Assembly: GCF_001261735.1 (NCBI RefSeq)
Contig: NZ_CVRP01000011.1
Location: 1 to 64,000, forward strand
DNA: 64,000 bases
From: Dysgonomonas sp. BGC7
Lineage (GTDB): Bacteria > Bacteroidota > Bacteroidia > Bacteroidales > Dysgonomonadaceae
Reading direction: 5' to 3'
Position numbers and translations under genes: made by a program. Shown piece after piece: positions 1-64,000 of the stretch. The notes beneath the pieces were generated by a model. The model saw only the letters and a list, made by a program, of their open reading frames with translations. It ran no database searches and was not told where the DNA came from. Each line of letters opens with the position of its first letter. Position 1 is the first letter of the stretch.

Positions 1-1541
1 GCACCATCGGTATAAAATGGGTTAAATGAAATGGGATTTTTTTCGGTATAGGTGAAGTAAACCCCATCCTCTCCATTGGTACGACGGTTGATGAAATTAC
101 AAAGCCCCTGATACGAGTTCCCCGTATCCACAAGCACGATATGAGTACCTTGTTCCCAATATTGGCGACACATATGATTGGTAAAAAAGGACTTACCACT
201 ACCCGAAGGTCCCAAGATAAACTTGTTGCGGTTCGTGATAATTCCTTGCTTCATGGGCAGGTCGGAAATATCCACATGGATAGGTTTTCCACTTACCCGG
301 TCTGCCATCTTGATACCAAAAGGCGAGGGAGAACTTTTGTAGTTTGTTTCCTCTGTGAAGAAGCACAAGGCAGGTTCTATAAACGTGTAGAAACTTTCTT
401 CACTCGGAAAATCACCCGCATTGCCCGGCATCGCAGCCCAATAGAGTGTAGCGACATCCACCGTGTTATGGCGGGGCTTGCACTCCATGAGAGCCAACTG
501 TGAGCCGACATCGTTACGGATATTTTTGAGTTCTTCCGCATCGTCAGACCATGCCATCACATTGAAGTGTGCCCTGACAGAAGTTAGCCCAAAACTATGG
601 GCTTCGTTCAGGTACTTGTCGATCCACTCGCGATTGATTTGGTTGCCACGACTGTACTTCGATAGCGATTGCATATTACGGGCAGATTTTTCAAACTGCC
701 GCAGGTTCTCTGCCGAATCATCCAGAAATATGTATTGATTATATACATGGTCACAAGAGAGTAACAAACCCACAGGCGATGCAAAGGACAAACGGCAATC
801 ACTCCGATCCGTAGATAGCTTTTCGTATCGCATATCTGTTCCGATTGTTCCGGGCAAATCTTCCACATCGGAAATGGTATGCAGGCATACCGTTTTATCT
901 CCTATGCGTAGCCCATCCGATCCTAACTCCAGATCCTCCAGACAAGTGGTATCTTCCAATGACAGGGCAAAGTATTTCTCAATAAGCCCGGCTTCTTTTT
1001 CCGTTCCCGTTATTTCGTCTGAAGTAATGCGTGTCAGTGTAATAAATCCCGAATCGTTTAAAATCCGCTCAAACTGTCCGACTGCCTCCAAGAAGCGTAC
1101 CGCCATCTCTTTATTGACTTCTTTAGGGATGATATACCCTCGGCAGAGCGATGAAAAGTTGCTTTGCATCCGCATCCGATCCTTTGTCGTTTTGGTCAAA
1201 AACAAAAAGCAAGTATGATTCAAAAAAGGACGTTCGTTGAAGTGACGTTCAAATGAGCGGGATAGAAAACTCATGTTCTCTTTATCGGTAGCAGGTTTGT
1301 AGTTTTCTTTGACAAACCAATCCTGCTTATGGATAACCGAGTATTCGGGCAACACCTTAATGGCTTTCGTCCAAGCCGAGTGTATGGCTTCGTATTCACT
1401 ACCCGTAACAGTGAACAGCTCCGGCAGATCGACACGGTAGGCTACCGTTATATCCGCATCTTTGCTGATGATGCAGTCGTGCTCAACCGAAAGTAAGGGA
1501 AACTTACTTTCGATGGTAGCTGCTTTGAGTGTATTACGCAT
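1..1541 (-). CDS. traG: TraG conjugation ATPase (VirB4-like), 3' part missing
   Basis: This is the N-terminal 513 codons of the large conjugative-transposon ATPase TraG, a VirB4-type motor of the mating apparatus at the inner membrane. The gene runs off the left edge of the window. It starts at 1541 with MRNTLKAATIES and overlaps the traF stop by 8 bp, which indicates translational coupling. The reverse strand around 180-225 encodes the Walker A motif GPSGSGKSFF. Downstream, still in frame, come an HIVLVDTGNSYQGL segment and NPISFNPFYTDG near the window edge, both typical of TraG. It is the last visible gene of the leftward operon traA-B-C-D-E-F-G, and later tra genes should lie outside the window. 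The family assignment is secure. The C-terminal half, with Walker B, cannot be examined. Confidence 0.93.
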   Translation of the reverse strand, partial: MRNTLKAATIESKFPLLSVEHDCIISKDADITVAYRVDLPELFTVTGSEYEAIHSAWTKAIKVLPEYSVIHKQDWFVKENYKPATDKENMSFLSRSFERHFNERPFLNHTCFLFLTKTTKDRMRMQSNFSSLCRGYIIPKEVNKEMAVRFLEAVGQFERILNDSGFITLTRITSDEITGTEKEAGLIEKYFALSLEDTTCLEDLELGSDGLRIGDKTVCLHTISDVEDLPGTIGTDMRYEKLSTDRSDCRLSFASPVGLLLSCDHVYNQYIFLDDSAENLRQFEKSARNMQSLSKYSRGNQINREWIDKYLNEAHSFGLTSVRAHFNVMAWSDDAEELKNIRNDVGSQLALMECKPRHNTVDVATLYWAAMPGNAGDFPSEESFYTFIEPALCFFTEETNYKSSPSPFGIKMADRVSGKPIHVDISDLPMKQGIITNRNKFILGPSGSGKSFFTNHMCRQYWEQGTHIVLVDTGNSYQGLCNFINRRTNGEDGVYFTYTEKNPISFNPFYTDG

Positions 1542-1869
1542 TCCGTACCTCCTTCTTTTTAGGACATTGGAACAAGCGACGGGAATTTTTACGATTAATC
1601 AGAAAACGGGGATGTTGCCGTTTGGCGAGCAACTTCATAAGCCCGTGTTCTCCATATTTCGCATTCAGGTTGAAAGTCAGCCATACCAGTGCAGAAGCAG
1701 CGATAACACCGAAACCGATGCATATCCACTGATCTACTCCTGCCATGTACATCACTACAAATACGATGAATACAGCCAGTAGACCTCCTGCAAAGATGAA
1801 AAGGTATTGTGCCTTCAAACCCTTAAATTCTACGCTCTTGCCAATGCCCTTGTTTATATTATACTCCAT
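1534..1869 (-). CDS. traF: TraF conjugative transposon membrane protein (DUF4133)
   Basis: This small inner-membrane protein of 111 residues is the DUF4133/TraF component of Bacteroides conjugative transposons, probably equivalent to VirB3. It has a short cytoplasmic N-terminus (MEYNINKGIGKSVEFKGLKA), two adjacent hydrophobic segments at about residues 22-45 and 48-68, and a basic C-terminal tail. It lies between traE and traG and overlaps traG by 8 bp. A short G/C-rich imperfect hairpin (about 1900-1913), resembling the GGGTC hairpins elsewhere in this element, sits directly after the traE stop and ahead of this gene. Length and order match the CTnDOT layout. Confidence 0.92.
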   Translation of the reverse strand: MEYNINKGIGKSVEFKGLKAQYLFIFAGGLLAVFIVFVVMYMAGVDQWICIGFGVIAASALVWLTFNLNAKYGEHGLMKLLAKRQHPRFLINRKNSRRLFQCPKKKEVRNA

Positions 1870-1913
1870 TTTTCTTATTCGTATTTAATGAATAATAAAG
1901 GGGGCTGAGACCC

Positions 1914-2216
1914 TTACAGGAAGAAAGAGCGTAGAATCGTAGCAGCGACAATCAGAAAGATACACGCACCAAACCACGAAGCGGCTGTTTTGCTCGTATC
2001 GGGATCACCGGAAGAGAATTTATTATAGACTTTGATTCCTCCGATGAGTCCTACAACGGCTCCGATGGCATAGATGAGTTTTGTTCCCGGATCGAAATAC
2101 GAAGTGACCATATTGGTGGCTTCGGTAATACCTCCGATACCGTTGCCTTGTGCGAATACAGATGATACAGCAACCATGATAAAGGCTACTGACAGAAGAA
2201 ATTTTTTCTTTGTCAT
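1914..2216 (-). CDS. traE: TraE conjugative transposon protein (DUF4134)
   Basis: This is a 100-residue DUF4134/TraE protein, probably the VirB2-like small subunit of the mating channel. The first 22 residues form a signal peptide (MTKKKFLLSVAFIMVAVSSVFA). Two membrane segments follow, at about residues 46-64 and 78-98, separated by a short polar loop (NKFSSGDPDTSKTAASW). It is separated from traD by an unusually long gap of about 170 bp that holds two hairpins, so this step in the operon may have its own RNA processing or translation control. Length, topology and position between traD and traF all fit. Confidence 0.92.
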   Translation of the reverse strand: MTKKKFLLSVAFIMVAVSSVFAQGNGIGGITEATNMVTSYFDPGTKLIYAIGAVVGLIGGIKVYNKFSSGDPDTSKTAASWFGACIFLIVAATILRSFFL

Positions 2217-2231
2217 ACGATTTTTGATAAT

Positions 2232-2260
2232 AGTACAGGGGGGGAATAGTCCCCTGTACT
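2232..2260 (-). promoter_or_regulatory. Perfect hairpin in traE leader
   Basis: Arms AGTACAGGGG (2232-2241) and CCCCTGTACT (2251-2260) pair perfectly around a 9-nt loop, 15 bp before the traE start. No T-run follows in the leftward direction, so it is more likely a leader or processing hairpin than a terminator. Confidence 0.6.
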
Positions 2261-2284
2261 GAATGAATAATTGTTGTTTAACTT

Positions 2285-2311
2285 TGATTTTTTAGTGGGG
2301 GTCGCAGACCC
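2285..2311 (-). promoter_or_regulatory. Hairpin + ACTAAAAAATCA leader element (traE copy)
   Basis: On the minus strand, GGGTC-TGC-GACCC (2299-2311) is followed by the box ACTAAAAAATCA. The same pair of elements precedes mobA, topB and DUF1896, and an orphan copy lies at 20.9 kb. It sits between traD and traE, upstream of traE. Confidence 0.6.
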
Positions 2312-2388
2312 TTTTGTTTGGCTGACGCACATTCACGCTAACCATAGTCTTTTTGCTTCATACTCTTTTGTTTTAATTGTTAGCTACT

Positions 2389-3132
2389 TTACGCAAATCC
2401 GCGTACATCAAACTCTTTAGGTGCTCTGACTACCGGTTCCTCCAATTCTCCGGCTTCTTGTTGTTTGCGATGGAAGGCAGCAAAATAGTCATCCATAAGT
2501 GAGGATATAACTACTTTCTTTTTAGGTTCACCCGATACAACCTGTTCAAACATATCGGTCTTGCGTATCTCGACTAATACCCGTCCAGCTTCTTCTTTTT
2601 CTTCGGATGTTGCATTGTCGGGAGCCTCTACCGTTCGCACCATACTTGCCAAGTTATTGAAGTCAAGTCCCAACGCCATTGAAATCCCGGCTCTCCCTTC
2701 GGCATCTTCTTCTGTTTCCTCTTCGTCTAAATCACTGTCGTCGTCATAGTCCTGCTCTAATTCGGGGGGAGTGTTCTCAATCTCTAAATTGATTTCATCT
2801 GAATTGTCTTCCGTTCTATTGTCTGTCGAAAAAACTTGATCTAGTTTATCCAAAGGGATTGCCACCGAGGTCTTTTTTTCTTCTTTCTCGACAAATATAG
2901 AAGCATTTCCTTTCTCTTTTTCGTTATTAATCAGAGTGGTAGCTTCTGTCCGCGATTGTCTCAGGTCAAATTTACTTTTGCCGATAATATCTTCTTTTGG
3001 TGCTGCATGAAATGGGTTAAATACCGATTTTTTAGCAGCATTCTTTTTTCGTTTTTGCATCCGATCCCGAAGTAGGTAAAAGCCGACAAACAGTGCGTAC
3101 AGCACGATGGCTGAAATAATATATTGTTTCAT
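2389..3132 (-). CDS. traD: TraD-like conjugative transposon protein (DUF4122)
   Basis: This 247-residue protein occupies the traD position and resembles the DUF4122 family. It has one N-terminal membrane segment (residues 3-20, YIISAIVLYALFVGFYLL) and then a long polar cytoplasmic region. An acidic low-complexity stretch lies around residues 108-144 (runs such as DDDSDLDEEETEED). The C-terminal third is more ordered (VVSGEPKKKVVISSLMDDYF). The molecular role is unknown. Location and membrane anchor suggest a component or regulator of the mating channel. The start lies 2 bp from the traC stop, consistent with a tight operon. The family call rests mostly on position and architecture. Confidence 0.78.
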   Translation of the reverse strand: MKQYIISAIVLYALFVGFYLLRDRMQKRKKNAAKKSVFNPFHAAPKEDIIGKSKFDLRQSRTEATTLINNEKEKGNASIFVEKEEKKTSVAIPLDKLDQVFSTDNRTEDNSDEINLEIENTPPELEQDYDDDSDLDEEETEEDAEGRAGISMALGLDFNNLASMVRTVEAPDNATSEEKEEAGRVLVEIRKTDMFEQVVSGEPKKKVVISSLMDDYFAAFHRKQQEAGELEEPVVRAPKEFDVRGFA

Positions 3133-3134
3133 GG

Positions 3135-3440
3135 CTAAAATATATCCGTGTTCTTTTTGCGATACAATTCGGTAATCTCGCTTTGATAGGTATCAAAATG
3201 ATGTTCCAATACATTGTTTAGGTAATCGTACAAACTATAATCGTTCTCTCCGATAACCTGTACAATACGTATAATACGTTCGTGAAACTCCTTTCGGATA
3301 TAAACTGGTTTTCTATCTCTGGTTTTATTTTGGACTTCTCTAAAAAAACAACCTTCATATTGTTGAACCGTTGTTGGACGAACTACATTTGATGTCTCAC
3401 AAGGAGTTGTTCTTTTATTAATTTTCTTTCTCTTTTTCAT
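3135..3440 (-). CDS. traC: TraC, DUF3408 protein
   Basis: This is a 101-residue basic protein of the DUF3408 family found in Bacteroides conjugative transposons. The start at 3440 (MKKRKKINKR) is preferred because the longer reading from 3485 overlaps traB by 29 bp and begins with an atypical hydrophobic stretch. The C-terminal half carries the family block VYIRKEFHERIIRIVQVIGE...DYLNNVLEHHF, closely paralleling the upstream neighbour. The two genes are therefore an old tandem duplication. The fold suggests a ribbon-helix-helix-like or partner-binding role beside the ParA protein, but no activity can be read from the sequence. Confidence 0.85.
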   Translation of the reverse strand: MKKRKKINKRTTPCETSNVVRPTTVQQYEGCFFREVQNKTRDRKPVYIRKEFHERIIRIVQVIGENDYSLYDYLNNVLEHHFDTYQSEITELYRKKNTDIF

Positions 3441-3456
3441 GTTTTTTATTTTTGGA

Positions 3457-3915
3457 TTAAAATACTTTCTCAATATTATTATCATACAGCTCGGTTATAT
3501 CTTCCTGATAAATAGTGAAATGATGTTCCAAAACATTGTAGATGTAACTGAATAAGGAAACATCATTCTTGGCGATGACGTGGAGTATCTTAATGATTCT
3601 CTCGTGATGCTCTTTACAGATATAAACCGTTTTTCCGCTTCGTGCAGCTATTGCCGACTCATGTATAAAAAGGCTTTGATAATCCGCCTCTATCTGTGCT
3701 TTTGATTTTCGCTTACGTGGTTCCTCGCGTGGCAGTTCTTTTATGGATTCGGTTACAGGTAGTTGTACTTGTTCTTCAACTTGCTCCTCTTGATTAGTTG
3801 CTCCTTCTATCGAAGCAGGTTCGGGAGAATAAGCCTGTAACTTGCGTTCTCGTCTGCCTGTACGTGCGATGATGTCCTGAGCATTCAACTTCGTATCGGT
3901 TTTCTTTTCTTCCAT
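3457..3915 (-). CDS. traB: TraB, DUF3408 protein
   Basis: This 152-residue DUF3408 protein lies directly after traA with a 6-bp gap. Residues 1-80 are polar and low in complexity (rich in Glu, Gln and Arg). Residues 90-150 hold the conserved block VYICKEHHERIIKILHVIAKN and SYIYNVLEHHF, shared with traC. The match suggests the two paralogues may form a heteromeric complex. Coupling to a ParA-type ATPase would suit a role in positioning or priming the transfer complex, but this is inference. The function of the family is not established. Confidence 0.85.
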   Translation of the reverse strand: MEEKKTDTKLNAQDIIARTGRRERKLQAYSPEPASIEGATNQEEQVEEQVQLPVTESIKELPREEPRKRKSKAQIEADYQSLFIHESAIAARSGKTVYICKEHHERIIKILHVIAKNDVSLFSYIYNVLEHHFTIYQEDITELYDNNIEKVF

Positions 3916-3921
3916 AGTGCA

Positions 3922-4677
3922 TTACTTTAGAATTTCGAGCAATTCATCAGAAAGAGTGTCTATATTACTACCTTTTACAAGAGACTTATCGACAGGAAAC
4001 AGTGTGGATCGAAATAGGGCTTTATGGCTGACAGATTGTTCACGTCGAAATCGCAGGCTATTGGGGATAAATGTATTAAGGGTTGTAAACTCCAGCTCAT
4101 TAATCACCGCCTCATATACTTCGTAGAGTTCGGATTTTTCCCGTCCATCCACCAGATTCCAAAGCATATAAATTTCTTTAATATCGGATTTTCCACTGCC
4201 CATAATATCATCACGTACAGTGACCATGTAATCAAGTGTACTCTCCATCACCACACGGTCAGCCGCAATGGGAGCTATGATATACTCCATCCGTGCAAGC
4301 GTATGGATTAAATCTACATTGTTGAGCGTTCCCGGCAGATCAAAAAATATAAAATCAAAATCACCTTGCGGAATCAGGTGTTCAGCATCAGCAATAGCTT
4401 CTTTGGTATTGCTCTCGATGATGGGATAGGCTTTTTTGTTTTCTAAACGGGTAAACTGTTCGTACAGCATTCCCTTGTAATATTCGTCATTTTCGCACAT
4501 CTTAAAATCCCGCTCCCGCATATCTGCGATAGAATGCTGCGGGTAATCACAGTCAATTATCGCTACATTTTTCCCTTTTACATAATGTAGATAGGAAGCT
4601 ATCAATACAGTAAGAGTTGTTTTTCCGGCTCCACCCTTTTGGGTTGAGAATGCCACATAAATAGGTTTCTTTTTCAT
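3922..4677 (-). CDS. traA: TraA, ParA/MinD-type ATPase
   Basis: This is a 251-residue ParA-family ATPase, first gene of the tra operon. The deviant Walker A motif is KGGAGKTT at residues 14-21, with the signature second lysine replaced by glycine-alanine in the ParA manner. IIDCDYPQHS (residues 40-49) and FIFFDLPGTLN (residues 108-118) provide the A' and B motifs. ParA-like proteins of this element family are annotated TraA and probably organise transfer or partition of the excised circle. The gene is separated from its putative promoter (5060-5129) by about 380 nt of leader, which is unusually long. Confidence 0.92.
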   Translation of the reverse strand: MKKKPIYVAFSTQKGGAGKTTLTVLIASYLHYVKGKNVAIIDCDYPQHSIADMRERDFKMCENDEYYKGMLYEQFTRLENKKAYPIIESNTKEAIADAEHLIPQGDFDFIFFDLPGTLNNVDLIHTLARMEYIIAPIAADRVVMESTLDYMVTVRDDIMGSGKSDIKEIYMLWNLVDGREKSELYEVYEAVINELEFTTLNTFIPNSLRFRREQSVSHKALFRSTLFPVDKSLVKGSNIDTLSDELLEILK

Positions 4678-5042
4678 TTCAATTTATTTTTTTAATGGTA
4701 CAATCGTTTTATCGTATAGCCGTACCCAAGGGGATACATATATTTTTAAGTCTCAATCGTTGTACGGTGGTACGTTTGTTTTCTGCAACCAACTATTGTA
4801 TAGCGGTACATACAGCCAGCCCTATGTTGTGCTATTTCTATAGCGGTACATTGCAACAGACTTACGTTCTTAGGTTGATTGGTTCGTAAATTGGTTGGTT
4901 TGATTTTCCAAACCATACACACAACCTATGTATCTGAAAATGGACTATTCGACCAACCTCTCATTGTACGTTTTTACCTCTGTATAATCGTACATAGATT
5001 CCTCCTTTGGTACGACAGATTGTAGGTCTTTATATCTCGCCA
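4678..5042 (-). promoter_or_regulatory. Long 5' leader of the tra operon with GTAC-centred repeats
   Basis: About 365 bp without a clear gene lie between the predicted tra promoter and traA. The stretch contains a near-repeated motif: TATAGCGGTACA at 4799-4810 and 4839-4850 (40 bp apart) and TATAGCCGTAC at 4715-4725. Further GTAC-containing variants lie around 4761-4773 and 4988-5013. A 32-codon reading frame lies at its upstream end. In CTnDOT the tra operon is controlled after transcription initiation by the small RNA RteR (established knowledge), so a regulatory leader is expected here. The mapping of these repeats to that role is inference. Confidence 0.5.
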
Positions 5043-5043
5043 T
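4945..5043 (-). CDS. Possible 32-residue leader peptide of the tra operon
   Basis: A short frame starts at 5043, only 16 nt after the predicted -7 element of the tra promoter, and ends at a TAG. It encodes a charged peptide beginning MARYKDLQSVVPKEES, with a second possible start at residue 17. It has no recognisable family. It could be a leader peptide whose translation affects the tra leader, or it may be chance. The overlap with GTAC repeats gives some codons repeated use of Val-Tyr. Confidence 0.25.
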   Translation of the reverse strand: MARYKDLQSVVPKEESMYDYTEVKTYNERLVE

Positions 5044-5059
5044 ACAATCAATTGTCCGG

Positions 5060-5129
5060 CAAATAAAATCTATATTTTTCATACTTACACTATGTTTTTG
5101 AGAGGTGGCAGCTTGTGTCCAAGGTTGTC
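5060..5129 (-). promoter_or_regulatory. Predicted tra operon promoter with 27-bp shared box
   Basis: On the minus strand the box GACAACC..GACACAAGCT.CCACCT lies at 5129-5103. After a 35-nt gap comes TTTATTTG (5067-5060), one base off the Bacteroidetes -7 consensus TAnnTTTG. The same box and gap occur before mobC (8603-8672) and before the DUF4099 gene (16239-16308). This copy matches those at 23 of 27 positions. Confidence 0.65.
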
Positions 5130-5462
5130 TATGCCTGTTGATTTTCAGGTGATTATTTTAGAATATAACTTTGCTGCATGAAACGTGAAAGAGGATTCAT
5201 ATCGGTTTTAAGTTTGTTCCGACATTCAAAAAATGCCTGACAGAGATCAGGCTTATATCCCGAAATTTTTCGGGCTAAGATGATGCCCTTTATGGGCAAA
5301 AAGTATTTGCATTTGGGCAAATAGCAAGGTATGTTGAGTGCATCGCAAAATGAATTTTGCAGCACACAACCCTTGCTCTTACAGAGGGGTATTTTCCTCT
5401 CCGAAGTCGGGAAAATAGAATCCGCACAACAATCCATCGTGTGCAGAAATTAAATAATAAAA
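5130..5462. other. Candidate oriT region, cluster of inverted repeats
   Basis: This gene-free stretch lies between the divergent tra promoter and mobA. Five short inverted repeats fall within 126 bp: GCCTGA/TCAGGC (5235-5252), CCCGAAA/TTTCGGG (5259-5274), TGCCC/GGGCA (5284-5298), ATTTGC/GCAAAT (5305-5322) and GCAAAAT/ATTTTGC (5345-5360). A dense cluster of inverted repeats just upstream of the relaxosome genes is the usual position and form of an origin of transfer. The nick site cannot be named from sequence alone. Apparent reading frames across this stretch resemble no family. Confidence 0.55.
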
Positions 5463-5489
5463 CGGTCTGCGACCGCACTAAAAAAATCA
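5463..5489 (+). promoter_or_regulatory. Hairpin + ACTAAAAAAATCA leader element (mobA copy)
   Basis: CGGTC-TGC-GACCG (5463-5475) is followed by ACTAAAAAAATCA (5477-5489), 4 bp before the mobA start. This copy has seven A residues where the others have six. It sits so close to the start codon that it probably acts on translation initiation. Confidence 0.6.
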
Positions 5490-5493
5490 TGTT

Positions 5494-5925
5494 ATGAACG
5501 AAGAAAAAAGGAATCCCGATAAACGGGGAAAAGGGGGCAGACCCCCGAAGAACGATCCGGCAAAGCATCGACTGACTGTGAACCTGACAGATCAGCAACA
5601 CGTCGATTTTTTAGCCTTGTATGAACAGTCAGGCGTACAATCCTTATCCGGATTTATCGCTGCCCGCATCTTTAGTGATGAGTTTCGTGTAGTGAAAACG
5701 GATGCTTCAGCAGTAGAATTTATTGCAAAGCTCACTGCTTTACACGGACAAATACGTAGTATTGGAGTCAATTACAATCAGGTTGTAAAGGAATTACATT
5801 CCAATTTTGGAGAGAAAAAAGCATTGGCATTGCTTTATAAATTGGAAAATGCAACTATTGAACTGTCAGGAATTGGACGGGAAGTGATGCAACTATGCGA
5901 ACAATTTAAGGCTAAACATCTCTAA
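5494..5925 (+). CDS. mobA: MobA relaxosome accessory protein
   Basis: This 143-residue protein belongs to the Bacteroides MobA family, a small ribbon-helix-helix-like DNA-binding accessory of the relaxosome. The N-terminus is strongly basic and Gly/Pro rich (RGKGGRPPKNDPAKHRLTV), followed by the family core LTDQQHVDFLALYEQSG. A helical C-terminus carries IRSIGVNYNQVVKELH. It should bind the adjacent inverted-repeat region and load the relaxase. The stop is 2 bp before mobB, so the two are co-translated. The start is fixed by the leader element ending 4 bp upstream. Confidence 0.88.
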   Translation: MNEEKRNPDKRGKGGRPPKNDPAKHRLTVNLTDQQHVDFLALYEQSGVQSLSGFIAARIFSDEFRVVKTDASAVEFIAKLTALHGQIRSIGVNYNQVVKELHSNFGEKKALALLYKLENATIELSGIGREVMQLCEQFKAKHL

Positions 5926-5927
5926 GA

Positions 5928-7181
5928 ATGGTTGCGAAATTTAGTCACGGAAGCAGTTTGTATGGTGCACTTTCCTACAATCAAGAGAAAGTAAATGAGG
6001 GTTTAGGAAAAGTTTTGGCGACCAATCTGGTCATTGAACCTAATGATGGAGTGTTCAATGTTGCCTCTTGTATGGAAGATTTCGAGCGATTTATCCCCTC
6101 GCATGTTCGCACATCAAAGCCTGTTATCCATATCTCACTCAATCCACATCCGGACGATAAACTGACCGATCAGCAACTTGCCGACATTGGTCGTGAGTAT
6201 ATGGAGCAGTTCGGGTATGGCGAACAACCCTACATGATTTTCAAACATGAGGACATTGGAAGAGAACATATACACATCGTTTCGACCCGTGTACGCACCG
6301 ATAGCTCGATAATCAGCGACAGCAAAAATTACGAACGCAGCAGGAAAATCACCGACTCTTTAGAACAAAAGTACGGTCTGCACCGGAAAGAGAAAAGTCA
6401 GGGTGAGACATGGCAACTTGCTCCAATAGACGTTAGCCAGGGGAACTTAAAAAAACAGGTGGCTAACGTCATAAAACCGCTTTCTGAAATGTATTCTTTT
6501 CAGACTTTAGGCGAATATCGTGCTTTACTTTCCTTATATAATATAGGAGTAGAGGAAATAAAAGGAGAAAACAAGGGTAAAGCATATCGGGGATTGGTCT
6601 ATTCGGCATTGGACAGTGATGGCAATCGTGTCGGTACACCTTTAAAATCCTCTTTGTTTGGTAAGGAACACGGTTTGGATAGACTGGAAAAACGATTTGA
6701 TAAGTCAAAAGAAACAATCAAGGCAAACGGCATAGCCAAACAAACCCGTGCTATTGTTTCTGCGTCCTTTGCAAGCACCCGCACAGAGAGCGAGCTCCGA
6801 GCAGCTTTGCGGGAGAAAGGTATCGACCTTGTGCTACGACTGAGCGATGAAGGACGCATCTATGGGGCTACATTTATCGACCATAATCAGAGGGAAGTTC
6901 TTAACGGTTCTCGTTTGGGTAAGGAGTTTTCGGCAAATGTTCTCAATGAACGCTTTGCAGATAATTCACCTCGCGAGAATCTGCAAGCACCAGCACTGAA
7001 ACATTCCGATAATAAGCAACCAACTGCCAATCAGCAATCGCAATCAACACACTCCGAAACGAACGATCCGGTGGGGAGTTTATTTTCTGTCTTTACTCCC
7101 GAAATCGAAGGAACAGACTATAAACAATCGAGCCTAAAACGTAAGAGGAAGAAGAAACGAAGATATGGAAGACAGATGTAA
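5928..7181 (+). CDS. mobB: MobB relaxase (MOBP/VirD2-like)
   Basis: This is a 417-residue relaxase that nicks oriT and leads single-stranded DNA into the recipient. The relaxase domain spans about residues 1-200. Its metal-binding three-histidine motif is H107, H114 and H116 (HEDIGREHIHIVSTRV). Y12 and Y17 near the N-terminus are candidates for the nucleophilic tyrosine. The C-terminal third is polar and ends with a highly basic tail (KRKRKKKRRYGRQ), probably for DNA or coupling-protein contact. The gene lies directly after mobA. In the basic layout of these elements mobC follows; here a HEPN gene on the other strand separates them. Confidence 0.93.
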   Translation: MVAKFSHGSSLYGALSYNQEKVNEGLGKVLATNLVIEPNDGVFNVASCMEDFERFIPSHVRTSKPVIHISLNPHPDDKLTDQQLADIGREYMEQFGYGEQPYMIFKHEDIGREHIHIVSTRVRTDSSIISDSKNYERSRKITDSLEQKYGLHRKEKSQGETWQLAPIDVSQGNLKKQVANVIKPLSEMYSFQTLGEYRALLSLYNIGVEEIKGENKGKAYRGLVYSALDSDGNRVGTPLKSSLFGKEHGLDRLEKRFDKSKETIKANGIAKQTRAIVSASFASTRTESELRAALREKGIDLVLRLSDEGRIYGATFIDHNQREVLNGSRLGKEFSANVLNERFADNSPRENLQAPALKHSDNKQPTANQQSQSTHSETNDPVGSLFSVFTPEIEGTDYKQSSLKRKRKKKRRYGRQM

Positions 7182-7275
7182 GTTTATTTACTTATTGGCA
7201 ATCTCAATAAAACATTGTTATTCATCGGTTAGTAAAGATATGCTACCTCTTTTTTTGTTTTTTATATTTAATTAT

Positions 7276-8523
7276 TTATTGAATAACTGATAATTTTAAG
7301 TGTTGAGGCTGTCTATTATACCATCGTATAGATTGAGAACAGGCTTCTTTCATAAATTCGTTCAATATTTCAAGATCAGCACTATCGCATTCATTATCTG
7401 TTATTTCATAATTTGATTTGGCATGAACAACTTTATTTCTTGTTGCATATATAATTTTGCCAACCATATTTGCCGCTGTTGTTAGACTTTGCTTATTTAT
7501 TGAATAATCAATAATTTGTAAATTAATTTGTTTTTTTACTTTTGATTTAATTTTTTCAGGTAATCTATCAAAAAGACCAATAAAGTCAAAGCAGTTAATA
7601 AATGTTGATTTAATAAGGTCTTCATCATTAAATTTTGCTCGCATAGATTTTGCAAGGTCAAATATAGAGCGAATAAAATCTCCATTCTCAAACTGTTTTT
7701 TAGGAGCATCCATCTTTTTTCGCATTAGCTCATGTGCTTCTATATTGACTGCGACAGGAGCAAAATGTTCAAGGATTTTATAAAAATTTAAAAAGCGCAA
7801 TTCCGCTTCTTGAATTTGTAATGCAGAAATAAATAACTTCATTCCTTCATTATATGGTTCAATATCTCTTAATTTACTGAAATTATATTCTCCTTCTTCA
7901 TCTTGTAAATCTTCATAATCATAAAGTGGATTTTTTATTTCAGAGAAGGTTACAGCTATCCCTGTACTATCTGCAACTTCAAATATATATGATTTTACAA
8001 GATTAAATTCCTCTTCTTTGTTTAATACTTCATTTGTATTATATTTAAGTTCAACTGCAAGATAAGGGGAGAAAGTTCCATAATAATTTTTATCATATTC
8101 TCCTAATGCAGTAGCAGCAAGCCCAATAATGAAATTATCCGAAACCAAATCAATATTAATATTGTCTTTTTTTGTACTAAAGGCTCCTAAAGTTGTGCTA
8201 ATTATGTGGTCATAATTTGAGTCAATAGCCTCTACAATATAATATCGTAAGTGTTTTGTCTTTATAATTGAATGATCTTCTGTTTTTATTGTCGGTATTT
8301 CGTCTGCTATTTCTAAAAACTCTTCGATAGAAATATCAATATCTTCTTGTTCTCCGGGAAAAGGAAAACTTGGCAATTCATAACCACCTTCTTTTACAAA
8401 TCCTTCAATATCTTCATCTGTCAGTATAAGCTCATCCCCATAATCGGCAAATTCCTCATAATTGACAATAAGGAAATTTATAGTTGATTGTATCTTTTTT
8501 AATTGTTCTCTTGTTAATTCCAT
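7276..8523 (-). CDS. HEPN-type putative defence protein (cargo)
   Basis: This 415-residue protein is on the opposite strand between mobB and mobC. The first 200 residues are acidic and not recognised. Residues about 230-375 look like a HEPN domain. A helix with RFLNFYKILEHF is followed about 115 residues later by RNKVVH (R362 to H367), which fits the R-x4-H catalytic motif of HEPN RNases and resembles the C-terminal domain of ApeA-like anti-phage proteins. HEPN proteins in mobile elements usually act as RNA-cleaving abortive-infection effectors; the antiphage role here is inference. It stands alone with its own probable -7 box. Nothing else in the neighbourhood looks like a partner or antitoxin. 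Confidence 0.68.
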   Translation of the reverse strand: MELTREQLKKIQSTINFLIVNYEEFADYGDELILTDEDIEGFVKEGGYELPSFPFPGEQEDIDISIEEFLEIADEIPTIKTEDHSIIKTKHLRYYIVEAIDSNYDHIISTTLGAFSTKKDNINIDLVSDNFIIGLAATALGEYDKNYYGTFSPYLAVELKYNTNEVLNKEEEFNLVKSYIFEVADSTGIAVTFSEIKNPLYDYEDLQDEEGEYNFSKLRDIEPYNEGMKLFISALQIQEAELRFLNFYKILEHFAPVAVNIEAHELMRKKMDAPKKQFENGDFIRSIFDLAKSMRAKFNDEDLIKSTFINCFDFIGLFDRLPEKIKSKVKKQINLQIIDYSINKQSLTTAANMVGKIIYATRNKVVHAKSNYEITDNECDSADLEILNEFMKEACSQSIRWYNRQPQHLKLSVIQ

Positions 8524-8543
8524 ACCAAGTTATATTATTGAGA

Positions 8544-8551
8544 CAAAGTTA
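8544..8551 (-). promoter_or_regulatory. -7 promoter element of the HEPN gene
   Basis: The minus strand reads TAACTTTG, a full match to the Bacteroidetes -7 consensus TAnnTTTG, 20 bp before the start at 8523. No clear TTTG was found at the -33 position. Confidence 0.45.
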
Positions 8552-8602
8552 ATAAATAGCTTCGATATTTTTCTTATTTTCAATACATAACGCTATATAT
8601 AG

Positions 8603-8672
8603 GACAACCCCAGACACAAGCTACCACCTCACTAAAATCGAGTATAATATTCTAAACCTCTACTTACATTCG
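8603..8672 (+). promoter_or_regulatory. Predicted mobC promoter with 27-bp shared box
   Basis: The box (GACAACCCC...ACCACCT) lies at 8603-8629. The -7-like TACATTCG follows at 8665-8672 after 35 nt, and the mobC start comes 41 nt later. Box-to-start geometry is identical to the copy at 16239-16308, and the two boxes match at all 27 positions. Confidence 0.65.
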
Positions 8673-8713
8673 CATTCTTTAATGAATTATAAACAATCTA
8701 AAATTCAATAACG

Positions 8714-10723
8714 ATGCAAAACGAAGATGATTTGAGAGGGCTTGCCAAAGTCATGGAGTTTATGAGGGCGATCAGTATTTTGTTCGTGCTGATGAATATT
8801 TATTGGTTCTGTTATCAGGCAATCCACGAGTGGGGAATCAATATTGGGGTGGTAGATAAAATACTAATGAATTTTAATCGTACCGCAGGATTATTCAACT
8901 CAATCTTGTGGACGAAAATATTTTCTGTAGTCTTTCTTGCTTTGTCCTGTTTAGGTATAAAGGGAGTAAAGGAGGAAAAGATTACATGGAATCACATCTA
9001 TGTATGTCTTGTTTTAGGATTTGTATTTTTCTTTCTGAATTGGTGGCTTCTGTATCTGCCTCTTCCTAAAATAGCCAATGCAGGTTTTTATATTTTCACC
9101 ATTGCTGTGGGATATATATTACTATTGATGGCGGGTACATGGATGAGCCGCTTACTCAAAAACAACCTAATGGACGATCCGTTTAATAACGAAAATGAAT
9201 CGTTTATGCAGGAAACCAAGTTGATGGTAAACGATTATTCGATAAACCTGCCTACCAAGTTCTGGTACAAAAAGAAGCAATGGAAAGGATGGATTAATGT
9301 AGTAAATCCTTTTCGGGCAGCTATCGTATTGGGTACTCCTGGTTCGGGTAAGTCTTATGCCGTTGTAAATCAATTTATCAAACAACAAATTGAGAAAGGT
9401 TATACAGGCTATATTTACGATTTCAAGTTTCCAGACCTTTCGACTATTGCTTATAACCATCTGTTAAACAATAGAGAAGGTTATAAGAAAGTACCGACCT
9501 TTTATGTGATAAACTTTGATGATCCAAGTCGTAGCCACCGTTGCAATCCAATTAATCCCTCTTTCATGGATGATATTTCGGATGCCTACGAAAGTGCATA
9601 CACAATTATGTTAAATTTAAACCGAACGTGGGTACAGAAACAAGGAGACTTTTTTGTTGAATCTCCGATCATTCTGTTCGCCGCTATTATATGGTATTTG
9701 CGAATCTACAAGGATGGTAAATATTGTACTTTTCCTCATGCCATAGAGTTTTTAAACAAGAGTTATGAAGATATTTTCCCGATTCTGACTTCGTACCCAG
9801 ACCTCGAAAACTACCTTTCTCCCTTTATGGACGCATGGAAATCTGGAGCTGCCGACCAGCTTCAAGGGCAAATTGCAAGCGCTAAAATACCACTTTCCCG
9901 TATGATTAGTCCACAATTATATTGGGTGATGTCGGGTGATGAGTTTACATTAGACATCAACAATCCGGATGATCCTAAAATATTGGCAGTAGGTAACAAT
10001 CCTGATCGACAAAATATTTACGGAGCAGCACTTGGATTGTATAACAGTCGTATTGTGAAACTGATAAATAAGAAGGGACAACTTAAATCATCTGTTATTA
10101 TTGACGAGCTTCCGACTATTTATTTCAAAGGATTAGATAACTTGATAGCTACTGCCAGAAGCAACAAGGTTGCCGTATTGTTGGGGTTTCAGGACTTTTC
10201 TCAGTTAAAGCGAGACTATGGAGACAAAGAGGCCGCCGTAGTGATGAACACAGTAGGTAATATATTTTCGGGGCAGGTAGTCGGAGATACGGCGAAGACC
10301 TTGTCTGACCGTTTTGGTAAAGTATTGCAGAAACGCCAATCTATGACCATCAACCGCAACGATAAATCGACTTCCATTTCTACACAAATGGATAGTTTGA
10401 TACCAGCATCCAAAATATCCAATCTGACACAGGGTATGTTTGTTGGGGCGATAGCAGATAATTTCGACGAGCGGATAGAGCAAAAGATTTTTCACTGCGA
10501 AATTGTGGTAGATAATGAACGTGTAGCTACCGAAACTAAAGCGTACAAGAAAATACCTGTCATCACTAACTTTGTAGATGAGAACGGAGTAGACCGTATG
10601 AAGGAAATGATTAAAGAAAATTATGACCGCATCAAAGCTGAGGCGAAACAGATTGTAGTTGAGGAATTGGAGAGAATTCGCTATGATGAGAATCTGCGAC
10701 ATTTGTTGCCGAAGGAGGAGTAA
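8714..10723 (+). CDS. mobC: MobC, VirD4-type coupling protein
   Basis: This 669-residue type IV coupling protein (TraG/TraD/VirD4 family; MobC in Bacteroides elements) links the relaxosome to the mating channel and pumps DNA. Three to four N-terminal membrane segments lie within about residues 15-145. The Walker A motif VLGTPGSGKSYAVVNQ is near residues 205-220. A Walker B-like segment VIIDELPTIYFKGLDNL lies near residues 458-475, and the TraG/TraD segment GFQDFSQLKRDYG follows it. It is separated from mobB by the inserted HEPN gene and is driven by its own promoter carrying the shared box. The call is secure from motifs and length. Confidence 0.94.
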   Translation: MQNEDDLRGLAKVMEFMRAISILFVLMNIYWFCYQAIHEWGINIGVVDKILMNFNRTAGLFNSILWTKIFSVVFLALSCLGIKGVKEEKITWNHIYVCLVLGFVFFFLNWWLLYLPLPKIANAGFYIFTIAVGYILLLMAGTWMSRLLKNNLMDDPFNNENESFMQETKLMVNDYSINLPTKFWYKKKQWKGWINVVNPFRAAIVLGTPGSGKSYAVVNQFIKQQIEKGYTGYIYDFKFPDLSTIAYNHLLNNREGYKKVPTFYVINFDDPSRSHRCNPINPSFMDDISDAYESAYTIMLNLNRTWVQKQGDFFVESPIILFAAIIWYLRIYKDGKYCTFPHAIEFLNKSYEDIFPILTSYPDLENYLSPFMDAWKSGAADQLQGQIASAKIPLSRMISPQLYWVMSGDEFTLDINNPDDPKILAVGNNPDRQNIYGAALGLYNSRIVKLINKKGQLKSSVIIDELPTIYFKGLDNLIATARSNKVAVLLGFQDFSQLKRDYGDKEAAVVMNTVGNIFSGQVVGDTAKTLSDRFGKVLQKRQSMTINRNDKSTSISTQMDSLIPASKISNLTQGMFVGAIADNFDERIEQKIFHCEIVVDNERVATETKAYKKIPVITNFVDENGVDRMKEMIKENYDRIKAEAKQIVVEELERIRYDENLRHLLPKEE

Positions 10724-10770
10724 ACGATAAGAGCCGTTCGGTGTACAAAATGTGATAATAATTAAATAGT

Positions 10771-10813
10771 AAAAAACAAACATTCAATATATAAAATTGG
10801 GTGTTTGTTTTTT
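10771..10813. terminator. Bidirectional terminator between mobC and abiH
   Basis: AAAAAACAAACA (10771-10782) pairs perfectly with TGTTTGTTTTTT (10802-10813). The A and T runs at the two sides allow termination of both converging genes. Confidence 0.7.
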
Positions 10814-10815
10814 TG

Positions 10816-12186
10816 TTAACTAAACGATCTTTTATTTTGAGGCAATAGTTCACAAAATGTTTTATTCACAACAACACTTCTCAACTTACTTTTATCCGTA
10901 AAACATCGGGATAAAGCTTGAATTATATCTCCATAATTATCCCATCCTTTTTCATTCTGATAATAATAAGGTTTTATCGACACACAATTTTCATGTTCAA
11001 ATAGAGTTCGCAACAAAGTGTTGTCTGACAAAGCACATGAATGCCCCATAATATAAACTTGATAAGGTGCAGCATTTATCAATGATTCTAACTTTCGATA
11101 ATTATTTGTTTCCAGATATTTCATTGATTTTATATTATCTAATACATGAGGGATTTTTGACTTTTCTAGTTTTTTATATTCGTCATCATATTCATCCCCA
11201 TACCCGAATATTATAGGATTAGATGGATCATTTAGTTTTCCGTGTATATGAATTGTTGAGGATGAATTAAATGAGACTGAGATTGGGCTCTGGTGTTCAA
11301 ATCTATATAGCTCCTCTGTATCTGTATAGTTAAATGTCAGAAAAGTGGTTTTATCTGGGGATAATAGTTCAGATATCAAATCACTTACATCAGTATTCAC
11401 CTCTTTACTTGTCATTTTAGAGAGATAATCTATAAACCAATCTTTAAAGTCTTTAAATCCTTCATATGTACCACCTAATCTAAATTTTTGGGCTAGTGAT
11501 GATCGTTCCTCTAACCAAATTTTTCTTTCCGGTGTATTCATGAAATTGATAATTTTAGAGGTCAAATCATCTTTGAAGTCTTTCTTGTAAAGCTCTTTTA
11601 TATCACGACCGAGTATTGGGGCTAGTATAATATCACTCATCCCTTCTACTTTAGATGGTTTGGGCAAGGTTAATAGATATTCAATAAGAGCTTGTTCTAT
11701 TTGCTGAAATTCTCGGTTTAGATTAATTATAGACTCTTCATCATTATTAAATTCAAGCAGTTTATCATAATAAGCTTGCTCAACATCTGACCATCCTTTA
11801 TCTACATAATTTCGTGTTATACTTATCAATAAGTCGTTTGTTCCTTTTTCGAAATATTCAGAAAAAACGAATGGGGTATCATGATAACCGACATCTAGAT
11901 CATTATTATTATCAAGAGCAAAAACAAAATGGAGGAGCTTTGAAATTGGGAATTTTTTATCATCATAAATTCTAGGATAACCCTTTTCTCTTAATTTTGC
12001 ATCATAAAGAAAAGCTCTAAATCGAATCATTTTTCGTTTATCGACAACAATCTGATCTTTATAACTTGGTCTTTCAAAGTTATCGGTAAGTAAGTCCTCC
12101 CATAACCACTCTACGAAGTTCCCATATCCTGTTTTCATCCCGTGTGCAAGATCAAAACCATTACCAATAAGTATTATTCGATTCAT
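10816..12186 (-). CDS. abiH: AbiH family abortive-infection protein
   Basis: This 456-residue AbiH-family protein (PF14253-like) is related to the lactococcal phage abortive-infection protein AbiH. The N-terminal IILIGNGFDLAHGMKTGY (residues 4-21) is diagnostic, as is GWSDVEQAYYDKL (131-143). TFLTFNYTDTEELYRF (281-296) and TIHIHGKLND (311-320) are further conserved blocks. GNGFD, FNYT and HIHG line up in order and spacing with the GSGLS, TNID and LHG motifs of SIR2-type NAD-binding domains, so a SIR2-like fold is likely; I infer this from motifs only. It is the last gene of the sir2-herA-ymh-abiH operon, 6 bp after ymh. Confidence 0.9.
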   Translation of the reverse strand: MNRIILIGNGFDLAHGMKTGYGNFVEWLWEDLLTDNFERPSYKDQIVVDKRKMIRFRAFLYDAKLREKGYPRIYDDKKFPISKLLHFVFALDNNNDLDVGYHDTPFVFSEYFEKGTNDLLISITRNYVDKGWSDVEQAYYDKLLEFNNDEESIINLNREFQQIEQALIEYLLTLPKPSKVEGMSDIILAPILGRDIKELYKKDFKDDLTSKIINFMNTPERKIWLEERSSLAQKFRLGGTYEGFKDFKDWFIDYLSKMTSKEVNTDVSDLISELLSPDKTTFLTFNYTDTEELYRFEHQSPISVSFNSSSTIHIHGKLNDPSNPIIFGYGDEYDDEYKKLEKSKIPHVLDNIKSMKYLETNNYRKLESLINAAPYQVYIMGHSCALSDNTLLRTLFEHENCVSIKPYYYQNEKGWDNYGDIIQALSRCFTDKSKLRSVVVNKTFCELLPQNKRSFS

Positions 12187-12192
12187 TATATT

Positions 12193-12999
12193 TTATCGTA
12201 TTTTATGTATATTATCAATCCTTTTGTGACAATAAGAAATTAAGGACATTATATCTAATGCATCTTCTTCATTTATTTCCCATTTTATTTTAACTTCATG
12301 AGCTGTTGGGTTTCTAAACATTCCATACAACCCTTTCAACAAATTAGAAAAACCTTTATGTTCTGATTTTTCACTTTCTGACACGAAATTATTGATTATG
12401 AGAATTGGAGAATCGCCTCCAAACACAGAATCAACCAATTTCCCACCATCTTCTCGAACTTCGGATATTTCTCTTATTCTATCAAACACACTTTTTGCAG
12501 CTTCCAATACAGAATGAAAATAGTTTTCAGCTAATAATTCTTCCTTACAATAATTGAAAATTTCTCGATGCGCCTTCCTTTGCTCTAATTTTGTTTTCAA
12601 ATCGTCTGCTTTTCTTTGAGCTTCTGAAATTGTAGATGCCTGTTTTATCTCGCTAAACTTTCCATTTTCATTCAGTTGATATCCAATAAAGCTTAATTGT
12701 TGGTTGATTTGATTTCTTTTTTCAGCAAAGACTTCTGGGTTATTGACATATTTTGCAGGAGCTAATGCGAGTCCGATAAAGTTCAATATGTGATTTGAAC
12801 ATCGATTCTCATTTTGATAAATAGCAAAAGCATCGTATATCCTTTTCCATTTAGTTGAAGTGGGCGATGCATCGGCTATTTTACTTTGTGCCAATAGGTG
12901 TTGTATTTCACTACCAGTCAAACCTGAACTTGTATCTCCAAGAATTTTAGAAATGCCTTCTAACGTCGGTTGTGTAAAACAATTTCTCAGTATTGCCAT
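12193..12999 (-). CDS. TIGR02391 (Ymh) family protein, HEPN-like
   Basis: This 268-residue protein matches the TIGR02391/Hypoth_Ymh family, often found in defence and mobile contexts and of unproven function. The N-terminus has a short helical region (FTQPTLEGISKILGD). A charged, probably coiled-coil region spans about residues 110-150. The C-terminal domain has the family signature GMFRNPTAHEVKIKWEINEEDALD. Within it RNPTAH (R229 to H234) fits the R-x4-H catalytic signature of HEPN RNases. It sits between herA (21-bp gap) and abiH (6-bp gap) in one transcription unit, which suggests it acts with one or both. RNase activity is inference from the motif. Confidence 0.82.
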   Translation of the reverse strand: MAILRNCFTQPTLEGISKILGDTSSGLTGSEIQHLLAQSKIADASPTSTKWKRIYDAFAIYQNENRCSNHILNFIGLALAPAKYVNNPEVFAEKRNQINQQLSFIGYQLNENGKFSEIKQASTISEAQRKADDLKTKLEQRKAHREIFNYCKEELLAENYFHSVLEAAKSVFDRIREISEVREDGGKLVDSVFGGDSPILIINNFVSESEKSEHKGFSNLLKGLYGMFRNPTAHEVKIKWEINEEDALDIMSLISYCHKRIDNIHKIR

Positions 13000-13020
13000 A
13001 ATCTACTAATGTATAATGAA

Positions 13021-14892
13021 TTAATCTTCCCAGTTTTTCAATAAATTGATTGTTTCATTATTGGGTTTATGTTGGCTTTCAATGGTGTCGATTGATATTA
13101 TTACAGGCATTTGAACCAATTGACCAGACAAAATACACATTCCCGTTCCCAATATAGGTAAGGCCTCCGTTGACACTTGATCTAGGTATGAGATAGCCTT
13201 TTCGACCATATCTAAATCTTTATTATTTACGAGCCTGTGAATAAAATAATTATGAAGTTGAGAAATAATAGTAGTGGATATATCAGACGGTCTTTGGCTT
13301 GCAATAGTGAGAAAAACTCCAAATTTTCGTCCTTCTTTAATTATTTCTTCAAATGTTTCCAATCTATAATCTTTCCATGATTCGCTTTCCCGAAGAGATT
13401 CATAGGATAAAATATTATGTGCCTCATCAATAATGATATTCAATGACTTTTCTAATTCATTGTCAGTCTTATGATTTTTGTGTTCTGAGTATAATTTGTG
13501 AGAAATAAGGAGCGGTATCAATTTCTTTATATTGATATTTGCTTCATTGAGATTTATAACAGCCAAATAATCATTATCCCAAAAGTCAATAGCACTATCC
13601 TTGATTTCTATAACTTTAGCAATATCTTTTTGGAAACTCTTTAATTTGTTTATAGCAGGGGCAATATGCTCGTTATTAGCCCTATTGGTTAGCACGTCAT
13701 GAATGAGTTGAAGATATAGAAAGTGTATGATTCTTGAAATGAAATCAGATTCAAATTCATACTGTTCAACCTGTTTATAAAGTTTGGTTTCTTTTACAAA
13801 GTTTCTATTTTCAATAAAACATTGGTAATTATTAAAATCTCCCAAGTAATAACAGAATTTATCTGGTCTCCACGCAAAATCGTCAATTAATCTACCCTCC
13901 TCACCATCTTTATTAATGTATTTAGGTAAAATCTGTTCTATGTAATCCAATAGTAATTTAGACTGTACCTTGTCTGACATACATAAAATTTCCTCTATTC
14001 GCTTTCTCAGAATATTATGAAAGTAGCCTAAAGAATCATTTACACCCATAACTTTTTTATAAAATTCGAGGGTTCGCCCAATGAATGGTTGTTGTGTTTT
14101 TTCTGATGCACTTGCCAGTATGGAAAACAAGTTCTTATCTAATAAGTCATTTTCAAAAAAAGGAAGTTTGTCTTTTCCTGTACTATCCTTCGTTGATAAG
14201 TTATAGACTTTTTTATTGCTTATAATTACATTGTCACCATTATATTCACCATTAAAATCAAAAAGCAGAAATCGCGCATTTCTCTTAAACTTATCCTGAT
14301 CTTCAAATGCCCTAAATAGTTGCCTATATATTTTAGCCAATGTATAAGACTTACCACTTCCCGTATTTCCAAATATCCCGATATGACTGGAGAATAGGCT
14401 ATTAACACCAACATATATTTCCTGCCCCCTCTCTAAAGCAAGAGTGCCTATTTGAATAGGTTTGTCATCCTGTTTAACAAATTGGTGAATTTGTTTAAAC
14501 TCTTCACTATTTAGCAGAAAACACTCATTATCTATGAGTGGCAGTTCTTTTATACCCCGCTCAAACTTTGCATTTTCAATATATCCAAGCAGTTTAGCAT
14601 TGAGGATTCTGTTTATTTTATTTTCTTCTTTTCCATACTCTTGTATAAACGGCAGCTTTTCTTCTTTAATAGATTCCCCTTCAATTTTAGCAATGATTGA
14701 AATAAAGCCTTTTTCTATTTTTACATACCCCCCAACAGATACATTCTTAATTAGACTTCCCTTATATAGCAAGTGAGAAGCATTCTTTACTTTATCAACC
14801 TTAACTTTAACTTCTCTTCCTTCCACAGAAAAGACAGTCCCAATCCTAAAAATAGAATTTTCCTGTAATATATTATCAACTCTATTGTCCAT
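13021..14892 (-). CDS. herA: HerA-like ATPase of a SIR2-HerA defence system
   Basis: This is a 623-residue HerA/FtsK-type hexameric ATPase with DUF87. Residues about 10-75 form the HAS-barrel (IGTVFSVEGREVKVKVDKV). Walker A is GIFGNTGSGKSYTLAKIY (K181), and Walker B is LNIIIDEAHNILSYE, near residue 487. SQRPSDISTTIISQLHNYFIHRL further on is the typical HerA sensor/arginine-finger region. HerA proteins paired with SIR2 form large complexes that degrade NAD+ on phage infection (established for other SIR2-HerA systems). It overlaps the sir2 stop by 11 bp, so expression is coupled. Confidence 0.93.
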   Translation of the reverse strand: MDNRVDNILQENSIFRIGTVFSVEGREVKVKVDKVKNASHLLYKGSLIKNVSVGGYVKIEKGFISIIAKIEGESIKEEKLPFIQEYGKEENKINRILNAKLLGYIENAKFERGIKELPLIDNECFLLNSEEFKQIHQFVKQDDKPIQIGTLALERGQEIYVGVNSLFSSHIGIFGNTGSGKSYTLAKIYRQLFRAFEDQDKFKRNARFLLFDFNGEYNGDNVIISNKKVYNLSTKDSTGKDKLPFFENDLLDKNLFSILASASEKTQQPFIGRTLEFYKKVMGVNDSLGYFHNILRKRIEEILCMSDKVQSKLLLDYIEQILPKYINKDGEEGRLIDDFAWRPDKFCYYLGDFNNYQCFIENRNFVKETKLYKQVEQYEFESDFISRIIHFLYLQLIHDVLTNRANNEHIAPAINKLKSFQKDIAKVIEIKDSAIDFWDNDYLAVINLNEANINIKKLIPLLISHKLYSEHKNHKTDNELEKSLNIIIDEAHNILSYESLRESESWKDYRLETFEEIIKEGRKFGVFLTIASQRPSDISTTIISQLHNYFIHRLVNNKDLDMVEKAISYLDQVSTEALPILGTGMCILSGQLVQMPVIISIDTIESQHKPNNETINLLKNWED

Positions 14893-16090
14893 TGTTATTG
14901 TTAATGGGGATCATCCTGCTGATTTGTTCGAACACTTCTGCATTTAAGGTCTTAAAATCAAAATTTACCACATTCTTTTTTAGCTTAGCTAACTTGTCTT
15001 TATCTCCTTCAGCATTAGTTTCGATAAAATTTGAAGGAGTAACAATCAGAATGTTATTGTTTTTTGATTTCCCATTGTTCAATTTAAGATATTCTTCAAA
15101 CTGACTCTTTTCATCATCTGAAAAAGAGAATATAATAATCAATAATGTTGGATTAGAGTCAGCTACTCGCATTGTGATTTTAGAGATATGTTCGTCAGCA
15201 AACGAAAATCCCATAACAAACAATAGCGAATTTTCTTTTTCTAATACATTAGAATATATTCGCATCAGTTCATAAAAATGCAGGTCGAGAACTGTGTCTT
15301 TAAATTTCTGTTTGGTCGGATTTATAACAACTAACTTGTCGTAACTGTCAGTAAATGGTTTTATTGCTTTTTTATCTATTTTAGATAGCGAGTTTGCTTT
15401 AGCAACTATTTCTGCAAGTGTCTCTTTTTTATCTATTTTTATAAGTACATCTTTCTTAATAGATTGTAAGGCTTTATTTGTCACTTGCACATTTTCTAAC
15501 AAACTATCATGAGATAATTGTTTTATATCTGTTCCGATTGATTTCCAATCTATTGATCCATGTAGTTTTAGCAAGTTGAAAACAGGAATTTCCGATATGT
15601 TTTGATAATGAGTACTTGTTTTTGTATATGATTTTTGAAAATTACCTTCATCAAAGACCGGATTTATTCGACCTTTAAAACCATCATTGAACTCTATTCC
15701 TGTTTTTTCTGCGGCACGCTCAACAAATAAGTCGATGTTAGTACTGAATATATTGATCTGTTTATTGTGCAGCCTGCTTGCTCTGCGTACAATAATATCA
15801 TTCCAGAGAATTAAAAATTGCCGATAAACCCCTAACACATCGTCAGAATAACCAACGATATCATCGTCAATCTCAGACTGAAGATTCGGCTTAATTACAT
15901 CAGTAAAATATTTCGCATATATTGAAGCTCGTATAATCTCTTTTTGAGGACTATTATCCTCTTTATTTAATTCTGTTAGCCAGTTTTCAATATCACCTAA
16001 AGTATTCAGATATGGACGTGACAAGCCAGAACCAATTAAGAAATTGATGTTGCAGGATTGGATCAGTTCTTTTATTTTTTCGATTTTCAT
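14882..16090 (-). CDS. SIR2-family putative NADase of a SIR2-HerA system
   Basis: This 402-residue protein has a SIR2 domain at the N-terminus. The glycine-rich NAD-binding motif is NFLIGSGLSRPYL (residues 16-28). IFSTNIDLFVERAAE carries the catalytic-type Asn118, and LLKLHGSIDW carries the catalytic-type His177. All three are intact, so NAD hydrolysis is expected. The C-terminal half (residues 230-400) is a separate alpha/beta region that includes SLLFVMGFSFADEHI, typical of SIR2_2 or DUF4020-like defence proteins. It is the first gene of the four-gene leftward operon and is preceded by a -7 box at 16115-16122. NADase with HerA is a known phage-triggered suicide module. Confidence 0.92.
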   Translation of the reverse strand: MKIEKIKELIQSCNINFLIGSGLSRPYLNTLGDIENWLTELNKEDNSPQKEIIRASIYAKYFTDVIKPNLQSEIDDDIVGYSDDVLGVYRQFLILWNDIIVRRASRLHNKQINIFSTNIDLFVERAAEKTGIEFNDGFKGRINPVFDEGNFQKSYTKTSTHYQNISEIPVFNLLKLHGSIDWKSIGTDIKQLSHDSLLENVQVTNKALQSIKKDVLIKIDKKETLAEIVAKANSLSKIDKKAIKPFTDSYDKLVVINPTKQKFKDTVLDLHFYELMRIYSNVLEKENSLLFVMGFSFADEHISKITMRVADSNPTLLIIIFSFSDDEKSQFEEYLKLNNGKSKNNNILIVTPSNFIETNAEGDKDKLAKLKKNVVNFDFKTLNAEVFEQISRMIPINNNNGQ

Positions 16091-16114
16091 TATTTGTTAC
16101 TTATAGGATTATCA

Positions 16115-16122
16115 CAAAGATA
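16115..16122 (-). promoter_or_regulatory. -7 promoter element of the defence operon
   Basis: The minus strand reads TATCTTTG, a full match to TAnnTTTG, 24 bp before the sir2 start. That implies a 5' leader of only about 15-20 nt. The -33 region has no clear TTTG. Confidence 0.45.
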
Positions 16123-16238
16123 GAGTATTTTACTGATACAGATATGAAAGCAAGACTCTATAGTTTTGTCTATTTACATTTTTCAGTTTAAACAATAAGA
16201 ATAGGAGGTAAAAACACCATATTCACCAATTGCGCATA

Positions 16239-16308
16239 GACAACCCCAGACACAAGCTACCACCTTTTTAAAACCTTGCAATCAGTCTATTAGTAAGATG
16301 TATTTTCG
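16239..16308 (+). promoter_or_regulatory. Predicted promoter of DUF4099 gene with 27-bp shared box
   Basis: The box at 16239-16265 is identical over 27 bp to the mobC copy. TATTTTCG (16301-16308) follows 35 nt later, and the start codon comes 41 nt after that. A TTG at 16276-16278 could serve as a weak -33. The flank GCATAGACAACC is shared with the tra copy. Confidence 0.65.
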
Positions 16309-16349
16309 CTTTGCATTAATGTTAATGCAGAATAAAAACATCATTTATT

Positions 16350-17912
16350 ATGGATCAAAACAAAGTGAAATCCGAAGAGCCTAAAGTCTTACTGACCCAA
16401 GGCGAAGATGGCAAATTAAAAGTCATCACAGGAGAGCAGGACGGTAAATTAAAAACCGTTGAACCCACCAAAGCGAATGCCGACCAGTTTTTAAAGGTTG
16501 ATACCAACAGCAACTTTCTGGAAAATTTCTTCAAAAAGATGTCGGCACAGTTCAATCACCCGTCACATACAGGGGTTTATGCTGTCGGGATGTCAGCCGT
16601 AGATAAAATAGCTGCTTTTCTTGACAAACTTATCCGTATCGATCATACCGATAAAGCTCTCGATCCGTATCGCCTTAAGTTTGATGGTAAGGTAAAGATA
16701 CATATTGAGCTAACAGGTCAGTTTCAACCCTTAGATCTCAATAAACTCAATTGGAAAGATACAGAGAAGCTGGGGCTTTCGGGTGAGAAGTTGCAAGATG
16801 CCCTCAAAGCAATGGTTTATGGGCATAAGTCACCCGGATTGGTCGATATCAAACCGACTATTGACGGTAATGAGTTCCCGATGCAGGCTCGCTTATCATT
16901 GGAACCACAGGAGGATGGTAGCATCAAGCTGGTAACCCATCCCAAACAGGAACAGCCCGATTTTGACAAACCATTCATGGGAATAAGCTTTTCCGAGCAG
17001 GACAAAGAGCAACTCCAAAAGACAGGGCATGGTGCACGAGTCTATGAATTAGAACCCATAGCCGGAGGAGAGAAAATTCCTTCGCTTGTATCTCTCGACA
17101 AAATGACGAATAGACTCGAAGCTGTCCCCATCTCCGAAATCAATATCCCCGAAACCTTGAAAAATGCCCCTCTTTCTCCCGAACAACAACAAGGATTGAG
17201 AGAAGGTAAAGCCGTATGGGTTGAGGGCATGGATAAGAAGGTAAAACCGGGAGAAGAACCACAGAAGATAGACCGCTTCGTACAGTTCAATGCCGTCAAT
17301 AAGAATTTTGATTTTAAGTTCAGTGACGAACAAAGGCAACAGCACAAGGAACAGCGACAAGCCAAACAGAGTGAAGGACAAGCACAGGAAAAGCCATTAC
17401 CCAAAGCCCGTAAAGTTGATGAGGTATGGATTTATTCTAAGCAAGGTGGCATACAGCTTAGTAAAGAAGAGTTTACCAAGCTGTGTAACAAAGAACCAAT
17501 CTTTGTTGAGGGCATGCAATCCCGTCCGAAACAACAACAACAAGCTGATGCTTCGGGAGCACAAAAAGTAGAAGCTACCGATCAGAAAGGACAGAAGTAC
17601 AATGCATGGGTATGGGTTGACGAGAGCAGAGATAAAGTTCGCCATACTTCGAAACATCCCGATCAAGTTCGAGCCATTGAAGCGAAGCAAGCTGCTAAGG
17701 ATTCTCAGAAAGTGACTCCTGCTGCCGAGAGTAAAACTCAGGTGGCTGTCAATAATGAGGGCAAGACCAACGAGGCAACTAAATATTCCAAAGAACCGCT
17801 AAAGCAAGGTCAGACACAGCCCACCGCCAAGCAAGTTGAGAAAAAGGAGCAGCAACAGGAACAAAAACAATCTCCTGCTGCCCCGAAGAAAAGCAAAGGA
17901 CGAAAAATGTAG
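16350..17912 (+). CDS. DUF4099/DUF3945 conjugative-element protein
   Basis: This 520-residue protein is typical of Bacteroidetes conjugative elements. The N-terminal part contains NSNFLENFFKKMSAQFNHP and a DUF4099-like region. DUF3945-like repeats follow, with segments such as FMGISFSEQDKEQLQKTGHG, APLSPEQQQGLREGKAVWVEGM and IQLSKEEFTKLCNKEPIFVEGM. Each has the pattern of a helix, an LxxG turn and a strand ending VEGM. The last 130 residues are Gln/Lys rich and disordered. The function is unknown. It sits 56 bp before topB and is driven by the shared-box promoter, so it is expressed with the excision/transfer machinery. Interaction with the topoisomerase or DNA is a guess. Confidence 0.85.
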   Translation: MDQNKVKSEEPKVLLTQGEDGKLKVITGEQDGKLKTVEPTKANADQFLKVDTNSNFLENFFKKMSAQFNHPSHTGVYAVGMSAVDKIAAFLDKLIRIDHTDKALDPYRLKFDGKVKIHIELTGQFQPLDLNKLNWKDTEKLGLSGEKLQDALKAMVYGHKSPGLVDIKPTIDGNEFPMQARLSLEPQEDGSIKLVTHPKQEQPDFDKPFMGISFSEQDKEQLQKTGHGARVYELEPIAGGEKIPSLVSLDKMTNRLEAVPISEINIPETLKNAPLSPEQQQGLREGKAVWVEGMDKKVKPGEEPQKIDRFVQFNAVNKNFDFKFSDEQRQQHKEQRQAKQSEGQAQEKPLPKARKVDEVWIYSKQGGIQLSKEEFTKLCNKEPIFVEGMQSRPKQQQQADASGAQKVEATDQKGQKYNAWVWVDESRDKVRHTSKHPDQVRAIEAKQAAKDSQKVTPAAESKTQVAVNNEGKTNEATKYSKEPLKQGQTQPTAKQVEKKEQQQEQKQSPAAPKKSKGRKM

Positions 17913-17930
17913 AAATATAAAATAATAAAA

Positions 17931-17960
17931 GGGTCTGCGACCCCAACCACTAAAAAATCA
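17931..17960 (+). promoter_or_regulatory. Hairpin + ACTAAAAAATCA leader element (topB copy)
   Basis: GGGTC-TGC-GACCC (17931-17943) is followed after 5 nt by ACTAAAAAATCA (17949-17960). The topB start is 8 bp further on. The hairpin is the same sequence as in the traE copy. Confidence 0.6.
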
Positions 17961-17968
17961 ATGTTACA

Positions 17969-20077
17969 ATGAAAATAATAATAGCGGAAAAACCCTCTGT
18001 GGCTAAAAGTATAGCAGCCATAGTCGGAGCAAACAATAAAAAAGAATCCTATATAGAAGGTAATGGATATGCCGTTACGTGGGCTTTCGGGCATCTGATC
18101 GGACTCGCTATGCCGGAGCATTACGGTATCACAGGCTTTCAAAAAGAGAACCTACCGATACTCCCAAAAGAATTTAAACTCTTGCCTCGACAGGTCAAAG
18201 AGGGGAAGGAGTATAAGAATGATCCTGGAGTGATGAAGCAACTAAAGGTTATCCGCGAGTTATTCCATCGTGGAGAATCTATAATTGTGGCGACTGATGC
18301 CGGACGAGAAGGGGAACTCATATTCCGCTATATATATGAATATATAGGATGCACCCTTCCGTTTGAAAGGCTTTGGATCAGCTCGCTTACCGACAGAGCC
18401 ATTAAAGACGGCTTTAAAACCCTTCGTCCCGGAGCTGAATATGACAATCTGTACGCTTCCGCCAAAGCTCGCAGCACCGCTGACTGGCTCGTAGGCATCA
18501 ATAGCAGTCAGGCTCTTTCAATCTCGGCAGGGTATGGTGTTTGGTCACTTGGCAGGGTACAAACCCCGACATTGGCGATTATTTGTAGTCGGTATCTGGA
18601 AAATAAAGAGTTTAAATCACAGACCTATTTTCGCTTGAAATTGCAGGCAGAAAAAGAAGCAACATCGTTCTGGACTCATTCAGTAGATAAATTTGATACC
18701 AAAAGTCAGGCTGAAGAGATTACAGCAAAGGTAAAAGCCACAGGAAAGATACTCGTTACAGCAGTAGAACGAAAGGAAGTCAAACAAGAACCACCCTTGC
18801 TGTATGACCTTACTTCACTTCAAAAGGAAGCCAATAGCAAGTACGGTTTCTCGGCGGACAAGACGCTGACTATAGCTCAAAGTCTGTATGAAGCCAAAAA
18901 AATCTCCTATCCACGAACAGGGAGCCGTTATATTTCCGAAGATGTGCTGGAGGAAATACCACACCTGATCGCTACACTTCGTTCGCACTCACTTTTTAGG
19001 TCCTATATTGATGGACGATTTGATACCAAACTCAATACCCGTTCGGTCAATGATGCTAAAGTGACCGACCACCATGCACTGATTATCACAGAAGAACCGG
19101 CAGGCAATTTACCCAAAGACGAACAGCTTATCTACGATATGGTTGCCGGACGTATGCTTGAAGCCTTTGGCGAACGTTGCATCAAAGAGAACACCACCGT
19201 ATCACTTGATACCGATGGCGTACACTTTTCCTGCAAAGGAAGCGTTACACTCGTCCCCGGCTGGAGGGCGGTATTTGATACTAAAGACGAGCCAAACGAT
19301 GAAGAGGATTCCATCACTTTACCTGTTCTTCTGGAGGGAGATAATCTTTTTGTTCGTGATTGCGAGATTCAAGAAAAGCAGACGAAGCCCCGCCCATTGC
19401 ATACGGAGGCAAGTTTGCTTAGTTATATGGAGTCAGCAGGCAAAGAGGTGGAGGACGAACAACAGCGTGAGGCAATGAAAGAATGCGGTATCGGAACACC
19501 TGCCACCCGTGCATCCATTATCGAAACGTTGTTTTCCCGTGAGTATATCGTCAGAGAGAAAAAATCTCTTGTTCCGACCAATAAAGGACTGGTGGTCTAT
19601 CTGGCGGTCAAGGACAAGAAGATAGCCGATGTAGCTATGACAGGACAATGGGAGGAAGCCTTAAACAAAATAGCTTCGGGAGATATGGATGCGGTTACCT
19701 TCCACAAAGGAATAGAAATCTATGCCTCGCAGATAACTACGGAACTGCTTTCTACAGTCATCGAACGCACGGATAATTACAATACTTGTTCTTGTCCTAA
19801 GTGTAAAAACGGACAGGTGGTATTTTATCCCAAAGTGGTAAAATGTAAGGATGAAAATTGCGGACTGGCCGTATTTAAAACCATTGCTAAGAAAGAACTG
19901 ACGGACGGACAACTCGATGATCTTTTGATAAATGGCAAGACTGCACTGATAAAAGGGTTCGTAAGTTCTAAGACCGGAAGTACCTTTGATGCCATCGTAA
20001 AATTTGATGCGGACTACAAAACGGTTTTTGAGTTTCCAACACGCAAAGAAGGTCACAAGAAGAAACGTTCGAAGTAA
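17969..20077 (+). CDS. topB: DNA topoisomerase III (Exc-like)
   Basis: This is a 702-residue type IA topoisomerase of the TopB family, equivalent to Exc of CTnDOT, where a topoisomerase III is part of the excision operon. The N-terminal TOPRIM domain reads IIAEKPSVAKSIAAIVG, with IIVATDAGREGELIFRYI further on. The active-site tyrosine is Y314 in ISYPRTGSRYISEDV. A GRVQTPTLAII segment precedes it. A C-terminal four-cysteine zinc ribbon is present (CPKCKNGQVVFYPKVVKC...CGLAVF), starting near residue 610. The family is recognised with certainty. The role in element excision is by analogy. The gene is preceded by the conserved hairpin leader. Confidence 0.95.
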   Translation: MKIIIAEKPSVAKSIAAIVGANNKKESYIEGNGYAVTWAFGHLIGLAMPEHYGITGFQKENLPILPKEFKLLPRQVKEGKEYKNDPGVMKQLKVIRELFHRGESIIVATDAGREGELIFRYIYEYIGCTLPFERLWISSLTDRAIKDGFKTLRPGAEYDNLYASAKARSTADWLVGINSSQALSISAGYGVWSLGRVQTPTLAIICSRYLENKEFKSQTYFRLKLQAEKEATSFWTHSVDKFDTKSQAEEITAKVKATGKILVTAVERKEVKQEPPLLYDLTSLQKEANSKYGFSADKTLTIAQSLYEAKKISYPRTGSRYISEDVLEEIPHLIATLRSHSLFRSYIDGRFDTKLNTRSVNDAKVTDHHALIITEEPAGNLPKDEQLIYDMVAGRMLEAFGERCIKENTTVSLDTDGVHFSCKGSVTLVPGWRAVFDTKDEPNDEEDSITLPVLLEGDNLFVRDCEIQEKQTKPRPLHTEASLLSYMESAGKEVEDEQQREAMKECGIGTPATRASIIETLFSREYIVREKKSLVPTNKGLVVYLAVKDKKIADVAMTGQWEEALNKIASGDMDAVTFHKGIEIYASQITTELLSTVIERTDNYNTCSCPKCKNGQVVFYPKVVKCKDENCGLAVFKTIAKKELTDGQLDDLLINGKTALIKGFVSSKTGSTFDAIVKFDADYKTVFEFPTRKEGHKKKRSK

Positions 20078-20078
20078 A

Positions 20079-20729
20079 TTATAGATCCAATTTCATATTA
20101 TAGTTGTAATAACAGCCCTTCTTCAGTTGAATCTCACCTTCATCCAATTTCTGGAATCCTAATCGGGTATAAAAAGTGACGTTTTCCGGAAGTTGGGTTG
20201 TTAAACCAACAATATGGCATATTCGATTTATAGATCTCAATTTCTGTAAGCAATCGTCAATCATATAAGAACCAATACCGGAGCCCTGATAGTTGCCTTT
20301 TACAGCAACCATCGACAAATAATAATATTCATTGGTTCCGATAGCATTTGTCAGAAGCTGTTTATTTAGAGAATCCATCTTAAGCATTGTGCGTAAAGCA
20401 GAGAATCCAAAATTCATAATAAATCGGGGTAATCCGATCTTGAAATAATCACGAAATTCAGATTTTACTCCATTGGGAGGTAATAAGCTAAATACTCCTA
20501 TTATTTCCATTGAATTTTTCATTCTAACAACTTTTGTCACAGCTTGTCTTCTGTTTATCAGGTATAGATTGGTCTTAAATAACCAAAACAAACCGTCTCG
20601 CAATTTATCCTTATTTACGAAGATTGAAGCATAAGCAAGATTCGATTCAAAAGCATCTACTAAAATAGCAGCGACCTCTTCATATTCAGATTCTTTCAAT
20701 TTATCTATTCGGACATCAGGTAAAGACAT
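20079..20729 (-). CDS. GNAT acetyltransferase (cargo)
   Basis: This 216-residue GNAT N-acetyltransferase lies on the opposite strand between topB and DUF1896, ending 1 bp from the topB stop. The acetyl-CoA loop (motif A) is visible as YYLSMVAVKGNYQGSGIGSY followed by a MIDDCL helix. Motif B lies around FYTRLGFQKLDEGEI. The substrate is unknown: small molecules, antibiotics and peptides are all possible. The gene interrupts the usual order of the backbone and is likely cargo. A hairpin/ACTAAAAAATCA element pointing toward it lies 166 bp upstream. Confidence 0.87.
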   Translation of the reverse strand: MSLPDVRIDKLKESEYEEVAAILVDAFESNLAYASIFVNKDKLRDGLFWLFKTNLYLINRRQAVTKVVRMKNSMEIIGVFSLLPPNGVKSEFRDYFKIGLPRFIMNFGFSALRTMLKMDSLNKQLLTNAIGTNEYYYLSMVAVKGNYQGSGIGSYMIDDCLQKLRSINRICHIVGLTTQLPENVTFYTRLGFQKLDEGEIQLKKGCYYNYNMKLDL

Positions 20730-20891
20730 GACAATTGCTTATTGATATTACGATTTAATTAATGATACAAATTTAAATATAAGTGATTGGATACGCAATG
20801 ACACCAAGAAAGAAGCGACCATTGAAATAATAATTTCACTATATTTGCCACTGAAAGGTCTTTGTTCTACGATTCGGAATAGTCGTTTAAC

Positions 20892-20935
20892 ATTGATTTT
20901 TTAGTGGTGGCATCCGGGGCTAAGCTCCGGATGCC
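20892..20935 (-). promoter_or_regulatory. Orphan hairpin + ACTAAAAAATCA element
   Basis: Arms GGCATCCGGGGC (20909-20920) and GCTCCGGATGCC (20924-20935) pair except for one wobble. On the minus strand ACTAAAAAATCAATG follows, as in the topB and DUF1896 leaders. The nearest gene in that direction (GNAT) starts 160 bp away. On the plus strand the hairpin is followed by TTTTTCTTT and could also terminate transcription. Confidence 0.5.
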
Positions 20936-21035
20936 TTTTTCTTTCCCAAACTATAAGCTAAAGAAAATGCTTTGTGGTATATCATTAGGTCTAAGCCTAT
21001 TGGTATATCTAACTCTCACAAAAGCAATAACAAAA

Positions 21036-21064
21036 GGGTCTTCGCCCCCACTAAAAAATCAATG
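21036..21064 (+). promoter_or_regulatory. Hairpin + ACTAAAAAATCA leader element (DUF1896 copy)
   Basis: GGG-TCTTCG-CCC (21036-21047) is followed by CACTAAAAAATCAATG (box 21050-21061). The DUF1896 start is at 21067. The stem is weaker than in the topB copy, but the A-rich box is identical. Confidence 0.55.
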
Positions 21065-21066
21065 AT

Positions 21067-21513
21067 ATGGCAACAAAACCAAAGACGGCAGTCACAGAAC
21101 TGTCCTATTTCCGACTATCCCTATTGTCCTACCTACGTGATACACACCCCGACAAAGCAATTGACAATGACTTTATTGCTGTACGTGGTGATGCCGCAGC
21201 AGAAGTGTATAGCCAAGCTATAAAAGCAGGGCATACCCATGACTATGCAGAAGAATTCTCTTCAAAGGTCTTATACGAAGGCTTGATCTTCTCCACTTAC
21301 CGAACCCTTGTAACTATCCTCTGGGAAGAATTTTCCGAAGAAGTAAACCCTTCACAAGCCGAAGGCATAGCAATGGAGCTATTATCCCGCCTTACGGATA
21401 CGATTCAAAAATACATCTTGTCTGACGATTTTGCCGATACACCAGAGTACAATCAGTTTTACACGGAGCTGACTGGCGAAATACAAATACTTCTCGAAAA
21501 TGGCTTACAATAA
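21067..21513 (+). CDS. DUF1896 conjugative-element protein
   Basis: This 148-residue protein of the DUF1896 family is found almost only next to the methylase/helicase gene of Bacteroidetes mobile elements. It is all-helical in appearance, with the family segments LSYFRLSLLSYLRDTHP, ARGDAA-type FIAVRGDAAAEVYSQAI and YEGLIFSTYRTLVTILWEEF. The function is unknown. It overlaps the downstream methylase gene by 14 bp, so the two are translationally coupled and probably act together. The start at 21067 is supported by the leader element just upstream. Confidence 0.87.
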   Translation: MATKPKTAVTELSYFRLSLLSYLRDTHPDKAIDNDFIAVRGDAAAEVYSQAIKAGHTHDYAEEFSSKVLYEGLIFSTYRTLVTILWEEFSEEVNPSQAEGIAMELLSRLTDTIQKYILSDDFADTPEYNQFYTELTGEIQILLENGLQ

Positions 21514-24499
21514 GAAAGCTCATCTTCGGGATAATATCGAGGCAATCCGCATTGCGTTTGCTCTCGATAAAGAGAAAAGGCAGGCTACCGATGATGAAAA
21601 AATAAAACTGGCAGCCTATTCCGGTTTCGGAGGGATAAAAGCCGTGTTGAATCCTGCTGCCAAATCGGAAGATATCCAATATTGGAAAACCTCTGAGCAT
21701 GATTTGTTCCCACTTGTAACTGAATTACATCAAGTCCTACGGGATGGAGCGAAAGACGATGCCGAATATAAACGTTATGTAAGTTCGCTTAAAAATTCAG
21801 TGCTGACCGCTTTCTATACACCCAAGCCTGTTATTGATGCGTTGGCACTTGCGCTAAATAACAGTGGTATCAAACCTCAACGTTTTCTTGAACCGAGTGC
21901 GGGAGCCGGAGCATTTATAGCATCGTTCAAAGAAACCGTTCCCGATGCAGAAGTAACAGGATTTGAAAAAGATCTGCTGACGGGTAAGATTCTCTCACAC
22001 CTCCACCCACAGGATAAAATACGGATTGAAGGCTATGAGAAGATGGAAGGTCGCTACTCACAACATTATGATGTTATAGCCTCCAATATTCCTTTCGGGG
22101 ATGTGGCTGTATTTGATCCTCTGCTTTCCAAACATGAGATACCCGCAGTAAGCCAATCGACAAAAGCAATTCATAATTATTTTTTCACCAAGAGTGTGAT
22201 GGCTGCCCGTGAGGGTGGATTGATCGCTTTTATCACTTCGCAAAGCGTACTTAACTCGGAGCAGAACAAACCCATTCGTGAACACCTGATGAACAGTTGT
22301 CATATCGTATCGGCTATCCGTCTGCCCAATAATCTGTTTACAGAAGAAGCAGGAACAGAAGTTGGTAGTGATCTGATTATCTTGCAACGCAAGAATACAA
22401 CTATTTTACCGAGTCAAAGACAACAGGATTTTATAGAATCCCGGAAACTATCTAACGGTATATCAGTAAATAACCTCTTCAAAGATTTTGACAGAGTGAT
22501 ACAGACCGATGTAAAAGTAGGTACTGACCCTTACGGAAAACCTGCAATGGAATTTACTCATTCGGGTGGAACGGAAGCCATTGCCGCCACATTGTATCGG
22601 ATGCTGAATGAAGATTTTACTCAACATTTAGATGTACAGCATTATCAAAGCCATGCACAGAGTGCAGCAGAACAATTACAGTCACAGGTAGCTCCCACTG
22701 CGGAAATAAAACAAACACCCAATTTAGATGAAACTCATTTTCCCGATGATCTTAATCCATTTTGGCAAGAAGTGGAGGATTTTCTGACACAGCCGACAGT
22801 ACAACAATCCGAAACAATAGAACAAAGCCAAGAGCCAAAAAACATACAGGAAATATCTGTTTCGGATATGGTAGAACTAAGTCCAAAATCGGCTTATGAA
22901 CCTATTGAAGAAGATTTAGTCCTTTTCCATCCTTTTGGAGAAGTCAGAAACCGCAAAGCATGGGCGGAACTGTCCGAGCAGGGGAGAAAAGCAGTTGTGG
23001 AATCACACATTGCCACTCCAAAAGAAGAGACGAAGGCTGTACCAACAACAGAGAAAAAAGATACAATCATCAAGGATGAAGCCAGCGGATTGTTTGTAAA
23101 TACGAATACCGGAGAAGTAATAGAACAAAAGGAAGTACCGCCACCTGATATGCAGCAACAGCCGATTGTTACCTTGTACGACTTGTTTGGTTTTTCAGCC
23201 GAAGAACGTTCCCAGATTAAACAGCCGAAGCGTTCCCGCCGCCGTATGCCTATAACACAACCTAAAGCCAGCCAGCAAAAGGAGGTACAACCTAAAAGTC
23301 CGACAGCAAGTACACCAACTGAAACACCCGAACAACGTGCAGAACGTTTGGACAAGGAAAAGGTGGAACGATTGAAACCCATCCCGATGCCAATACCCGA
23401 AACCGGATTACCGAAACATTATAAGGATGGCTCATTAGTTACTGATGCGGATAATCGTATCGGCTACCTGCGGGATATGGACGGACATCAACCGATGTTT
23501 CATCCGTTGGAATTGCCACCGAATCAACAAAAACGGGCATCACTCTATATCGAGATACGCGATACTTACAACCATCTGTACAACAACGAAGCCGATACAC
23601 TGAAAGAGAATCCCGCGTTACGGCAAATGCTCAATCGCTTGTATGATGATTTTACACAAAAATTCGGAAACTTGAACGATGCAAAGAATCTCGACCTCAT
23701 CAAGATGGATGCCGCAGGGAGAGAAATACTTTCGTTGGTACGTTATCGGGAGGGCAAAGCGATTAAGGCGGACATCTTTGATCGTCCCGTAGCCTTCAAT
23801 CCCGATGAGATTTCGAAAGTGGATAATGCATACGAAGCTCTTGTCTCCAGTCTCAATAAATATGGAACAGTCAATTTGGACTACATGGTTTCTCTAACGA
23901 CTAATACGCAAGAGGGAATACTTGATGAACTGAAAGGTAAGATCTATTTCAATCCTCTTGTGGGAGGCTATGAAGTAGCGGATAAGTTTATATCGGGCAA
24001 TGTTATCTCAAAAGCAGATGAGGTGCAGAACTTTATTGACCGCAATCCAGAACATAAAGCAGCCAAAGAATCTCTGACTGTTTTACAGGAAGCCATACCC
24101 AAACCGATAGCTTTCGACGATTTGGATTTCAACTTTGGCGAACGATGGATACCTTCGGGTATCTATGCTGCTTTTGCTTCACACCTCTTTGAAACGGACG
24201 TCAATATACATTATGCACAGAGCCGAGATGAATTCAGCATAAATGCCAATACTAAAAATGCCAAGATCAGTGATCAGTATGCTGTCAAGGGAGAAAGCCG
24301 CACCTTTGATGGTATTGCCCTGATGCGTCATGCCTTGCACGATACAACTCCCGATATTACAAAAACGGTCAGAGTAGATGGCAAGGAGACAAAGGTACGG
24401 GACGGAGAAGCGATTCAGCTTGCCAATACCAAAATAGATGAGATACGTAACGGCTTTTCGGAATGGCTCAGAGAGCAGACTCCCGAATTTAAAGACTGA
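21500..24499 (+). CDS. N6-adenine methylase half of a split methylase-helicase
   Basis: This 999-residue protein is the N-terminal part of the giant N-6 DNA methylase/SNF2 helicase of Bacteroidetes conjugative elements. The SAM-binding motif RFLEPSAGAGAFIASF is at residues 129-144. The catalytic motif is DVIASNIPFGDV (N196-F199), a variant of NPPF/Y with Ile in place of the first Pro. A polar Gln/Glu-rich linker runs from about 385 to 640. The region from 640 on is conserved and helical. The frame ends at an in-frame TGA (24497-24499). Reading through it gives [15 protein letters not shown], which continues the expected protein. The gene therefore looks split by one nonsense change, or is read through. 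The element-encoded role (anti-restriction or DNA processing) is not established. Confidence 0.86.
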   Translation: MAYNKKAHLRDNIEAIRIAFALDKEKRQATDDEKIKLAAYSGFGGIKAVLNPAAKSEDIQYWKTSEHDLFPLVTELHQVLRDGAKDDAEYKRYVSSLKNSVLTAFYTPKPVIDALALALNNSGIKPQRFLEPSAGAGAFIASFKETVPDAEVTGFEKDLLTGKILSHLHPQDKIRIEGYEKMEGRYSQHYDVIASNIPFGDVAVFDPLLSKHEIPAVSQSTKAIHNYFFTKSVMAAREGGLIAFITSQSVLNSEQNKPIREHLMNSCHIVSAIRLPNNLFTEEAGTEVGSDLIILQRKNTTILPSQRQQDFIESRKLSNGISVNNLFKDFDRVIQTDVKVGTDPYGKPAMEFTHSGGTEAIAATLYRMLNEDFTQHLDVQHYQSHAQSAAEQLQSQVAPTAEIKQTPNLDETHFPDDLNPFWQEVEDFLTQPTVQQSETIEQSQEPKNIQEISVSDMVELSPKSAYEPIEEDLVLFHPFGEVRNRKAWAELSEQGRKAVVESHIATPKEETKAVPTTEKKDTIIKDEASGLFVNTNTGEVIEQKEVPPPDMQQQPIVTLYDLFGFSAEERSQIKQPKRSRRRMPITQPKASQQKEVQPKSPTASTPTETPEQRAERLDKEKVERLKPIPMPIPETGLPKHYKDGSLVTDADNRIGYLRDMDGHQPMFHPLELPPNQQKRASLYIEIRDTYNHLYNNEADTLKENPALRQMLNRLYDDFTQKFGNLNDAKNLDLIKMDAAGREILSLVRYREGKAIKADIFDRPVAFNPDEISKVDNAYEALVSSLNKYGTVNLDYMVSLTTNTQEGILDELKGKIYFNPLVGGYEVADKFISGNVISKADEVQNFIDRNPEHKAAKESLTVLQEAIPKPIAFDDLDFNFGERWIPSGIYAAFASHLFETDVNIHYAQSRDEFSINANTKNAKISDQYAVKGESRTFDGIALMRHALHDTTPDITKTVRVDGKETKVRDGEAIQLANTKIDEIRNGFSEWLREQTPEFKD

Positions 24500-24508
24500 C
24501 TTGCCGAT

Positions 24509-27310
24509 ATGTATAACCGCACGTTCAACTGTTTTGTACGCCCCGAATACGATGGCACACACCAGACTTTTCCCAGACTCGACCTGAAAGGTTTAGGTAT
24601 TCCCGATTTATACAAGAGCCAGAAAGATGCCATCTGGTTGCTTAAATTGAACGGTGGTGGCATAATCGACCATGAAGTGGGAGGTGGCAAAACGCTGATT
24701 ATGTGCTGTGGAGCAATGGAGATGAAGCGGCTCGGATTAGTGAACAAACCCCTTATCACAGGACTGAAAGCCAATGTTCACGAAATTGCTCAAACCTTTT
24801 GTACGGCATACCCTGATGCCAAGGTACTCTATCCGGGCAAGGAGGATTTTACACCGCAGAACCGCAATCGTATTTTCAACGAAATGAAAAACAACAATTG
24901 GGATGCGGTTATTTTAACACATGAACAGTTCGGTATGATACCACAATCTCCGGAGATACAGCGGGACATCTTACAAGCTGAACTCGACAGTGTGGAGGAA
25001 AATCTCGAAGTGCTGCGTTCACAGGGTAAGGAGGTATCAAGAGGGATGCTGAAAGGTTGTGAGAAACGCAAAGCTAACCTTGAAACAAAATTGGAAGGAG
25101 TAGCTCATCAAATCGAAAACCGCAAGGATAATATGTCGGATTTTCGGATGATCGGCATCGATCATTTGTTCGTAGATGAATCTCACAAATTTAAAAATCT
25201 GACTTTTACCACCCGTCATGACCGTGTGGCAGGCTTGGGGAATACCGAAGGTTCACAAAGGGCACTCAATATGCTTTTTGCCTTGCGTACCATACAGGAA
25301 CGTACAGGCAAGGATTTAGGGGCTACTTATTCGTCGGGAACAACGATCTCCAATTCATTGACCGAATTATATCTGTTATTTAAATATTTGCGTCCCAAGG
25401 AATTGGAAAGACAAGGCATCAATACCTTCGATGCTTGGGCAGCTATCTTTGCCAAGAAAACCAAAGATTACGAGTTTTCGGTTACCAACCAGATCGTGCA
25501 GAAAGAACGTTTCCGCTATTTTATCAAAGTCCCGGAGCTGGCTTCTTTCTATTCCGAAATTACCGACTACCGTACTGCACAGGATATTGGTATTGACCGC
25601 CCCGAAAAGAATGAAATTTTGCACAACATACCACCTACACCTGACCAGCAGGAGTTTATCGGTAAGCTGATGGAGTTTGCCAAAACAGGCAATGCCACTC
25701 TTTTGGGACGTGCACCGCTATCGGAACGGGAAGAAAAAGCAAAAATGCTGATAGCGACTGACTATGCCCGTAAGATGTCGCTTGATATGCGGATGATAGA
25801 TCCTGATAAGTATGGCGACCATATAGACAACAAAGCGAGCCATTGTGCCGCCTCAATAGCGGACTATTACCAAAAATACAATCCCCAGAAAGGGACACAG
25901 TTCGTATTCTCGGATTTGGGAACCTACAAACCGGGGCAATGGAGTCCCTACACCGAAATTAAACGCAAGTTGGTGGAGGATTACGGCATCCCTGCATCTG
26001 AGGTGAGATTTATTCAGGAAGCTACCAGCGAGAGGGCACGTAAAGCCATGATAAAGGATATGAACGAGGGAAAAATCCGTGTTATGTTCGGTTCTACCGA
26101 GATGTTGGGAACAGGAGTAAACGCTCAAAAACGGGCGGTAGCTATTCATCATTTGGACGCACCGTGGCGTCCGTCAGATCTGGAGCAACGCGATGGACGG
26201 GCAATACGTAAAGGGAATGAAATAGCGAAACTGTATGCTGATAATAAAGTAGATGTGAAAATATATGCCGTAGAAAAATCACTCGATGCGTATAAGTTTG
26301 GCTTGCTTCACAACAAGCAGTTATTCATTAAACAGCTTAAAAATAATAATTTGGGTACTCGTACCATTGACGAGGGCAGTATGGATGAGAAAAGCGGCAT
26401 GAACTTTTCTGAATATGTAGCTATCCTGTCGGGTAACACCGAATTGTTAGAAAAAGCAAGGATTGAAAAGAAAATCGCTGCTTTGGATAGTGAAAAGCAG
26501 GCTTTCGCTCGTGGTAAATCAGTGAGCCGATACAAGTTGGAAAATATCATGCAGACGGTAGAATCCAACAAGGGATATATTGATCGCATCACCAAAGATG
26601 TGGAGGCCTTCAATAGCCGAGTACAAACTGCTCCTGATGGCTCGCGGCTCAATCCTGTAAAATTGGATGGATTTCAAGCTGCCGATCCGGTTGCTATAGG
26701 TAAAAAGTTGAACGAAATAGCAGACAAAACACGTACATACGGGGTACACGAGAAAATCGGCTCGTTATATGGCTTTGACTTATTGGTAAAATCCGAAACT
26801 ACGAACAAAGATGGTTTTGATCTGATACAAAACCGTTTTTTTATACGTGGCGAGGGGCAGATACTTTATAACTACAATTACGGGAGTTTGGCGGCAGACC
26901 CCAAAACTGCTTCACTGAACTTTCTGAATGCTCTCGATAGTATGCCCAAACTTTTGGAAAAGTACCAAGCAGATACCGATAAGCGAATGCAGGATGTACC
27001 GATTCTCAGGCAAGTAGTCGAAAGCGTATGGTCGAAAGAGAACGACTTAAAGGATTTGAAAACAGAACTCACTGCTTTGGAGCGTAAGATAGAGTTGTCA
27101 CTGAAGCCCATCGAGCAAAGTGAGGGACAAGAAAATGTTTCTGAAAAGAATCAGGTTCAATCTCAGAATAATCCAAAATCAACAGCGATTCAAGATACCC
27201 CTATGCCGAATACTTTGCAAGGAGTGAAAGAGGTTATGGGTGACAGGTTTGTTATTGAATCGGTGGGCAGTCCGCCACCAAAAGAAGAAAAAAGAGGCAT
27301 GAAAATGTAA
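24509..27310 (+). CDS. SNF2-type helicase half of the split methylase-helicase
   Basis: This 933-residue SF2/SNF2-type helicase is in the same frame as the upstream methylase, with only three codons between that TGA and this start. Walker A is [13 protein letters not shown] (residues 54-66), and the DEAH-type box is [12 protein letters not shown] (near 218-229). Motif VI is [13 protein letters not shown], near residue 557. A long helical C-terminal region ends in a disordered tail. If translated independently, initiation must occur at 24509. No hairpin leader or obvious promoter precedes it, so it may depend on reinitiation or readthrough. In related elements the methylase and helicase are usually one polypeptide of about 1900-2000 residues (general knowledge of the family). 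Confidence 0.87.
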
Positions 27311-27318
27311 ATAAATAT

Positions 27319-27344
27319 GACCGTAGAATAATAATTCTGCGGTC
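27319..27344. terminator. Bidirectional terminator after the helicase gene
   Basis: GACCGTAGAAT (27319-27329) pairs with ATTCTGCGGTC (27334-27344), with one G-T wobble and a 4-nt loop. GTTTTATTTATTC follows on the plus strand. It lies between the convergent helicase and excisionase-like genes. Confidence 0.65.
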
Positions 27345-27351
27345 GTTTTAT

Positions 27352-27669
27352 TTATTCTTTTTCCACCGTTTCTTCATCAGGATTATCTCTAAAGTGATCA
27401 CGAATGAATTTCTCTACGTTTTTCTCTGTATAAAATATCTTGTGATGGATGGTTATATAGGTCAGTTCTCCAGCCGAGCGGTAACGCTGTAATGTCCGTT
27501 TGCTTACATTCAGCATTTGGCACAAGTCTTGATTGTCTAAAAGCCGTTCTCCGTTCAGTACGTTATGTCGTCCACTCATTATATCCATAAATTTATCCAA
27601 TCGGTCAAAACGTCCCATGAATTGTTCAAACCATTTTTGCATCCATTTTATCAAATCATTATTTTCCAT
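27352..27669 (-). CDS. Excisionase-like helix-turn-helix protein
   Basis: This 105-residue protein has a MerR/excisionase-type HTH: LLDNQDLCQMLNVSKRTLQRY followed by RSAGELTYITIHHKIFYTEKNVEKFI. This is the helix_turn_helix_17 pattern shared with Xis2c/Xis2d-type excision proteins. The N-terminus (residues 1-35) is a short amphipathic helix region. A role in excision or promoter control of the element is likely by family and position, beside rteC, whose product activates excision genes in CTnDOT. It is transcribed toward the helicase gene and ends at a shared terminator. Confidence 0.82.
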   Translation of the reverse strand: MENNDLIKWMQKWFEQFMGRFDRLDKFMDIMSGRHNVLNGERLLDNQDLCQMLNVSKRTLQRYRSAGELTYITIHHKIFYTEKNVEKFIRDHFRDNPDEETVEKE

Positions 27670-27730
27670 ATCCCATTGTTTTTACTTATTTGTGTTTCCT
27701 ACAAGTTTATTCGGTTCTGAAATAGAAAAA

Positions 27731-27756
27731 GTGGTACCTACCATTGTAAGTACCAC
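27731..27756 (-). terminator. Terminator of the rteC region
   Basis: GTGGTAC (27731-27737) and GTACCAC (27750-27756) form a stem. In the leftward direction TTTTTCTATTTC follows, so it probably terminates transcription from the rteC-like gene. Confidence 0.6.
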
Positions 27757-27792
27757 CATTTAGCGAATAATTTATTGATTTTAAATCTTGTT

Positions 27793-28414
27793 TTATTTAT
27801 AGAGCTGATCTACTTCATTTTTATAGACTGCCAGAAGTCGTTCTAACATAGAAGAAGAATTTTTTTTACGTTCCATTGTGCGAGTTTTGCGACTGTAAAT
27901 GTTTTTAGGAATCTTGATATTGAAAATCAGTTTCAAGCCGTGGATAATTTCAGCAAAACTAATTAGTTTACCAGATGCCTTACGAATCAGTTTGATGTTA
28001 TAAATAGCTATCGCTAACTCAATAAGGTCTGTAATTGACCCTCCCCATATATAATAGCCTGAAGAAGATAATTTCGTTTTGTGATATGTATCGGTAGAAA
28101 CAGGCTCATGGTTGTGCTCTGTCCATTCTAGAGCAGCAGTAAGAAACGACAGACAATGAGTGATATAATTTAAAATTATAGATTTTTTTTCCCAACTTCT
28201 CACCATTGAGATAAGTTTGTAATCGTTGCAATTCTAAACAGGTATAATGAATTGTAAAATAAGCAGGAATACCTTTTTTCGAAGAGGTGCAAATTAAAGT
28301 AACAGAGTGTACAAACTCATCGTATACCAGAGCAATCTCCTGCTCACTGGGATTAAATGTTCCGTCCATCTTCTTCAGTAGACAGAATAACTTAGTGTTA
28401 ACTAGTCTTTTCAT
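27793..28414 (-). pseudogene. rteC: RteC-like regulator with frameshift in an A8 run
   Basis: Two overlapping frames together encode an RteC-type protein of about 206 residues. The upstream frame (28414-28106) gives the N-terminal half, ending usefully at LQTYLNGEKLGKK. The downstream frame (28206-27793) resumes with WEKKSIILNYITHCLSFLTA and contains the family signature YIWGGSITDLIELAIAIYNIK and FNIKIPKNIYSRKTRTMERK. The shift falls at eight consecutive A residues on the coding strand (28190-28183); loss of one A restores a single frame. It may be a disabled gene, a sequencing artefact, or transcriptional slippage that makes some active protein. RteC activates the excision genes of CTnDOT (established), so the state of this gene matters for the element's mobility. 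Confidence 0.78.
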
Positions 28415-28447
28415 GGATTTTTTTTATTATGTTTTTTAACAATAAGA

Positions 28448-28470
28448 GGCTGTACTCTCTTTGTACAGCC
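28448..28470 (-). promoter_or_regulatory. Hairpin in the rteC leader
   Basis: Arms GGCTGTAC (28448-28455) and GTACAGCC (28463-28470) lie about 35 bp before the rteC start. On the minus strand the stem is preceded by GGG and followed by TCTTATTG. No strong T-run follows, so a leader role is as likely as termination. The stretch 28471-28692 otherwise shows no gene. Confidence 0.45.
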
Positions 28471-28692
28471 CCTTACTTCATCTTCAACGATCCCCCCATT
28501 GCCTTTAGAATTATGGAGCTAGTTTTAGTTTCAATAATTTAAATATTTTATTTTAAGTTAGTTAATAGTTTTATTTATAAACTTTCTGTCAATAACAAAA
28601 ATATCTTCAAAGCAATATAAGGGCAGCATATACTCCTGCTCCTTCGACATGTCTATTCAATTATTATATTAAACAATTACTGAAGTTGAGAC

Positions 28693-30096
28693 TTACTCAA
28701 TCCCTCCACCTAATGCCCGGTAAAGATTAGAAACGGCCTGAAGCTGTTCTAATTTATCACTAACTTGATTAAGTTGAGCCTCCAGAAGACCTTGTTGTGC
28801 AGTTAATACCTCCAGGTAGTTTGCTTCACCAGCTTTTAGTAACTCTTGTGTATAACTTACGGACTTGACTAACGATTCTACCTGTATATTTCTATTCTGA
28901 GTCTTTTTCAAAGAACTTTCATAGGTATTCATGATGTCAGACACCTCTTGTCCTGCCTCCAAGACAGTTTTCTCAAATGTGAGTAATGTTGCCTGCTGCT
29001 CATATTTTGCTATTTTATATTGAGTAGTTAACTGCTTCTTAGCAAATATAGGCTGTGTAAGTCCACCTATAATACTGGCGAAAATATTTTCTGGTTTAAA
29101 GAAATTACTTAAAGTATTATTTGCATAGCCAATTGTTCCGGATGTCAATTTAATTGATGGATAGAAATTAGCCTTTGCCGCATGAGTTAATTCAAAAGCA
29201 GACCGGAAAGAAAGTTCCGCCTGCTGAACATCAGGGCGTCTTGCCAACATTTGCATAGGAACTCCATATGATAATTGTGTCGGTACATTTTGACGATTTA
29301 AAGAAGTCCTTGATACAGTACCTGGCCTCCGCCCCAACATAACGCACATCGAATTCTCTAATTGCCTGATATTGTTTTCCAAGTCAGGTATTGAAATTTT
29401 CACACTATGCAGAGAAGCCTTTGTTTGTTCTACAGCTGCCCCATTCGCCTTGCCTGCTTCTTTCAATGCTTCTGTTGTAATGAGGTTCTCTTCCATAAGC
29501 TTTACCATCTCTACAGTAACTTTCAGTTGTTCATCCAAGGCTAATAAGGAATAATATGTATTCGCTATATTAGCGATCAAAGATGTTCGTACCAGATTCC
29601 TTCCGGCATAACTATTGAGCATTTCTGCATATTTAGATCTAGATTGGCGATTTAACTTTCCCCATATATCAGCTTCCCATGTCACAGCAATGCCCAGACT
29701 ATAATCTGTAGAATGATATCCAAGAACATCTTTCCCCTTTGTTCCATTACTATTTCGATTATGTTGTACCTGCCCACTTAATGCCACATCCGGAAAATAA
29801 GCTGCTTTGGCCATACCAAGGTTTGCTTCTGCTTGTTTTATCCGCTCTGTAGCAATCAACATATCGTAATTGGTATTAAGACCTTCTTCTATATAAGATT
29901 GTAAAATAGGGTCTGTGAAATATTCAAGACAAGATATATTAGCTATAGTTGTTGTATCTGACGAATTTTTATCCCGAAAGAGATTTTCACTATCTATATC
30001 CGGTGTTTTATATTTATTCATTACCTGGCAGGAAGAAAGTCCTATCAGGGCAATAAACCCTGATAAGATAATTCCTTTTATTCTTTTTTTCTTCAT
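28693..30096 (-). CDS. RND efflux outer-membrane factor (OprM/NodT type)
   Basis: This is a 467-residue outer-membrane channel lipoprotein of the TolC/OprM family. The signal sequence ends with GLSSCQVM, making Cys23 the lipidated residue. The rest is the duplicated helical OEP repeat, with conserved pieces such as YFTDPILQSYIEEGL, ARRPDVQQAELSFRSAF and LTAQQGLLEAQLNQV. It should form the exit duct for the RND pump encoded 2 bp upstream. It is the last gene of the leftward operon marR-adaptor-pump-channel. Substrates cannot be read from sequence. No strong terminator was seen between its stop and 28.5 kb. Confidence 0.93.
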   Translation of the reverse strand: MKKKRIKGIILSGFIALIGLSSCQVMNKYKTPDIDSENLFRDKNSSDTTTIANISCLEYFTDPILQSYIEEGLNTNYDMLIATERIKQAEANLGMAKAAYFPDVALSGQVQHNRNSNGTKGKDVLGYHSTDYSLGIAVTWEADIWGKLNRQSRSKYAEMLNSYAGRNLVRTSLIANIANTYYSLLALDEQLKVTVEMVKLMEENLITTEALKEAGKANGAAVEQTKASLHSVKISIPDLENNIRQLENSMCVMLGRRPGTVSRTSLNRQNVPTQLSYGVPMQMLARRPDVQQAELSFRSAFELTHAAKANFYPSIKLTSGTIGYANNTLSNFFKPENIFASIIGGLTQPIFAKKQLTTQYKIAKYEQQATLLTFEKTVLEAGQEVSDIMNTYESSLKKTQNRNIQVESLVKSVSYTQELLKAGEANYLEVLTAQQGLLEAQLNQVSDKLEQLQAVSNLYRALGGGIE

Positions 30097-30098
30097 AA

Positions 30099-33000
30099 TT
30101 ATTCTTCAGTTAATTGTTTGTTATTGGATCTTGGATCTTTCCCGCTTAAGCGTTCTTGTAAGCTTTGGAATAAAATGTATAAAGTTGGAATTACCAATAT
30201 TCCAATCATTGTTCCGACAAACATTCCCCCTACAGCACTAATTCCGATCGATTGGTTACCGATTGCTCCTGCTCCATTGGCAAACATCAATGGTAATAAA
30301 CCGCAGATAAAAGCGAATGACGTCATAAGAATCGGGCGCAGACGTGCGACGGCTCCGTTAATAGCTGCTTCGACAATACTTTGTCCCTGTTGGCGACGTT
30401 GAATGGCGTATTCTACTATAAGAATTGCATTCTTAGCCAACAGACCGATGAGCATTACCATAGAAATCTGGACATAGATATTATTTACAATACCCTGGTT
30501 CAAGCCAAAGATCATTATGAAAATAAATACGCCAGCTAAGCCGATCGGTAATGATGCCAATACCGCTAAAGGCAGGATATAACTTTCGTATAATGCGGCA
30601 AGCAACAGATAAACGAAGATCAGACAGATTGCAAAAATTAATATTATCTGAGAACCTTGCCCGGTTTCTTCACGTGTCATACCTGAATATTCGAAGGAAT
30701 AGCCATCAGGAAGAGTCTCCTTAGAAACTTCTTCAAAAGCATTGATTACATCTCCCGTACTGTATCCATTCGGAAAATTAGGAACAATGGTAAGATCCAT
30801 TGACTGGAACATATTAAAGCGGCTCAACATCTGAGGTCCTGTAATATCAGATATGGTTATAAATTCTGTAACAGGGGACATCTCTCCGGAACTGGTCTGT
30901 ACATAAATGCCACTCATATTTTCTAATTTCTCTCTGTATTCAGGAGCAGCTTGTACCATTACACGAAACTGCTTACCATAAAGGTTGAAGTTAGAAGCAT
31001 ATATACTACCAATATTTGCTTGTAAAGCATTCATTACATCTGCCAATGTAATTCCGGCAGCCTTAATTTTAGCCATATCGGCATTAATTTGTTTTTGAGG
31101 GAAATTAGGATTGAAAGTGGTCATAGCGACCATTACTTCCTGCCGTTCATTCATTTTGGCCAAAACATCATTCATTATTCCATAGAACTTTTGGATATCA
31201 CCTCCGGTTTTATCTTGGAGTTGTACTTCAACTCCCGTACTCATTCCAAATCCCTGAAGAGTTGGCATCCCGAAGAACATAAATGTTGCATTTTGTATAT
31301 TTTTTGTTTTTTCGGTCATAATAGCAGCAACCTCTGATGCTGACAATTCTCTGTCGTCCCAATGTTTCAATTTTATAACCATAGAGCCATATGAACTGGA
31401 AACTCCACTTGAACCATTAAGTATATTTAGACCTGTCAGATCCTGAATAAATTCAACACCTTCTATTTCTTCTGCGATTTGGGCGACTTGTCTGACTACA
31501 GAATCTGTCCTTTCCAGAGAAGAACCCGGAGTTAATGAAATAACACCCATTACTCCACCTCCGTCTTCCTGTGGTACAAAGCCGGTCGGAATCATTTTCA
31601 TCATCCCATATAATACAAAAGAGAATACAAAAATAATAGCAAGGGTTATCCAACGATGGTTCTTTTTTCCTAGAAATTGCAAGGATGATTTATATTTCTG
31701 TGTACCTGCATTAAATCCAATATTAAAGGCATAAAAAAATCGTTGTAAAAAGTTTTTCTTTTTGCTTTCTTCTCCTTCTTTGTGTGGCTTAAGAAAAAGG
31801 GCACACAGAGCGGGGCTTAATGTCAAAGCATTGATAGCTGAGATTGCTATAGAAATAGCCAGTGTCAAACCGAATTGTTTGAAGAATACACCGGAGGTTC
31901 CTCCAATAAAGCTGACAGGAATAAAGACAGAAGCCATAACCAAGGTTATAGAAACAATCGCAGGTGAGATTTCTTGCATTGCCGCTAAAGTTGCTTTCTT
32001 AGGGTCCTTTTCACCATTTTCCATCTGGGCATGGACTGCCTCGACGACTATAATAGCATCATCGACGACTATCCCTATCGCCAGGACAAGGGCAAAGAGG
32101 GTCAGAATATTTATTGAGAAACCTAAAGCCTGTAAGAAAAAGAAAGTACCAATAATGGCTACAGGAACAGCAATAGCCGGAATCAGAGTCGACTTCCAAT
32201 CCTGTAAGAAAATGAAAACGACAAGGAATACCAATAATAATGCTTCTACAAATGTATGTAATACCTTTTCGATAGAAGCACTTAAAAATTCATTGGAATC
32301 CATCATATAGGTAATATGAAATCCCGGAGGAAAAGATTCAGATGCTTTATTAACGACTTCTTTTACATTATTTATAAGCTCTTGAGCATTTGTTCCTCCT
32401 GTCTGGCTGATCATCATCATTATAGACTCATCTCCATTCATGTGAGATGCTACGCTGTAATTAAGTGATCCTAATTCCACATCTGCAACATCTTTTAGTC
32501 TCAATACGTGATCATTTTCAGAACGGATAATTATATTCGCAAATTCTTCTTCTGCAACCAATCGTCCTGTATATTTTAAAGTATACTGGTATGTCTGGTT
32601 ACTATTTTGTCCCAGCTCTCCCGGTGCGGCCTCCACATTCTGATCCTGAAGTGCGGCAATAACCTCTCCCGAGCTTATTTTATAAGTGGCCATAACATCC
32701 GGCTTTAACCAGATTCGCATCGAAAAGTCTTTTGCTCCCATAACGGATGCATCCCCAATACCATAGACACGTTTGATCTGCGGTATAAGGTTTATATTCG
32801 CATAATTCTGGATAAATTCTGCATCATATTCAGGGTTATCTGATGAAATACTCATCATAAGGATATAACTACTGAGTTGTTTTTTTACTGTTACCCCTAT
32901 CTGGTTCACCTCGGAAGGTAACTGGGAATTTGTTGTGGCAACAAGATTCTGGACTTTTACCGCTGCAATGTCAGGATCGGTCTCTTTCGTAAAATAAACT

Positions 33001-33272
33001 GTTATATTTGCCTGTCCACTATTTGATGACGTGGAAGTCATATAAGTCATTCCTTCTACACCATTTACGGCTTCTTCGATAGGAATAATAACACTCTTCA
33101 TTACCACATCAGCATTTGCTCCGGGATATTGTGCTGAAATTTGGACTGTGGGTGGAGCTATATCAGGGTATTGCTCTACCGGCAATGTTACGATACCGAT
33201 AATACCCAATACTACTATAACTATGGATATTACGGTAGATAAAACAGGCCTTTCTATAAATGTTTTTAACAT
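30099..33272 (-). CDS. RND multidrug efflux pump (AcrB/HAE1 type)
   Basis: This 1057-residue inner-membrane RND transporter is of the hydrophobe/amphiphile efflux-1 family and full length for the family. The N-terminus begins MLKTFIERPVLSTVISIVIV, the typical TM1. The proton-relay pair is in AIGIVVDDAIIVVEAVHAQM in TM4, and the TM10 lysine is in LLAKNAILIVEYAIQRR. Periplasmic segments include FVPQEDGGGVMG. It works as a trimer with the adaptor and outer-membrane channel encoded alongside. The pump probably exports drugs, bile-like amphiphiles or dyes. Spacing to the channel gene is 2 bp and to the adaptor gene 125 bp. Confidence 0.96.
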   Translation of the reverse strand: MLKTFIERPVLSTVISIVIVVLGIIGIVTLPVEQYPDIAPPTVQISAQYPGANADVVMKSVIIPIEEAVNGVEGMTYMTSTSSNSGQANITVYFTKETDPDIAAVKVQNLVATTNSQLPSEVNQIGVTVKKQLSSYILMMSISSDNPEYDAEFIQNYANINLIPQIKRVYGIGDASVMGAKDFSMRIWLKPDVMATYKISSGEVIAALQDQNVEAAPGELGQNSNQTYQYTLKYTGRLVAEEEFANIIIRSENDHVLRLKDVADVELGSLNYSVASHMNGDESIMMMISQTGGTNAQELINNVKEVVNKASESFPPGFHITYMMDSNEFLSASIEKVLHTFVEALLLVFLVVFIFLQDWKSTLIPAIAVPVAIIGTFFFLQALGFSINILTLFALVLAIGIVVDDAIIVVEAVHAQMENGEKDPKKATLAAMQEISPAIVSITLVMASVFIPVSFIGGTSGVFFKQFGLTLAISIAISAINALTLSPALCALFLKPHKEGEESKKKNFLQRFFYAFNIGFNAGTQKYKSSLQFLGKKNHRWITLAIIFVFSFVLYGMMKMIPTGFVPQEDGGGVMGVISLTPGSSLERTDSVVRQVAQIAEEIEGVEFIQDLTGLNILNGSSGVSSSYGSMVIKLKHWDDRELSASEVAAIMTEKTKNIQNATFMFFGMPTLQGFGMSTGVEVQLQDKTGGDIQKFYGIMNDVLAKMNERQEVMVAMTTFNPNFPQKQINADMAKIKAAGITLADVMNALQANIGSIYASNFNLYGKQFRVMVQAAPEYREKLENMSGIYVQTSSGEMSPVTEFITISDITGPQMLSRFNMFQSMDLTIVPNFPNGYSTGDVINAFEEVSKETLPDGYSFEYSGMTREETGQGSQIILIFAICLIFVYLLLAALYESYILPLAVLASLPIGLAGVFIFIMIFGLNQGIVNNIYVQISMVMLIGLLAKNAILIVEYAIQRRQQGQSIVEAAINGAVARLRPILMTSFAFICGLLPLMFANGAGAIGNQSIGISAVGGMFVGTMIGILVIPTLYILFQSLQERLSGKDPRSNNKQLTEE

Positions 33273-33397
33273 ATTTCTCTGTTTTTAAATCAAACGTTCT
33301 TCCTCTCTTTCTGAAAAAGAGTTTGCTGTTTTTTTACTAAATATTTAGATTAGATGCTTTTAGATTTACTGATGTAATAAAGCATAATTTGAAAAGA

Positions 33398-34504
33398 CTA
33401 TTCTACACTTACTTTTTTACCATGATTAAGTGTTGCAATACCATCGGTGATAATTCTATCCCCATCTTTCAGCCCGTCTGTGACCACATAATTTTTACTG
33501 TCTGGAGTCGGTAGTACCGAAATAACTTTTTGCACAACAGAATCACCTTGTACTAAATAAACTAATACCTTGTTTTGTTGTGCATAAGTTGCCTTTTGTG
33601 GTATTATTATTGAATTCTCTATATGTCTGGGAATAGATATATTACCACTTGTGCCACTTCTTAATTTCCCTTCTATATTGGAAAATTCTGCACGGAAACT
33701 GGCTGTACCTGTCGTCGTATTTACGGTACCGGAAATAGTCTCAATTTTCCCTGTCTGTCCATAAATAGTACCATCAGCTAAGGTTAGGATAACATTCGGG
33801 GCATTCCTTATTTTCTCTGCTTGAGTGGTTCCTTCCAGATTATCCAAAAATGTAGACAACTCTTTCTCATTTAAAGAAAAGTAAGCAAAGACATTACTAG
33901 TATTGGCTACTGTTGTAAGTATATTATTTTTATCGACCAGGCTTCCCTGACGATAAGGAATTGTCCCGACCACTCCATCAACAGGACTTGTTACGTTGGT
34001 CCAACTCATTGTTGCCCTGGCATTCTTCAAGGTAGCTTCAGCTTGAGCAAGGGTTGCCAGTGCAGACTCATATGTGCTTTGTGCAGTCTCAAGTTGTACC
34101 ATACTTACGATATTTTTCTCAACTAAGGGTCTTATCCTGTTTACATCAACTTTGGCAATATTAACTTGTGCCTGTGCACTTTTCAATGCTGCCTCAGCAC
34201 TGGTCAAGGCCTGTTCGGACTGAGGTGAGTTAATTCGGAATAATGATTGCCCTTTCTTTACTACGGCTCCTTCATCAACATAGATTGATTCAATAAATCC
34301 ATCAATACGTGGCCGGACTTCAATATCCTCTTTCCCCTTGATTGTTACGGGATAAACAGATTTCAATTCGGCGTCTTGTCTATTGACTATGGCTGTAGGA
34401 TACTTTTGAGGTGGTGCCTGTTCCGATGAACCTTGCCTGTTCCCACATGATGTTACAAAAAATACTAGAGCCGAAGCTCCACAAACAATCTTTAAAAAAT
34501 TCAT
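33398..34504 (-). CDS. RND periplasmic adaptor (AcrA-like lipoprotein)
   Basis: This 368-residue membrane-fusion protein joins the RND pump to the outer-membrane channel. The lipoprotein signal ends FVTSCGNRQ, making Cys20 the likely acylation site. The biotinyl-lipoyl-like half-motif IYVDEGAVVKKGQSLFRI is followed by a helical hairpin of Ala/Gln-rich heptads (residues about 100-165). The returning half SWTNVTSPVDGVVGTIPYRQGSLVDK comes next, then the beta-barrel region. It is shorter than E. coli AcrA mainly at the C-terminus. It lies between marR and the pump gene. Confidence 0.94.
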   Translation of the reverse strand: MNFLKIVCGASALVFFVTSCGNRQGSSEQAPPQKYPTAIVNRQDAELKSVYPVTIKGKEDIEVRPRIDGFIESIYVDEGAVVKKGQSLFRINSPQSEQALTSAEAALKSAQAQVNIAKVDVNRIRPLVEKNIVSMVQLETAQSTYESALATLAQAEATLKNARATMSWTNVTSPVDGVVGTIPYRQGSLVDKNNILTTVANTSNVFAYFSLNEKELSTFLDNLEGTTQAEKIRNAPNVILTLADGTIYGQTGKIETISGTVNTTTGTASFRAEFSNIEGKLRSGTSGNISIPRHIENSIIIPQKATYAQQNKVLVYLVQGDSVVQKVISVLPTPDSKNYVVTDGLKDGDRIITDGIATLNHGKKVSVE

Positions 34505-34520
34505 AATCTAATAATTTGAT

Positions 34521-34973
34521 TTATTTAATTAATCTATCTGTTAATATTAATAATATCGACGTAAACTGCTTTTCATCAACACTTTGATAAAGATCTGATC
34601 TCATTTTTTCTATTTTATGCTGAGCCTTATCGTATAACTCTTTTCCCTCCGGAGTAAGTTCTACCTCAACTGTGCGTGTATTGATTAAGCCTCTTTCCCG
34701 TTTAATAAGTCTTTTTTTCTGTAAGTTTCTTAAGATTGTTGAAGTTGTCATTGGATCGATCTGGGTTTTTTCCGATAAATTGATCTGTATAACCTCTCCA
34801 TTATCACCATGTAAAGAAGACTGATATAAAGCTGCCAGAATATCGTATTGCGAGCATGTTAATTCGAATTCATCTAATATCATTTTCTTCTTTTTAGTCA
34901 ATAGTTTTGTTACTTTCCACATTAAATTGTCGACTTTGGAAAACTGCCATTTTGGGGTTGTTAAATTTCTCAT
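34521..34973 (-). CDS. MarR-family regulator of the efflux operon
   Basis: This 150-residue winged-helix regulator of the MarR family is the first gene of the efflux operon. Family features include LTCSQYDILAALYQS and TQIDPMTTSTILRNLQKKRL (recognition helix), then LINTRTVEVELTPEGKELYDKA for the wing. It probably represses its own operon and is released by an effector such as a drug or phenolic acid; this is by family analogy. It is 16 bp before the adaptor gene. No unambiguous palindromic operator was picked out in the 300-bp upstream region. Confidence 0.9.
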   Translation of the reverse strand: MRNLTTPKWQFSKVDNLMWKVTKLLTKKKKMILDEFELTCSQYDILAALYQSSLHGDNGEVIQINLSEKTQIDPMTTSTILRNLQKKRLIKRERGLINTRTVEVELTPEGKELYDKAQHKIEKMRSDLYQSVDEKQFTSILLILTDRLIK

Positions 34974-35288
34974 AATCGAATATCTTTATTATAAGCTTAC
35001 TTATATGGGAGATTAATATATTACGGAAATGCTCCCTATAACCATCTCCGATTGACTTTGCAAATATGAACTATTTTGGTCTAGGACTTATATCCATTTA
35101 TACCTCATAAGTGTCCATTTTGGCTATTTATCAATTTTATTAAACTCTTATCCCATGTTAATGTAAAATGTTTATAATATGGCAAATACGAGTCTATTAC
35201 GTGCGTTTTAATAAAATAAAATTATATCCGATTGATCAATACGTCCTCATTTATGTTCATATTGGAGTTTTAACAAAAACCTAAAAAC
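34974..35288. promoter_or_regulatory. Upstream region of the efflux operon
   Basis: This gene-free AT-rich stretch should hold the promoter and MarR operator of the leftward efflux operon. I see no clean TAnnTTTG/TTTG pair and no long palindrome. Its right side carries the terminator at 35289-35324. Confidence 0.3.
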
Positions 35289-35324
35289 AAGAAAGACGCA
35301 TTCATTATTGAATGCGTCTTTCTT
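35289..35324. terminator. Strong terminator with 16-bp perfect arms
   Basis: AAGAAAGACGCATTCA (35289-35304) pairs perfectly with TGAATGCGTCTTTCTT (35309-35324) around a TTAT loop. It lies after the leftward DUF6132 gene and ends the 36289-35356 operon. Confidence 0.8.
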
Positions 35325-35355
35325 TAAACTTACCGTATTTAGAGAAATCTTTGAT

Positions 35356-35553
35356 TTATATATTTTCTTTCTCTGTTAAGCTAATTATGAATCCACCGAA
35401 TAGTATTCCGATAAAACAGTTAAACCAACATTCGGAGGACATTGGATATACACCCCAATAACATCCCCAGTAATACCAATGAATATAGCCTGAGACAAAG
35501 CCTATAAACATTCCAAACAAAGTCTTTAAGTTTAATTTTATGAATGCTTTCAT
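35356..35553 (-). CDS. Small DUF6132-like membrane protein
   Basis: This is a 65-residue membrane protein; the start at 35553 (MKAFIKLNLKTLFG) is preferred over the longer frame beginning at 35592. It has two hydrophobic segments with the pattern GxxxGYxxW...GCYWGVYPMSSECW and a C-terminal GILFGGFII, which resembles the DUF6132 family. Members often have conserved Cys in the inter-membrane loop and lie near thioredoxin or rhodanese genes. Here Cys residues are kept in GCYWG and SECW. The function is unknown. It is the last gene of the thioredoxin-like/winged-helix operon. Confidence 0.68.
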   Translation of the reverse strand: MKAFIKLNLKTLFGMFIGFVSGYIHWYYWGCYWGVYPMSSECWFNCFIGILFGGFIISLTEKENI

Positions 35554-35613
35554 ATTATCCTGTAAAAAAAATAATTCGTATTTTATCCTCATCGAAAACT
35601 TAGATAAATTGAT

Positions 35614-35838
35614 TTAGTAAAATTTTTCATGAAATGTTTCCGGTAATTCAATATAAATAGTGTTATCTTTTAGAGTAAACTGTATTTTGTCTTCTTTAGC
35701 TAACCATCCAAGAGTAATATATATTATATTCTCCTCAAAATTGGTTAACTCTTGAATTTCTCGTATTGTCAGAACTTCTCTTTCGGTTAATAACTGCCAT
35801 ATAAAATTTGAATTTATTCTGATGTCATTTTTTAACAT
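35614..35838 (-). CDS. Winged helix-turn-helix protein (PF10771-like)
   Basis: This 74-residue protein starts at 35838 (MLKNDIRINSNF), 10 bp after the upstream stop. The longer frame from 35871 would overlap the neighbour. The motif FIWQLLTEREVLTIREIQEL followed by YITLGWLAKEDKIQF is typical of the PF10771 winged-helix domain of Bacteroidetes, often found near redox or metal genes. It probably senses something for the adjacent membrane thioredoxin-like and DUF6132 proteins, but targets are unknown. Confidence 0.72.
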   Translation of the reverse strand: MLKNDIRINSNFIWQLLTEREVLTIREIQELTNFEENIIYITLGWLAKEDKIQFTLKDNTIYIELPETFHEKFY

Positions 35839-35848
35839 AATTGGATCT

Positions 35849-36289
35849 TTAAAGTTTATTAATATTTTCAAACCGTTCTATAATCATTTTAAGGTTTGGA
35901 TAAGAAACAATTCCCATTATCCGGTTTATTTCACGCCCTTCTTTAACCAATAAAATAGAAGGGGTGCCAGAGACAATGCTACCATTTTTCAGATACAGAG
36001 TATTATGAACCGGAACATAATAGATTTTAGTTTTCAAACTATTTTCGTTGTTCAACCTGTTCAAATTATGTAAAATAATTTTTTCTGCATCCGATTCCGG
36101 ATTACAAAATAGGACAGCACATGCCTGATTCGATATTATTTTTTCTATATCTGAACTTTCCACCGTTTCTATTATGTCAGTTTCTATATTTTCAGGCGGC
36201 TTGTCTCGGATTAAGGATATTATATTCACAGCCATCACCAATATAATGATAGCCAATAAAAAATGCCATGTTTTTAATTTGAAAGTCAT
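35849..36289 (-). CDS. Membrane-anchored thioredoxin-like protein lacking CxxC
   Basis: This 146-residue protein has one N-terminal membrane anchor (residues 8-26, WHFLLAIIILVMAVNIISL) and a thioredoxin-like domain facing the periplasm. The fold is suggested by ACAVLFCNPESDAEKI, the cis-Pro strand SGTPSILLVKEGREINRIMG and the C-terminal helix. The redox CxxC motif is absent: only one Cys occurs at the usual place, in FCNPESD. It may act as a holdase, chaperone or peroxiredoxin-like partner. It heads the leftward three-gene operon with the winged-helix and DUF6132 genes. Confidence 0.65.
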   Translation of the reverse strand: MTFKLKTWHFLLAIIILVMAVNIISLIRDKPPENIETDIIETVESSDIEKIISNQACAVLFCNPESDAEKIILHNLNRLNNENSLKTKIYYVPVHNTLYLKNGSIVSGTPSILLVKEGREINRIMGIVSYPNLKMIIERFENINKL

Positions 36290-36437
36290 ACTTTATATTT
36301 TAACAAAAATCCCTCTATTATCTCTATTATCAATAATCTATTCTGCGATAAATATGTTCATTTTCGCTCTTTTTTTTAGATTTAAGTATTAACCCATTAG
36401 ATAAAGCTCCTATATTTGCAGGTAAAATAGAAGCTTT

Positions 36438-37316
36438 ATGATACATAATAAATTGGAATCATTCGGTTTTTCCGATATTAATCCCGGAACCCCCTATGTG
36501 ATAAAAAATTTCATATTATTCAACAGCAATGATAAGCCTCTAGATATTAATTTAGAGCACCCTTTTTCTTTTAAAGGAATTGTATTTATTATTTGCTTAA
36601 AGGGTTCCGGAAAGATTAAAATTGATTTTAAAGAGTACTGTTTAAAAGAGAATTCTGTTTTAACAATATTGCCCAATCAAATAACAGAGAGTGTAGAGCA
36701 TACGGATGATTTTTTCATCGAATTATTGGCCTTCGATTTTGATTTTTTATCGGATATTCCTCTTCCTAAGGATTTTGATCTACCTAAAAGAATCGCTCAA
36801 AGTCCTATACTCGACCTCTCTGGTAATGATATACAAAATCTTCTCAGATATCATTCATTTATTATTGAAACATTTAATAATAAAAAATCAGTACTCTTTG
36901 AACAGATTATTAAAGGTTTGCTTTATTCTTTATTAATGGAAATTGCAGTTTTATATACAGAACAAGACTATAATTTTAAAGAGAGAAAGCCAACATCAAG
37001 AAAAGAGGAAATAGTTTATCAATTTTTGGAACTATTGAAAGATCATTATAAAAATGGAAGAAACTCTTCTTATTATGCTGATAAAATGTTCATTACACCT
37101 AAATATTTATCCAGCACATTGAGAAAAGTAACGGGGAGGTCTATTAATTCATGGATTGAAGATGCAGTTCTAATAGGGGCGAAAGTACTTTTAAAGTCGA
37201 CAAATCTAACAGTACTACAAGTCTCGGAAGAACTGAATTTCCCGAATTCATCCTATTTTGGACGTTTCTTTAAGAAACATACAGGAATGACGCCTAAAAA
37301 TTATCGGGACAGTTAA
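36438..37316 (+). CDS. AraC-family transcriptional regulator
   Basis: This 292-residue AraC/XylS regulator has an N-terminal cupin-like sensor domain (about residues 1-150, with GTPYVIKNFILF and FKGIVFIICLKGSGKIKI). The C-terminal double HTH includes YYADKMFITPKYLSSTLRKV and VLQVSEELNFPNSSYFGRFF. The last element is TGMTPKNYRDS. The ligand is unknown. It is transcribed divergently from the thioredoxin-like operon, with 148 bp between starts, so that operon is one candidate target. It is typical of the many small-molecule AraC regulators of Bacteroidales. Confidence 0.9.
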   Translation: MIHNKLESFGFSDINPGTPYVIKNFILFNSNDKPLDINLEHPFSFKGIVFIICLKGSGKIKIDFKEYCLKENSVLTILPNQITESVEHTDDFFIELLAFDFDFLSDIPLPKDFDLPKRIAQSPILDLSGNDIQNLLRYHSFIIETFNNKKSVLFEQIIKGLLYSLLMEIAVLYTEQDYNFKERKPTSRKEEIVYQFLELLKDHYKNGRNSSYYADKMFITPKYLSSTLRKVTGRSINSWIEDAVLIGAKVLLKSTNLTVLQVSEELNFPNSSYFGRFFKKHTGMTPKNYRDS

Positions 37317-37356
37317 AATTCTCAAGACTACGGTTGTTGATCCGAACCATATAAGA

Positions 37357-37650
37357 TTACTTGATAAAAGCCCAGAAAATATGGCCATCATTAATTTCCT
37401 TAAAAGTTTTTGCCGTGATACCTATTTTTTTGAAGAAAGACCTATCTTCCTCTTTTATATCCAGGATATAAAAAACATTAATATCTCTAGCCAATAGCCA
37501 AAGTGATATATAATTTACAGTCATATTGTAAAGAAAAACGTCTTCCATACCTGTAATTTTACCTTCTTCTATATTAAATATCAGGGCACACATTGCTTCG
37601 CTATTGGGGCGAGCCATTCTTTCATTCTTTACAAATATTGCGACTTTCAT
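37357..37650 (-). CDS. Dinitrogenase-cofactor (NifX/NifB-type) family small protein
   Basis: This 97-residue protein has the look of the DiNase_FeMo-co/NifX family. Features are an N-terminal beta strand MKVAIFVKNERMARPNSEAMCALIFNIE-like region and a strand-helix IFYILDI-type core (INVFYILDIKEEDRSFFKK). The C-terminal Lys-Gly loop is missing. In non-diazotrophs these small proteins are thought to bind metal or redox cofactors. No nif or Fe-S assembly genes are nearby. The assignment is tentative. It stands alone, convergent to the AraC gene. Confidence 0.45.
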   Translation of the reverse strand: MKVAIFVKNERMARPNSEAMCALIFNIEEGKITGMEDVFLYNMTVNYISLWLLARDINVFYILDIKEEDRSFFKKIGITAKTFKEINDGHIFWAFIK

Positions 37651-38179
37651 GGTATATTCGTTTAGTATGTTAAAATAAACTTCTAAGATCAGATTTTAGA
37701 CAAAAGTCAATCCTGACATTTATCGTATATTTATTATAATCAAGTAAATCTTACCTGTACCTTCAATAACAATGTATAATTCACTTTATCCGTTATACTC
37801 CGAGATGGCGATCTTTACCTAGTCTTTATTTCAGTAATATAAACACCAATCGCATTCATTAGGGGCACTGCCGCATCGATAACGTGAACCTCTTTATTTT
37901 GTGCTGTTATTCCTATTGATAAACATAAGAATAAGTATATCCAGAATGTTATTTTCATTTGCTCTTGTTACGGGCGATACCTAAATATCTTTATTTGTAT
38001 TACAAAAGTCTTAAGATTATGAGATAGTCTAGTGATCCAGTTGACCTCGGAAGTGTTCATTTGGGATGATTCTCGTATATTGAATTAATAGCAAATGCGG
38101 ACATAATTGTCGGCAAAATGGTCATTTTGAATCCGCTTATTTAGTCGAACTTTGTTTTTAAACAATATATAATCTTATT
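37651..38179. other. Intergenic region with one short signal-peptide frame
   Basis: 529 bp lie between the NifX-like and Usp genes. The only notable item is a 47-codon minus-strand frame at 37815-37958, beginning MKITFWIYLFLCLSIGITAQ, which looks like a signal peptide. It is followed by a short tail with no recognised domain. It may be the remnant of a secreted protein. The rest is AT-rich with no clear hairpin. Confidence 0.35.
37815..37958 (-). CDS. Possible truncated secreted peptide
   Basis: This 47-residue frame has a good signal sequence ending at ITAQ, then NKEVHVIDAAVPLMNAIG. It ends at TAA after ITEIKTR. No family is recognised. It could be a small secreted protein or the 5' remnant of a lost gene. 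Confidence 0.25.
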   Translation of the reverse strand: MKITFWIYLFLCLSIGITAQNKEVHVIDAAVPLMNAIGVYITEIKTR

Positions 38180-39307
38180 ATGAATGATGAACTGCTTACC
38201 TTGGCAATACATACTGTCGGCAAGGCCAAAGTTTTAAAGAACGTTCTTGAAAGTTACGGGATAACAGTATCTTTAGAGAAGATTGAGCACCCTGTTTCCG
38301 GATTGTCTGTCTCCGACAGGTATTCTGTTAAGGTTCGAAATATTGACCTGTCAAAGGCCCTAAACATTATTGAAGAAAATCGTCTGTTTAATTATGATGA
38401 CAAATCCACGCAGGCAATCGATGACGGGCGCAAACGGATTCTTGTTGCAGTGGATTTTTCAGATTATTCATTAAAGGCCTGCCAGATAGCTTTCAGTATT
38501 GCCAAAGAGGTCAATGCCAAAGTTAAAATACTTCATGTTTATCATAATATATATTATCCGTCGCACATACCATTCGCAGATAGTTTAAAAGAGAGTCCAC
38601 ATGAGGGATTATTAAATAAAACCAGAAAACAGATGCTTGATCTTTGCGTAGAAATTGATAATAAAATAGCTACGGAAAAATGGGATTCGATCAATTATTC
38701 CTATTCTCTTAGAGAAGGGGTTGTCGAAGAAGAGATTGAATCTTTTGTCAAAGAATACAAACCGTTTCTTTTAATTTTAGGAACAAAAGGTAAAAATAAC
38801 AATCAATCATCCGTATTGGGAAATGTAACTGCAGATGTTATTGAGATGGTTAATATTCCGGTGTTGGCTATTCCCGAAAGCTCTCCAATTAATTCAGCAA
38901 AAGACATAAAGCATGTGGTTTTTTTAACCAGTCTTCTAACAAAAGATTTGAACTCATTCAATTCGCTCATTAATGATTTTATTTCTTATCAAGACATTAA
39001 AATAACATTAATGCATGTCAACAATATTATGGCTAATAAAGAAGAGAGTGCAGTTTGGACAGAAACAGTATTACAAAGTATCTGTACGCATTTTAGAGAG
39101 GAGTATCCGCAACTAAACATAGATTATAAGCTGATTGAATCTCCGGATGTGCCTCAAGCTGTAAATGATTATGTAGAAAAAGAAAATATTACAGTTGTCT
39201 GTTTAAATACCCGCAAAAGAAATCTTTTCGAAAGAATATTTGCACCAAGTGTTTCTCGAAAATTCTTGGTAGAATCTAATAAAACCATCCTTGTTTTACG
39301 AGGATGA
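38180..39307 (+). CDS. Tandem universal stress protein with extra N-terminal domain
   Basis: This 375-residue protein has a short N-terminal domain (about residues 1-75; LTLAIHTVGKAKVLKNVLES, a DUF2007-like fold) and then two UspA domains. The first begins KRILVAVDFSDYSLKACQ and keeps the ATP-binding GxxG/S pattern LGTKGKNNNQSSVLGNVTADVI. The second, from about residue 245, is diverged and ends FAPSVSRKFLVESNKTILVL. Such proteins are soluble and linked to starvation or redox stress. It lies 15 bp before ndk on the same strand, so the two are probably co-transcribed. The role is by family only. Confidence 0.86.
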   Translation: MNDELLTLAIHTVGKAKVLKNVLESYGITVSLEKIEHPVSGLSVSDRYSVKVRNIDLSKALNIIEENRLFNYDDKSTQAIDDGRKRILVAVDFSDYSLKACQIAFSIAKEVNAKVKILHVYHNIYYPSHIPFADSLKESPHEGLLNKTRKQMLDLCVEIDNKIATEKWDSINYSYSLREGVVEEEIESFVKEYKPFLLILGTKGKNNNQSSVLGNVTADVIEMVNIPVLAIPESSPINSAKDIKHVVFLTSLLTKDLNSFNSLINDFISYQDIKITLMHVNNIMANKEESAVWTETVLQSICTHFREEYPQLNIDYKLIESPDVPQAVNDYVEKENITVVCLNTRKRNLFERIFAPSVSRKFLVESNKTILVLRG

Positions 39308-39322
39308 CATAAAAAAGGAATA

Positions 39323-39784
39323 ATGGAGAAAACTCTGGTTATATTAAAACCTTCTGCTATACAACGGGGATTGATAAGTGAAATAATCCAGCGCTTTGAA
39401 CGGAAGGGGTTACAATTAGTCGGTATAAAAATGATGCAGCTTAGTGATGAAATTTTGAATATTCATTATGGGCATCTGATAAATAAACCTTTTTTTAAGC
39501 AGACTAAAGATTCGATGAAAAGATGTCCCGTCATTATACAATGCTGGACTGGAATTGATGTTATTAGCGTTGTTAGATCTTTAACGGGAAGTACAGATGG
39601 AAAATATGCTTCAATAGGAACGATAAGAGGCGATTTCTCGATTAGTATACAGGAGAATATCGTTCACGCTTCAGATTCCCCAGAGGCGGCAGAAATTGAA
39701 ATTAAACGTTTCTTTGATAGAAATGAGATATTTAATTATTCATTAAATATCTCATCTTATCTGTACGCAGATAATGAAAAATAA
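39323..39784 (+). CDS. ndk: Nucleoside diphosphate kinase
   Basis: This 153-residue nucleoside diphosphate kinase equilibrates NTP and NDP pools. It keeps the start EKTLVILKPSAIQRG, the Kpn-loop region HLINKPFF, and the nucleotide-binding GTIRGDFSISIQENIVHASDS. The catalytic histidine is in IVHASDS (near residue 115). Usual TGATNP is replaced by TGSTDG. Length fits the family. It follows the Usp gene closely. Confidence 0.94.
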   Translation: MEKTLVILKPSAIQRGLISEIIQRFERKGLQLVGIKMMQLSDEILNIHYGHLINKPFFKQTKDSMKRCPVIIQCWTGIDVISVVRSLTGSTDGKYASIGTIRGDFSISIQENIVHASDSPEAAEIEIKRFFDRNEIFNYSLNISSYLYADNEK

Positions 39785-39958
39785 TAAGCTATGCGAAGCC
39801 AAACCTGTAAAAAACAGTTAACCCTTGGCACTATTTCAGCATGAAATAATTGATCACCCAAACCTCACAACTCTGATAAATTCAGGGTTTCTGAAGGTTT
39901 GAAATAATGAAGGAATATTTTTATCTGTACACATATGTATGAATATTATAACAAACTA

Positions 39959-40462
39959 TTAGTCACTAAATATGATTCTATAATCCTCCTTATTTATTGC
40001 TGGTAGTAGTATTTTTAAGATATCTTGCATTTTAATCGACAAACTACATGTATTGATACAAGGATGACAAGCAATATAATCCATCTGAATTACATCTTCA
40101 TCGATTAATAATTGTACTCTATTTTCTTTATCATAAATTAAACTGAGCGGACTGACCGCACCGGGCTGGGTATTGATCATTTTTTCCATCTCTTCTTTTG
40201 AGGTCAAAGAAAGATGGGAACTGTCGATCTGTTTTGATATCTCTTTTAATGGAGCATTCTTTTCTCCGGGAAGCATTAACAGAAAATACTCTTGTTGTCT
40301 GTTGCATAGAAACAAGCACTTGCTGGGTTTTACGCCCAGTTGGTGGGCGATATTCTCCCCCTCTTCCATACTGAAAATGGGAGAATGTAACAGGCATCTA
40401 TAACCAATCTTCAAATTAGTCAGAGTCTCTATAATATGACCATAACTATCTGGCTTTTCCAT
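39959..40462 (-). CDS. YbaK/ProX-type aminoacyl-tRNA editing protein
   Basis: This is a 167-residue YbaK/EbsC-fold protein of the prolyl-tRNA deacylase group (ProXp-ala-like). Family segments are [21 protein letters not shown], with the catalytic-type lysine, and [20 protein letters not shown] (the GxxxP loop). [20 protein letters not shown] is the C-terminal helix. Such enzymes hydrolyse mischarged Ala-tRNA(Pro). Its start overlaps the trpS stop by 17 bp, so the two are co-expressed. The substrate call is from family. Confidence 0.85.
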
Positions 40463-41537
40463 AATTAAAAGATTGAGATTGAATCAAATCATTATCCTCG
40501 AAATAGTCAATATGCATCGCCTTACGAACATTGGAGAGAGTTGATGCTGCTACTTCGCGAGCTATTTCACTGCCCTCTTTAAGTATCCGGTACACATCAG
40601 GAATATTTTTCTCAAACTCTTTTCTGCATGCGCGTATAGGAGTAAGTTCTTCTTGCAATACAGCATTAAGAAATTTCTTCACTTTAACATCTCCAAGACC
40701 TCCACGCCGGTAATGACCTTTTAGTTCATCAAGGTTTGCATACTCCGGCAGGTAGGCAATAAAATGTTCGGAACGACAGAAAGCTTCAAGATAGGTAAAT
40801 ACCGTATTCCCTTCAACCTTTCCGGGATCTTCCAGCCTTAGATGTTCGGGATCTGTATACATTGCCATCACCCTTTTACGTACATCTTCTTCACTATCCG
40901 AAAGATAGATGCAATTGCCAAGAGATTTGCTCATTTTTGCTTTTCCATCAGTTCCAGGCAAACGCAAACAAGCTGAATTTTCCGGGAGCAGGATTTCCGG
41001 TTCAATGAGAGTATTTCCGTAAGCATTATTAAAACGACGCACAATTTCACGTGCCTGCTCTAACATAGGTTCTTGGTCTTCTCCTGCAGGTACAGTCGTG
41101 GCGTTAAAAGCGGTGATATCCGCAGCTTGACTGATGGGATAAGTGAAAAATCCCACAGGAATACTGCCCTCAAACTTGCGCATCTGAATCTCCGATTTTA
41201 CAGTAGGATTCCTTTGCAAACGAGATACAGAGACAAGGTTCATATAGTAAAACGAAAGTTCACAAAGTTGGGGGACCTGAGATTGAATGAAAATTACACT
41301 CTTGGTTGGATCAATACCGCAAGAGAGATAATCTAAAGCGACTTCAATGATGTTCTGACGAACCTTTTCCGGATTGTCAGCGTTATCGGTAAGTGCTTGG
41401 GCATCGGCAATCATAATATAAATCTTATCATAATCACCCGAGTTTTGAAGTTCTACCCGCCTCTTCAAGGAGCCAACATAGTGACCTAAATGTAAACGAC
41501 CTGTAGGACGGTCACCAGTTAATATAATCTTATTCAT
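40446..41537 (-). CDS. trpS: Tryptophanyl-tRNA synthetase
   Basis: This 363-residue class I aminoacyl-tRNA synthetase charges tRNA-Trp. The HIGH motif is HLGHYVGSL (residues 17-25), and KMSKS appears in [12 protein letters not shown]. Trp-specific regions include [10 protein letters not shown] and [10 protein letters not shown]. The C-terminal tail after the anticodon-binding helices ([15 protein letters not shown]) is longer than usual by a few residues and overlaps the next gene. It stands between the editing protein gene and an AraC regulator, all on the minus strand. Confidence 0.95.
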
Positions 41538-41544
41538 TTTAAAT

Positions 41545-42390
41545 TTATGTTTTAATTCGATAATTGATGGGTGATACTCCCGTCATGCGTGTGAAAAAAC
41601 GACACATATAGGAAGGATCTTTGAAATGTAATTCAGATGCGATACTCTTTACGGATAAATCGGTATTAATGAGCATCTCTTTAATTGCAACGACGACCTG
41701 TTTATCAATCAACTCTTTTGGAGAAGCAGCCAAAACCCTGCTTGTTACTTTATACAGGTAGGAAGTGGCAATACAAAGTTTATCAGCATAAAACTGAACC
41801 TCCCTGTAATTGGAATGATGCTTTGCCAACAGTTCAAGGAATTGATTGACCAACATCCGTGCCCTGTTACTTTCTCTCTGTGAATCATCCAATCCTGACA
41901 ATTGGAGCTCCGTATCGATTGCCATGAACAAATTATGAATATGATTTTTTAGCATATCCTTCCGGTACGAAATGGTGCAATGATTTATCGTCCATGACAT
42001 TTGCTGCCACCAGTTTTTTAGTAAAAACAACTGTCGGTCATTGGCTTGGAAGAAAGGATTGGCATCAATAAAATTCCATAATCTGCTTGTCGTTACCTTA
42101 TAAACGATATCTTCTATAAGGTTGTATGGTAATGATATAATCCCAGCCTTAAATCCGTTGGATACATTCTCAAAAACAACATTGTCATTATAAAATAAAA
42201 TACCTATACTTCCTTCCTTCAAAGGGAATTGCATGCTATTCACTTTCACAATCCCATAACCTTGTTGAACAAGAACAATAGAACATCCTGCTGTGTCAAA
42301 AGGCTTGCCACAACAGTCTTTCATGTCGGATATGGTTAGTTTGTATTCTCCGGCATAAGAATGATTCTTATTGTCCGTACGCTCCATCAA
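41545..42390 (-). CDS. AraC-family regulator next to trpS and a MATE remnant
   Basis: This 281-residue AraC/XylS regulator has an N-terminal sensing domain (residues 1-150; [15 protein letters not shown]) and a C-terminal double HTH. The HTH blocks are [20 protein letters not shown] and [20 protein letters not shown], then [17 protein letters not shown]. Its start is 139 bp from the divergent truncated MATE gene at 42530. AraC-MATE divergent pairs are common in Bacteroides, so the MATE gene was probably its target. It is 7 bp upstream of trpS on the same strand; read-through into trpS is possible. Confidence 0.9.
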
Positions 42391-42529
42391 GTGATTTTCG
42401 GTAAAGGTAGTTATTCTGACTAAAAATCAGCAGGAGAGTATCGAAAAACACCTAATTTGGAAATAAAAAAGCATGTGTGAAAAGAAGATACCTTTGTAAT
42501 TTTACCAAGCTTTTCGCATAGGTAATAAG

Positions 42530-42679
42530 ATGGTAAAAGACAACAAAACGTTAGATTTTGGAAAGAATAATGTCGGTTCTTTGTATTATAAGATGCTAAT
42601 CCCGACATTATTCGGTATGCTAAGTATGGCTGCGGTAACTGCCATCAACGGAATCTTTGTGGGACATTATTTTTTGTGA
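42530..42679 (+). pseudogene. 5' remnant of a MATE efflux gene
   Basis: This 49-codon frame begins MVKDNKTLDFGKNNVGSLYY and runs into KMLIPTLFGMLSMAAVTAIN and GIFVGHYFL, then a TGA. It matches the N-terminal helix of NorM/MATE-type drug-sodium antiporters, which normally run about 450 residues. Homology stops after GIFVGH, where unrelated sequence begins. No C-terminal MATE segment appears in the next 10 kb. It is a truncated gene, probably cut when the SusR-like/GH31 segment arrived. Confidence 0.78.
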
Positions 42680-42728
42680 ATTTTACAAAAAACTGGATTC
42701 TCTTCTCACAAACATTTATCTTTATGGA

Positions 42729-45284
42729 ATGAATCGACTTCTAAATACAATTATTTTCATGTTGTTGACAGTCTGTGTTGTCAACGCAAGCAATTTTGTA
42801 TTCACTCCGATTAATGTATCAGATGGATTAAGTGATAATCAGATTCGCTATATTTCACAACTTACCGATGGACGTCTGGTTTTCACGACAAGTGGAAATC
42901 TGAATATATATGACGGAGCAAAGTTTAAATATATTCACCGAATGCCTGAAGACATCTATCCTCTATCCAAATACAATGGATTTTACCGAATTTATCAGGG
43001 TGGAGATTCGCTACTTTGGATAAAAGACTCGCGTAAATTAATGTGTGTAGACTTACATCAGGAAAAGTATATTGCAGAAATAGATCTTTATTTCAAAAAC
43101 AGAGGGCTTTCACAAACTGTAGACGACTTCTTTATGGATTCTGCGGGACGTTTGTGGATGCTTAGTTCCGGTAAATTATGGAACGACGATTTTAAAATGT
43201 TTGATATTACTGCAAACAGAGGTGATTTGCAAGATCTAGCAACCGACAAAAATAATTTGTATTTGTTTTACAATTCCGGCCAAGTAATATGTTATGACTT
43301 GAAAGCCAAAAAAGAATTGTACCGAAAAGCCGCATACCCGAAGAATAAACAAGCATATTACAACAGCACATCTCTGATAATTCACGCAGATAATGGATTC
43401 TATCAGTTGCGCAATGGCAGCAAAGGGGGATTTTTCTTTTTTGATCCCCAACTTCTCACATGGAAGAAGATACTCGAAACAGATTATACGCTTAATACAT
43501 TAGTTATAAAGGAAAAAACAGCTTATATAAGTTGTGCTACCGGGATATGGATTATTAATTGTCAGGATGGAGAAAAAGAATATTTGCCCGTATTAAAAAC
43601 TTTTGACGGAAGCATTATCAATACTGAAATCAGTACACTTTTTTATGATAAACAAGGAGGTTTATGGTTAGGGACTCTTAACCAGGGTTTACTGTACCAC
43701 CATCCGGCAAGATATAAATTCAACTATATCGGACGTACTTATTTCCCTGATTTATCAACAAAAGAAATTATTATACAGTCTTTTGCCGAAAGTGGAGATG
43801 GAAACATATATATAAAATCCAATTCGGGCATTTATCTTTATAACTTTTTAAGTGATAAAAATTACATGACGCCTGTTACTTTATCGGCATTACCAAAAAA
43901 AGTGTCGGAAAATCTGGATCGAAAGCCATCACATATTTTTAAAGGCAATACCTATACATCTTTACATACTGATGTTCGTGGATGGACATGGGCAGGAACC
44001 GAGGATGGTTTAAAGTTGTTTAAACCGGAAGGACACAAAGAATCGACTTTTTACACAGAGAACGGGTTGGCCAATAACTCTATCCACGCTATATTAGAAG
44101 ACCGAAGTGGTAACCTTTGGATAACCACCAGTTATGGTATATCTAATATTCAGGTAGATTCTGCAAAAGAAAAAATTAATTTTATAAATTTCAATACTTA
44201 CGATGGAACACTCAACGGAGAATATACTAACAATGCGATTTTTGAAGCCTCTGATGGTGCACTCTTTTTTGGGGGCATCAACGGGTTTAATATCTTCCGC
44301 CCAGAGCAGACCTCTTCCGTTATAATACCTTTCAGCCCAATTTTCACGAATCTTTATTTGTACGGAAATGTAGTAGAGCCTCAAAAAACTTACGCAGGAC
44401 GTGTTATCTTGCCTACAACAACACCGTATGTAAAGAACGTGGAACTTTCCTATAACCAGAATTTTCTGACATTTGAATTTTCTGCCGTTAATTATTTGAA
44501 TCCTTCCCAAACAAATTATCGCTACAGGTTGGAAGGGCTTGATAACGATTGGCGAGAAGTTAAAGCTAATTCAGAGGGCATTCTTCTGGCTTCATATACC
44601 AACCTGCCCCACGGAAAATACACATTCAAAGTGATGGCATCACCAAACGGTCAAGAATGGAATGGTACTGTAACGGAAATAAATCTAACTATTGATGCAC
44701 CTTGGTGGAAAACTACTGCAGCATATGTTTTTTACAGTTTATTCTTTATTCTGATTGTTTCAATGAGTGTCCGGCTTTATATTTATTACACTCGTAAAAA
44801 GATGGAACGTCAACACAAGGAAGAAATACTTTTACTGCGTATACGAAACCTGATAGAGCAAAATAACTTGCTTGAAGAAGAGAAGAAATTTTCTTCTTCA
44901 AAAGATAACCACCAAAAAGCCATTCCTGAAGGCAATAATCTCGATGCATCTGACACTGTATTTTTAACTCGCGCGATGGAGTTGGTTGAAAAAAACCTGA
45001 ATGACACAAGCTATTCTGTAGAAATGCTTAGTCGCGACCTTTGCATGGATCGCACAGGACTATATCGTAAACTGATTGCTTTATTAGATAAATCACCATC
45101 CCTGTTTATACGCAATGTACGTTTGCAAAAAGCAGCTCAACTCCTTCAGGAAGGAGGACTGACCATTGCCGACATTGCTGAAAAAGTAGGATTCAGCAGT
45201 TCGAGTTATATGAGTAAATGTTTTCAGGAAATGTATGGCTGTCGCCCGTCCGAATACGCTGAAAAGATGAAAAAATCAACATAA
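42729..45284 (+). CDS. SusR-like one-component sensor/regulator
   Basis: This 851-residue transmembrane regulator is of the SusR type. The start at 42729 (MNRLLNTIIFMLLTVCVVNA) is preferred because it makes a signal peptide, whereas the frame could begin at 42657. Periplasmic Reg_prop repeats follow (DGRLVFTTSGNLNIYDGAKF, GGLWLGTLNQGLL, DRSGNLWITTSYGISNI). A Y_Y_Y domain (YRYRLEGLDNDWREVKANS) precedes one membrane helix near residue 670. The cytoplasm carries an AraC-type DNA-binding domain (LSRDLCMDRTGLYRKLIALL and IADIAEKVGFSSSSYMSKCF). No histidine kinase or receiver is present. It should sense a sugar and activate the GH31 gene 87 bp downstream. Confidence 0.9.
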   Translation: MNRLLNTIIFMLLTVCVVNASNFVFTPINVSDGLSDNQIRYISQLTDGRLVFTTSGNLNIYDGAKFKYIHRMPEDIYPLSKYNGFYRIYQGGDSLLWIKDSRKLMCVDLHQEKYIAEIDLYFKNRGLSQTVDDFFMDSAGRLWMLSSGKLWNDDFKMFDITANRGDLQDLATDKNNLYLFYNSGQVICYDLKAKKELYRKAAYPKNKQAYYNSTSLIIHADNGFYQLRNGSKGGFFFFDPQLLTWKKILETDYTLNTLVIKEKTAYISCATGIWIINCQDGEKEYLPVLKTFDGSIINTEISTLFYDKQGGLWLGTLNQGLLYHHPARYKFNYIGRTYFPDLSTKEIIIQSFAESGDGNIYIKSNSGIYLYNFLSDKNYMTPVTLSALPKKVSENLDRKPSHIFKGNTYTSLHTDVRGWTWAGTEDGLKLFKPEGHKESTFYTENGLANNSIHAILEDRSGNLWITTSYGISNIQVDSAKEKINFINFNTYDGTLNGEYTNNAIFEASDGALFFGGINGFNIFRPEQTSSVIIPFSPIFTNLYLYGNVVEPQKTYAGRVILPTTTPYVKNVELSYNQNFLTFEFSAVNYLNPSQTNYRYRLEGLDNDWREVKANSEGILLASYTNLPHGKYTFKVMASPNGQEWNGTVTEINLTIDAPWWKTTAAYVFYSLFFILIVSMSVRLYIYYTRKKMERQHKEEILLLRIRNLIEQNNLLEEEKKFSSSKDNHQKAIPEGNNLDASDTVFLTRAMELVEKNLNDTSYSVEMLSRDLCMDRTGLYRKLIALLDKSPSLFIRNVRLQKAAQLLQEGGLTIADIAEKVGFSSSSYMSKCFQEMYGCRPSEYAEKMKKST

Positions 45285-45305
45285 TTACTATCCGTTTCAA
45301 CATGG

Positions 45306-45341
45306 TTGTTGTCTAGTTTTAACAAGATCTGCATAGTTTTG
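45306..45341 (+). promoter_or_regulatory. Predicted promoter of the GH31 gene
   Basis: TAGTTTTG (45334-45341) is a full match to the TAnnTTTG -7 element. TTGTTG at 45306-45311 lies about 22 bp before it as a possible -33. The GH31 start is 30 bp downstream. Confidence 0.5.
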
Positions 45342-45371
45342 TCATAACTAATTTTTTAATTTATTATAACC

Positions 45372-47780
45372 ATGAAAGTTCCTTTTTTCTCAAAAGCTAA
45401 TCTATTGTTATTGGCTATTACAGTATGTTCTCCATGGATGAGCATAAGTGGGCAAATCTTTCAACGCTCCTTGCATGGAATAAAGAGCAATGTACAAGGA
45501 TTAGATGTACAGATTGAGTTCTATTCGCCCAATAGTGTCAGGGTTTATAAAACTCCCGAAAATAGTAGTTATACCAAAAAGAGCCTCTCTGTAATCAAGA
45601 CTCCTGATCAGGTGGAATTATCTGTGGATGAGCAGGGAGATATCATTGTTATCGAAAGTAATAACCTACAAGTAAATTATAATAAAAAAACAGGAAAAAT
45701 ATCTTTTCTGGACAAGCAGGGTAAAATAATCTTTACAGAAAAAGATTACGGCGCACAATTCTCTCCGTTTACCGATGCCGGAAATCAAACTTATAGTCCA
45801 CGTCAAGCTTTTTTGTTGGAAAAAGAAGAAGCTATTTACGGATTGGGGCAGACACAAACAAGTCAGATGAACCAACGTAATCAGAAGATGTATATGCGTC
45901 AAAAGCAACATGAAGGAGGATACGCTTATATACCTATTATACAGTCGACTAAAGGATATGGGTTGTTTTGGGATAATTACTCTCCGACAACGTTTACCGA
46001 TAATCCTCAGGAAATGGCCTTTGAATCGGAGGTAGGTGAATGCATCGATTATTATTTTATGTATGGAACCAGTGCGGACGGTGTTATTGCCCAGATTCGG
46101 GAATTGACAGGCCAAGCTCCAATGTACCCGCTTTGGTCTTATGGTTTTTTCCAATCTCGCGAACGATATAAATCACAAAAGGAAACGATGGAAGTAGTCG
46201 ATAAATACAGGGAGTTGGGGGTTCCTTTGGATTGTATTATCCAAGACTGGCAATACTGGGGACCGGACTCAAACTGGAACTCTATGAATTTCGATAATCC
46301 GGAATTTCCGGAGCCTCAAAAAATGATAGACCATATACATGAAAAAAATGCTAAAATCATGATCTCTATCTGGGCATCATTCGGACAAGACACCAAGCAA
46401 TATAAAGACTTGAAAGCTATGAATGCTCTGTTCGACTTCATTACATGGCCACGAAATGGAGGGGTTCGGGCTTACGATGTTTATAATCCGAAAGCTCGAA
46501 AACTTTTTACCGATTATCTTAACAAAGGGCTGACAAGTAAAGGGATTGATGGATGGTGGACAGATTCTACCGAGCCGGATCATTTGGATGCGGAAGACAA
46601 AGATTTTGATATTCCGACGGCTATGGGTACTTACCGGAGTGTTGTAAATGCCTATCCATTAATGGCTAATAAAGGTGTTTATGAAAACCAACGCAATTAC
46701 ACTTCAGATAAACGGGCCTTGTTACTAACCCGCAGCGCTTTTGCAGGACAACAACGCTACGCAACCAATATATGGTCAGGTGATATCCGCTCAACTTGGG
46801 AAGTCTTAAAAAAGCAAGTTCCTACAGGTTTGAATTTCTCTCTTACCGGCATTCCTTATTGGAACACTGATATTGGTGGGTTCTTTCTTTGGGATTATGA
46901 AGGAGAGGTTGCCAATAAAGCTTATCAGGAACTGTACACGCGTTGGTTCCAGTATGCAACATTTACGACGATGCAACGCTCTCACGGAAGTGGAGTATCA
47001 AAAGAAATTTACAATCTGGGTAAAAAAGGGGATTGGTCTTACGATTCGGAAGAAAAATATATAAATCTTCGTTATGCACTATTACCTTATATCTATTCAA
47101 CAGCATGGCAGGTAACGAATAATGCGAGTTCGATGATGCGTGCCTTATATATGGATTTTAATACCGATACAAATGTTCACAATATTGGAAATCAATATAT
47201 GTTTGGAAAATCATTTTTGGTCGCTCCTGTCACTGATCCGATGTACGTATCAAGTACAGAAAACAAATGGAAAAATCCAAAAGAAAATTTCAGTACAATA
47301 AAAACACAGAACGTGTATTTACCTGAAGGCTCGAAATGGTTTGACTTTTGGACGGGAGAGACTCTTAATGGAGGGCAAACAATCCAAAAAGAAGTACCAA
47401 TAGATATTATTCCCCTATATATACGTGCAGGATCTATTGTTCCATTCGGACCCAAAGTACAATATTCTACTCAGAAGAATTGGGATAACCTCGAAGTGCG
47501 AATCTATCCGGGAACAGATGGTGAATTTGTGATGTATGAAGATGAAAATGATAATTATAATTATGAAAAAGGCCTGTATAGCACCATTAAATTTGAGTGG
47601 AATGATGCCACACAAACATTAACCATTGGAGATCGGAATGGAGCGTTTCCCGGCATGCTTAAATCCCGAACATTCAATCTGATCTTAGTTGATGCTAAAA
47701 ATGGAATCGGAAGTCAACAATCCGATAAGTTCACTAAAAAAATTACATATAACGGAAAAGCAAAAAAAGTAAAACTTTAA
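45372..47780 (+). CDS. Secreted GH31 family alpha-glycosidase
   Basis: This is an 802-residue glycoside hydrolase family 31 enzyme. A signal peptide of about 27 residues precedes the mature protein, so it acts in the periplasm or at the cell surface. The N-terminal beta-sandwich includes YGLGQTQTSQMNQRN. The catalytic barrel holds the nucleophile region DGWWTDSTEPDH (near residue 395), and GIPYWNTDIGGFFLWD further on is a GH31 hallmark. The C-terminal domains contain DIIPLYIRAGSIVPFGP. The enzyme probably cleaves alpha-glucosides or alpha-xylosides; specificity cannot be set here. It follows the SusR-like gene and ends at a strong terminator. No SusC/SusD pair is in the window. Confidence 0.93.
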   Translation: MKVPFFSKANLLLLAITVCSPWMSISGQIFQRSLHGIKSNVQGLDVQIEFYSPNSVRVYKTPENSSYTKKSLSVIKTPDQVELSVDEQGDIIVIESNNLQVNYNKKTGKISFLDKQGKIIFTEKDYGAQFSPFTDAGNQTYSPRQAFLLEKEEAIYGLGQTQTSQMNQRNQKMYMRQKQHEGGYAYIPIIQSTKGYGLFWDNYSPTTFTDNPQEMAFESEVGECIDYYFMYGTSADGVIAQIRELTGQAPMYPLWSYGFFQSRERYKSQKETMEVVDKYRELGVPLDCIIQDWQYWGPDSNWNSMNFDNPEFPEPQKMIDHIHEKNAKIMISIWASFGQDTKQYKDLKAMNALFDFITWPRNGGVRAYDVYNPKARKLFTDYLNKGLTSKGIDGWWTDSTEPDHLDAEDKDFDIPTAMGTYRSVVNAYPLMANKGVYENQRNYTSDKRALLLTRSAFAGQQRYATNIWSGDIRSTWEVLKKQVPTGLNFSLTGIPYWNTDIGGFFLWDYEGEVANKAYQELYTRWFQYATFTTMQRSHGSGVSKEIYNLGKKGDWSYDSEEKYINLRYALLPYIYSTAWQVTNNASSMMRALYMDFNTDTNVHNIGNQYMFGKSFLVAPVTDPMYVSSTENKWKNPKENFSTIKTQNVYLPEGSKWFDFWTGETLNGGQTIQKEVPIDIIPLYIRAGSIVPFGPKVQYSTQKNWDNLEVRIYPGTDGEFVMYEDENDNYNYEKGLYSTIKFEWNDATQTLTIGDRNGAFPGMLKSRTFNLILVDAKNGIGSQQSDKFTKKITYNGKAKKVKL

Positions 47781-47834
47781 AATAAAATCGTATTAAAAAA
47801 AATATATATCTATATATTCTCTACATAGACAGTC

Positions 47835-47868
47835 AGGGTTATACCAAAGTGAAAGATGGTATAACCCT
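47835..47868 (+). terminator. Terminator of the GH31 gene
   Basis: AGGGTTATACCA (47835-47846) pairs perfectly with TGGTATAACCCT (47857-47868), loop of 10 nt, followed by AATTTTATT. Confidence 0.75.
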
Positions 47869-48186
47869 AATTTTATTAAATACAATAATGAGCGTATTCA
47901 AATATAGAGCTATAGAAAAAGAACTTGAGAATTAAATAAGGTTGTGTCTCTTTTTGTATCTGAAATTATTGGGTAATATTATAATACAATGGTTTGTTAA
48001 GTAAACAAAAAAGAGTAAATGTCAAAAAGAATATCAGTTAAATGAATTATATTTGTTCTTATATATAATCAAATTTAAGGATAAATAAAGTTCAGGGAAA
48101 TCTAAAAGATATTTTATCTAAAATTGTTTATCCAGTTTGGAGAGTTTGATATTTTTCTTTAATTATAAAAAATACAATAGATTATT
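47869..48186. other. AT-rich intergenic region before the RibD-like gene
   Basis: About 320 bp, strongly AT-rich. No gene, hairpin or repeat that I can support was seen. It presumably holds the promoter of the 48187 gene. Confidence 0.3.
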
Positions 48187-48906
48187 ATGAGACCTCAAAT
48201 AATTTGCCATATGATTAGTTCTATTGATGGCAGGCTGCAGATCGAACGTTACAGTAAACTCTATAATACGGATAATCAGGATTTGGCTTTGGATGTTTAT
48301 CTAGATTTAGATAAAAAAATGATGTCGGACGCTTGGATGATTGGGCGAGCGACTGTTCAGGCAATGGGATTGACTGAAGTTTTTAAATCTGATACGAATA
48401 TTCCGGCAGAAGATCGATCTGTGTTTGTAGGAGAAAAAAGTAGTAAACGATTTTGTGTAATCTTTGATTCAAAAGGCAAAGTATTCTTTCCCATCAATAA
48501 GTTTGAAGGGGATAACATTATTTTGATTTTAGGTGAATCCGTACCTGAAGATTATTTGGCTTATCTTAGGAGTATTGGTATATCTTACTTGTTTGCAGGA
48601 AAGGATGGTAATGATCTAAAGCTTGCAATGTCAATTTTGTATTCCGAATTTGGAATTAAGAGTATCATGCTTACGGGAGGAGGGGTTTTAAATGGAGCTT
48701 TCTTAAAAGCTGGATTAATTGATGAAGTAAGTATTTTACTCTATCCAGGTATTGATGGGTTATCAGGAATATCTTCAATTTTTGAATACAAGGGTAACGA
48801 TAATGATTTGCCTTCTAATGGACAATCTCTAGAATTAAAAAATATAAAACAGCTTGAAGCCGGTCTTGTTTGGCTAAGATATGATGTTCATCGGGATATA
48901 TCCTGA
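48187..48906 (+). CDS. RibD C-terminal-domain reductase
   Basis: This 239-residue protein is made up of the RibD C-terminal/dihydrofolate reductase-like domain. Features are QIICHMISSIDGRLQIERYS at the start, then SDAWMIGRATVQAMG. The NADPH-binding GIKSIMLTGGGVLNGAFLKA and LIDEVSILLYPGIDGLSGI complete the fold. The deaminase half of RibD is absent. Free-standing versions act as NADPH-dependent reductases on pterin-like or unknown compounds. It has no close neighbour on its strand and stands alone. The substrate is unknown. Confidence 0.85.
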   Translation: MRPQIICHMISSIDGRLQIERYSKLYNTDNQDLALDVYLDLDKKMMSDAWMIGRATVQAMGLTEVFKSDTNIPAEDRSVFVGEKSSKRFCVIFDSKGKVFFPINKFEGDNIILILGESVPEDYLAYLRSIGISYLFAGKDGNDLKLAMSILYSEFGIKSIMLTGGGVLNGAFLKAGLIDEVSILLYPGIDGLSGISSIFEYKGNDNDLPSNGQSLELKNIKQLEAGLVWLRYDVHRDIS

Positions 48907-49163
48907 TAAAATTCAATGCATAATTGTAGCAATATATAGTATCTACTTAATTTAAACTAAGGGAAGGAACAATAATTTTGCAGCGCTTTTATAAGAGATA
49001 ATAAAAAAACACTCATTAAATTTACTTAATCATGAACTCCAAAACTTTAATCTTTCCATCTAATGCTGCATTAGGAACAACCAGATATTAATCTCTATAA
49101 AGCGATAATAAAGGACCTGACATTCTTATCGATTTATATTTGTAGTTTTAATAGAATATAGAT
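48907..49163. other. Gene-poor stretch before the decayed lipoprotein
   Basis: A 19-codon frame (49032-49091) is the only start with a codon-like pattern. I see nothing that I can call a gene or RNA here. Confidence 0.25.
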
Positions 49164-49462
49164 ATGAAGTATACTTTGTTATTATTCTTAGCGTTTATAT
49201 TTTCACAATGTAACAGCAAGAATAGCAATATAAACGGACATCAGAAGAAAGATAATACAGATAAGGAAAATATCATTAAGTGATTCTATATTTGAAACGA
49301 TGCTGATAAACTCTGCCCTTACAATATATAACTTTACGAATGACACAGTAAAGACAGGAACTGATTATTCAATAGAATATCGCAGTAAAAATGGATAAAA
49401 ATTGTTTCCCTTCACAGAAGAAATAGGTGAATAAGATATAGTCGATGAAATTATTACTAACT
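49164..49462 (+). pseudogene. Decayed Ig-like lipoprotein gene
   Basis: A 39-codon frame starts at 49164 with a lipoprotein-type signal (FLAFIFSQCNSKNS), then hits TGA at 49281. In another frame (from 49279) SIFETMLINSALTIYNFTND continues to a TAA at 49396. Beyond it, still in that frame, KLFPFTEEIGE appears before more stops. The pieces together resemble a bacterial Ig-like protein of Bacteroidales with the pattern LTxxNNTxKxxxxGxxYSIEY then VPFTEEI. At least one frameshift and two stop codons break it. Residual homology is short, so confidence is moderate. Confidence 0.5.
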
Positions 49463-49549
49463 AAATTTAAATAATCCCCCTTTGTATCTGGTAGCCAAAG
49501 TATACAACTTTATTAGGAGTGACCTGTTTTATTGTCTTCTTTTCATATT

Positions 49550-50545
49550 TTACAGCGAATCCATTACTTCTTTGAGAATAGCAAATGATTTTTTCTTAGC
49601 CTGTTTATCATAAATAGCACTAGCTACGATAAGTTCATCAAGACCTAACTCTTTTATAAATTTACTGAGTTCAGGCTTTAAAGTTTCCTTTGTTCCTTTG
49701 AAAGTACAAGTCAACATATTTTCGACAACCCTATTTACATCCGGACGATAATAGATATCTGGAAGTTCAGTTGGTGGCTGTAATAATTTTTGCTGACCAG
49801 TAACTACATTAAGAAACATCATCTGTTGGCTCTTTGCCAATAGAGTCGCTTCGTCTTGTGTATTAGCAGCTATCACGTTTACAGCTACCGTAACATAAGG
49901 TTTAGCCAATACATGGGAAGGCTTAAACTCTCTTTTATAAATTTCTATGGCATTGTACAGTTGTGCTGGTGCGAAGTGAGCTGCAAACGCATAGGGAAGG
50001 CCAAGTTCTGCCGCTAGATAGGCACTATCAGTACTTGAGCCTAATATCCAAATTGGGACATCTACGCCTTCTGCGGGAATAGCTCTTACTTTAGCCGAAC
50101 TATTATCTCTGCTAAAGTATGTTTGCAACTCCTTTATTTCACTTTTGAAATTAAAATGTGCATTCATATTCTGCCTGCGAAGAGCAAAAGCCGTCGCTTG
50201 GTCTGTACCTGGGGCTCGACCTAATCCCAGATCAATTCGATCTGGATATAGTGTAGCCAGAGTGCCAAATTGTTCGGCTACTACTAACGGTGAATGATTA
50301 GGTAACATAATACCACCTGCACCTACTCTTATCGAGGAGGTTTTGCCTGCCACATAACCAATCACCAAGGCTGTAGCAGAACTGGCTATTGAAATTGAGT
50401 TATGATGTTCGGCAAACCAAATACGTTTATAATTTAATTGTTCTAAATACACAGCCAAATCTGCAGCAGACTCTAAAGCTTGCTGTGTAGTATCCCCTTG
50501 GTTAATCAAGGCAAGATCAAGTACAGATAATATAGTATTACTCAT
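49550..50545 (-). CDS. LLM-class flavin-dependent oxidoreductase
   Basis: This 331-residue luciferase-like monooxygenase family protein probably uses reduced FMN or F420-like flavin. Segments are [40 protein letters not shown] and [21 protein letters not shown], as in the MsnO8-type group. [20 protein letters not shown] follows in the third quarter. It is the last gene of a leftward AraC-SDR-LLM group, 160 bp after the SDR. The group looks like a small catabolic or detoxification unit. The substrate is unknown. Confidence 0.91.
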
Positions 50546-50705
50546 TGTTATGGCTCTTTTCCTGTTTGAATAACAAATTTAGCATCATTAGTTTAGTTAT
50601 ACAAGAGGTTTGATTTTCATTAGTTATATCACATGGATACACTTTTTGGGTAATGTGCATTCTGAGTCTTTCATGTCATACTATATCTATGGTTCTGAAA
50701 AAAGC

Positions 50706-51446
50706 TTAGGCCATTCCTCCATTGGCACCAATACTCTGTCCTGAAATCCATTTAGCTTCATCGGATGCAAGGAAAGTCACTACTTGAGCGATTTCTTCTG
50801 GTGTCCCTAAACGTTTAAAAGCATTGGTAGAGGCAATCTGTGCAATTAATTCTTCCGACTTTCCTGTCAAAAATAAGTCCGTTGCGATAGGACCAGGCAA
50901 TACGCAATTCACATTTATACCTCTCGGTCCGATTTCTTTTGCAAACACACGTGATAGTTGTTCAACAGCAGCTTTCGTAGCAGAGTAAATGCCGTATGTC
51001 GGAAATATCGTTCTGGTTACAGTAGAAGAAAGATTGATGATACTTCCATTGTCTGCTAATTTAGTAGCAGCTTGTTGCAAAGAATAAAATACACCTTTGA
51101 AGTTAATATCGATAGATTTTTCAAATTGTTCCTGAGTCAAATCTTTGATCATGGCATTGAGCATCACGCCTGCGTTGTTTACCCAAGTATCTACTTGACC
51201 AAACTGAGCAATAGCCTCATCAAATAAGCGAATCACTCCTTCTTTCCGACTTACATCCGCTTGTACAGCAAAAGCTTCACCACCATTGACTAGAATTGTT
51301 TCTACTACCGCATTGGCAGCAGCCTGGTTGCCATTATAGTTAACAATGACTTTGGCACCTTCTTTCGCTAATTTTTGAGCAATGGCAGCTCCGATGCCTT
51401 TTGAAGAGCCGGTTACTACGGCTGTTTTACCTGATAATGTACTCAT
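50706..51446 (-). CDS. Short-chain dehydrogenase/reductase
   Basis: This is a classical SDR of 246 residues. The cofactor motif TGSSKGIGAAIAQKL is at residues 12-26, VNNAGVMLN holds the NNAG strand, and the catalytic set is Ser in IINLSSTVTR with YGIYSATKAAVEQL. The C-terminus ASDEAKWISGQSIGANGGMA is typical. It reduces or oxidises an alcohol/ketone with NAD(P)H; the substrate is unknown. It lies between the AraC regulator (104 bp upstream) and the LLM oxidoreductase, all on the minus strand. Confidence 0.93.
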   Translation of the reverse strand: MSTLSGKTAVVTGSSKGIGAAIAQKLAKEGAKVIVNYNGNQAAANAVVETILVNGGEAFAVQADVSRKEGVIRLFDEAIAQFGQVDTWVNNAGVMLNAMIKDLTQEQFEKSIDINFKGVFYSLQQAATKLADNGSIINLSSTVTRTIFPTYGIYSATKAAVEQLSRVFAKEIGPRGINVNCVLPGPIATDLFLTGKSEELIAQIASTNAFKRLGTPEEIAQVVTFLASDEAKWISGQSIGANGGMA

Positions 51447-51550
51447 CTCTATTTGTCTTTAATTTTGTAATACAAAGATGAACAAATTCCTATATCCAAT
51501 TGATACAAAAATCAAACTAAGAATTGCGAATTTTAAAGATTAGTAAAAAA

Positions 51551-52468
51551 TTACTTCACCATTCGCTTTCGATAAGCTACAGGACTCTCTCCAGTCTGCT
51601 TTTTGAAATAATTACTGAAATGAGCACTCTCCAAAAATCCCATCTTATACGAAATTTCTTTAATACTGAGTGTTGAATTTTGTAATAGAATTCTGGCTGT
51701 GGAAATGGCTTTTTCGTTAATCCAGTGCAACATTGTTTTGCCTGTTTTATTGCTGATGACATTGGAGAGGTAATTTACGTGTAAATACTGTAGTTCTGCA
51801 AAATACTGTACACGCATCGATTGCCCTGTTTTACTGTTAAGAATATCCTTAAAATATTGCTCTACATTGACCTTAAAATCCTTTACGATCTGAGATCTTC
51901 TATTGCCTTCATAAATAGGGCTATAATCCAGATAACAATACTCTTTTATCATCCAAAGAAGACTCATCAATAAGCTGCCGATAACCTTATGTTGAAACGG
52001 TGACGGTGACAAAAATTCTTGTTCGATCAGTCTATATAGGTTTTCTACCCGAGCAAATTGATCAGGAGTTAAAGTGCCTGGACGTACTGTTTCTGTTAGC
52101 AGATAAGGAAATTTCTCAAAGATATCCTTATCTGTATTTTCTTTGAGAAAAGTTTCATCAAAAGTAATAAGATAGGCATCAGAAAGACGTATCCATTCAA
52201 ATGTACGGAAGTTTCCCTGATTAGTAAAATATACTGTTCTGTTATTGACTGGAAATACATGATCGTCTATGGTATAGCTTCCATCACCATCTTTACTGAA
52301 CAGAAAATTATAATAATTTGGTCTGAAATGCTCTGAGCGGTAAGGCAAATTTTTGAAGCTTTTCTGTACTCGGTGTATCGTAAAACCGTTCGCCTCACCA
52401 ATAGATGTTTCTTCAATACCCATCTTTCGGTAAAAATCTTGTAGGTTCTTTATACTATGGTTATCCAT
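51551..52468 (-). CDS. AraC-family regulator of the SDR-LLM group
   Basis: This 305-residue AraC/XylS regulator has an N-terminal sensor domain (residues 30-110; the cupin-like DGSYTIDDHVFPVNNRTVYF) and a C-terminal HTH pair. The HTH regions are QYLHVNYLSNVISNKTGKTM and LSIKEISYKMGFLESAHFSN, with the final YFKKQTGESPVAYRKRM. It is adjacent to and on the same strand as the SDR gene, which it likely controls. A ligand cannot be guessed. Confidence 0.91.
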   Translation of the reverse strand: MDNHSIKNLQDFYRKMGIEETSIGEANGFTIHRVQKSFKNLPYRSEHFRPNYYNFLFSKDGDGSYTIDDHVFPVNNRTVYFTNQGNFRTFEWIRLSDAYLITFDETFLKENTDKDIFEKFPYLLTETVRPGTLTPDQFARVENLYRLIEQEFLSPSPFQHKVIGSLLMSLLWMIKEYCYLDYSPIYEGNRRSQIVKDFKVNVEQYFKDILNSKTGQSMRVQYFAELQYLHVNYLSNVISNKTGKTMLHWINEKAISTARILLQNSTLSIKEISYKMGFLESAHFSNYFKKQTGESPVAYRKRMVK

Positions 52469-53321
52469 AGATTATGGTTGTTTCAATGACTAAAATAAAA
52501 AAACTTTCTACAAGACACAGGGAATTATTTTTTCTGTGAGCCGCAGAGATCAATAAAAAGTGTCGCTTATATCTGAAATTATAGATAAAAAACAGAGCAG
52601 ATATAGATTCTGAAAAAATAAAACATTATGAAATTGGGGGAAATTTGAGAGTTATTATCTATCTTTATAAAAGATAAGTTGCTCTTTAATATAGTTAAGA
52701 AATTAAGCAAATCGAAGAGACAAGCTGGTTTCTAAATCGTTACCTATCGAGAAATGAAGGCTATGTAATCTACTGATTAATAGCTGATAAAAGTTTTCTA
52801 TATGTCTTCCTGTGTGTAAGGTCAATAAAACGTAAATCAGAGCATATCTAAGAATCATATCGTTAATAAATATCAAAACATATACATTTGCTTAGAGTTA
52901 CAGTTAGCAAAATGGTGCAAAACGAAGAAGTATAATAGTTACCAAATATATCTGAAAAATTTGCTCTGAAAAATAGAGCAAATTACAACATATTAATATT
53001 TTGCGTTAACATCAGTATATTAAGCATTTAGTATAAGTAATTTTTTAAAAGCACAAGACATTGAATTATAGTCAGTTTCTTCTCCTTAGGATATATTCAC
53101 TCCTACCTAGTATAAAGCCCAAACTTTAATCGTTATTTTTTCAAGTCATCCAACCCTTTGCGATTCTTTTCTGCTCGCTTATTAGCCTTATCCGCTCGTT
53201 TCTCTTTTAAATTCTTTTGAGGAGCTTTTCTGTCTGCTCTATCTTTTCCTTTTTGTTCTTTTGACATAGTTTTTTTGTTTTAAATACTTTTTCAAGATCA
53301 GGATTTCTTATCGAAAATATA
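52469..53321. other. Long intergenic region before the glucan synthase
   Basis: About 850 bp of AT-rich DNA. The only coding-like item is the small Lys-rich frame near 53133-53268, given separately. Other short frames look random. No strong hairpin or long repeat was seen apart from the operator array that begins at 53322. Confidence 0.35.
53133..53268 (-). pseudogene. Small Lys-rich gene with frameshift
   Basis: The frame from 53268 starts MSKEQKGKDRADRKAP and ends after 26 codons. Removing one base near 53219-53220 restores a 44-codon frame rich in Lys, Arg and Glu that ends KGLDDLKK. Short basic proteins beginning M-K/S-K-E-Q-K-G-K are common in Bacteroidales and of unknown role. The break may be real decay or a sequence error. 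Confidence is low. Confidence 0.35.
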
Positions 53322-53417
53322 TTACATAATTAAAACTATAAGTTACATAATTAATAGTTTCAACCGTTTTCATGGCTTTATCTATGAATTATGTAACTTA
53401 TTGAAAATGTTATGTAA
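53322..53417. promoter_or_regulatory. Paired TTACATAA operator array upstream of the glucan synthase
   Basis: TTACATAA occurs at 53322-53329 and 53343-53350 (21 bp apart). Its reverse complement TTATGTAA occurs at 53388-53395 and 53410-53417 (22 bp apart). The inner copies extend to a 13-bp inverted repeat AAGTTACATAATT (53340-53352) / AATTATGTAACTT (53387-53399). The 21-22-bp direct-repeat spacing, two helical turns, suits AraC-like binding to tandem half-sites. The -7-like TACCTTTA follows at 53440-53447, 21 bp before the start codon at 53469. Confidence 0.6.
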
Positions 53418-53468
53418 CACAAATTCCCATAAATCGGCATACCTTTAAAATAAACAGAAGAAACAAAT

Positions 53469-56400
53469 ATGTTAGATTTTAGAGGTTATAAGAAATCCCA
53501 ACACAAAGTCAATAATAAACCTTTTTACGGTGAATTGTTTAATACAGAACAGTTGGCAGAGTATTCGAAAGCACTTGGAGAGGATCATCAGGCAACAGGG
53601 AGTACACAGAGTAATTATCTGCGAGAGCAATTAGATTATAATGATGTTATTCTGCACGATTTCAATAATGAAATGTTAACAAGCAGCAATCGAAGTTATG
53701 TAACTCCCGCTATCGAATGGATGATTGACAATTTCTATTTAATTGAAGAGCATATTTTATTAGCCCGACATCACTACCCCAAGGAATATAACCAAGAACT
53801 TCCTTGCCTCTTGAAAGGTGAATATAAAGGGATACCCCGTATATATTCTTCAGTCATAGAACTCATCTCCCATACAGATTCTCAGATTGATATAGAATCA
53901 CTTTCTGCTTTTTATAAGGCATACCAAATAAAATCTGCCCTCAAGATAGGAGAGCTCTGGGCAATCCCTATTATGTTACGGTTAGCGTTAATCGAAAATT
54001 TGCAACGTATTGCAACTCGATTACAGTTAAATACGAAACATCGCGATATAGCAAAAATGTGGGTCGACAAGCTGGAGGATATTGCTCTCAAAAAGCCCTC
54101 TAAATTGATTGAGATAGTAGCTGATATGGCACATTCCGATATCCCGACATCCGGTTCTTTTGTCTCAGAATTCAGTCAACGGTTATCGTCTCAAAATTCG
54201 GCATTACAAATAGCCCGCAATTGGCTCGAACAAAAACTGGCGGAAGATGGACTTTTCATAGACGAGCTGATTTATCAGGAAAATCAAAATCAGGCAGTAA
54301 ATCAATTATCTGTCAGTCATATCATAAATAGTCTCCGGTTTATAAATACAACCGACTGGAAAATATTTGTTGAAAGACAAAGTATTGTAGAGCAAATTTT
54401 ACTTAAAGATCCAGCTGGAATTTATGGATCTATGGACTTTAATACTCGTGATCATTATCGACATATTATAGAATCATTAGCACAAAACAGTCTTAGATCA
54501 GAGATTGAAATCGCTCAATCTGCAATTACATTAACCCAATTGTATAAAGATACAGGCACACAACAAGCTCATGTGGGCTATTTTTTAATAGGTAATGGAA
54601 AATATTTACTCAACAAAGAAATTGATGTAAAAAAGACTATCACTACAAGAATAAAAAATGTATTCAGAGGTGTTCCTTTAGCTATTTATGCCGGATCTAT
54701 AGCTATAATATCTATACTTGGATTTATCCTATTTGTTTCTATTTTCCAATCCAAAGAAATATCAATAACACATTGGCATTTTATAATCTTATCGTTCCTT
54801 TTCTTTATTTTCATTAACCAATTTGCTATATTTTTTGTCAATTGGATAATTACTCTTTTTGCAAAACCGGATATTCTGCCCCGACTTGATTTTTCCAAAT
54901 CAATACCGACTGAATGCCGCACAATGGTGGTTATTCCAACCATCATTTCAAATGAGGAAAATGTTGATAGTTTAATTTCCCAATTGGAACTTCATTATCT
55001 GTCGAATAGAAATACCAATCTTCATTTTGGATTATTGACAGACTTTCCGGATGCTCCTAAAGAGAAAGAGGCCTCCGATGATCTTTTGCTCAATCTGGCA
55101 CGTTTGGGAATTGAAAATCTCAATAAAAAGTACAAGATTGATAACGGCACTCTGTTCTATTTGTTTCATCGACCTCGTCAATGGAATCTGAAAGAAAAAA
55201 CGTGGATGGGCTATGAGCGGAAAAGGGGTAAGCTAATGGAATTTAATTCACTACTAAGAGGGAAGGAAAACAATTGCTTCTCGCACATTGAAGGAGACCG
55301 ATCTATATTGCCGAGCTTTAAGTATGTGATAACCTTAGATGCAGACACACAATTGTCTCCCGACACCGCTCATAAACTGATAGGAACAATGGCTCACCCA
55401 CTGAATCAGGCAGAACTTGATGTGAAACGAAATGTTGTAGTCAGGGGTTATGGTATTCTTCAACCCCGTGTTTCGTCCAATCTTGTAAGCAGTCAATGTT
55501 CCCCTTTCTCACGCTTGTTTACAGGCGATTCGGGTATTGACATTTACACCCGAACCGTATCCGATGTCTATCAGGATGTGTTTCACGAAGGTTCTTATAT
55601 GGGTAAAGGTATTTATGATGTAGATACTTTTGAAACCAGCTTAAACAACCGTTTTCCTGAGAACAAAATACTTAGCCACGATTTGTTGGAGTCATCCTAT
55701 ATACGCTCCGGACTTGTTAGCGATATAGAAGTTTCCGAATCATTTCCCCCGGGTTATAATATGGATGCAAACCGTCGTTTTCGTTGGATACGGGGAGACT
55801 GGCAAATCTTACAATGGGTATTGCCTTGCGTTCCTAATTCGGGTAAAGGTTTTTCCAAAAATCCTATTTCGAGTTTAAGCAAATGGAAAATACTTGATAA
55901 TTTACGCCGAAGTATAGTCTCGCCTGCAACATTGTTATTCTTGATCGGATTTGCCATATTGTTTCCTCAAAAACTTTGGTCAGGTCTATTGTTGATACTT
56001 CTCATTACCGTTCTCCCTTTTGTATTGGAGAATACAACCAGCTCTTTACGCAAAGCAAAAGACCAATCGTGGAAACTCCATTTATGGGAGGTCTTAGAAA
56101 AAAGCATGCATCAATTCAAGCAGGTTCTATTTGCATTAGTTGTTCTCCCATACGAAGCCTATCTCTGTGTAAAAGCAATTATTGTCACTCTTTGGCGACT
56201 GACTATATCTCATAAACATCTGATGCAATGGCAAACCTCTGCCGATGTAGAGAAAAAAGCAGTTAATACACTATCGGGATTCTATAACAGGATGTGGTTT
56301 TCGCCTGTAATGGCTATTCTGTGCGGAATATCGTTAGGTATATACAACCCGATCTTACTATACGTTTCTCCGTTTTTATTTATATGGATAATTGCTCCAT

Positions 56401-59400
56401 ATATCGCATGGCGTGCAAGTTGTCCTATAATCCCCAAAATATCTAAAATAACAAATGAGCAAGATCTTCTATTACACCGTATAGCCCGTAAAACCTGGCA
56501 TTTTTTCGAAGTTTTCGTTAATGAAAAAGAGAATTGGTTAGCACCCGACAATTTTCAGGAAACACCTAATCCTGCTATTGCTTCCCGGACTTCTCCTACC
56601 AATATAGGTCTGTCGTTATTAGCCAATTTATCCGCTTTTGATTTAGGATACCTGACAGCCGGAAAGTTTGTAGAGCGAACTAAGCTGACCTTTGATACTA
56701 TGACAAAACTGCAAAAACACAGGGGGCATCTGTATAATTGGTATAATACTGAAACACTTGAGCCTATGTTCCCGCTGTATGTTTCGAGTGTAGATAGTGG
56801 TAATCTGGCAGGGCATTTGCTTACACTCACCCAAGGGCTAAGGGAATTAGAAAAAGACAATATTTACAAGCCTGTTATTTTCGAAGGGATGCTTGACACT
56901 GTACAGACAATGAGAAACATTGACTGCAAAAACAAGGCTTTGATTTTATTCGAAAAGGAATTGTCTAAGCCTTTGCCCGAAACATTAACTGCTGCGTTTG
57001 CCCTTTTAAAATCGGCAGAACAACAAATCGGACAGATCAATAATACTTTATCATCCGACGATGCCATACTGAACTCATGGGGTGCGGTATTAAAGAAAAA
57101 CTGCAAGGAATATGTTGATGAAATGCTTTTTCTTGCCCCTTGGCTTGCCATATCACTTTCTGTTCCTGTTGAAAGATCGGAAGAAAGTATTGCAGATGTA
57201 CAGATGAATCATATAATATCTGCACTGGAAGCTTTAGATTATGTGCCTACGTTAACACAAATAGCCAATTTAGAAACTACCGGTATTTGTTCACAAATTC
57301 AATCTGTATTAGAGCAATTGTCCAGCAAAGATAATTTATCAGCCGATAGAGAAATAAAATACTTAACACAATGGCAGGCTTGTATGAAGGATGCAATAAA
57401 GAATGCAAAACAAAGAATACGTATTGTCAATGTTCTGGCACAGCAAAGTGATAGTTTTGCCAAAATGGATTTTGCCTTTTTGTATGATCCGGTAAAGAAG
57501 TTATTCTCGATCGGATATAATGTCATCGAACAACGGATGGATCAAGGTTCGTACGATATGCTAGCTTCCGAAGCGCGCCTATGCAGTTATGTAGCTATAG
57601 CCCAAGGACAAATTCCGTTAGAGCATTGGTTTTCGCTCAGCAGATTACTTATTTTTTCGCAGGGAAAACCGATATTGGTTTCATGGAGCGGTTCTATGTT
57701 CGAATATCTGATGCCACTGCTGGTTATGCCAAATTATGAGCAAACATTGCTCGACCAAACCTACAAAGGAGTAATCTATGAGCAAATCGAATACGGTAAA
57801 AAATTCAATATTCCTTGGGGAATTTCAGAATCAGGATTAAATCGTACTGATACTCAATTCAATTATCAATATAAAGCTTTCGGGATACCAAGTTTAGGAT
57901 TGAAGCGAGGTCTGTCAAAAGATCTGGTGATTGCACCTTATGCCACTCTTCTGGCTCTGATGGTTAATTCGCGACAAGCGTGCGAAAACTTGGAACGCCT
58001 TACTGATGACGGCTTTGAAGGCATGTATGGTTATTACGAGGCTGTGGATTATACACCATCGCATCTGCCGTTAAATGAAACAAGCATAGCTGTTCACTCC
58101 TATATGGCACATCATCAAGGTATGGGACTTGTATCGATATCCAACATAATGAAAGGAAATAAGATGCAGGAGCGTTTTATGTCTTGCCCGATGATTAAGG
58201 CTTTTGAGCCTTTATTACAGGAAAAAAATCCTCATAATATAAAGATCGATGTTATATCGGATGACTCTAAATTTGAGATCGAAGGGACTAATCCGTTATT
58301 ATCTAACAGTGTAAGTTATACTCGAGTTTTCGATAATAAAAACATACCACCCGAAATCAACTTGCTATCTAACGGACGTTATCAGGTAATGATAAATAAC
58401 AGTGGTGGAGGCTACAGCCGATGGAATAATTTAGCTGTCACCCGTTGGCGTGAAGATGCAACCGCAGGTTGTCATGGCTTGTTTGTTTATTTGTGCGATG
58501 TTGATACAGGAGAATACTGGTCGATTGGAAACCAACCGATACCAAGTTCTTCTGATGATTACAGCGTAAAATTCACTCAGGCTTATGCCGAATTTAAACA
58601 ACAACATTCTAAATTAGAAGTAGGAACAACCATCTGTGTTTCACCCGAAGATGACTTGGAACTGAGGCGAATAACCTTAACCAACCATACCAATAAGTCA
58701 CGGAGAATAGAACTGACTACATACAGCGAAGTAGTTATATCATCACAAGATGCAGATGAAGCACACCCCGCTTTCAATAACTTGTTTGTACAAACCGAAT
58801 TCAATGCAGCAGCCTCATCCATATTGTGTACCCGTCGTCCCCGTTCGCAGGAGGAAGCCCCACCATACTTGCTGCATTTGCTGTTATCCGGGCAAGATCA
58901 GGAAAATGACGTTTCGTGCGAAACTGACAGGGCTTCTTTTGTTGGTCGTGGACATTCATTGGCAAAGCCTTCGGCAATGAGGCAATCCGGAACGTTATCA
59001 AATAGTGAGGGTTCTGTTCTTGACCCTTGTATTGCATTGCGACGGTCGATTGTTATCCCGGCCCGAAAGAGTGTAAAAGTATATGTACTACTAGGTATGT
59101 CCGAAACCCATTTAGGAGCATTGTCCCTATCGGATAAATACCAGAATATTCGTATGACAGATCGTGCTTTCGAATTGGCATGGACTCACAGTCAGGTGGT
59201 TCTTTACCAACTTAATATCACCGAGACCGAAGCTCAGGTTTTTGCGAAAATGGCAGGATCTTTGGTTTATGCAAATCCTTTGTTCAGGACAGATCCAAAT
59301 ACTATAAAACATAACAAACGCGGACAAAGCGGATTGTGGAGCTATGGCATTTCGGGTGATATTCCGTTAGTGTTATTACGAATAAAGGATATAACAAATA

Positions 59401-62174
59401 TAGAACTGGTGCGTCAATTGGTTTTGGCGCATGCTTACTGGCGGATGAAAGGTTTAGTGATCGACCTTGTTATATTGAACGAAGATACATCAGTGTATCG
59501 CCAATCGTTGTATGATGAGATAATAAGCCTGATACATAGTGGCGTAGAAGCTACATTCTTAGAAAAGCAAGGTGGCATTTTTGTTCGACGTGTAGAGCAT
59601 ATGCCCCACGAAGATATATTACTCCTTCAGTCTGTTGCCCGAATTGTAATCGATGATGAGCAAGGAACATTATTCGACCAAATGGAAGGTAAGTTAACTA
59701 CGGATGTTCAAACTCCGATATTAAAACCAATACATGCTATCGAAGAGGTGAGTATAACAAGCTTTGTACCCAATGATGTTATTCTTTCAAATGGTATCGG
59801 TGGATTTTCTCCCGATGGGCAGGAATATATTATTACATTAAAACCGGGAGAATCGACACCGGCTCCTTGGTGCAATGTATTGGCAAATGAACATTTTGGA
59901 ACGGTAGTATCTGAGAGTGGAAGTGCTTATACCTGGGGCGAAAATGCACATGAATTCCGTATTACACCTTGGCATAACGATACAATACAGGATTCATCAG
60001 GTGAAGCCTTTTATATTCGCGACGAAGAAACAGGACAATACTGGTCACCAACACCTTATCCCGCAAGAGGAAATACCCCTTATGTTATTCGACATGGTTT
60101 TGGCTACACTGTTTTTGAGCATACTGAAAATGAAATAGAATCAGAATTATGGATGTATGTAGCTTTGGACACATCAATAAAATTCACAATCTTAAAAATA
60201 AAGAATCTATCCAATCGTCCGCGGAACTTATCTGTTACCGGCTATTATGAATGGATATTGGCAGAGAAAAAATCTAAAAGCCTTTTACATACTCAGACAG
60301 AAGTCGATATAGAAACAGGAGTGCTTTTTGCTCATAATTTTTATAACTCAGATTTCGCAGGAAAGATTGCTTTTATAGATGTCAATGAGTCCCGAACAGT
60401 GACAGGCGACCGAAAAGAATTTATTGGACAAAATGGAAGTTTATCTGATCCTGATGCGATGAAGCATACTCGTCTATCAGGAAAAACAGGAGCAGGCATT
60501 GATGCTTGTGGAGCTGTTCAAGTTGTTTTTGATTTAGCAGAAGGAAAAACCAAAGAAACTCGCTTCAAATTAGGTTTTGCTCAGAATAAAGAGGAGATGA
60601 AACAATTAGTCCGTCGTTATCGACAAATAGGATCTTCACGACAAACATTGGATAATGTTCGTAATTATTGGAATCAAACACTTGGTGGAATCAAAGTAGA
60701 TACTCCTGATTCTACTGTCAATGTAATGGCTAACGGTTGGTTGCTATATCAAACATTGAGTAGCCGTATTTGGGCACGTTCAGGATTCTACCAATCGGGA
60801 GGAGCTTATGGTTTCCGCGATCAGTTGCAAGATGTAATGGCTCTGGTTCATGTTGAACCCGATATAACCCGAAAGCAAATACTTCGTGCAGCCGCGCATC
60901 AATTTACCGAAGGCGATGTGCAACATTGGTGGCATCCTCCGATGAACAGAGGGGTTCGAACGCATTTTTCGGACGATTATTTGTGGTTGCCTTATGTTGT
61001 ATGTCAATATATTTCGAGTGTTGGGGATAATGACATTTTAGGTGAGATTGTATCGTTTATCGAAGGTCGGGAGCTACGGGCAGACGAAGAATCATATTAC
61101 GATCAGCCCAATCATTCAGCCGAATCAGCATCCCTTTACGAGCATTGCGTGAGAAGTATTAAGTACGGTCTTAAATTCGGCGTACATGGTTTACCTCTCA
61201 TGGGATGCGGTGATTGGAACGATGGTATGAATCTGGTAGGAAAAGAAGGGAAAGGTGAAAGCGTTTGGCTTGGTTTCTTTTTGTACGATGTATTAATCAA
61301 GTTTTCGGATGTGGCAAGGCTTCGCAATGATGAATCTTTTGCTCAGTACTGTGTAAATCAAGCAAAAGAATTGCAAAAAAACATCAGGTTACATGCTTGG
61401 GATGGCAAATGGTATCGTCGAGCCTTTTTTGATGACGGTAGTCCTCTCGGTTCTGTCTTGAATGAAGAGTGCCGGATTGATTCTATTGCTCAAAGTTGGT
61501 CGGTAATTAGTGGTGCAGGAGATAAGGAGCGTTCGGCAATGGCTATGAAGCAAGTTGATATGCAGCTAGTCGAAAGAGAAGCCAAACTTATCCGATTGTT
61601 TACACCTTCATTTGATAAATCATCTCTAAATCCGGGTTATATAAAAGGATATATTCCGGGAGTCCGTGAAAATGGAGGGCAATATACTCACGCAGCCATC
61701 TGGACAGCGTTGGCTTTTGCTATGATGGGAGAAACAGATAAAGCATGGGAGCTTTTCGATTTACTGAATCCGGTACAACATGGGGCTACAGCAGCAGTTA
61801 TTGCCATTTACAAAGTTGAGCCTTATGTGGTAGCTGCCGATGTGTACACAAACCCTCAGCATCTCGGACGAGGCGGCTGGACGTGGTATACAGGTTCAGC
61901 ATCGTGGATGTATCGGCTGTTGACAGAGACATTGCTTGGTCTCAATCGTGTGGGAGAGAAACTACATCTAACTCCTCATCTGAAAAAAGAATGGGATAGT
62001 TACAAAGTACATTATCGTTTTCAAGACACTGTTTATCATATTACGTTCAATCGAGGCGAAGATTCTATAGAACCCTATCTTATTTTAGATGGGCAGAAGC
62101 AGAATGATTTAAACACTCTACATATGAAGAATGATTGTACAGAACATTTTGTGGACATGTGGATTAGAAAGTAA
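53469..62174 (+). CDS. Cyclic beta-1,2-glucan synthase-like protein (GT84-GH94)
   Basis: This very large 2901-residue protein has the layout of NdvB/Cgs cyclic beta-1,2-glucan synthases. The N-terminal 390 residues are cytoplasmic and helical. Membrane segments lie near residues 400-470 and 820-1010. The glycosyltransferase 84 domain between them has the DxD-like YVITLDADTQLSPDTAH (near residue 620) and RRFRWIRGDWQIL. A glucoamylase-like region follows (PWGISESGLNRTDTQFNYQY and FGIPSLGLKRGLSKDL). The C-terminal GH94 phosphorylase-like domain has the catalytic Asp region GCGDWNDGMNLVG near residue 2580, which can set ring size. The product would be a periplasmic cyclic beta-1,2-glucan. The gene stands alone. 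No exporter (NdvA-type ABC) is in the window. Confidence 0.93.
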   Translation: MLDFRGYKKSQHKVNNKPFYGELFNTEQLAEYSKALGEDHQATGSTQSNYLREQLDYNDVILHDFNNEMLTSSNRSYVTPAIEWMIDNFYLIEEHILLARHHYPKEYNQELPCLLKGEYKGIPRIYSSVIELISHTDSQIDIESLSAFYKAYQIKSALKIGELWAIPIMLRLALIENLQRIATRLQLNTKHRDIAKMWVDKLEDIALKKPSKLIEIVADMAHSDIPTSGSFVSEFSQRLSSQNSALQIARNWLEQKLAEDGLFIDELIYQENQNQAVNQLSVSHIINSLRFINTTDWKIFVERQSIVEQILLKDPAGIYGSMDFNTRDHYRHIIESLAQNSLRSEIEIAQSAITLTQLYKDTGTQQAHVGYFLIGNGKYLLNKEIDVKKTITTRIKNVFRGVPLAIYAGSIAIISILGFILFVSIFQSKEISITHWHFIILSFLFFIFINQFAIFFVNWIITLFAKPDILPRLDFSKSIPTECRTMVVIPTIISNEENVDSLISQLELHYLSNRNTNLHFGLLTDFPDAPKEKEASDDLLLNLARLGIENLNKKYKIDNGTLFYLFHRPRQWNLKEKTWMGYERKRGKLMEFNSLLRGKENNCFSHIEGDRSILPSFKYVITLDADTQLSPDTAHKLIGTMAHPLNQAELDVKRNVVVRGYGILQPRVSSNLVSSQCSPFSRLFTGDSGIDIYTRTVSDVYQDVFHEGSYMGKGIYDVDTFETSLNNRFPENKILSHDLLESSYIRSGLVSDIEVSESFPPGYNMDANRRFRWIRGDWQILQWVLPCVPNSGKGFSKNPISSLSKWKILDNLRRSIVSPATLLFLIGFAILFPQKLWSGLLLILLITVLPFVLENTTSSLRKAKDQSWKLHLWEVLEKSMHQFKQVLFALVVLPYEAYLCVKAIIVTLWRLTISHKHLMQWQTSADVEKKAVNTLSGFYNRMWFSPVMAILCGISLGIYNPILLYVSPFLFIWIIAPYIAWRASCPIIPKISKITNEQDLLLHRIARKTWHFFEVFVNEKENWLAPDNFQETPNPAIASRTSPTNIGLSLLANLSAFDLGYLTAGKFVERTKLTFDTMTKLQKHRGHLYNWYNTETLEPMFPLYVSSVDSGNLAGHLLTLTQGLRELEKDNIYKPVIFEGMLDTVQTMRNIDCKNKALILFEKELSKPLPETLTAAFALLKSAEQQIGQINNTLSSDDAILNSWGAVLKKNCKEYVDEMLFLAPWLAISLSVPVERSEESIADVQMNHIISALEALDYVPTLTQIANLETTGICSQIQSVLEQLSSKDNLSADREIKYLTQWQACMKDAIKNAKQRIRIVNVLAQQSDSFAKMDFAFLYDPVKKLFSIGYNVIEQRMDQGSYDMLASEARLCSYVAIAQGQIPLEHWFSLSRLLIFSQGKPILVSWSGSMFEYLMPLLVMPNYEQTLLDQTYKGVIYEQIEYGKKFNIPWGISESGLNRTDTQFNYQYKAFGIPSLGLKRGLSKDLVIAPYATLLALMVNSRQACENLERLTDDGFEGMYGYYEAVDYTPSHLPLNETSIAVHSYMAHHQGMGLVSISNIMKGNKMQERFMSCPMIKAFEPLLQEKNPHNIKIDVISDDSKFEIEGTNPLLSNSVSYTRVFDNKNIPPEINLLSNGRYQVMINNSGGGYSRWNNLAVTRWREDATAGCHGLFVYLCDVDTGEYWSIGNQPIPSSSDDYSVKFTQAYAEFKQQHSKLEVGTTICVSPEDDLELRRITLTNHTNKSRRIELTTYSEVVISSQDADEAHPAFNNLFVQTEFNAAASSILCTRRPRSQEEAPPYLLHLLLSGQDQENDVSCETDRASFVGRGHSLAKPSAMRQSGTLSNSEGSVLDPCIALRRSIVIPARKSVKVYVLLGMSETHLGALSLSDKYQNIRMTDRAFELAWTHSQVVLYQLNITETEAQVFAKMAGSLVYANPLFRTDPNTIKHNKRGQSGLWSYGISGDIPLVLLRIKDITNIELVRQLVLAHAYWRMKGLVIDLVILNEDTSVYRQSLYDEIISLIHSGVEATFLEKQGGIFVRRVEHMPHEDILLLQSVARIVIDDEQGTLFDQMEGKLTTDVQTPILKPIHAIEEVSITSFVPNDVILSNGIGGFSPDGQEYIITLKPGESTPAPWCNVLANEHFGTVVSESGSAYTWGENAHEFRITPWHNDTIQDSSGEAFYIRDEETGQYWSPTPYPARGNTPYVIRHGFGYTVFEHTENEIESELWMYVALDTSIKFTILKIKNLSNRPRNLSVTGYYEWILAEKKSKSLLHTQTEVDIETGVLFAHNFYNSDFAGKIAFIDVNESRTVTGDRKEFIGQNGSLSDPDAMKHTRLSGKTGAGIDACGAVQVVFDLAEGKTKETRFKLGFAQNKEEMKQLVRRYRQIGSSRQTLDNVRNYWNQTLGGIKVDTPDSTVNVMANGWLLYQTLSSRIWARSGFYQSGGAYGFRDQLQDVMALVHVEPDITRKQILRAAAHQFTEGDVQHWWHPPMNRGVRTHFSDDYLWLPYVVCQYISSVGDNDILGEIVSFIEGRELRADEESYYDQPNHSAESASLYEHCVRSIKYGLKFGVHGLPLMGCGDWNDGMNLVGKEGKGESVWLGFFLYDVLIKFSDVARLRNDESFAQYCVNQAKELQKNIRLHAWDGKWYRRAFFDDGSPLGSVLNEECRIDSIAQSWSVISGAGDKERSAMAMKQVDMQLVEREAKLIRLFTPSFDKSSLNPGYIKGYIPGVRENGGQYTHAAIWTALAFAMMGETDKAWELFDLLNPVQHGATAAVIAIYKVEPYVVAADVYTNPQHLGRGGWTWYTGSASWMYRLLTETLLGLNRVGEKLHLTPHLKKEWDSYKVHYRFQDTVYHITFNRGEDSIEPYLILDGQKQNDLNTLHMKNDCTEHFVDMWIRK

Positions 62175-62235
62175 CAATATGTGAATTATAGAGCCTCTAG
62201 AAGAATAAACATAAAAGCTTCATTCAACGGTCAAA

Positions 62236-62260
62236 TAAAAGCCTTTGGAGGAGGCTTTTA
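62236..62260. terminator. Bidirectional terminator after the glucan synthase
   Basis: TAAAAGCCT (62236-62244) pairs with AGGCTTTTA (62252-62260), loop TTGGAGG. It lies between the convergent glucan synthase and AraC genes and overlaps the AraC stop codon. Confidence 0.65.
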
Positions 62261-62818
62261 TAAATTCTCAATATTATTGCGACGTTTATTTTTAAGGTTT
62301 TTGTAAAAAGTAGGAGTTAATCCGGTCACTTTTTTAAATTGATTGGATAAGTGAGCAGCACTACTATAATGTAATTTGTAGGAAATTTCGGCAAGGTTCA
62401 ATTCATCATAAAGAATTAATTCTTTAACTTTTTCTATTTTATGTATAATAATAAAATGTTCTATCGTAATACCTTCAGCCTCCGAAAATAAATTGGCTAG
62501 ATAAGTGTAGTTGTTATTTAATTTTTTACTCAGATAATCAGAAAAGTTTACTTTTAATCCTTCTCTAGAGTGATGTATAAGTTCTATAATTATAGTTTTT
62601 ATTTGTTCTATCTGGATTGCCTTTTTATCATCCATCAATTCAAGTCCCGATTTCAATAGTATTGTACGAAGCTGCTCTTGCTGTTGAATTGAAATTTTCT
62701 CTAAAGTCTCTATTTCGCCTAACTGAACGCTAGAATATTTGATTCCAATCTCCTCAAGATTGGCTTTCACCATCATTATACAACGGCGACTAACCATATA
62801 TTTGATATATATCTTCAT
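62258..62818 (-). CDS. AraC-type regulator with metal-binding-like N-terminus
   Basis: This 186-residue protein has a C-terminal AraC HTH (residues about 85-175; YLSKKLNNNYTYLANLFSEAEG and LAEISYKLHYSSAAHLSNQFK, ending KKVTGLTPTFYK). The N-terminal 60 residues resemble the heavy-metal-associated-like domain seen in Bacteroidales relatives that begin with M-x-C-x-x-C. Here the corresponding MVSRRCIMMVKANLEEIG has only one Cys, so metal binding may be lost. The start at 62818 is used because the preceding MKIYIKY also fits the family. The target is unknown; it is convergent with the glucan synthase. Confidence 0.84.
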   Translation of the reverse strand: MKIYIKYMVSRRCIMMVKANLEEIGIKYSSVQLGEIETLEKISIQQQEQLRTILLKSGLELMDDKKAIQIEQIKTIIIELIHHSREGLKVNFSDYLSKKLNNNYTYLANLFSEAEGITIEHFIIIHKIEKVKELILYDELNLAEISYKLHYSSAAHLSNQFKKVTGLTPTFYKNLKNKRRNNIENL

Positions 62819-62912
62819 AGGAGTGTTTATTTGATTGTAATATGCTGATTTATTCAGGCTTATTTGAAGGAGGATATAAAATATCTTGTTTTATATTCTA
62901 AATGAGTACAAA

Positions 62913-62942
62913 AAACGGGTAAGTAATTACACCTACCCGTTT
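62913..62942 (-). terminator. Terminator of the RRM gene
   Basis: AAACGGGTA (62913-62921) pairs with TACCCGTTT (62934-62942). In the leftward direction it is followed by TTTTTGTAC. It ends the RRM gene transcript. Confidence 0.65.
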
Positions 62943-62966
62943 GAAATTATACATCAGTTCGTTTGA

Positions 62967-63257
62967 TTAGTAACGATTTCCACCACGGTTGTTATAACTT
63001 CCGCTAGCTCTATCCGTTTTAGGACGAGCAATAGTTACAGTAATCGTCTTGCCTTCATAATCAGCATTGTTTAGCTCATCGATAGCTTTTTGCCCTTCTG
63101 CATCATTAGGCATTTCAACAAAGCCGAATCCACGCGATCTTCCGGTTTCTCTGTCTGTAATAATCTTAGTCGATTCTACTTCGCCATAGGTTGTAAATAA
63201 CTCTTGTAAACTCTCGCTTGTTGTACTAAAGTTTAGATTCGATACGTAAATGTTCAT
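62967..63257 (-). CDS. RRM RNA-binding protein
   Basis: This 96-residue protein has one RNA-recognition motif. RNP2 is MNIYVSNLNFSTT and RNP1 is RSRGFGFVEM (residues about 43-52). The C-terminal tail is short and Arg/Gly/Asn rich (ASGSYNNRGGNRY). Such small RRM proteins in Bacteroidetes stand in for cold-shock-type RNA chaperones and are strongly expressed. It stands alone on the minus strand. The RNA target is unknown. Confidence 0.93.
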   Translation of the reverse strand: MNIYVSNLNFSTTSESLQELFTTYGEVESTKIITDRETGRSRGFGFVEMPNDAEGQKAIDELNNADYEGKTITVTIARPKTDRASGSYNNRGGNRY

Positions 63258-63409
63258 TCTTTTTATTATTAATTATTATTGGAGACATCCTTATTGGTTA
63301 GGCCGATCCTTATAGCATTCATCATGCCTCTTAGACCACTTTTCAAATTGGATGTTACCATATTATTGCTAAAATATCTTTGTTTATATAGAAATAGCTG
63401 TTCTGCGAT

Positions 63410-63715
63410 TTATATCTTTGATTTATGCAATCTGATATATTTATCCACTCGGGCATTTATTTCCTCCTGAGACAAATGCGCCGGCAGTTCAATTGTCGTC
63501 CTTTCGCTAATTATGACATGAATAACAGACCCATTTTTTTCCTTTACATTTTTCAATACAGATTCAGCCTGCTGAGTGGCCGAAGTTCTTTCAGAGCGAG
63601 TTATCTCGCCCTCTTTCCTGTTTATCGAAGAGCTTTGTTTTGCTGCCATTTTTGTTTTTTTTAATCTGCCTTTTCTATTTTTACAAATACGAAAGAGTTG
63701 TTCAATAGCTATCAT
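63410..63715 (-). CDS. Small protein of unknown function
   Basis: This 101-residue protein is basic in its first half (RKGRLKKTKMAAKQ) and has an ordered C-terminal half (SVIHVIISERTTIELPAHLS, then QEEINARVDKYIRLHKSKI). No family is recognised. The start at 63715 overlaps the upstream stop by 4 bp (ATGA), which supports translational coupling. A later start at Met23 would remove the basic leader. Together the two genes form a small operon of unknown job. Confidence 0.6.
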   Translation of the reverse strand: MIAIEQLFRICKNRKGRLKKTKMAAKQSSSINRKEGEITRSERTSATQQAESVLKNVKEKNGSVIHVIISERTTIELPAHLSQEEINARVDKYIRLHKSKI

Positions 63716-64000
63716 TTCATCTGTTTTTCAGAAACCATATCTTTATATATTTGAGCTATTCGCAATAAGCGGGATGAACGATCATTTTCCGAAATAACAG
63801 GGTGATCTTTAAGTATAGTTATAATTTTTTTTCTTAATAGAACTAATAACAAGAGGTCTGAAGATGTTTTATCTATTGTTATATTTATATTTCTTCTTGC
63901 TATATATTGGGTCAGTTTGTCATATTCATATTTTGCAACATCAATAAGAGTTTCCCCTTTAGTAAGTAGTTCAGAGATAATTGTTTCGGGAGAATCCAAT
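63712..64000 (-). CDS. Unknown protein, truncated by the window edge
   Basis: The last 96 codons of a gene whose start lies beyond 64000. The region is helical and charged, with LIDVAKYEYDKLTQYIARRN and SSDLLLLVLLRKKIITIL. The apparent TTG at 63999 is more likely an internal Leu than a start. It overlaps the next gene by 4 bp. No family is recognised. Confidence 0.55.
   Translation of the reverse strand, partial: LDSPETIISELLTKGETLIDVAKYEYDKLTQYIARRNINITIDKTSSDLLLLVLLRKKIITILKDHPVISENDRSSRLLRIAQIYKDMVSEKQMK

Follow-up and report, generated by a model that had tools for sequence, protein, structure and literature searches.

Probable stacking of three known kinds of defense module: an unusual sir2-herA, ymh, and abiH arrangement seen in one Bacteroidota element

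Gene content and genetic setting of the locus

Reading of the open reading frames in the window, i.e., the whole analyzed stretch of 64,000 nucleotides from Dysgonomonas sp. BGC7, revealed the four genes sir2, herA, ymh, and abiH, all of them intact and encoded on the minus strand (Table 1). sir2 and herA overlap by 11 bp, herA and ymh are separated by 21 bp, and ymh and abiH by 6 bp; the original prediction of four intact, tightly spaced genes held to the exact coordinate.

Table 1. Coordinates of the four genes, the flanking genes, and further features of the cargo slot
Feature	Position	Strand	Description
sir2	14882..16090	-	402 aa; SIR2_2 domain, predicted NADase subunit
herA	13021..14892	-	623 aa; DUF87 ATPase
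ymh (TIGR02391; PADLOC PD-Lambda-3_B)	12193..12999	-	268 aa; helical N-terminal domain and C-terminal HEPN region
abiH	10816..12186	-	456 aa; PF14253
ymh unit, swap boundaries	12183..13018	-	BLASTN homology to L094, L095
candidate terminator	10724..10815	-	A+T-rich stretch between genes; hairpin with T run 3' of abiH
slot border, YWFCY/TraG-like coupling protein gene	8714..10723	+	
slot border	16350..20077	+	DUF4099/DUF3945 protein (16350-17912), topoisomerase (17969-20077)

The hairpin located 3' of abiH yielded a z-score of -2.93 (folded as 10724-10830). Scanning the region 10600-16400 for terminators returned four sites, every one within coding sequence (1.8 +/- 1.4 in shuffles) and none in the gaps between the four genes. 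Judged from these sequence features, the presence of sir2-herA-ymh-abiH on one transcript is plausible. Sigma-70-like promoter sites numbered 30 against 29.9 expected; the consensus behind this count is not known to fit Bacteroidota. In terms of composition, GC3 amounts to 0.23-0.28 in the four genes versus 0.41-0.44 in four neighboring genes of the element (TraG, DUF3945, topoisomerase, and the gene at 5928-7181). Within 10600-16400, 16 families of direct repeats of at least 16 nt were detected, none of which has one copy close to each end of the sir2-herA block (13019 and 16245); an insertion of this block is not marked by direct repeats.

The four-gene block was taken to occupy a cargo slot in a conjugative element whose host would belong to the Bacteroidota. 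Farther to the left of the slot are a putative ParA-like gene (3922-4677) and two genes that we take to be of the mobilization type (5494-5925 and 5928-7181), all three named by inspection of their sequences. The slot DNA (10000-17000) gave no match when compared with plasmids in near mode. A second slot, between the mobilization-type gene and TraG, hosts a 415-aa gene on the minus strand (7276-8523, GC3 0.168) with the sequence RNKVVH at residue 362, which is HEPN-like by motif alone; PADLOC returned nothing for this gene, and Pfam nothing above the gathering score. On the plus strand, an N6 DNA methylase and a SNF2/helicase-domain protein are encoded by two ORFs lying 9 bp apart (21500-24499 and 24509-27310).

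Family assignment of the four proteins

SIR2 was assigned to Pfam SIR2_2 (44.4 bits; cut-off 24.5) and to the PADLOC SIR2 model (203 bits), HerA to Pfam DUF87 (70.5 bits; cut-off 23.2) and to PADLOC PDLC04097 (644.9 bits, residues 13-622, E 3.5e-194). The original claim that SIR2-HerA represents a known pair was right. N118 and H177 of SIR2 are invariant in all 11 aligned proteins; HerA has a Walker A motif (GNTGSGKS) from residue 175 and a Walker B motif (IIDEA) from residue 487, with K181, D489, and E490 invariant in nine of nine aligned proteins. These are the catalytic residues of the SIR2 and P-loop families. As in SIR2-HerA (Nezha) systems, the window has neighboring SIR2_2 and DUF87/HerA genes, the proteins keep the catalytic N/H pair as well as Walker A and B, and their sequences match the solved chains 8yhx/8yho, 8j4u, and 8w9l/8wiv. 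However, both proteins score far under the cut-offs of the NCBIfam equivalogs SIR2_antiphage (85.9 of 500 bits) and HerA_antiphage (146.0 of 800 and 146.1 of 850 bits), and the pair was therefore kept out of these narrower families. According to excerpts of PMC11559045, SIR2-HerA homologues assemble into a 12:6 complex that acts as an NADase once the cell is infected by phage, and excerpts of PMC12198126 provide a further source on the mechanism.

Ymh matches Pfam Hypoth_Ymh (137.4 bits; cut-off 25), NCBIfam TIGR02391 above its cut-off, and the PADLOC model PD-Lambda-3_B (277.1 bits, residues 7-266, E 3.4e-83). R229-X4-H234 is invariant in two alignments (11/11 and 26/26 proteins) and agrees with the R-X4-6-H rule of HEPN RNases, Arg-X4-His being given as HEPN motif in excerpts of PMC11087260. 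The original description of this protein as HEPN-like was right. In the literature (excerpts of PMC3710099 and PMC3506569), the family is placed among the HEPN domains, and both fusions to AbiJ-NTD1, AbiTii, and pMORC and an association with restriction systems are described for it. This placement together with the motif points to a predicted RNase, whose activity may be triggered by phage. The AlphaFold model (pLDDT 85.6, pTM 0.54), in which residues 231-238, inside the motif loop, are of low confidence, had no Foldseek match at E<=0.001. Re-examination of Foldseek's own match list suggested some resemblance to HEPN at 144-267 and to CARD domains at about 3-105, with modest Z values under the level the tool regards as safe for helical models.

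Although Ymh matches component B of PD-Lambda-3, PADLOC detected no PD-Lambda-3_A at E<=0.1 among the five proteins it was run on, and the operon was not classed as PD-Lambda-3. That system is reported as abortive (excerpts of PMC13190303) and holds a PD-(D/E)XK nuclease part according to a review table (PMC10952713, in excerpt). The available excerpts of PMC9519451 on PD systems mention neither "PD-lambda-3" nor "ymh", and those of PMC8195603 on death domains do not mention "Ymh". Within the open-licence literature, ymh, HEPN, and SIR2 occur together in one paper; TIGR02391 alongside AbiH, HerA, or SIR2 was absent among the matches listed.

AbiH matches Pfam AbiH (PF14253) with 94.2 bits (cut-off 30.9) over residues 4-404, unlike the PADLOC AbiH model, which yielded just 27.6 bits with residues 3-53 as best stretch. 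The motifs GNGFD (8-12), FNYT (285-288), IH (314-315), GDE (330-332), and GHSC (381-384) are invariant in 17 of 17 aligned proteins. A SIR2-like nature of AbiH is a published prediction (excerpts of PMC3506569). In our alignment of AbiH with SIR2, hhalign reported a probability of 1.6% (E 0.031) with IHIHG aligned to KLHGS, compared with 0.1% (E 0.42) for the ymh control. The combination of AbiH, SIR2, and Bacteroides was not found in the open-licence literature.

Distribution of the modules

Genome collections, which may omit records of or near the window genome, were examined for joint occurrence of the genes. In the phylum sample (395 genomes), ymh is present in 14 genomes, with a match over most of the protein in seven, the window genome among them, and mainly over the HEPN part in the others; abiH is present in 19. 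HerA-like proteins occur in 106 genomes; at E<=1e-100, the limit set for a close herA, two remain, the window genome and G116. Besides the window genome, two of the three (ymh, close herA, abiH) were encountered in G424 alone, as ymh and abiH on the contigs C39 and C45. Weak HerA-like matches, belonging to other HerA families and left out of the close-herA counts, accompany ymh in G103, G208, and G466 and abiH in G157 and G234. In the order sample, herA (E<=1e-60) was detected in 4 of 393 genomes, the window's own included. The family sample (101 genomes) showed ymh in three, herA (E<=1e-30) in four, and abiH (E<=1e-10) in 11 genomes, with all three together only in the window genome (G000) and a congener (G024). 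The G024 contig is near-identical to the window (12,100 bp with 11 mismatches, 99.909% identity; plus 499 bp at 96.8%) and therefore represents the same element; seven of the 11 differences are grouped at 22537-22600. In G090, herA and abiH pieces reside on separate contigs.

The abiH loci read in 11 of the 18 other abiH-bearing genomes of the phylum sample contain no ymh, sir2, or herA homologue, and the same applies to the family sample (10 stretches from 9 of 10 other genomes, excluding the stop-bearing pieces of G090). Among 65 viral-contig loci (44 ymh and 21 abiH, with an ORF match in 41 and 19, respectively), none hosts a second gene of the set, and herA as a single protein was not confirmed in any viral contig. 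Plasmid records matched ymh 122 times; five were opened; in one of them ymh is followed by Hachiman HamA and a helicase, and none has an annotated AbiH or SIR2-HerA. For herA, 614 plasmid records matched, and in the three opened a SIR2 gene precedes herA and no gene is annotated as ymh or AbiH. abiH was matched by one partial plasmid record. The original prediction had named near-absence of co-occurrence elsewhere beforehand as the genomic part of the case against a joint system, and the separate distribution in the phylum and family samples constitutes exactly this finding. The suggested fusion into a single four-gene system was not supported in the samples searched, in which the quartet is confined to one element and each module also occurs without the others; with no second diverged example, we rejected it as the best reading. 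The alternative suggestion, a ymh-abiH pair traveling with sir2-herA, was likewise rejected, given that no such pair appeared outside this element in the loci read.

Six other close sir2-herA relatives were available (genomes G116, G090, G098, G657, G604, and G522; loci L082, L195, L196, L275, L276, and L277), and the stretches read (4.4 to 16 kb) contain neither ymh nor abiH. Unlike the window pair, five of the six are located in a restriction-modification context, either type I or ISP. The gene orders are HsdM-HsdS-sir2-herA-two genes-HsdR in L082, HsdM-one gene-HsdS-sir2-herA-HsdR in L277, HsdS-HsdR-sir2-herA in L276, and sir2-herA-HsdR in L196, a type ISP enzyme adjoins the pair in L195, and the 7.2-kb contig of L275 carries a gene for an integrase.

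Genome contigs from 84,980 species, each represented by a single genome, were scanned and provided 470 ymh relatives, the best 80 of which were kept. Many of these loci are shorter than the requested 10-kb flanks, and 78 had a called ymh gene, L158 and L162 giving no ymh ORF. None of the best 80 of 470 loci contains an abiH homologue and one contains sir2-herA, namely L150 from Indibacter alkaliphilus (5261-10783), in which SIR2-HerA, a NERD-type gene, and ymh follow in a row with sir2-herA upstream; its subfamily (PDLC04075/PDLC04103) is unlike that of the window. A TraG homologue lies within the stretch in 24 of the best 80. A same-strand neighbor within 100 bp accompanies ymh in 59 of the 78 called genes and is lacking in 19.

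The partners of ymh, named from one scanned representative per BLAST cluster, were found to be diverse. Within the best 80 of 470 loci, they comprise a nucleoid-associated NA37 protein (11 loci, four also with LmuA and LmuB), an AbiJ_NTD3/Abi_C protein (7), a PLD-like protein (5), HsdS (3), a DNA methylase (3, two of which, L108 and L111, add a ResIII-domain protein and a Fic protein), and AbiEii (2). Partners of 276, 378, and 893 aa had no family match at E<=0.001. Four loci under four organism names (L134, L135, L136, and L137) share one ymh-NA37 island in which genes and gaps are of equal length, which points to recent spread.

Replacement of the genes around ymh

As in the window, ymh adjoins DUF3945/topoisomerase in seven of the best 80 of 470 loci, with TraG on the opposite side in five and an earlier contig end in the other two (L096 and L099). 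The occupants next to ymh differ: a 276-aa protein without family match is encoded downstream in L094 and L096-L099, another downstream gene is present in L095, and an AbiEii gene lies upstream in L102. In L094 (12634-17162), the TraG homologue is present as two pieces, ORFs of 485 and 243 aa, which flank an ORF of 632 aa. BLASTN comparison of the window with L094 and L095 returned a single ymh block of 77.0% and 76.3% identity, respectively, which opens 18-19 bp before the start codon and ends at the stop (L094) or 10 bp after it (L095). Homology resumes at 16245 upstream and 10736 downstream. The five other slot loci show the same block, from 12188 or 12194 to 13002 or 13018, and BLASTN found no counterpart of the sir2-herA block or abiH in any of the slot loci. 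As homology breaks at both edges of ymh, the flanking units were swapped separately from it.

Interpretation

Since the quartet was observed in one element only among the genomes searched, stacking is favored over one new machine. We consider it likely that three independently acquired defense modules of the abortive type (sir2-herA, ymh, and abiH) have been stacked within a single variable cargo slot, perhaps on one transcript. Directly established are the identity and order of the genes, the preservation of the catalytic motifs of SIR2, HerA, and Ymh, the separate distribution of the modules in the samples searched, and gene-sized swap boundaries of ymh, and the quartet is best explained as three known kinds of defense module in an unusual arrangement. 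Against stacking stand the overlap and the gaps of 21 and 6 bp, which are tighter than mere proximity requires, as well as the unrelated sir2-herA one gene upstream of ymh in Indibacter, a hint of favored pairing. The common low GC3 of the four genes also fits arrival as one block. Given that the best 80 of 470 ymh relatives were kept and many loci lie on short contigs, rarer quartets may exist.

By analogy with the known systems, HerA would bind SIR2 and switch it on, and SIR2 would deplete NAD+ after phage infection. Ymh may function as a phage-triggered HEPN RNase, the N-terminal helical domain of which would sense or relay the trigger, and AbiH may abort infection, possibly by a SIR2-like activity. 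Acting in parallel, the modules would widen the range of phages stopped, thereby protecting the host and, as a consequence, the element.

The invariant R-X4-H motif of Ymh and the modest likeness of its N-terminus to CARD adaptors allow a bolder reading. Ymh might be a portable effector, composed of a CARD-like adaptor and a HEPN RNase, that serves as accessory in unrelated defense operons (Lamassu, AbiE, AbiJ-type, type I/III restriction, and SIR2-HerA) and is triggered via adaptor contacts once its host system has fired or been overcome. We regard this as rather unlikely; if true, SIR2-HerA would become a two-stage NAD-then-RNA shutdown here. A narrower proposal, in our view unlikely, limits the system to sir2-herA-ymh, with Ymh as a second effector that is freed once SIR2-HerA has fired or failed, and abiH as a passenger. 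The other SIR2-HerA subfamily upstream of the L150 ymh, even with a NERD-type protein between, and the position of ymh next to other multi-gene defense cores speak for such a trio, but it amounts to one of the best 80 of 470 ymh loci, ymh is absent from the flanks read around the six close relatives of sir2-herA, and the 19 of 78 ymh genes without close same-strand neighbor do not fit. An integrated four-gene system, in which SIR2-HerA senses the phage, Ymh and AbiH are added effectors, and all four are needed, would account for the overlap, the short gaps, the one orientation, and the single candidate terminator after abiH; in light of the missing second diverged example and the finding of each module without the others, we judge it very unlikely. 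Most improbable is a two-gene ymh-abiH system like PD-Lambda-3 with AbiH replacing the first component, as the operon has no PD-Lambda-3_A match and the loci read hold no other ymh-abiH pair, despite the match of Ymh to PD-Lambda-3_B and the abortive phenotype reported for that system.

Read as stacked modules, the locus offers a DNA-level view of how the defense slot of a mobile element is reassembled one gene at a time about an occupant that recurs, and a warning that close spacing by itself is not proof of a new defense system. The part worth study is Ymh, a HEPN family recurring beside many unrelated defense cores. In its way of working it can be likened, from descriptions and not by sequence comparison, to Tha, a single-gene HEPN defense of S. 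aureus prophages (excerpts of PMC11087260), with which it shares an N-terminal part followed by a C-terminal HEPN region with Arg-X4-His, as well as a presence in phage and prophage records. ymh was recorded in nine named phage records, six of them Streptococcus phages. The ymh genes of viral contigs (L245-L271) are, L253 apart, more distant (30-35% identity), and most of these viral and phage ymh genes appeared in ORF picking with no close same-strand neighbor.
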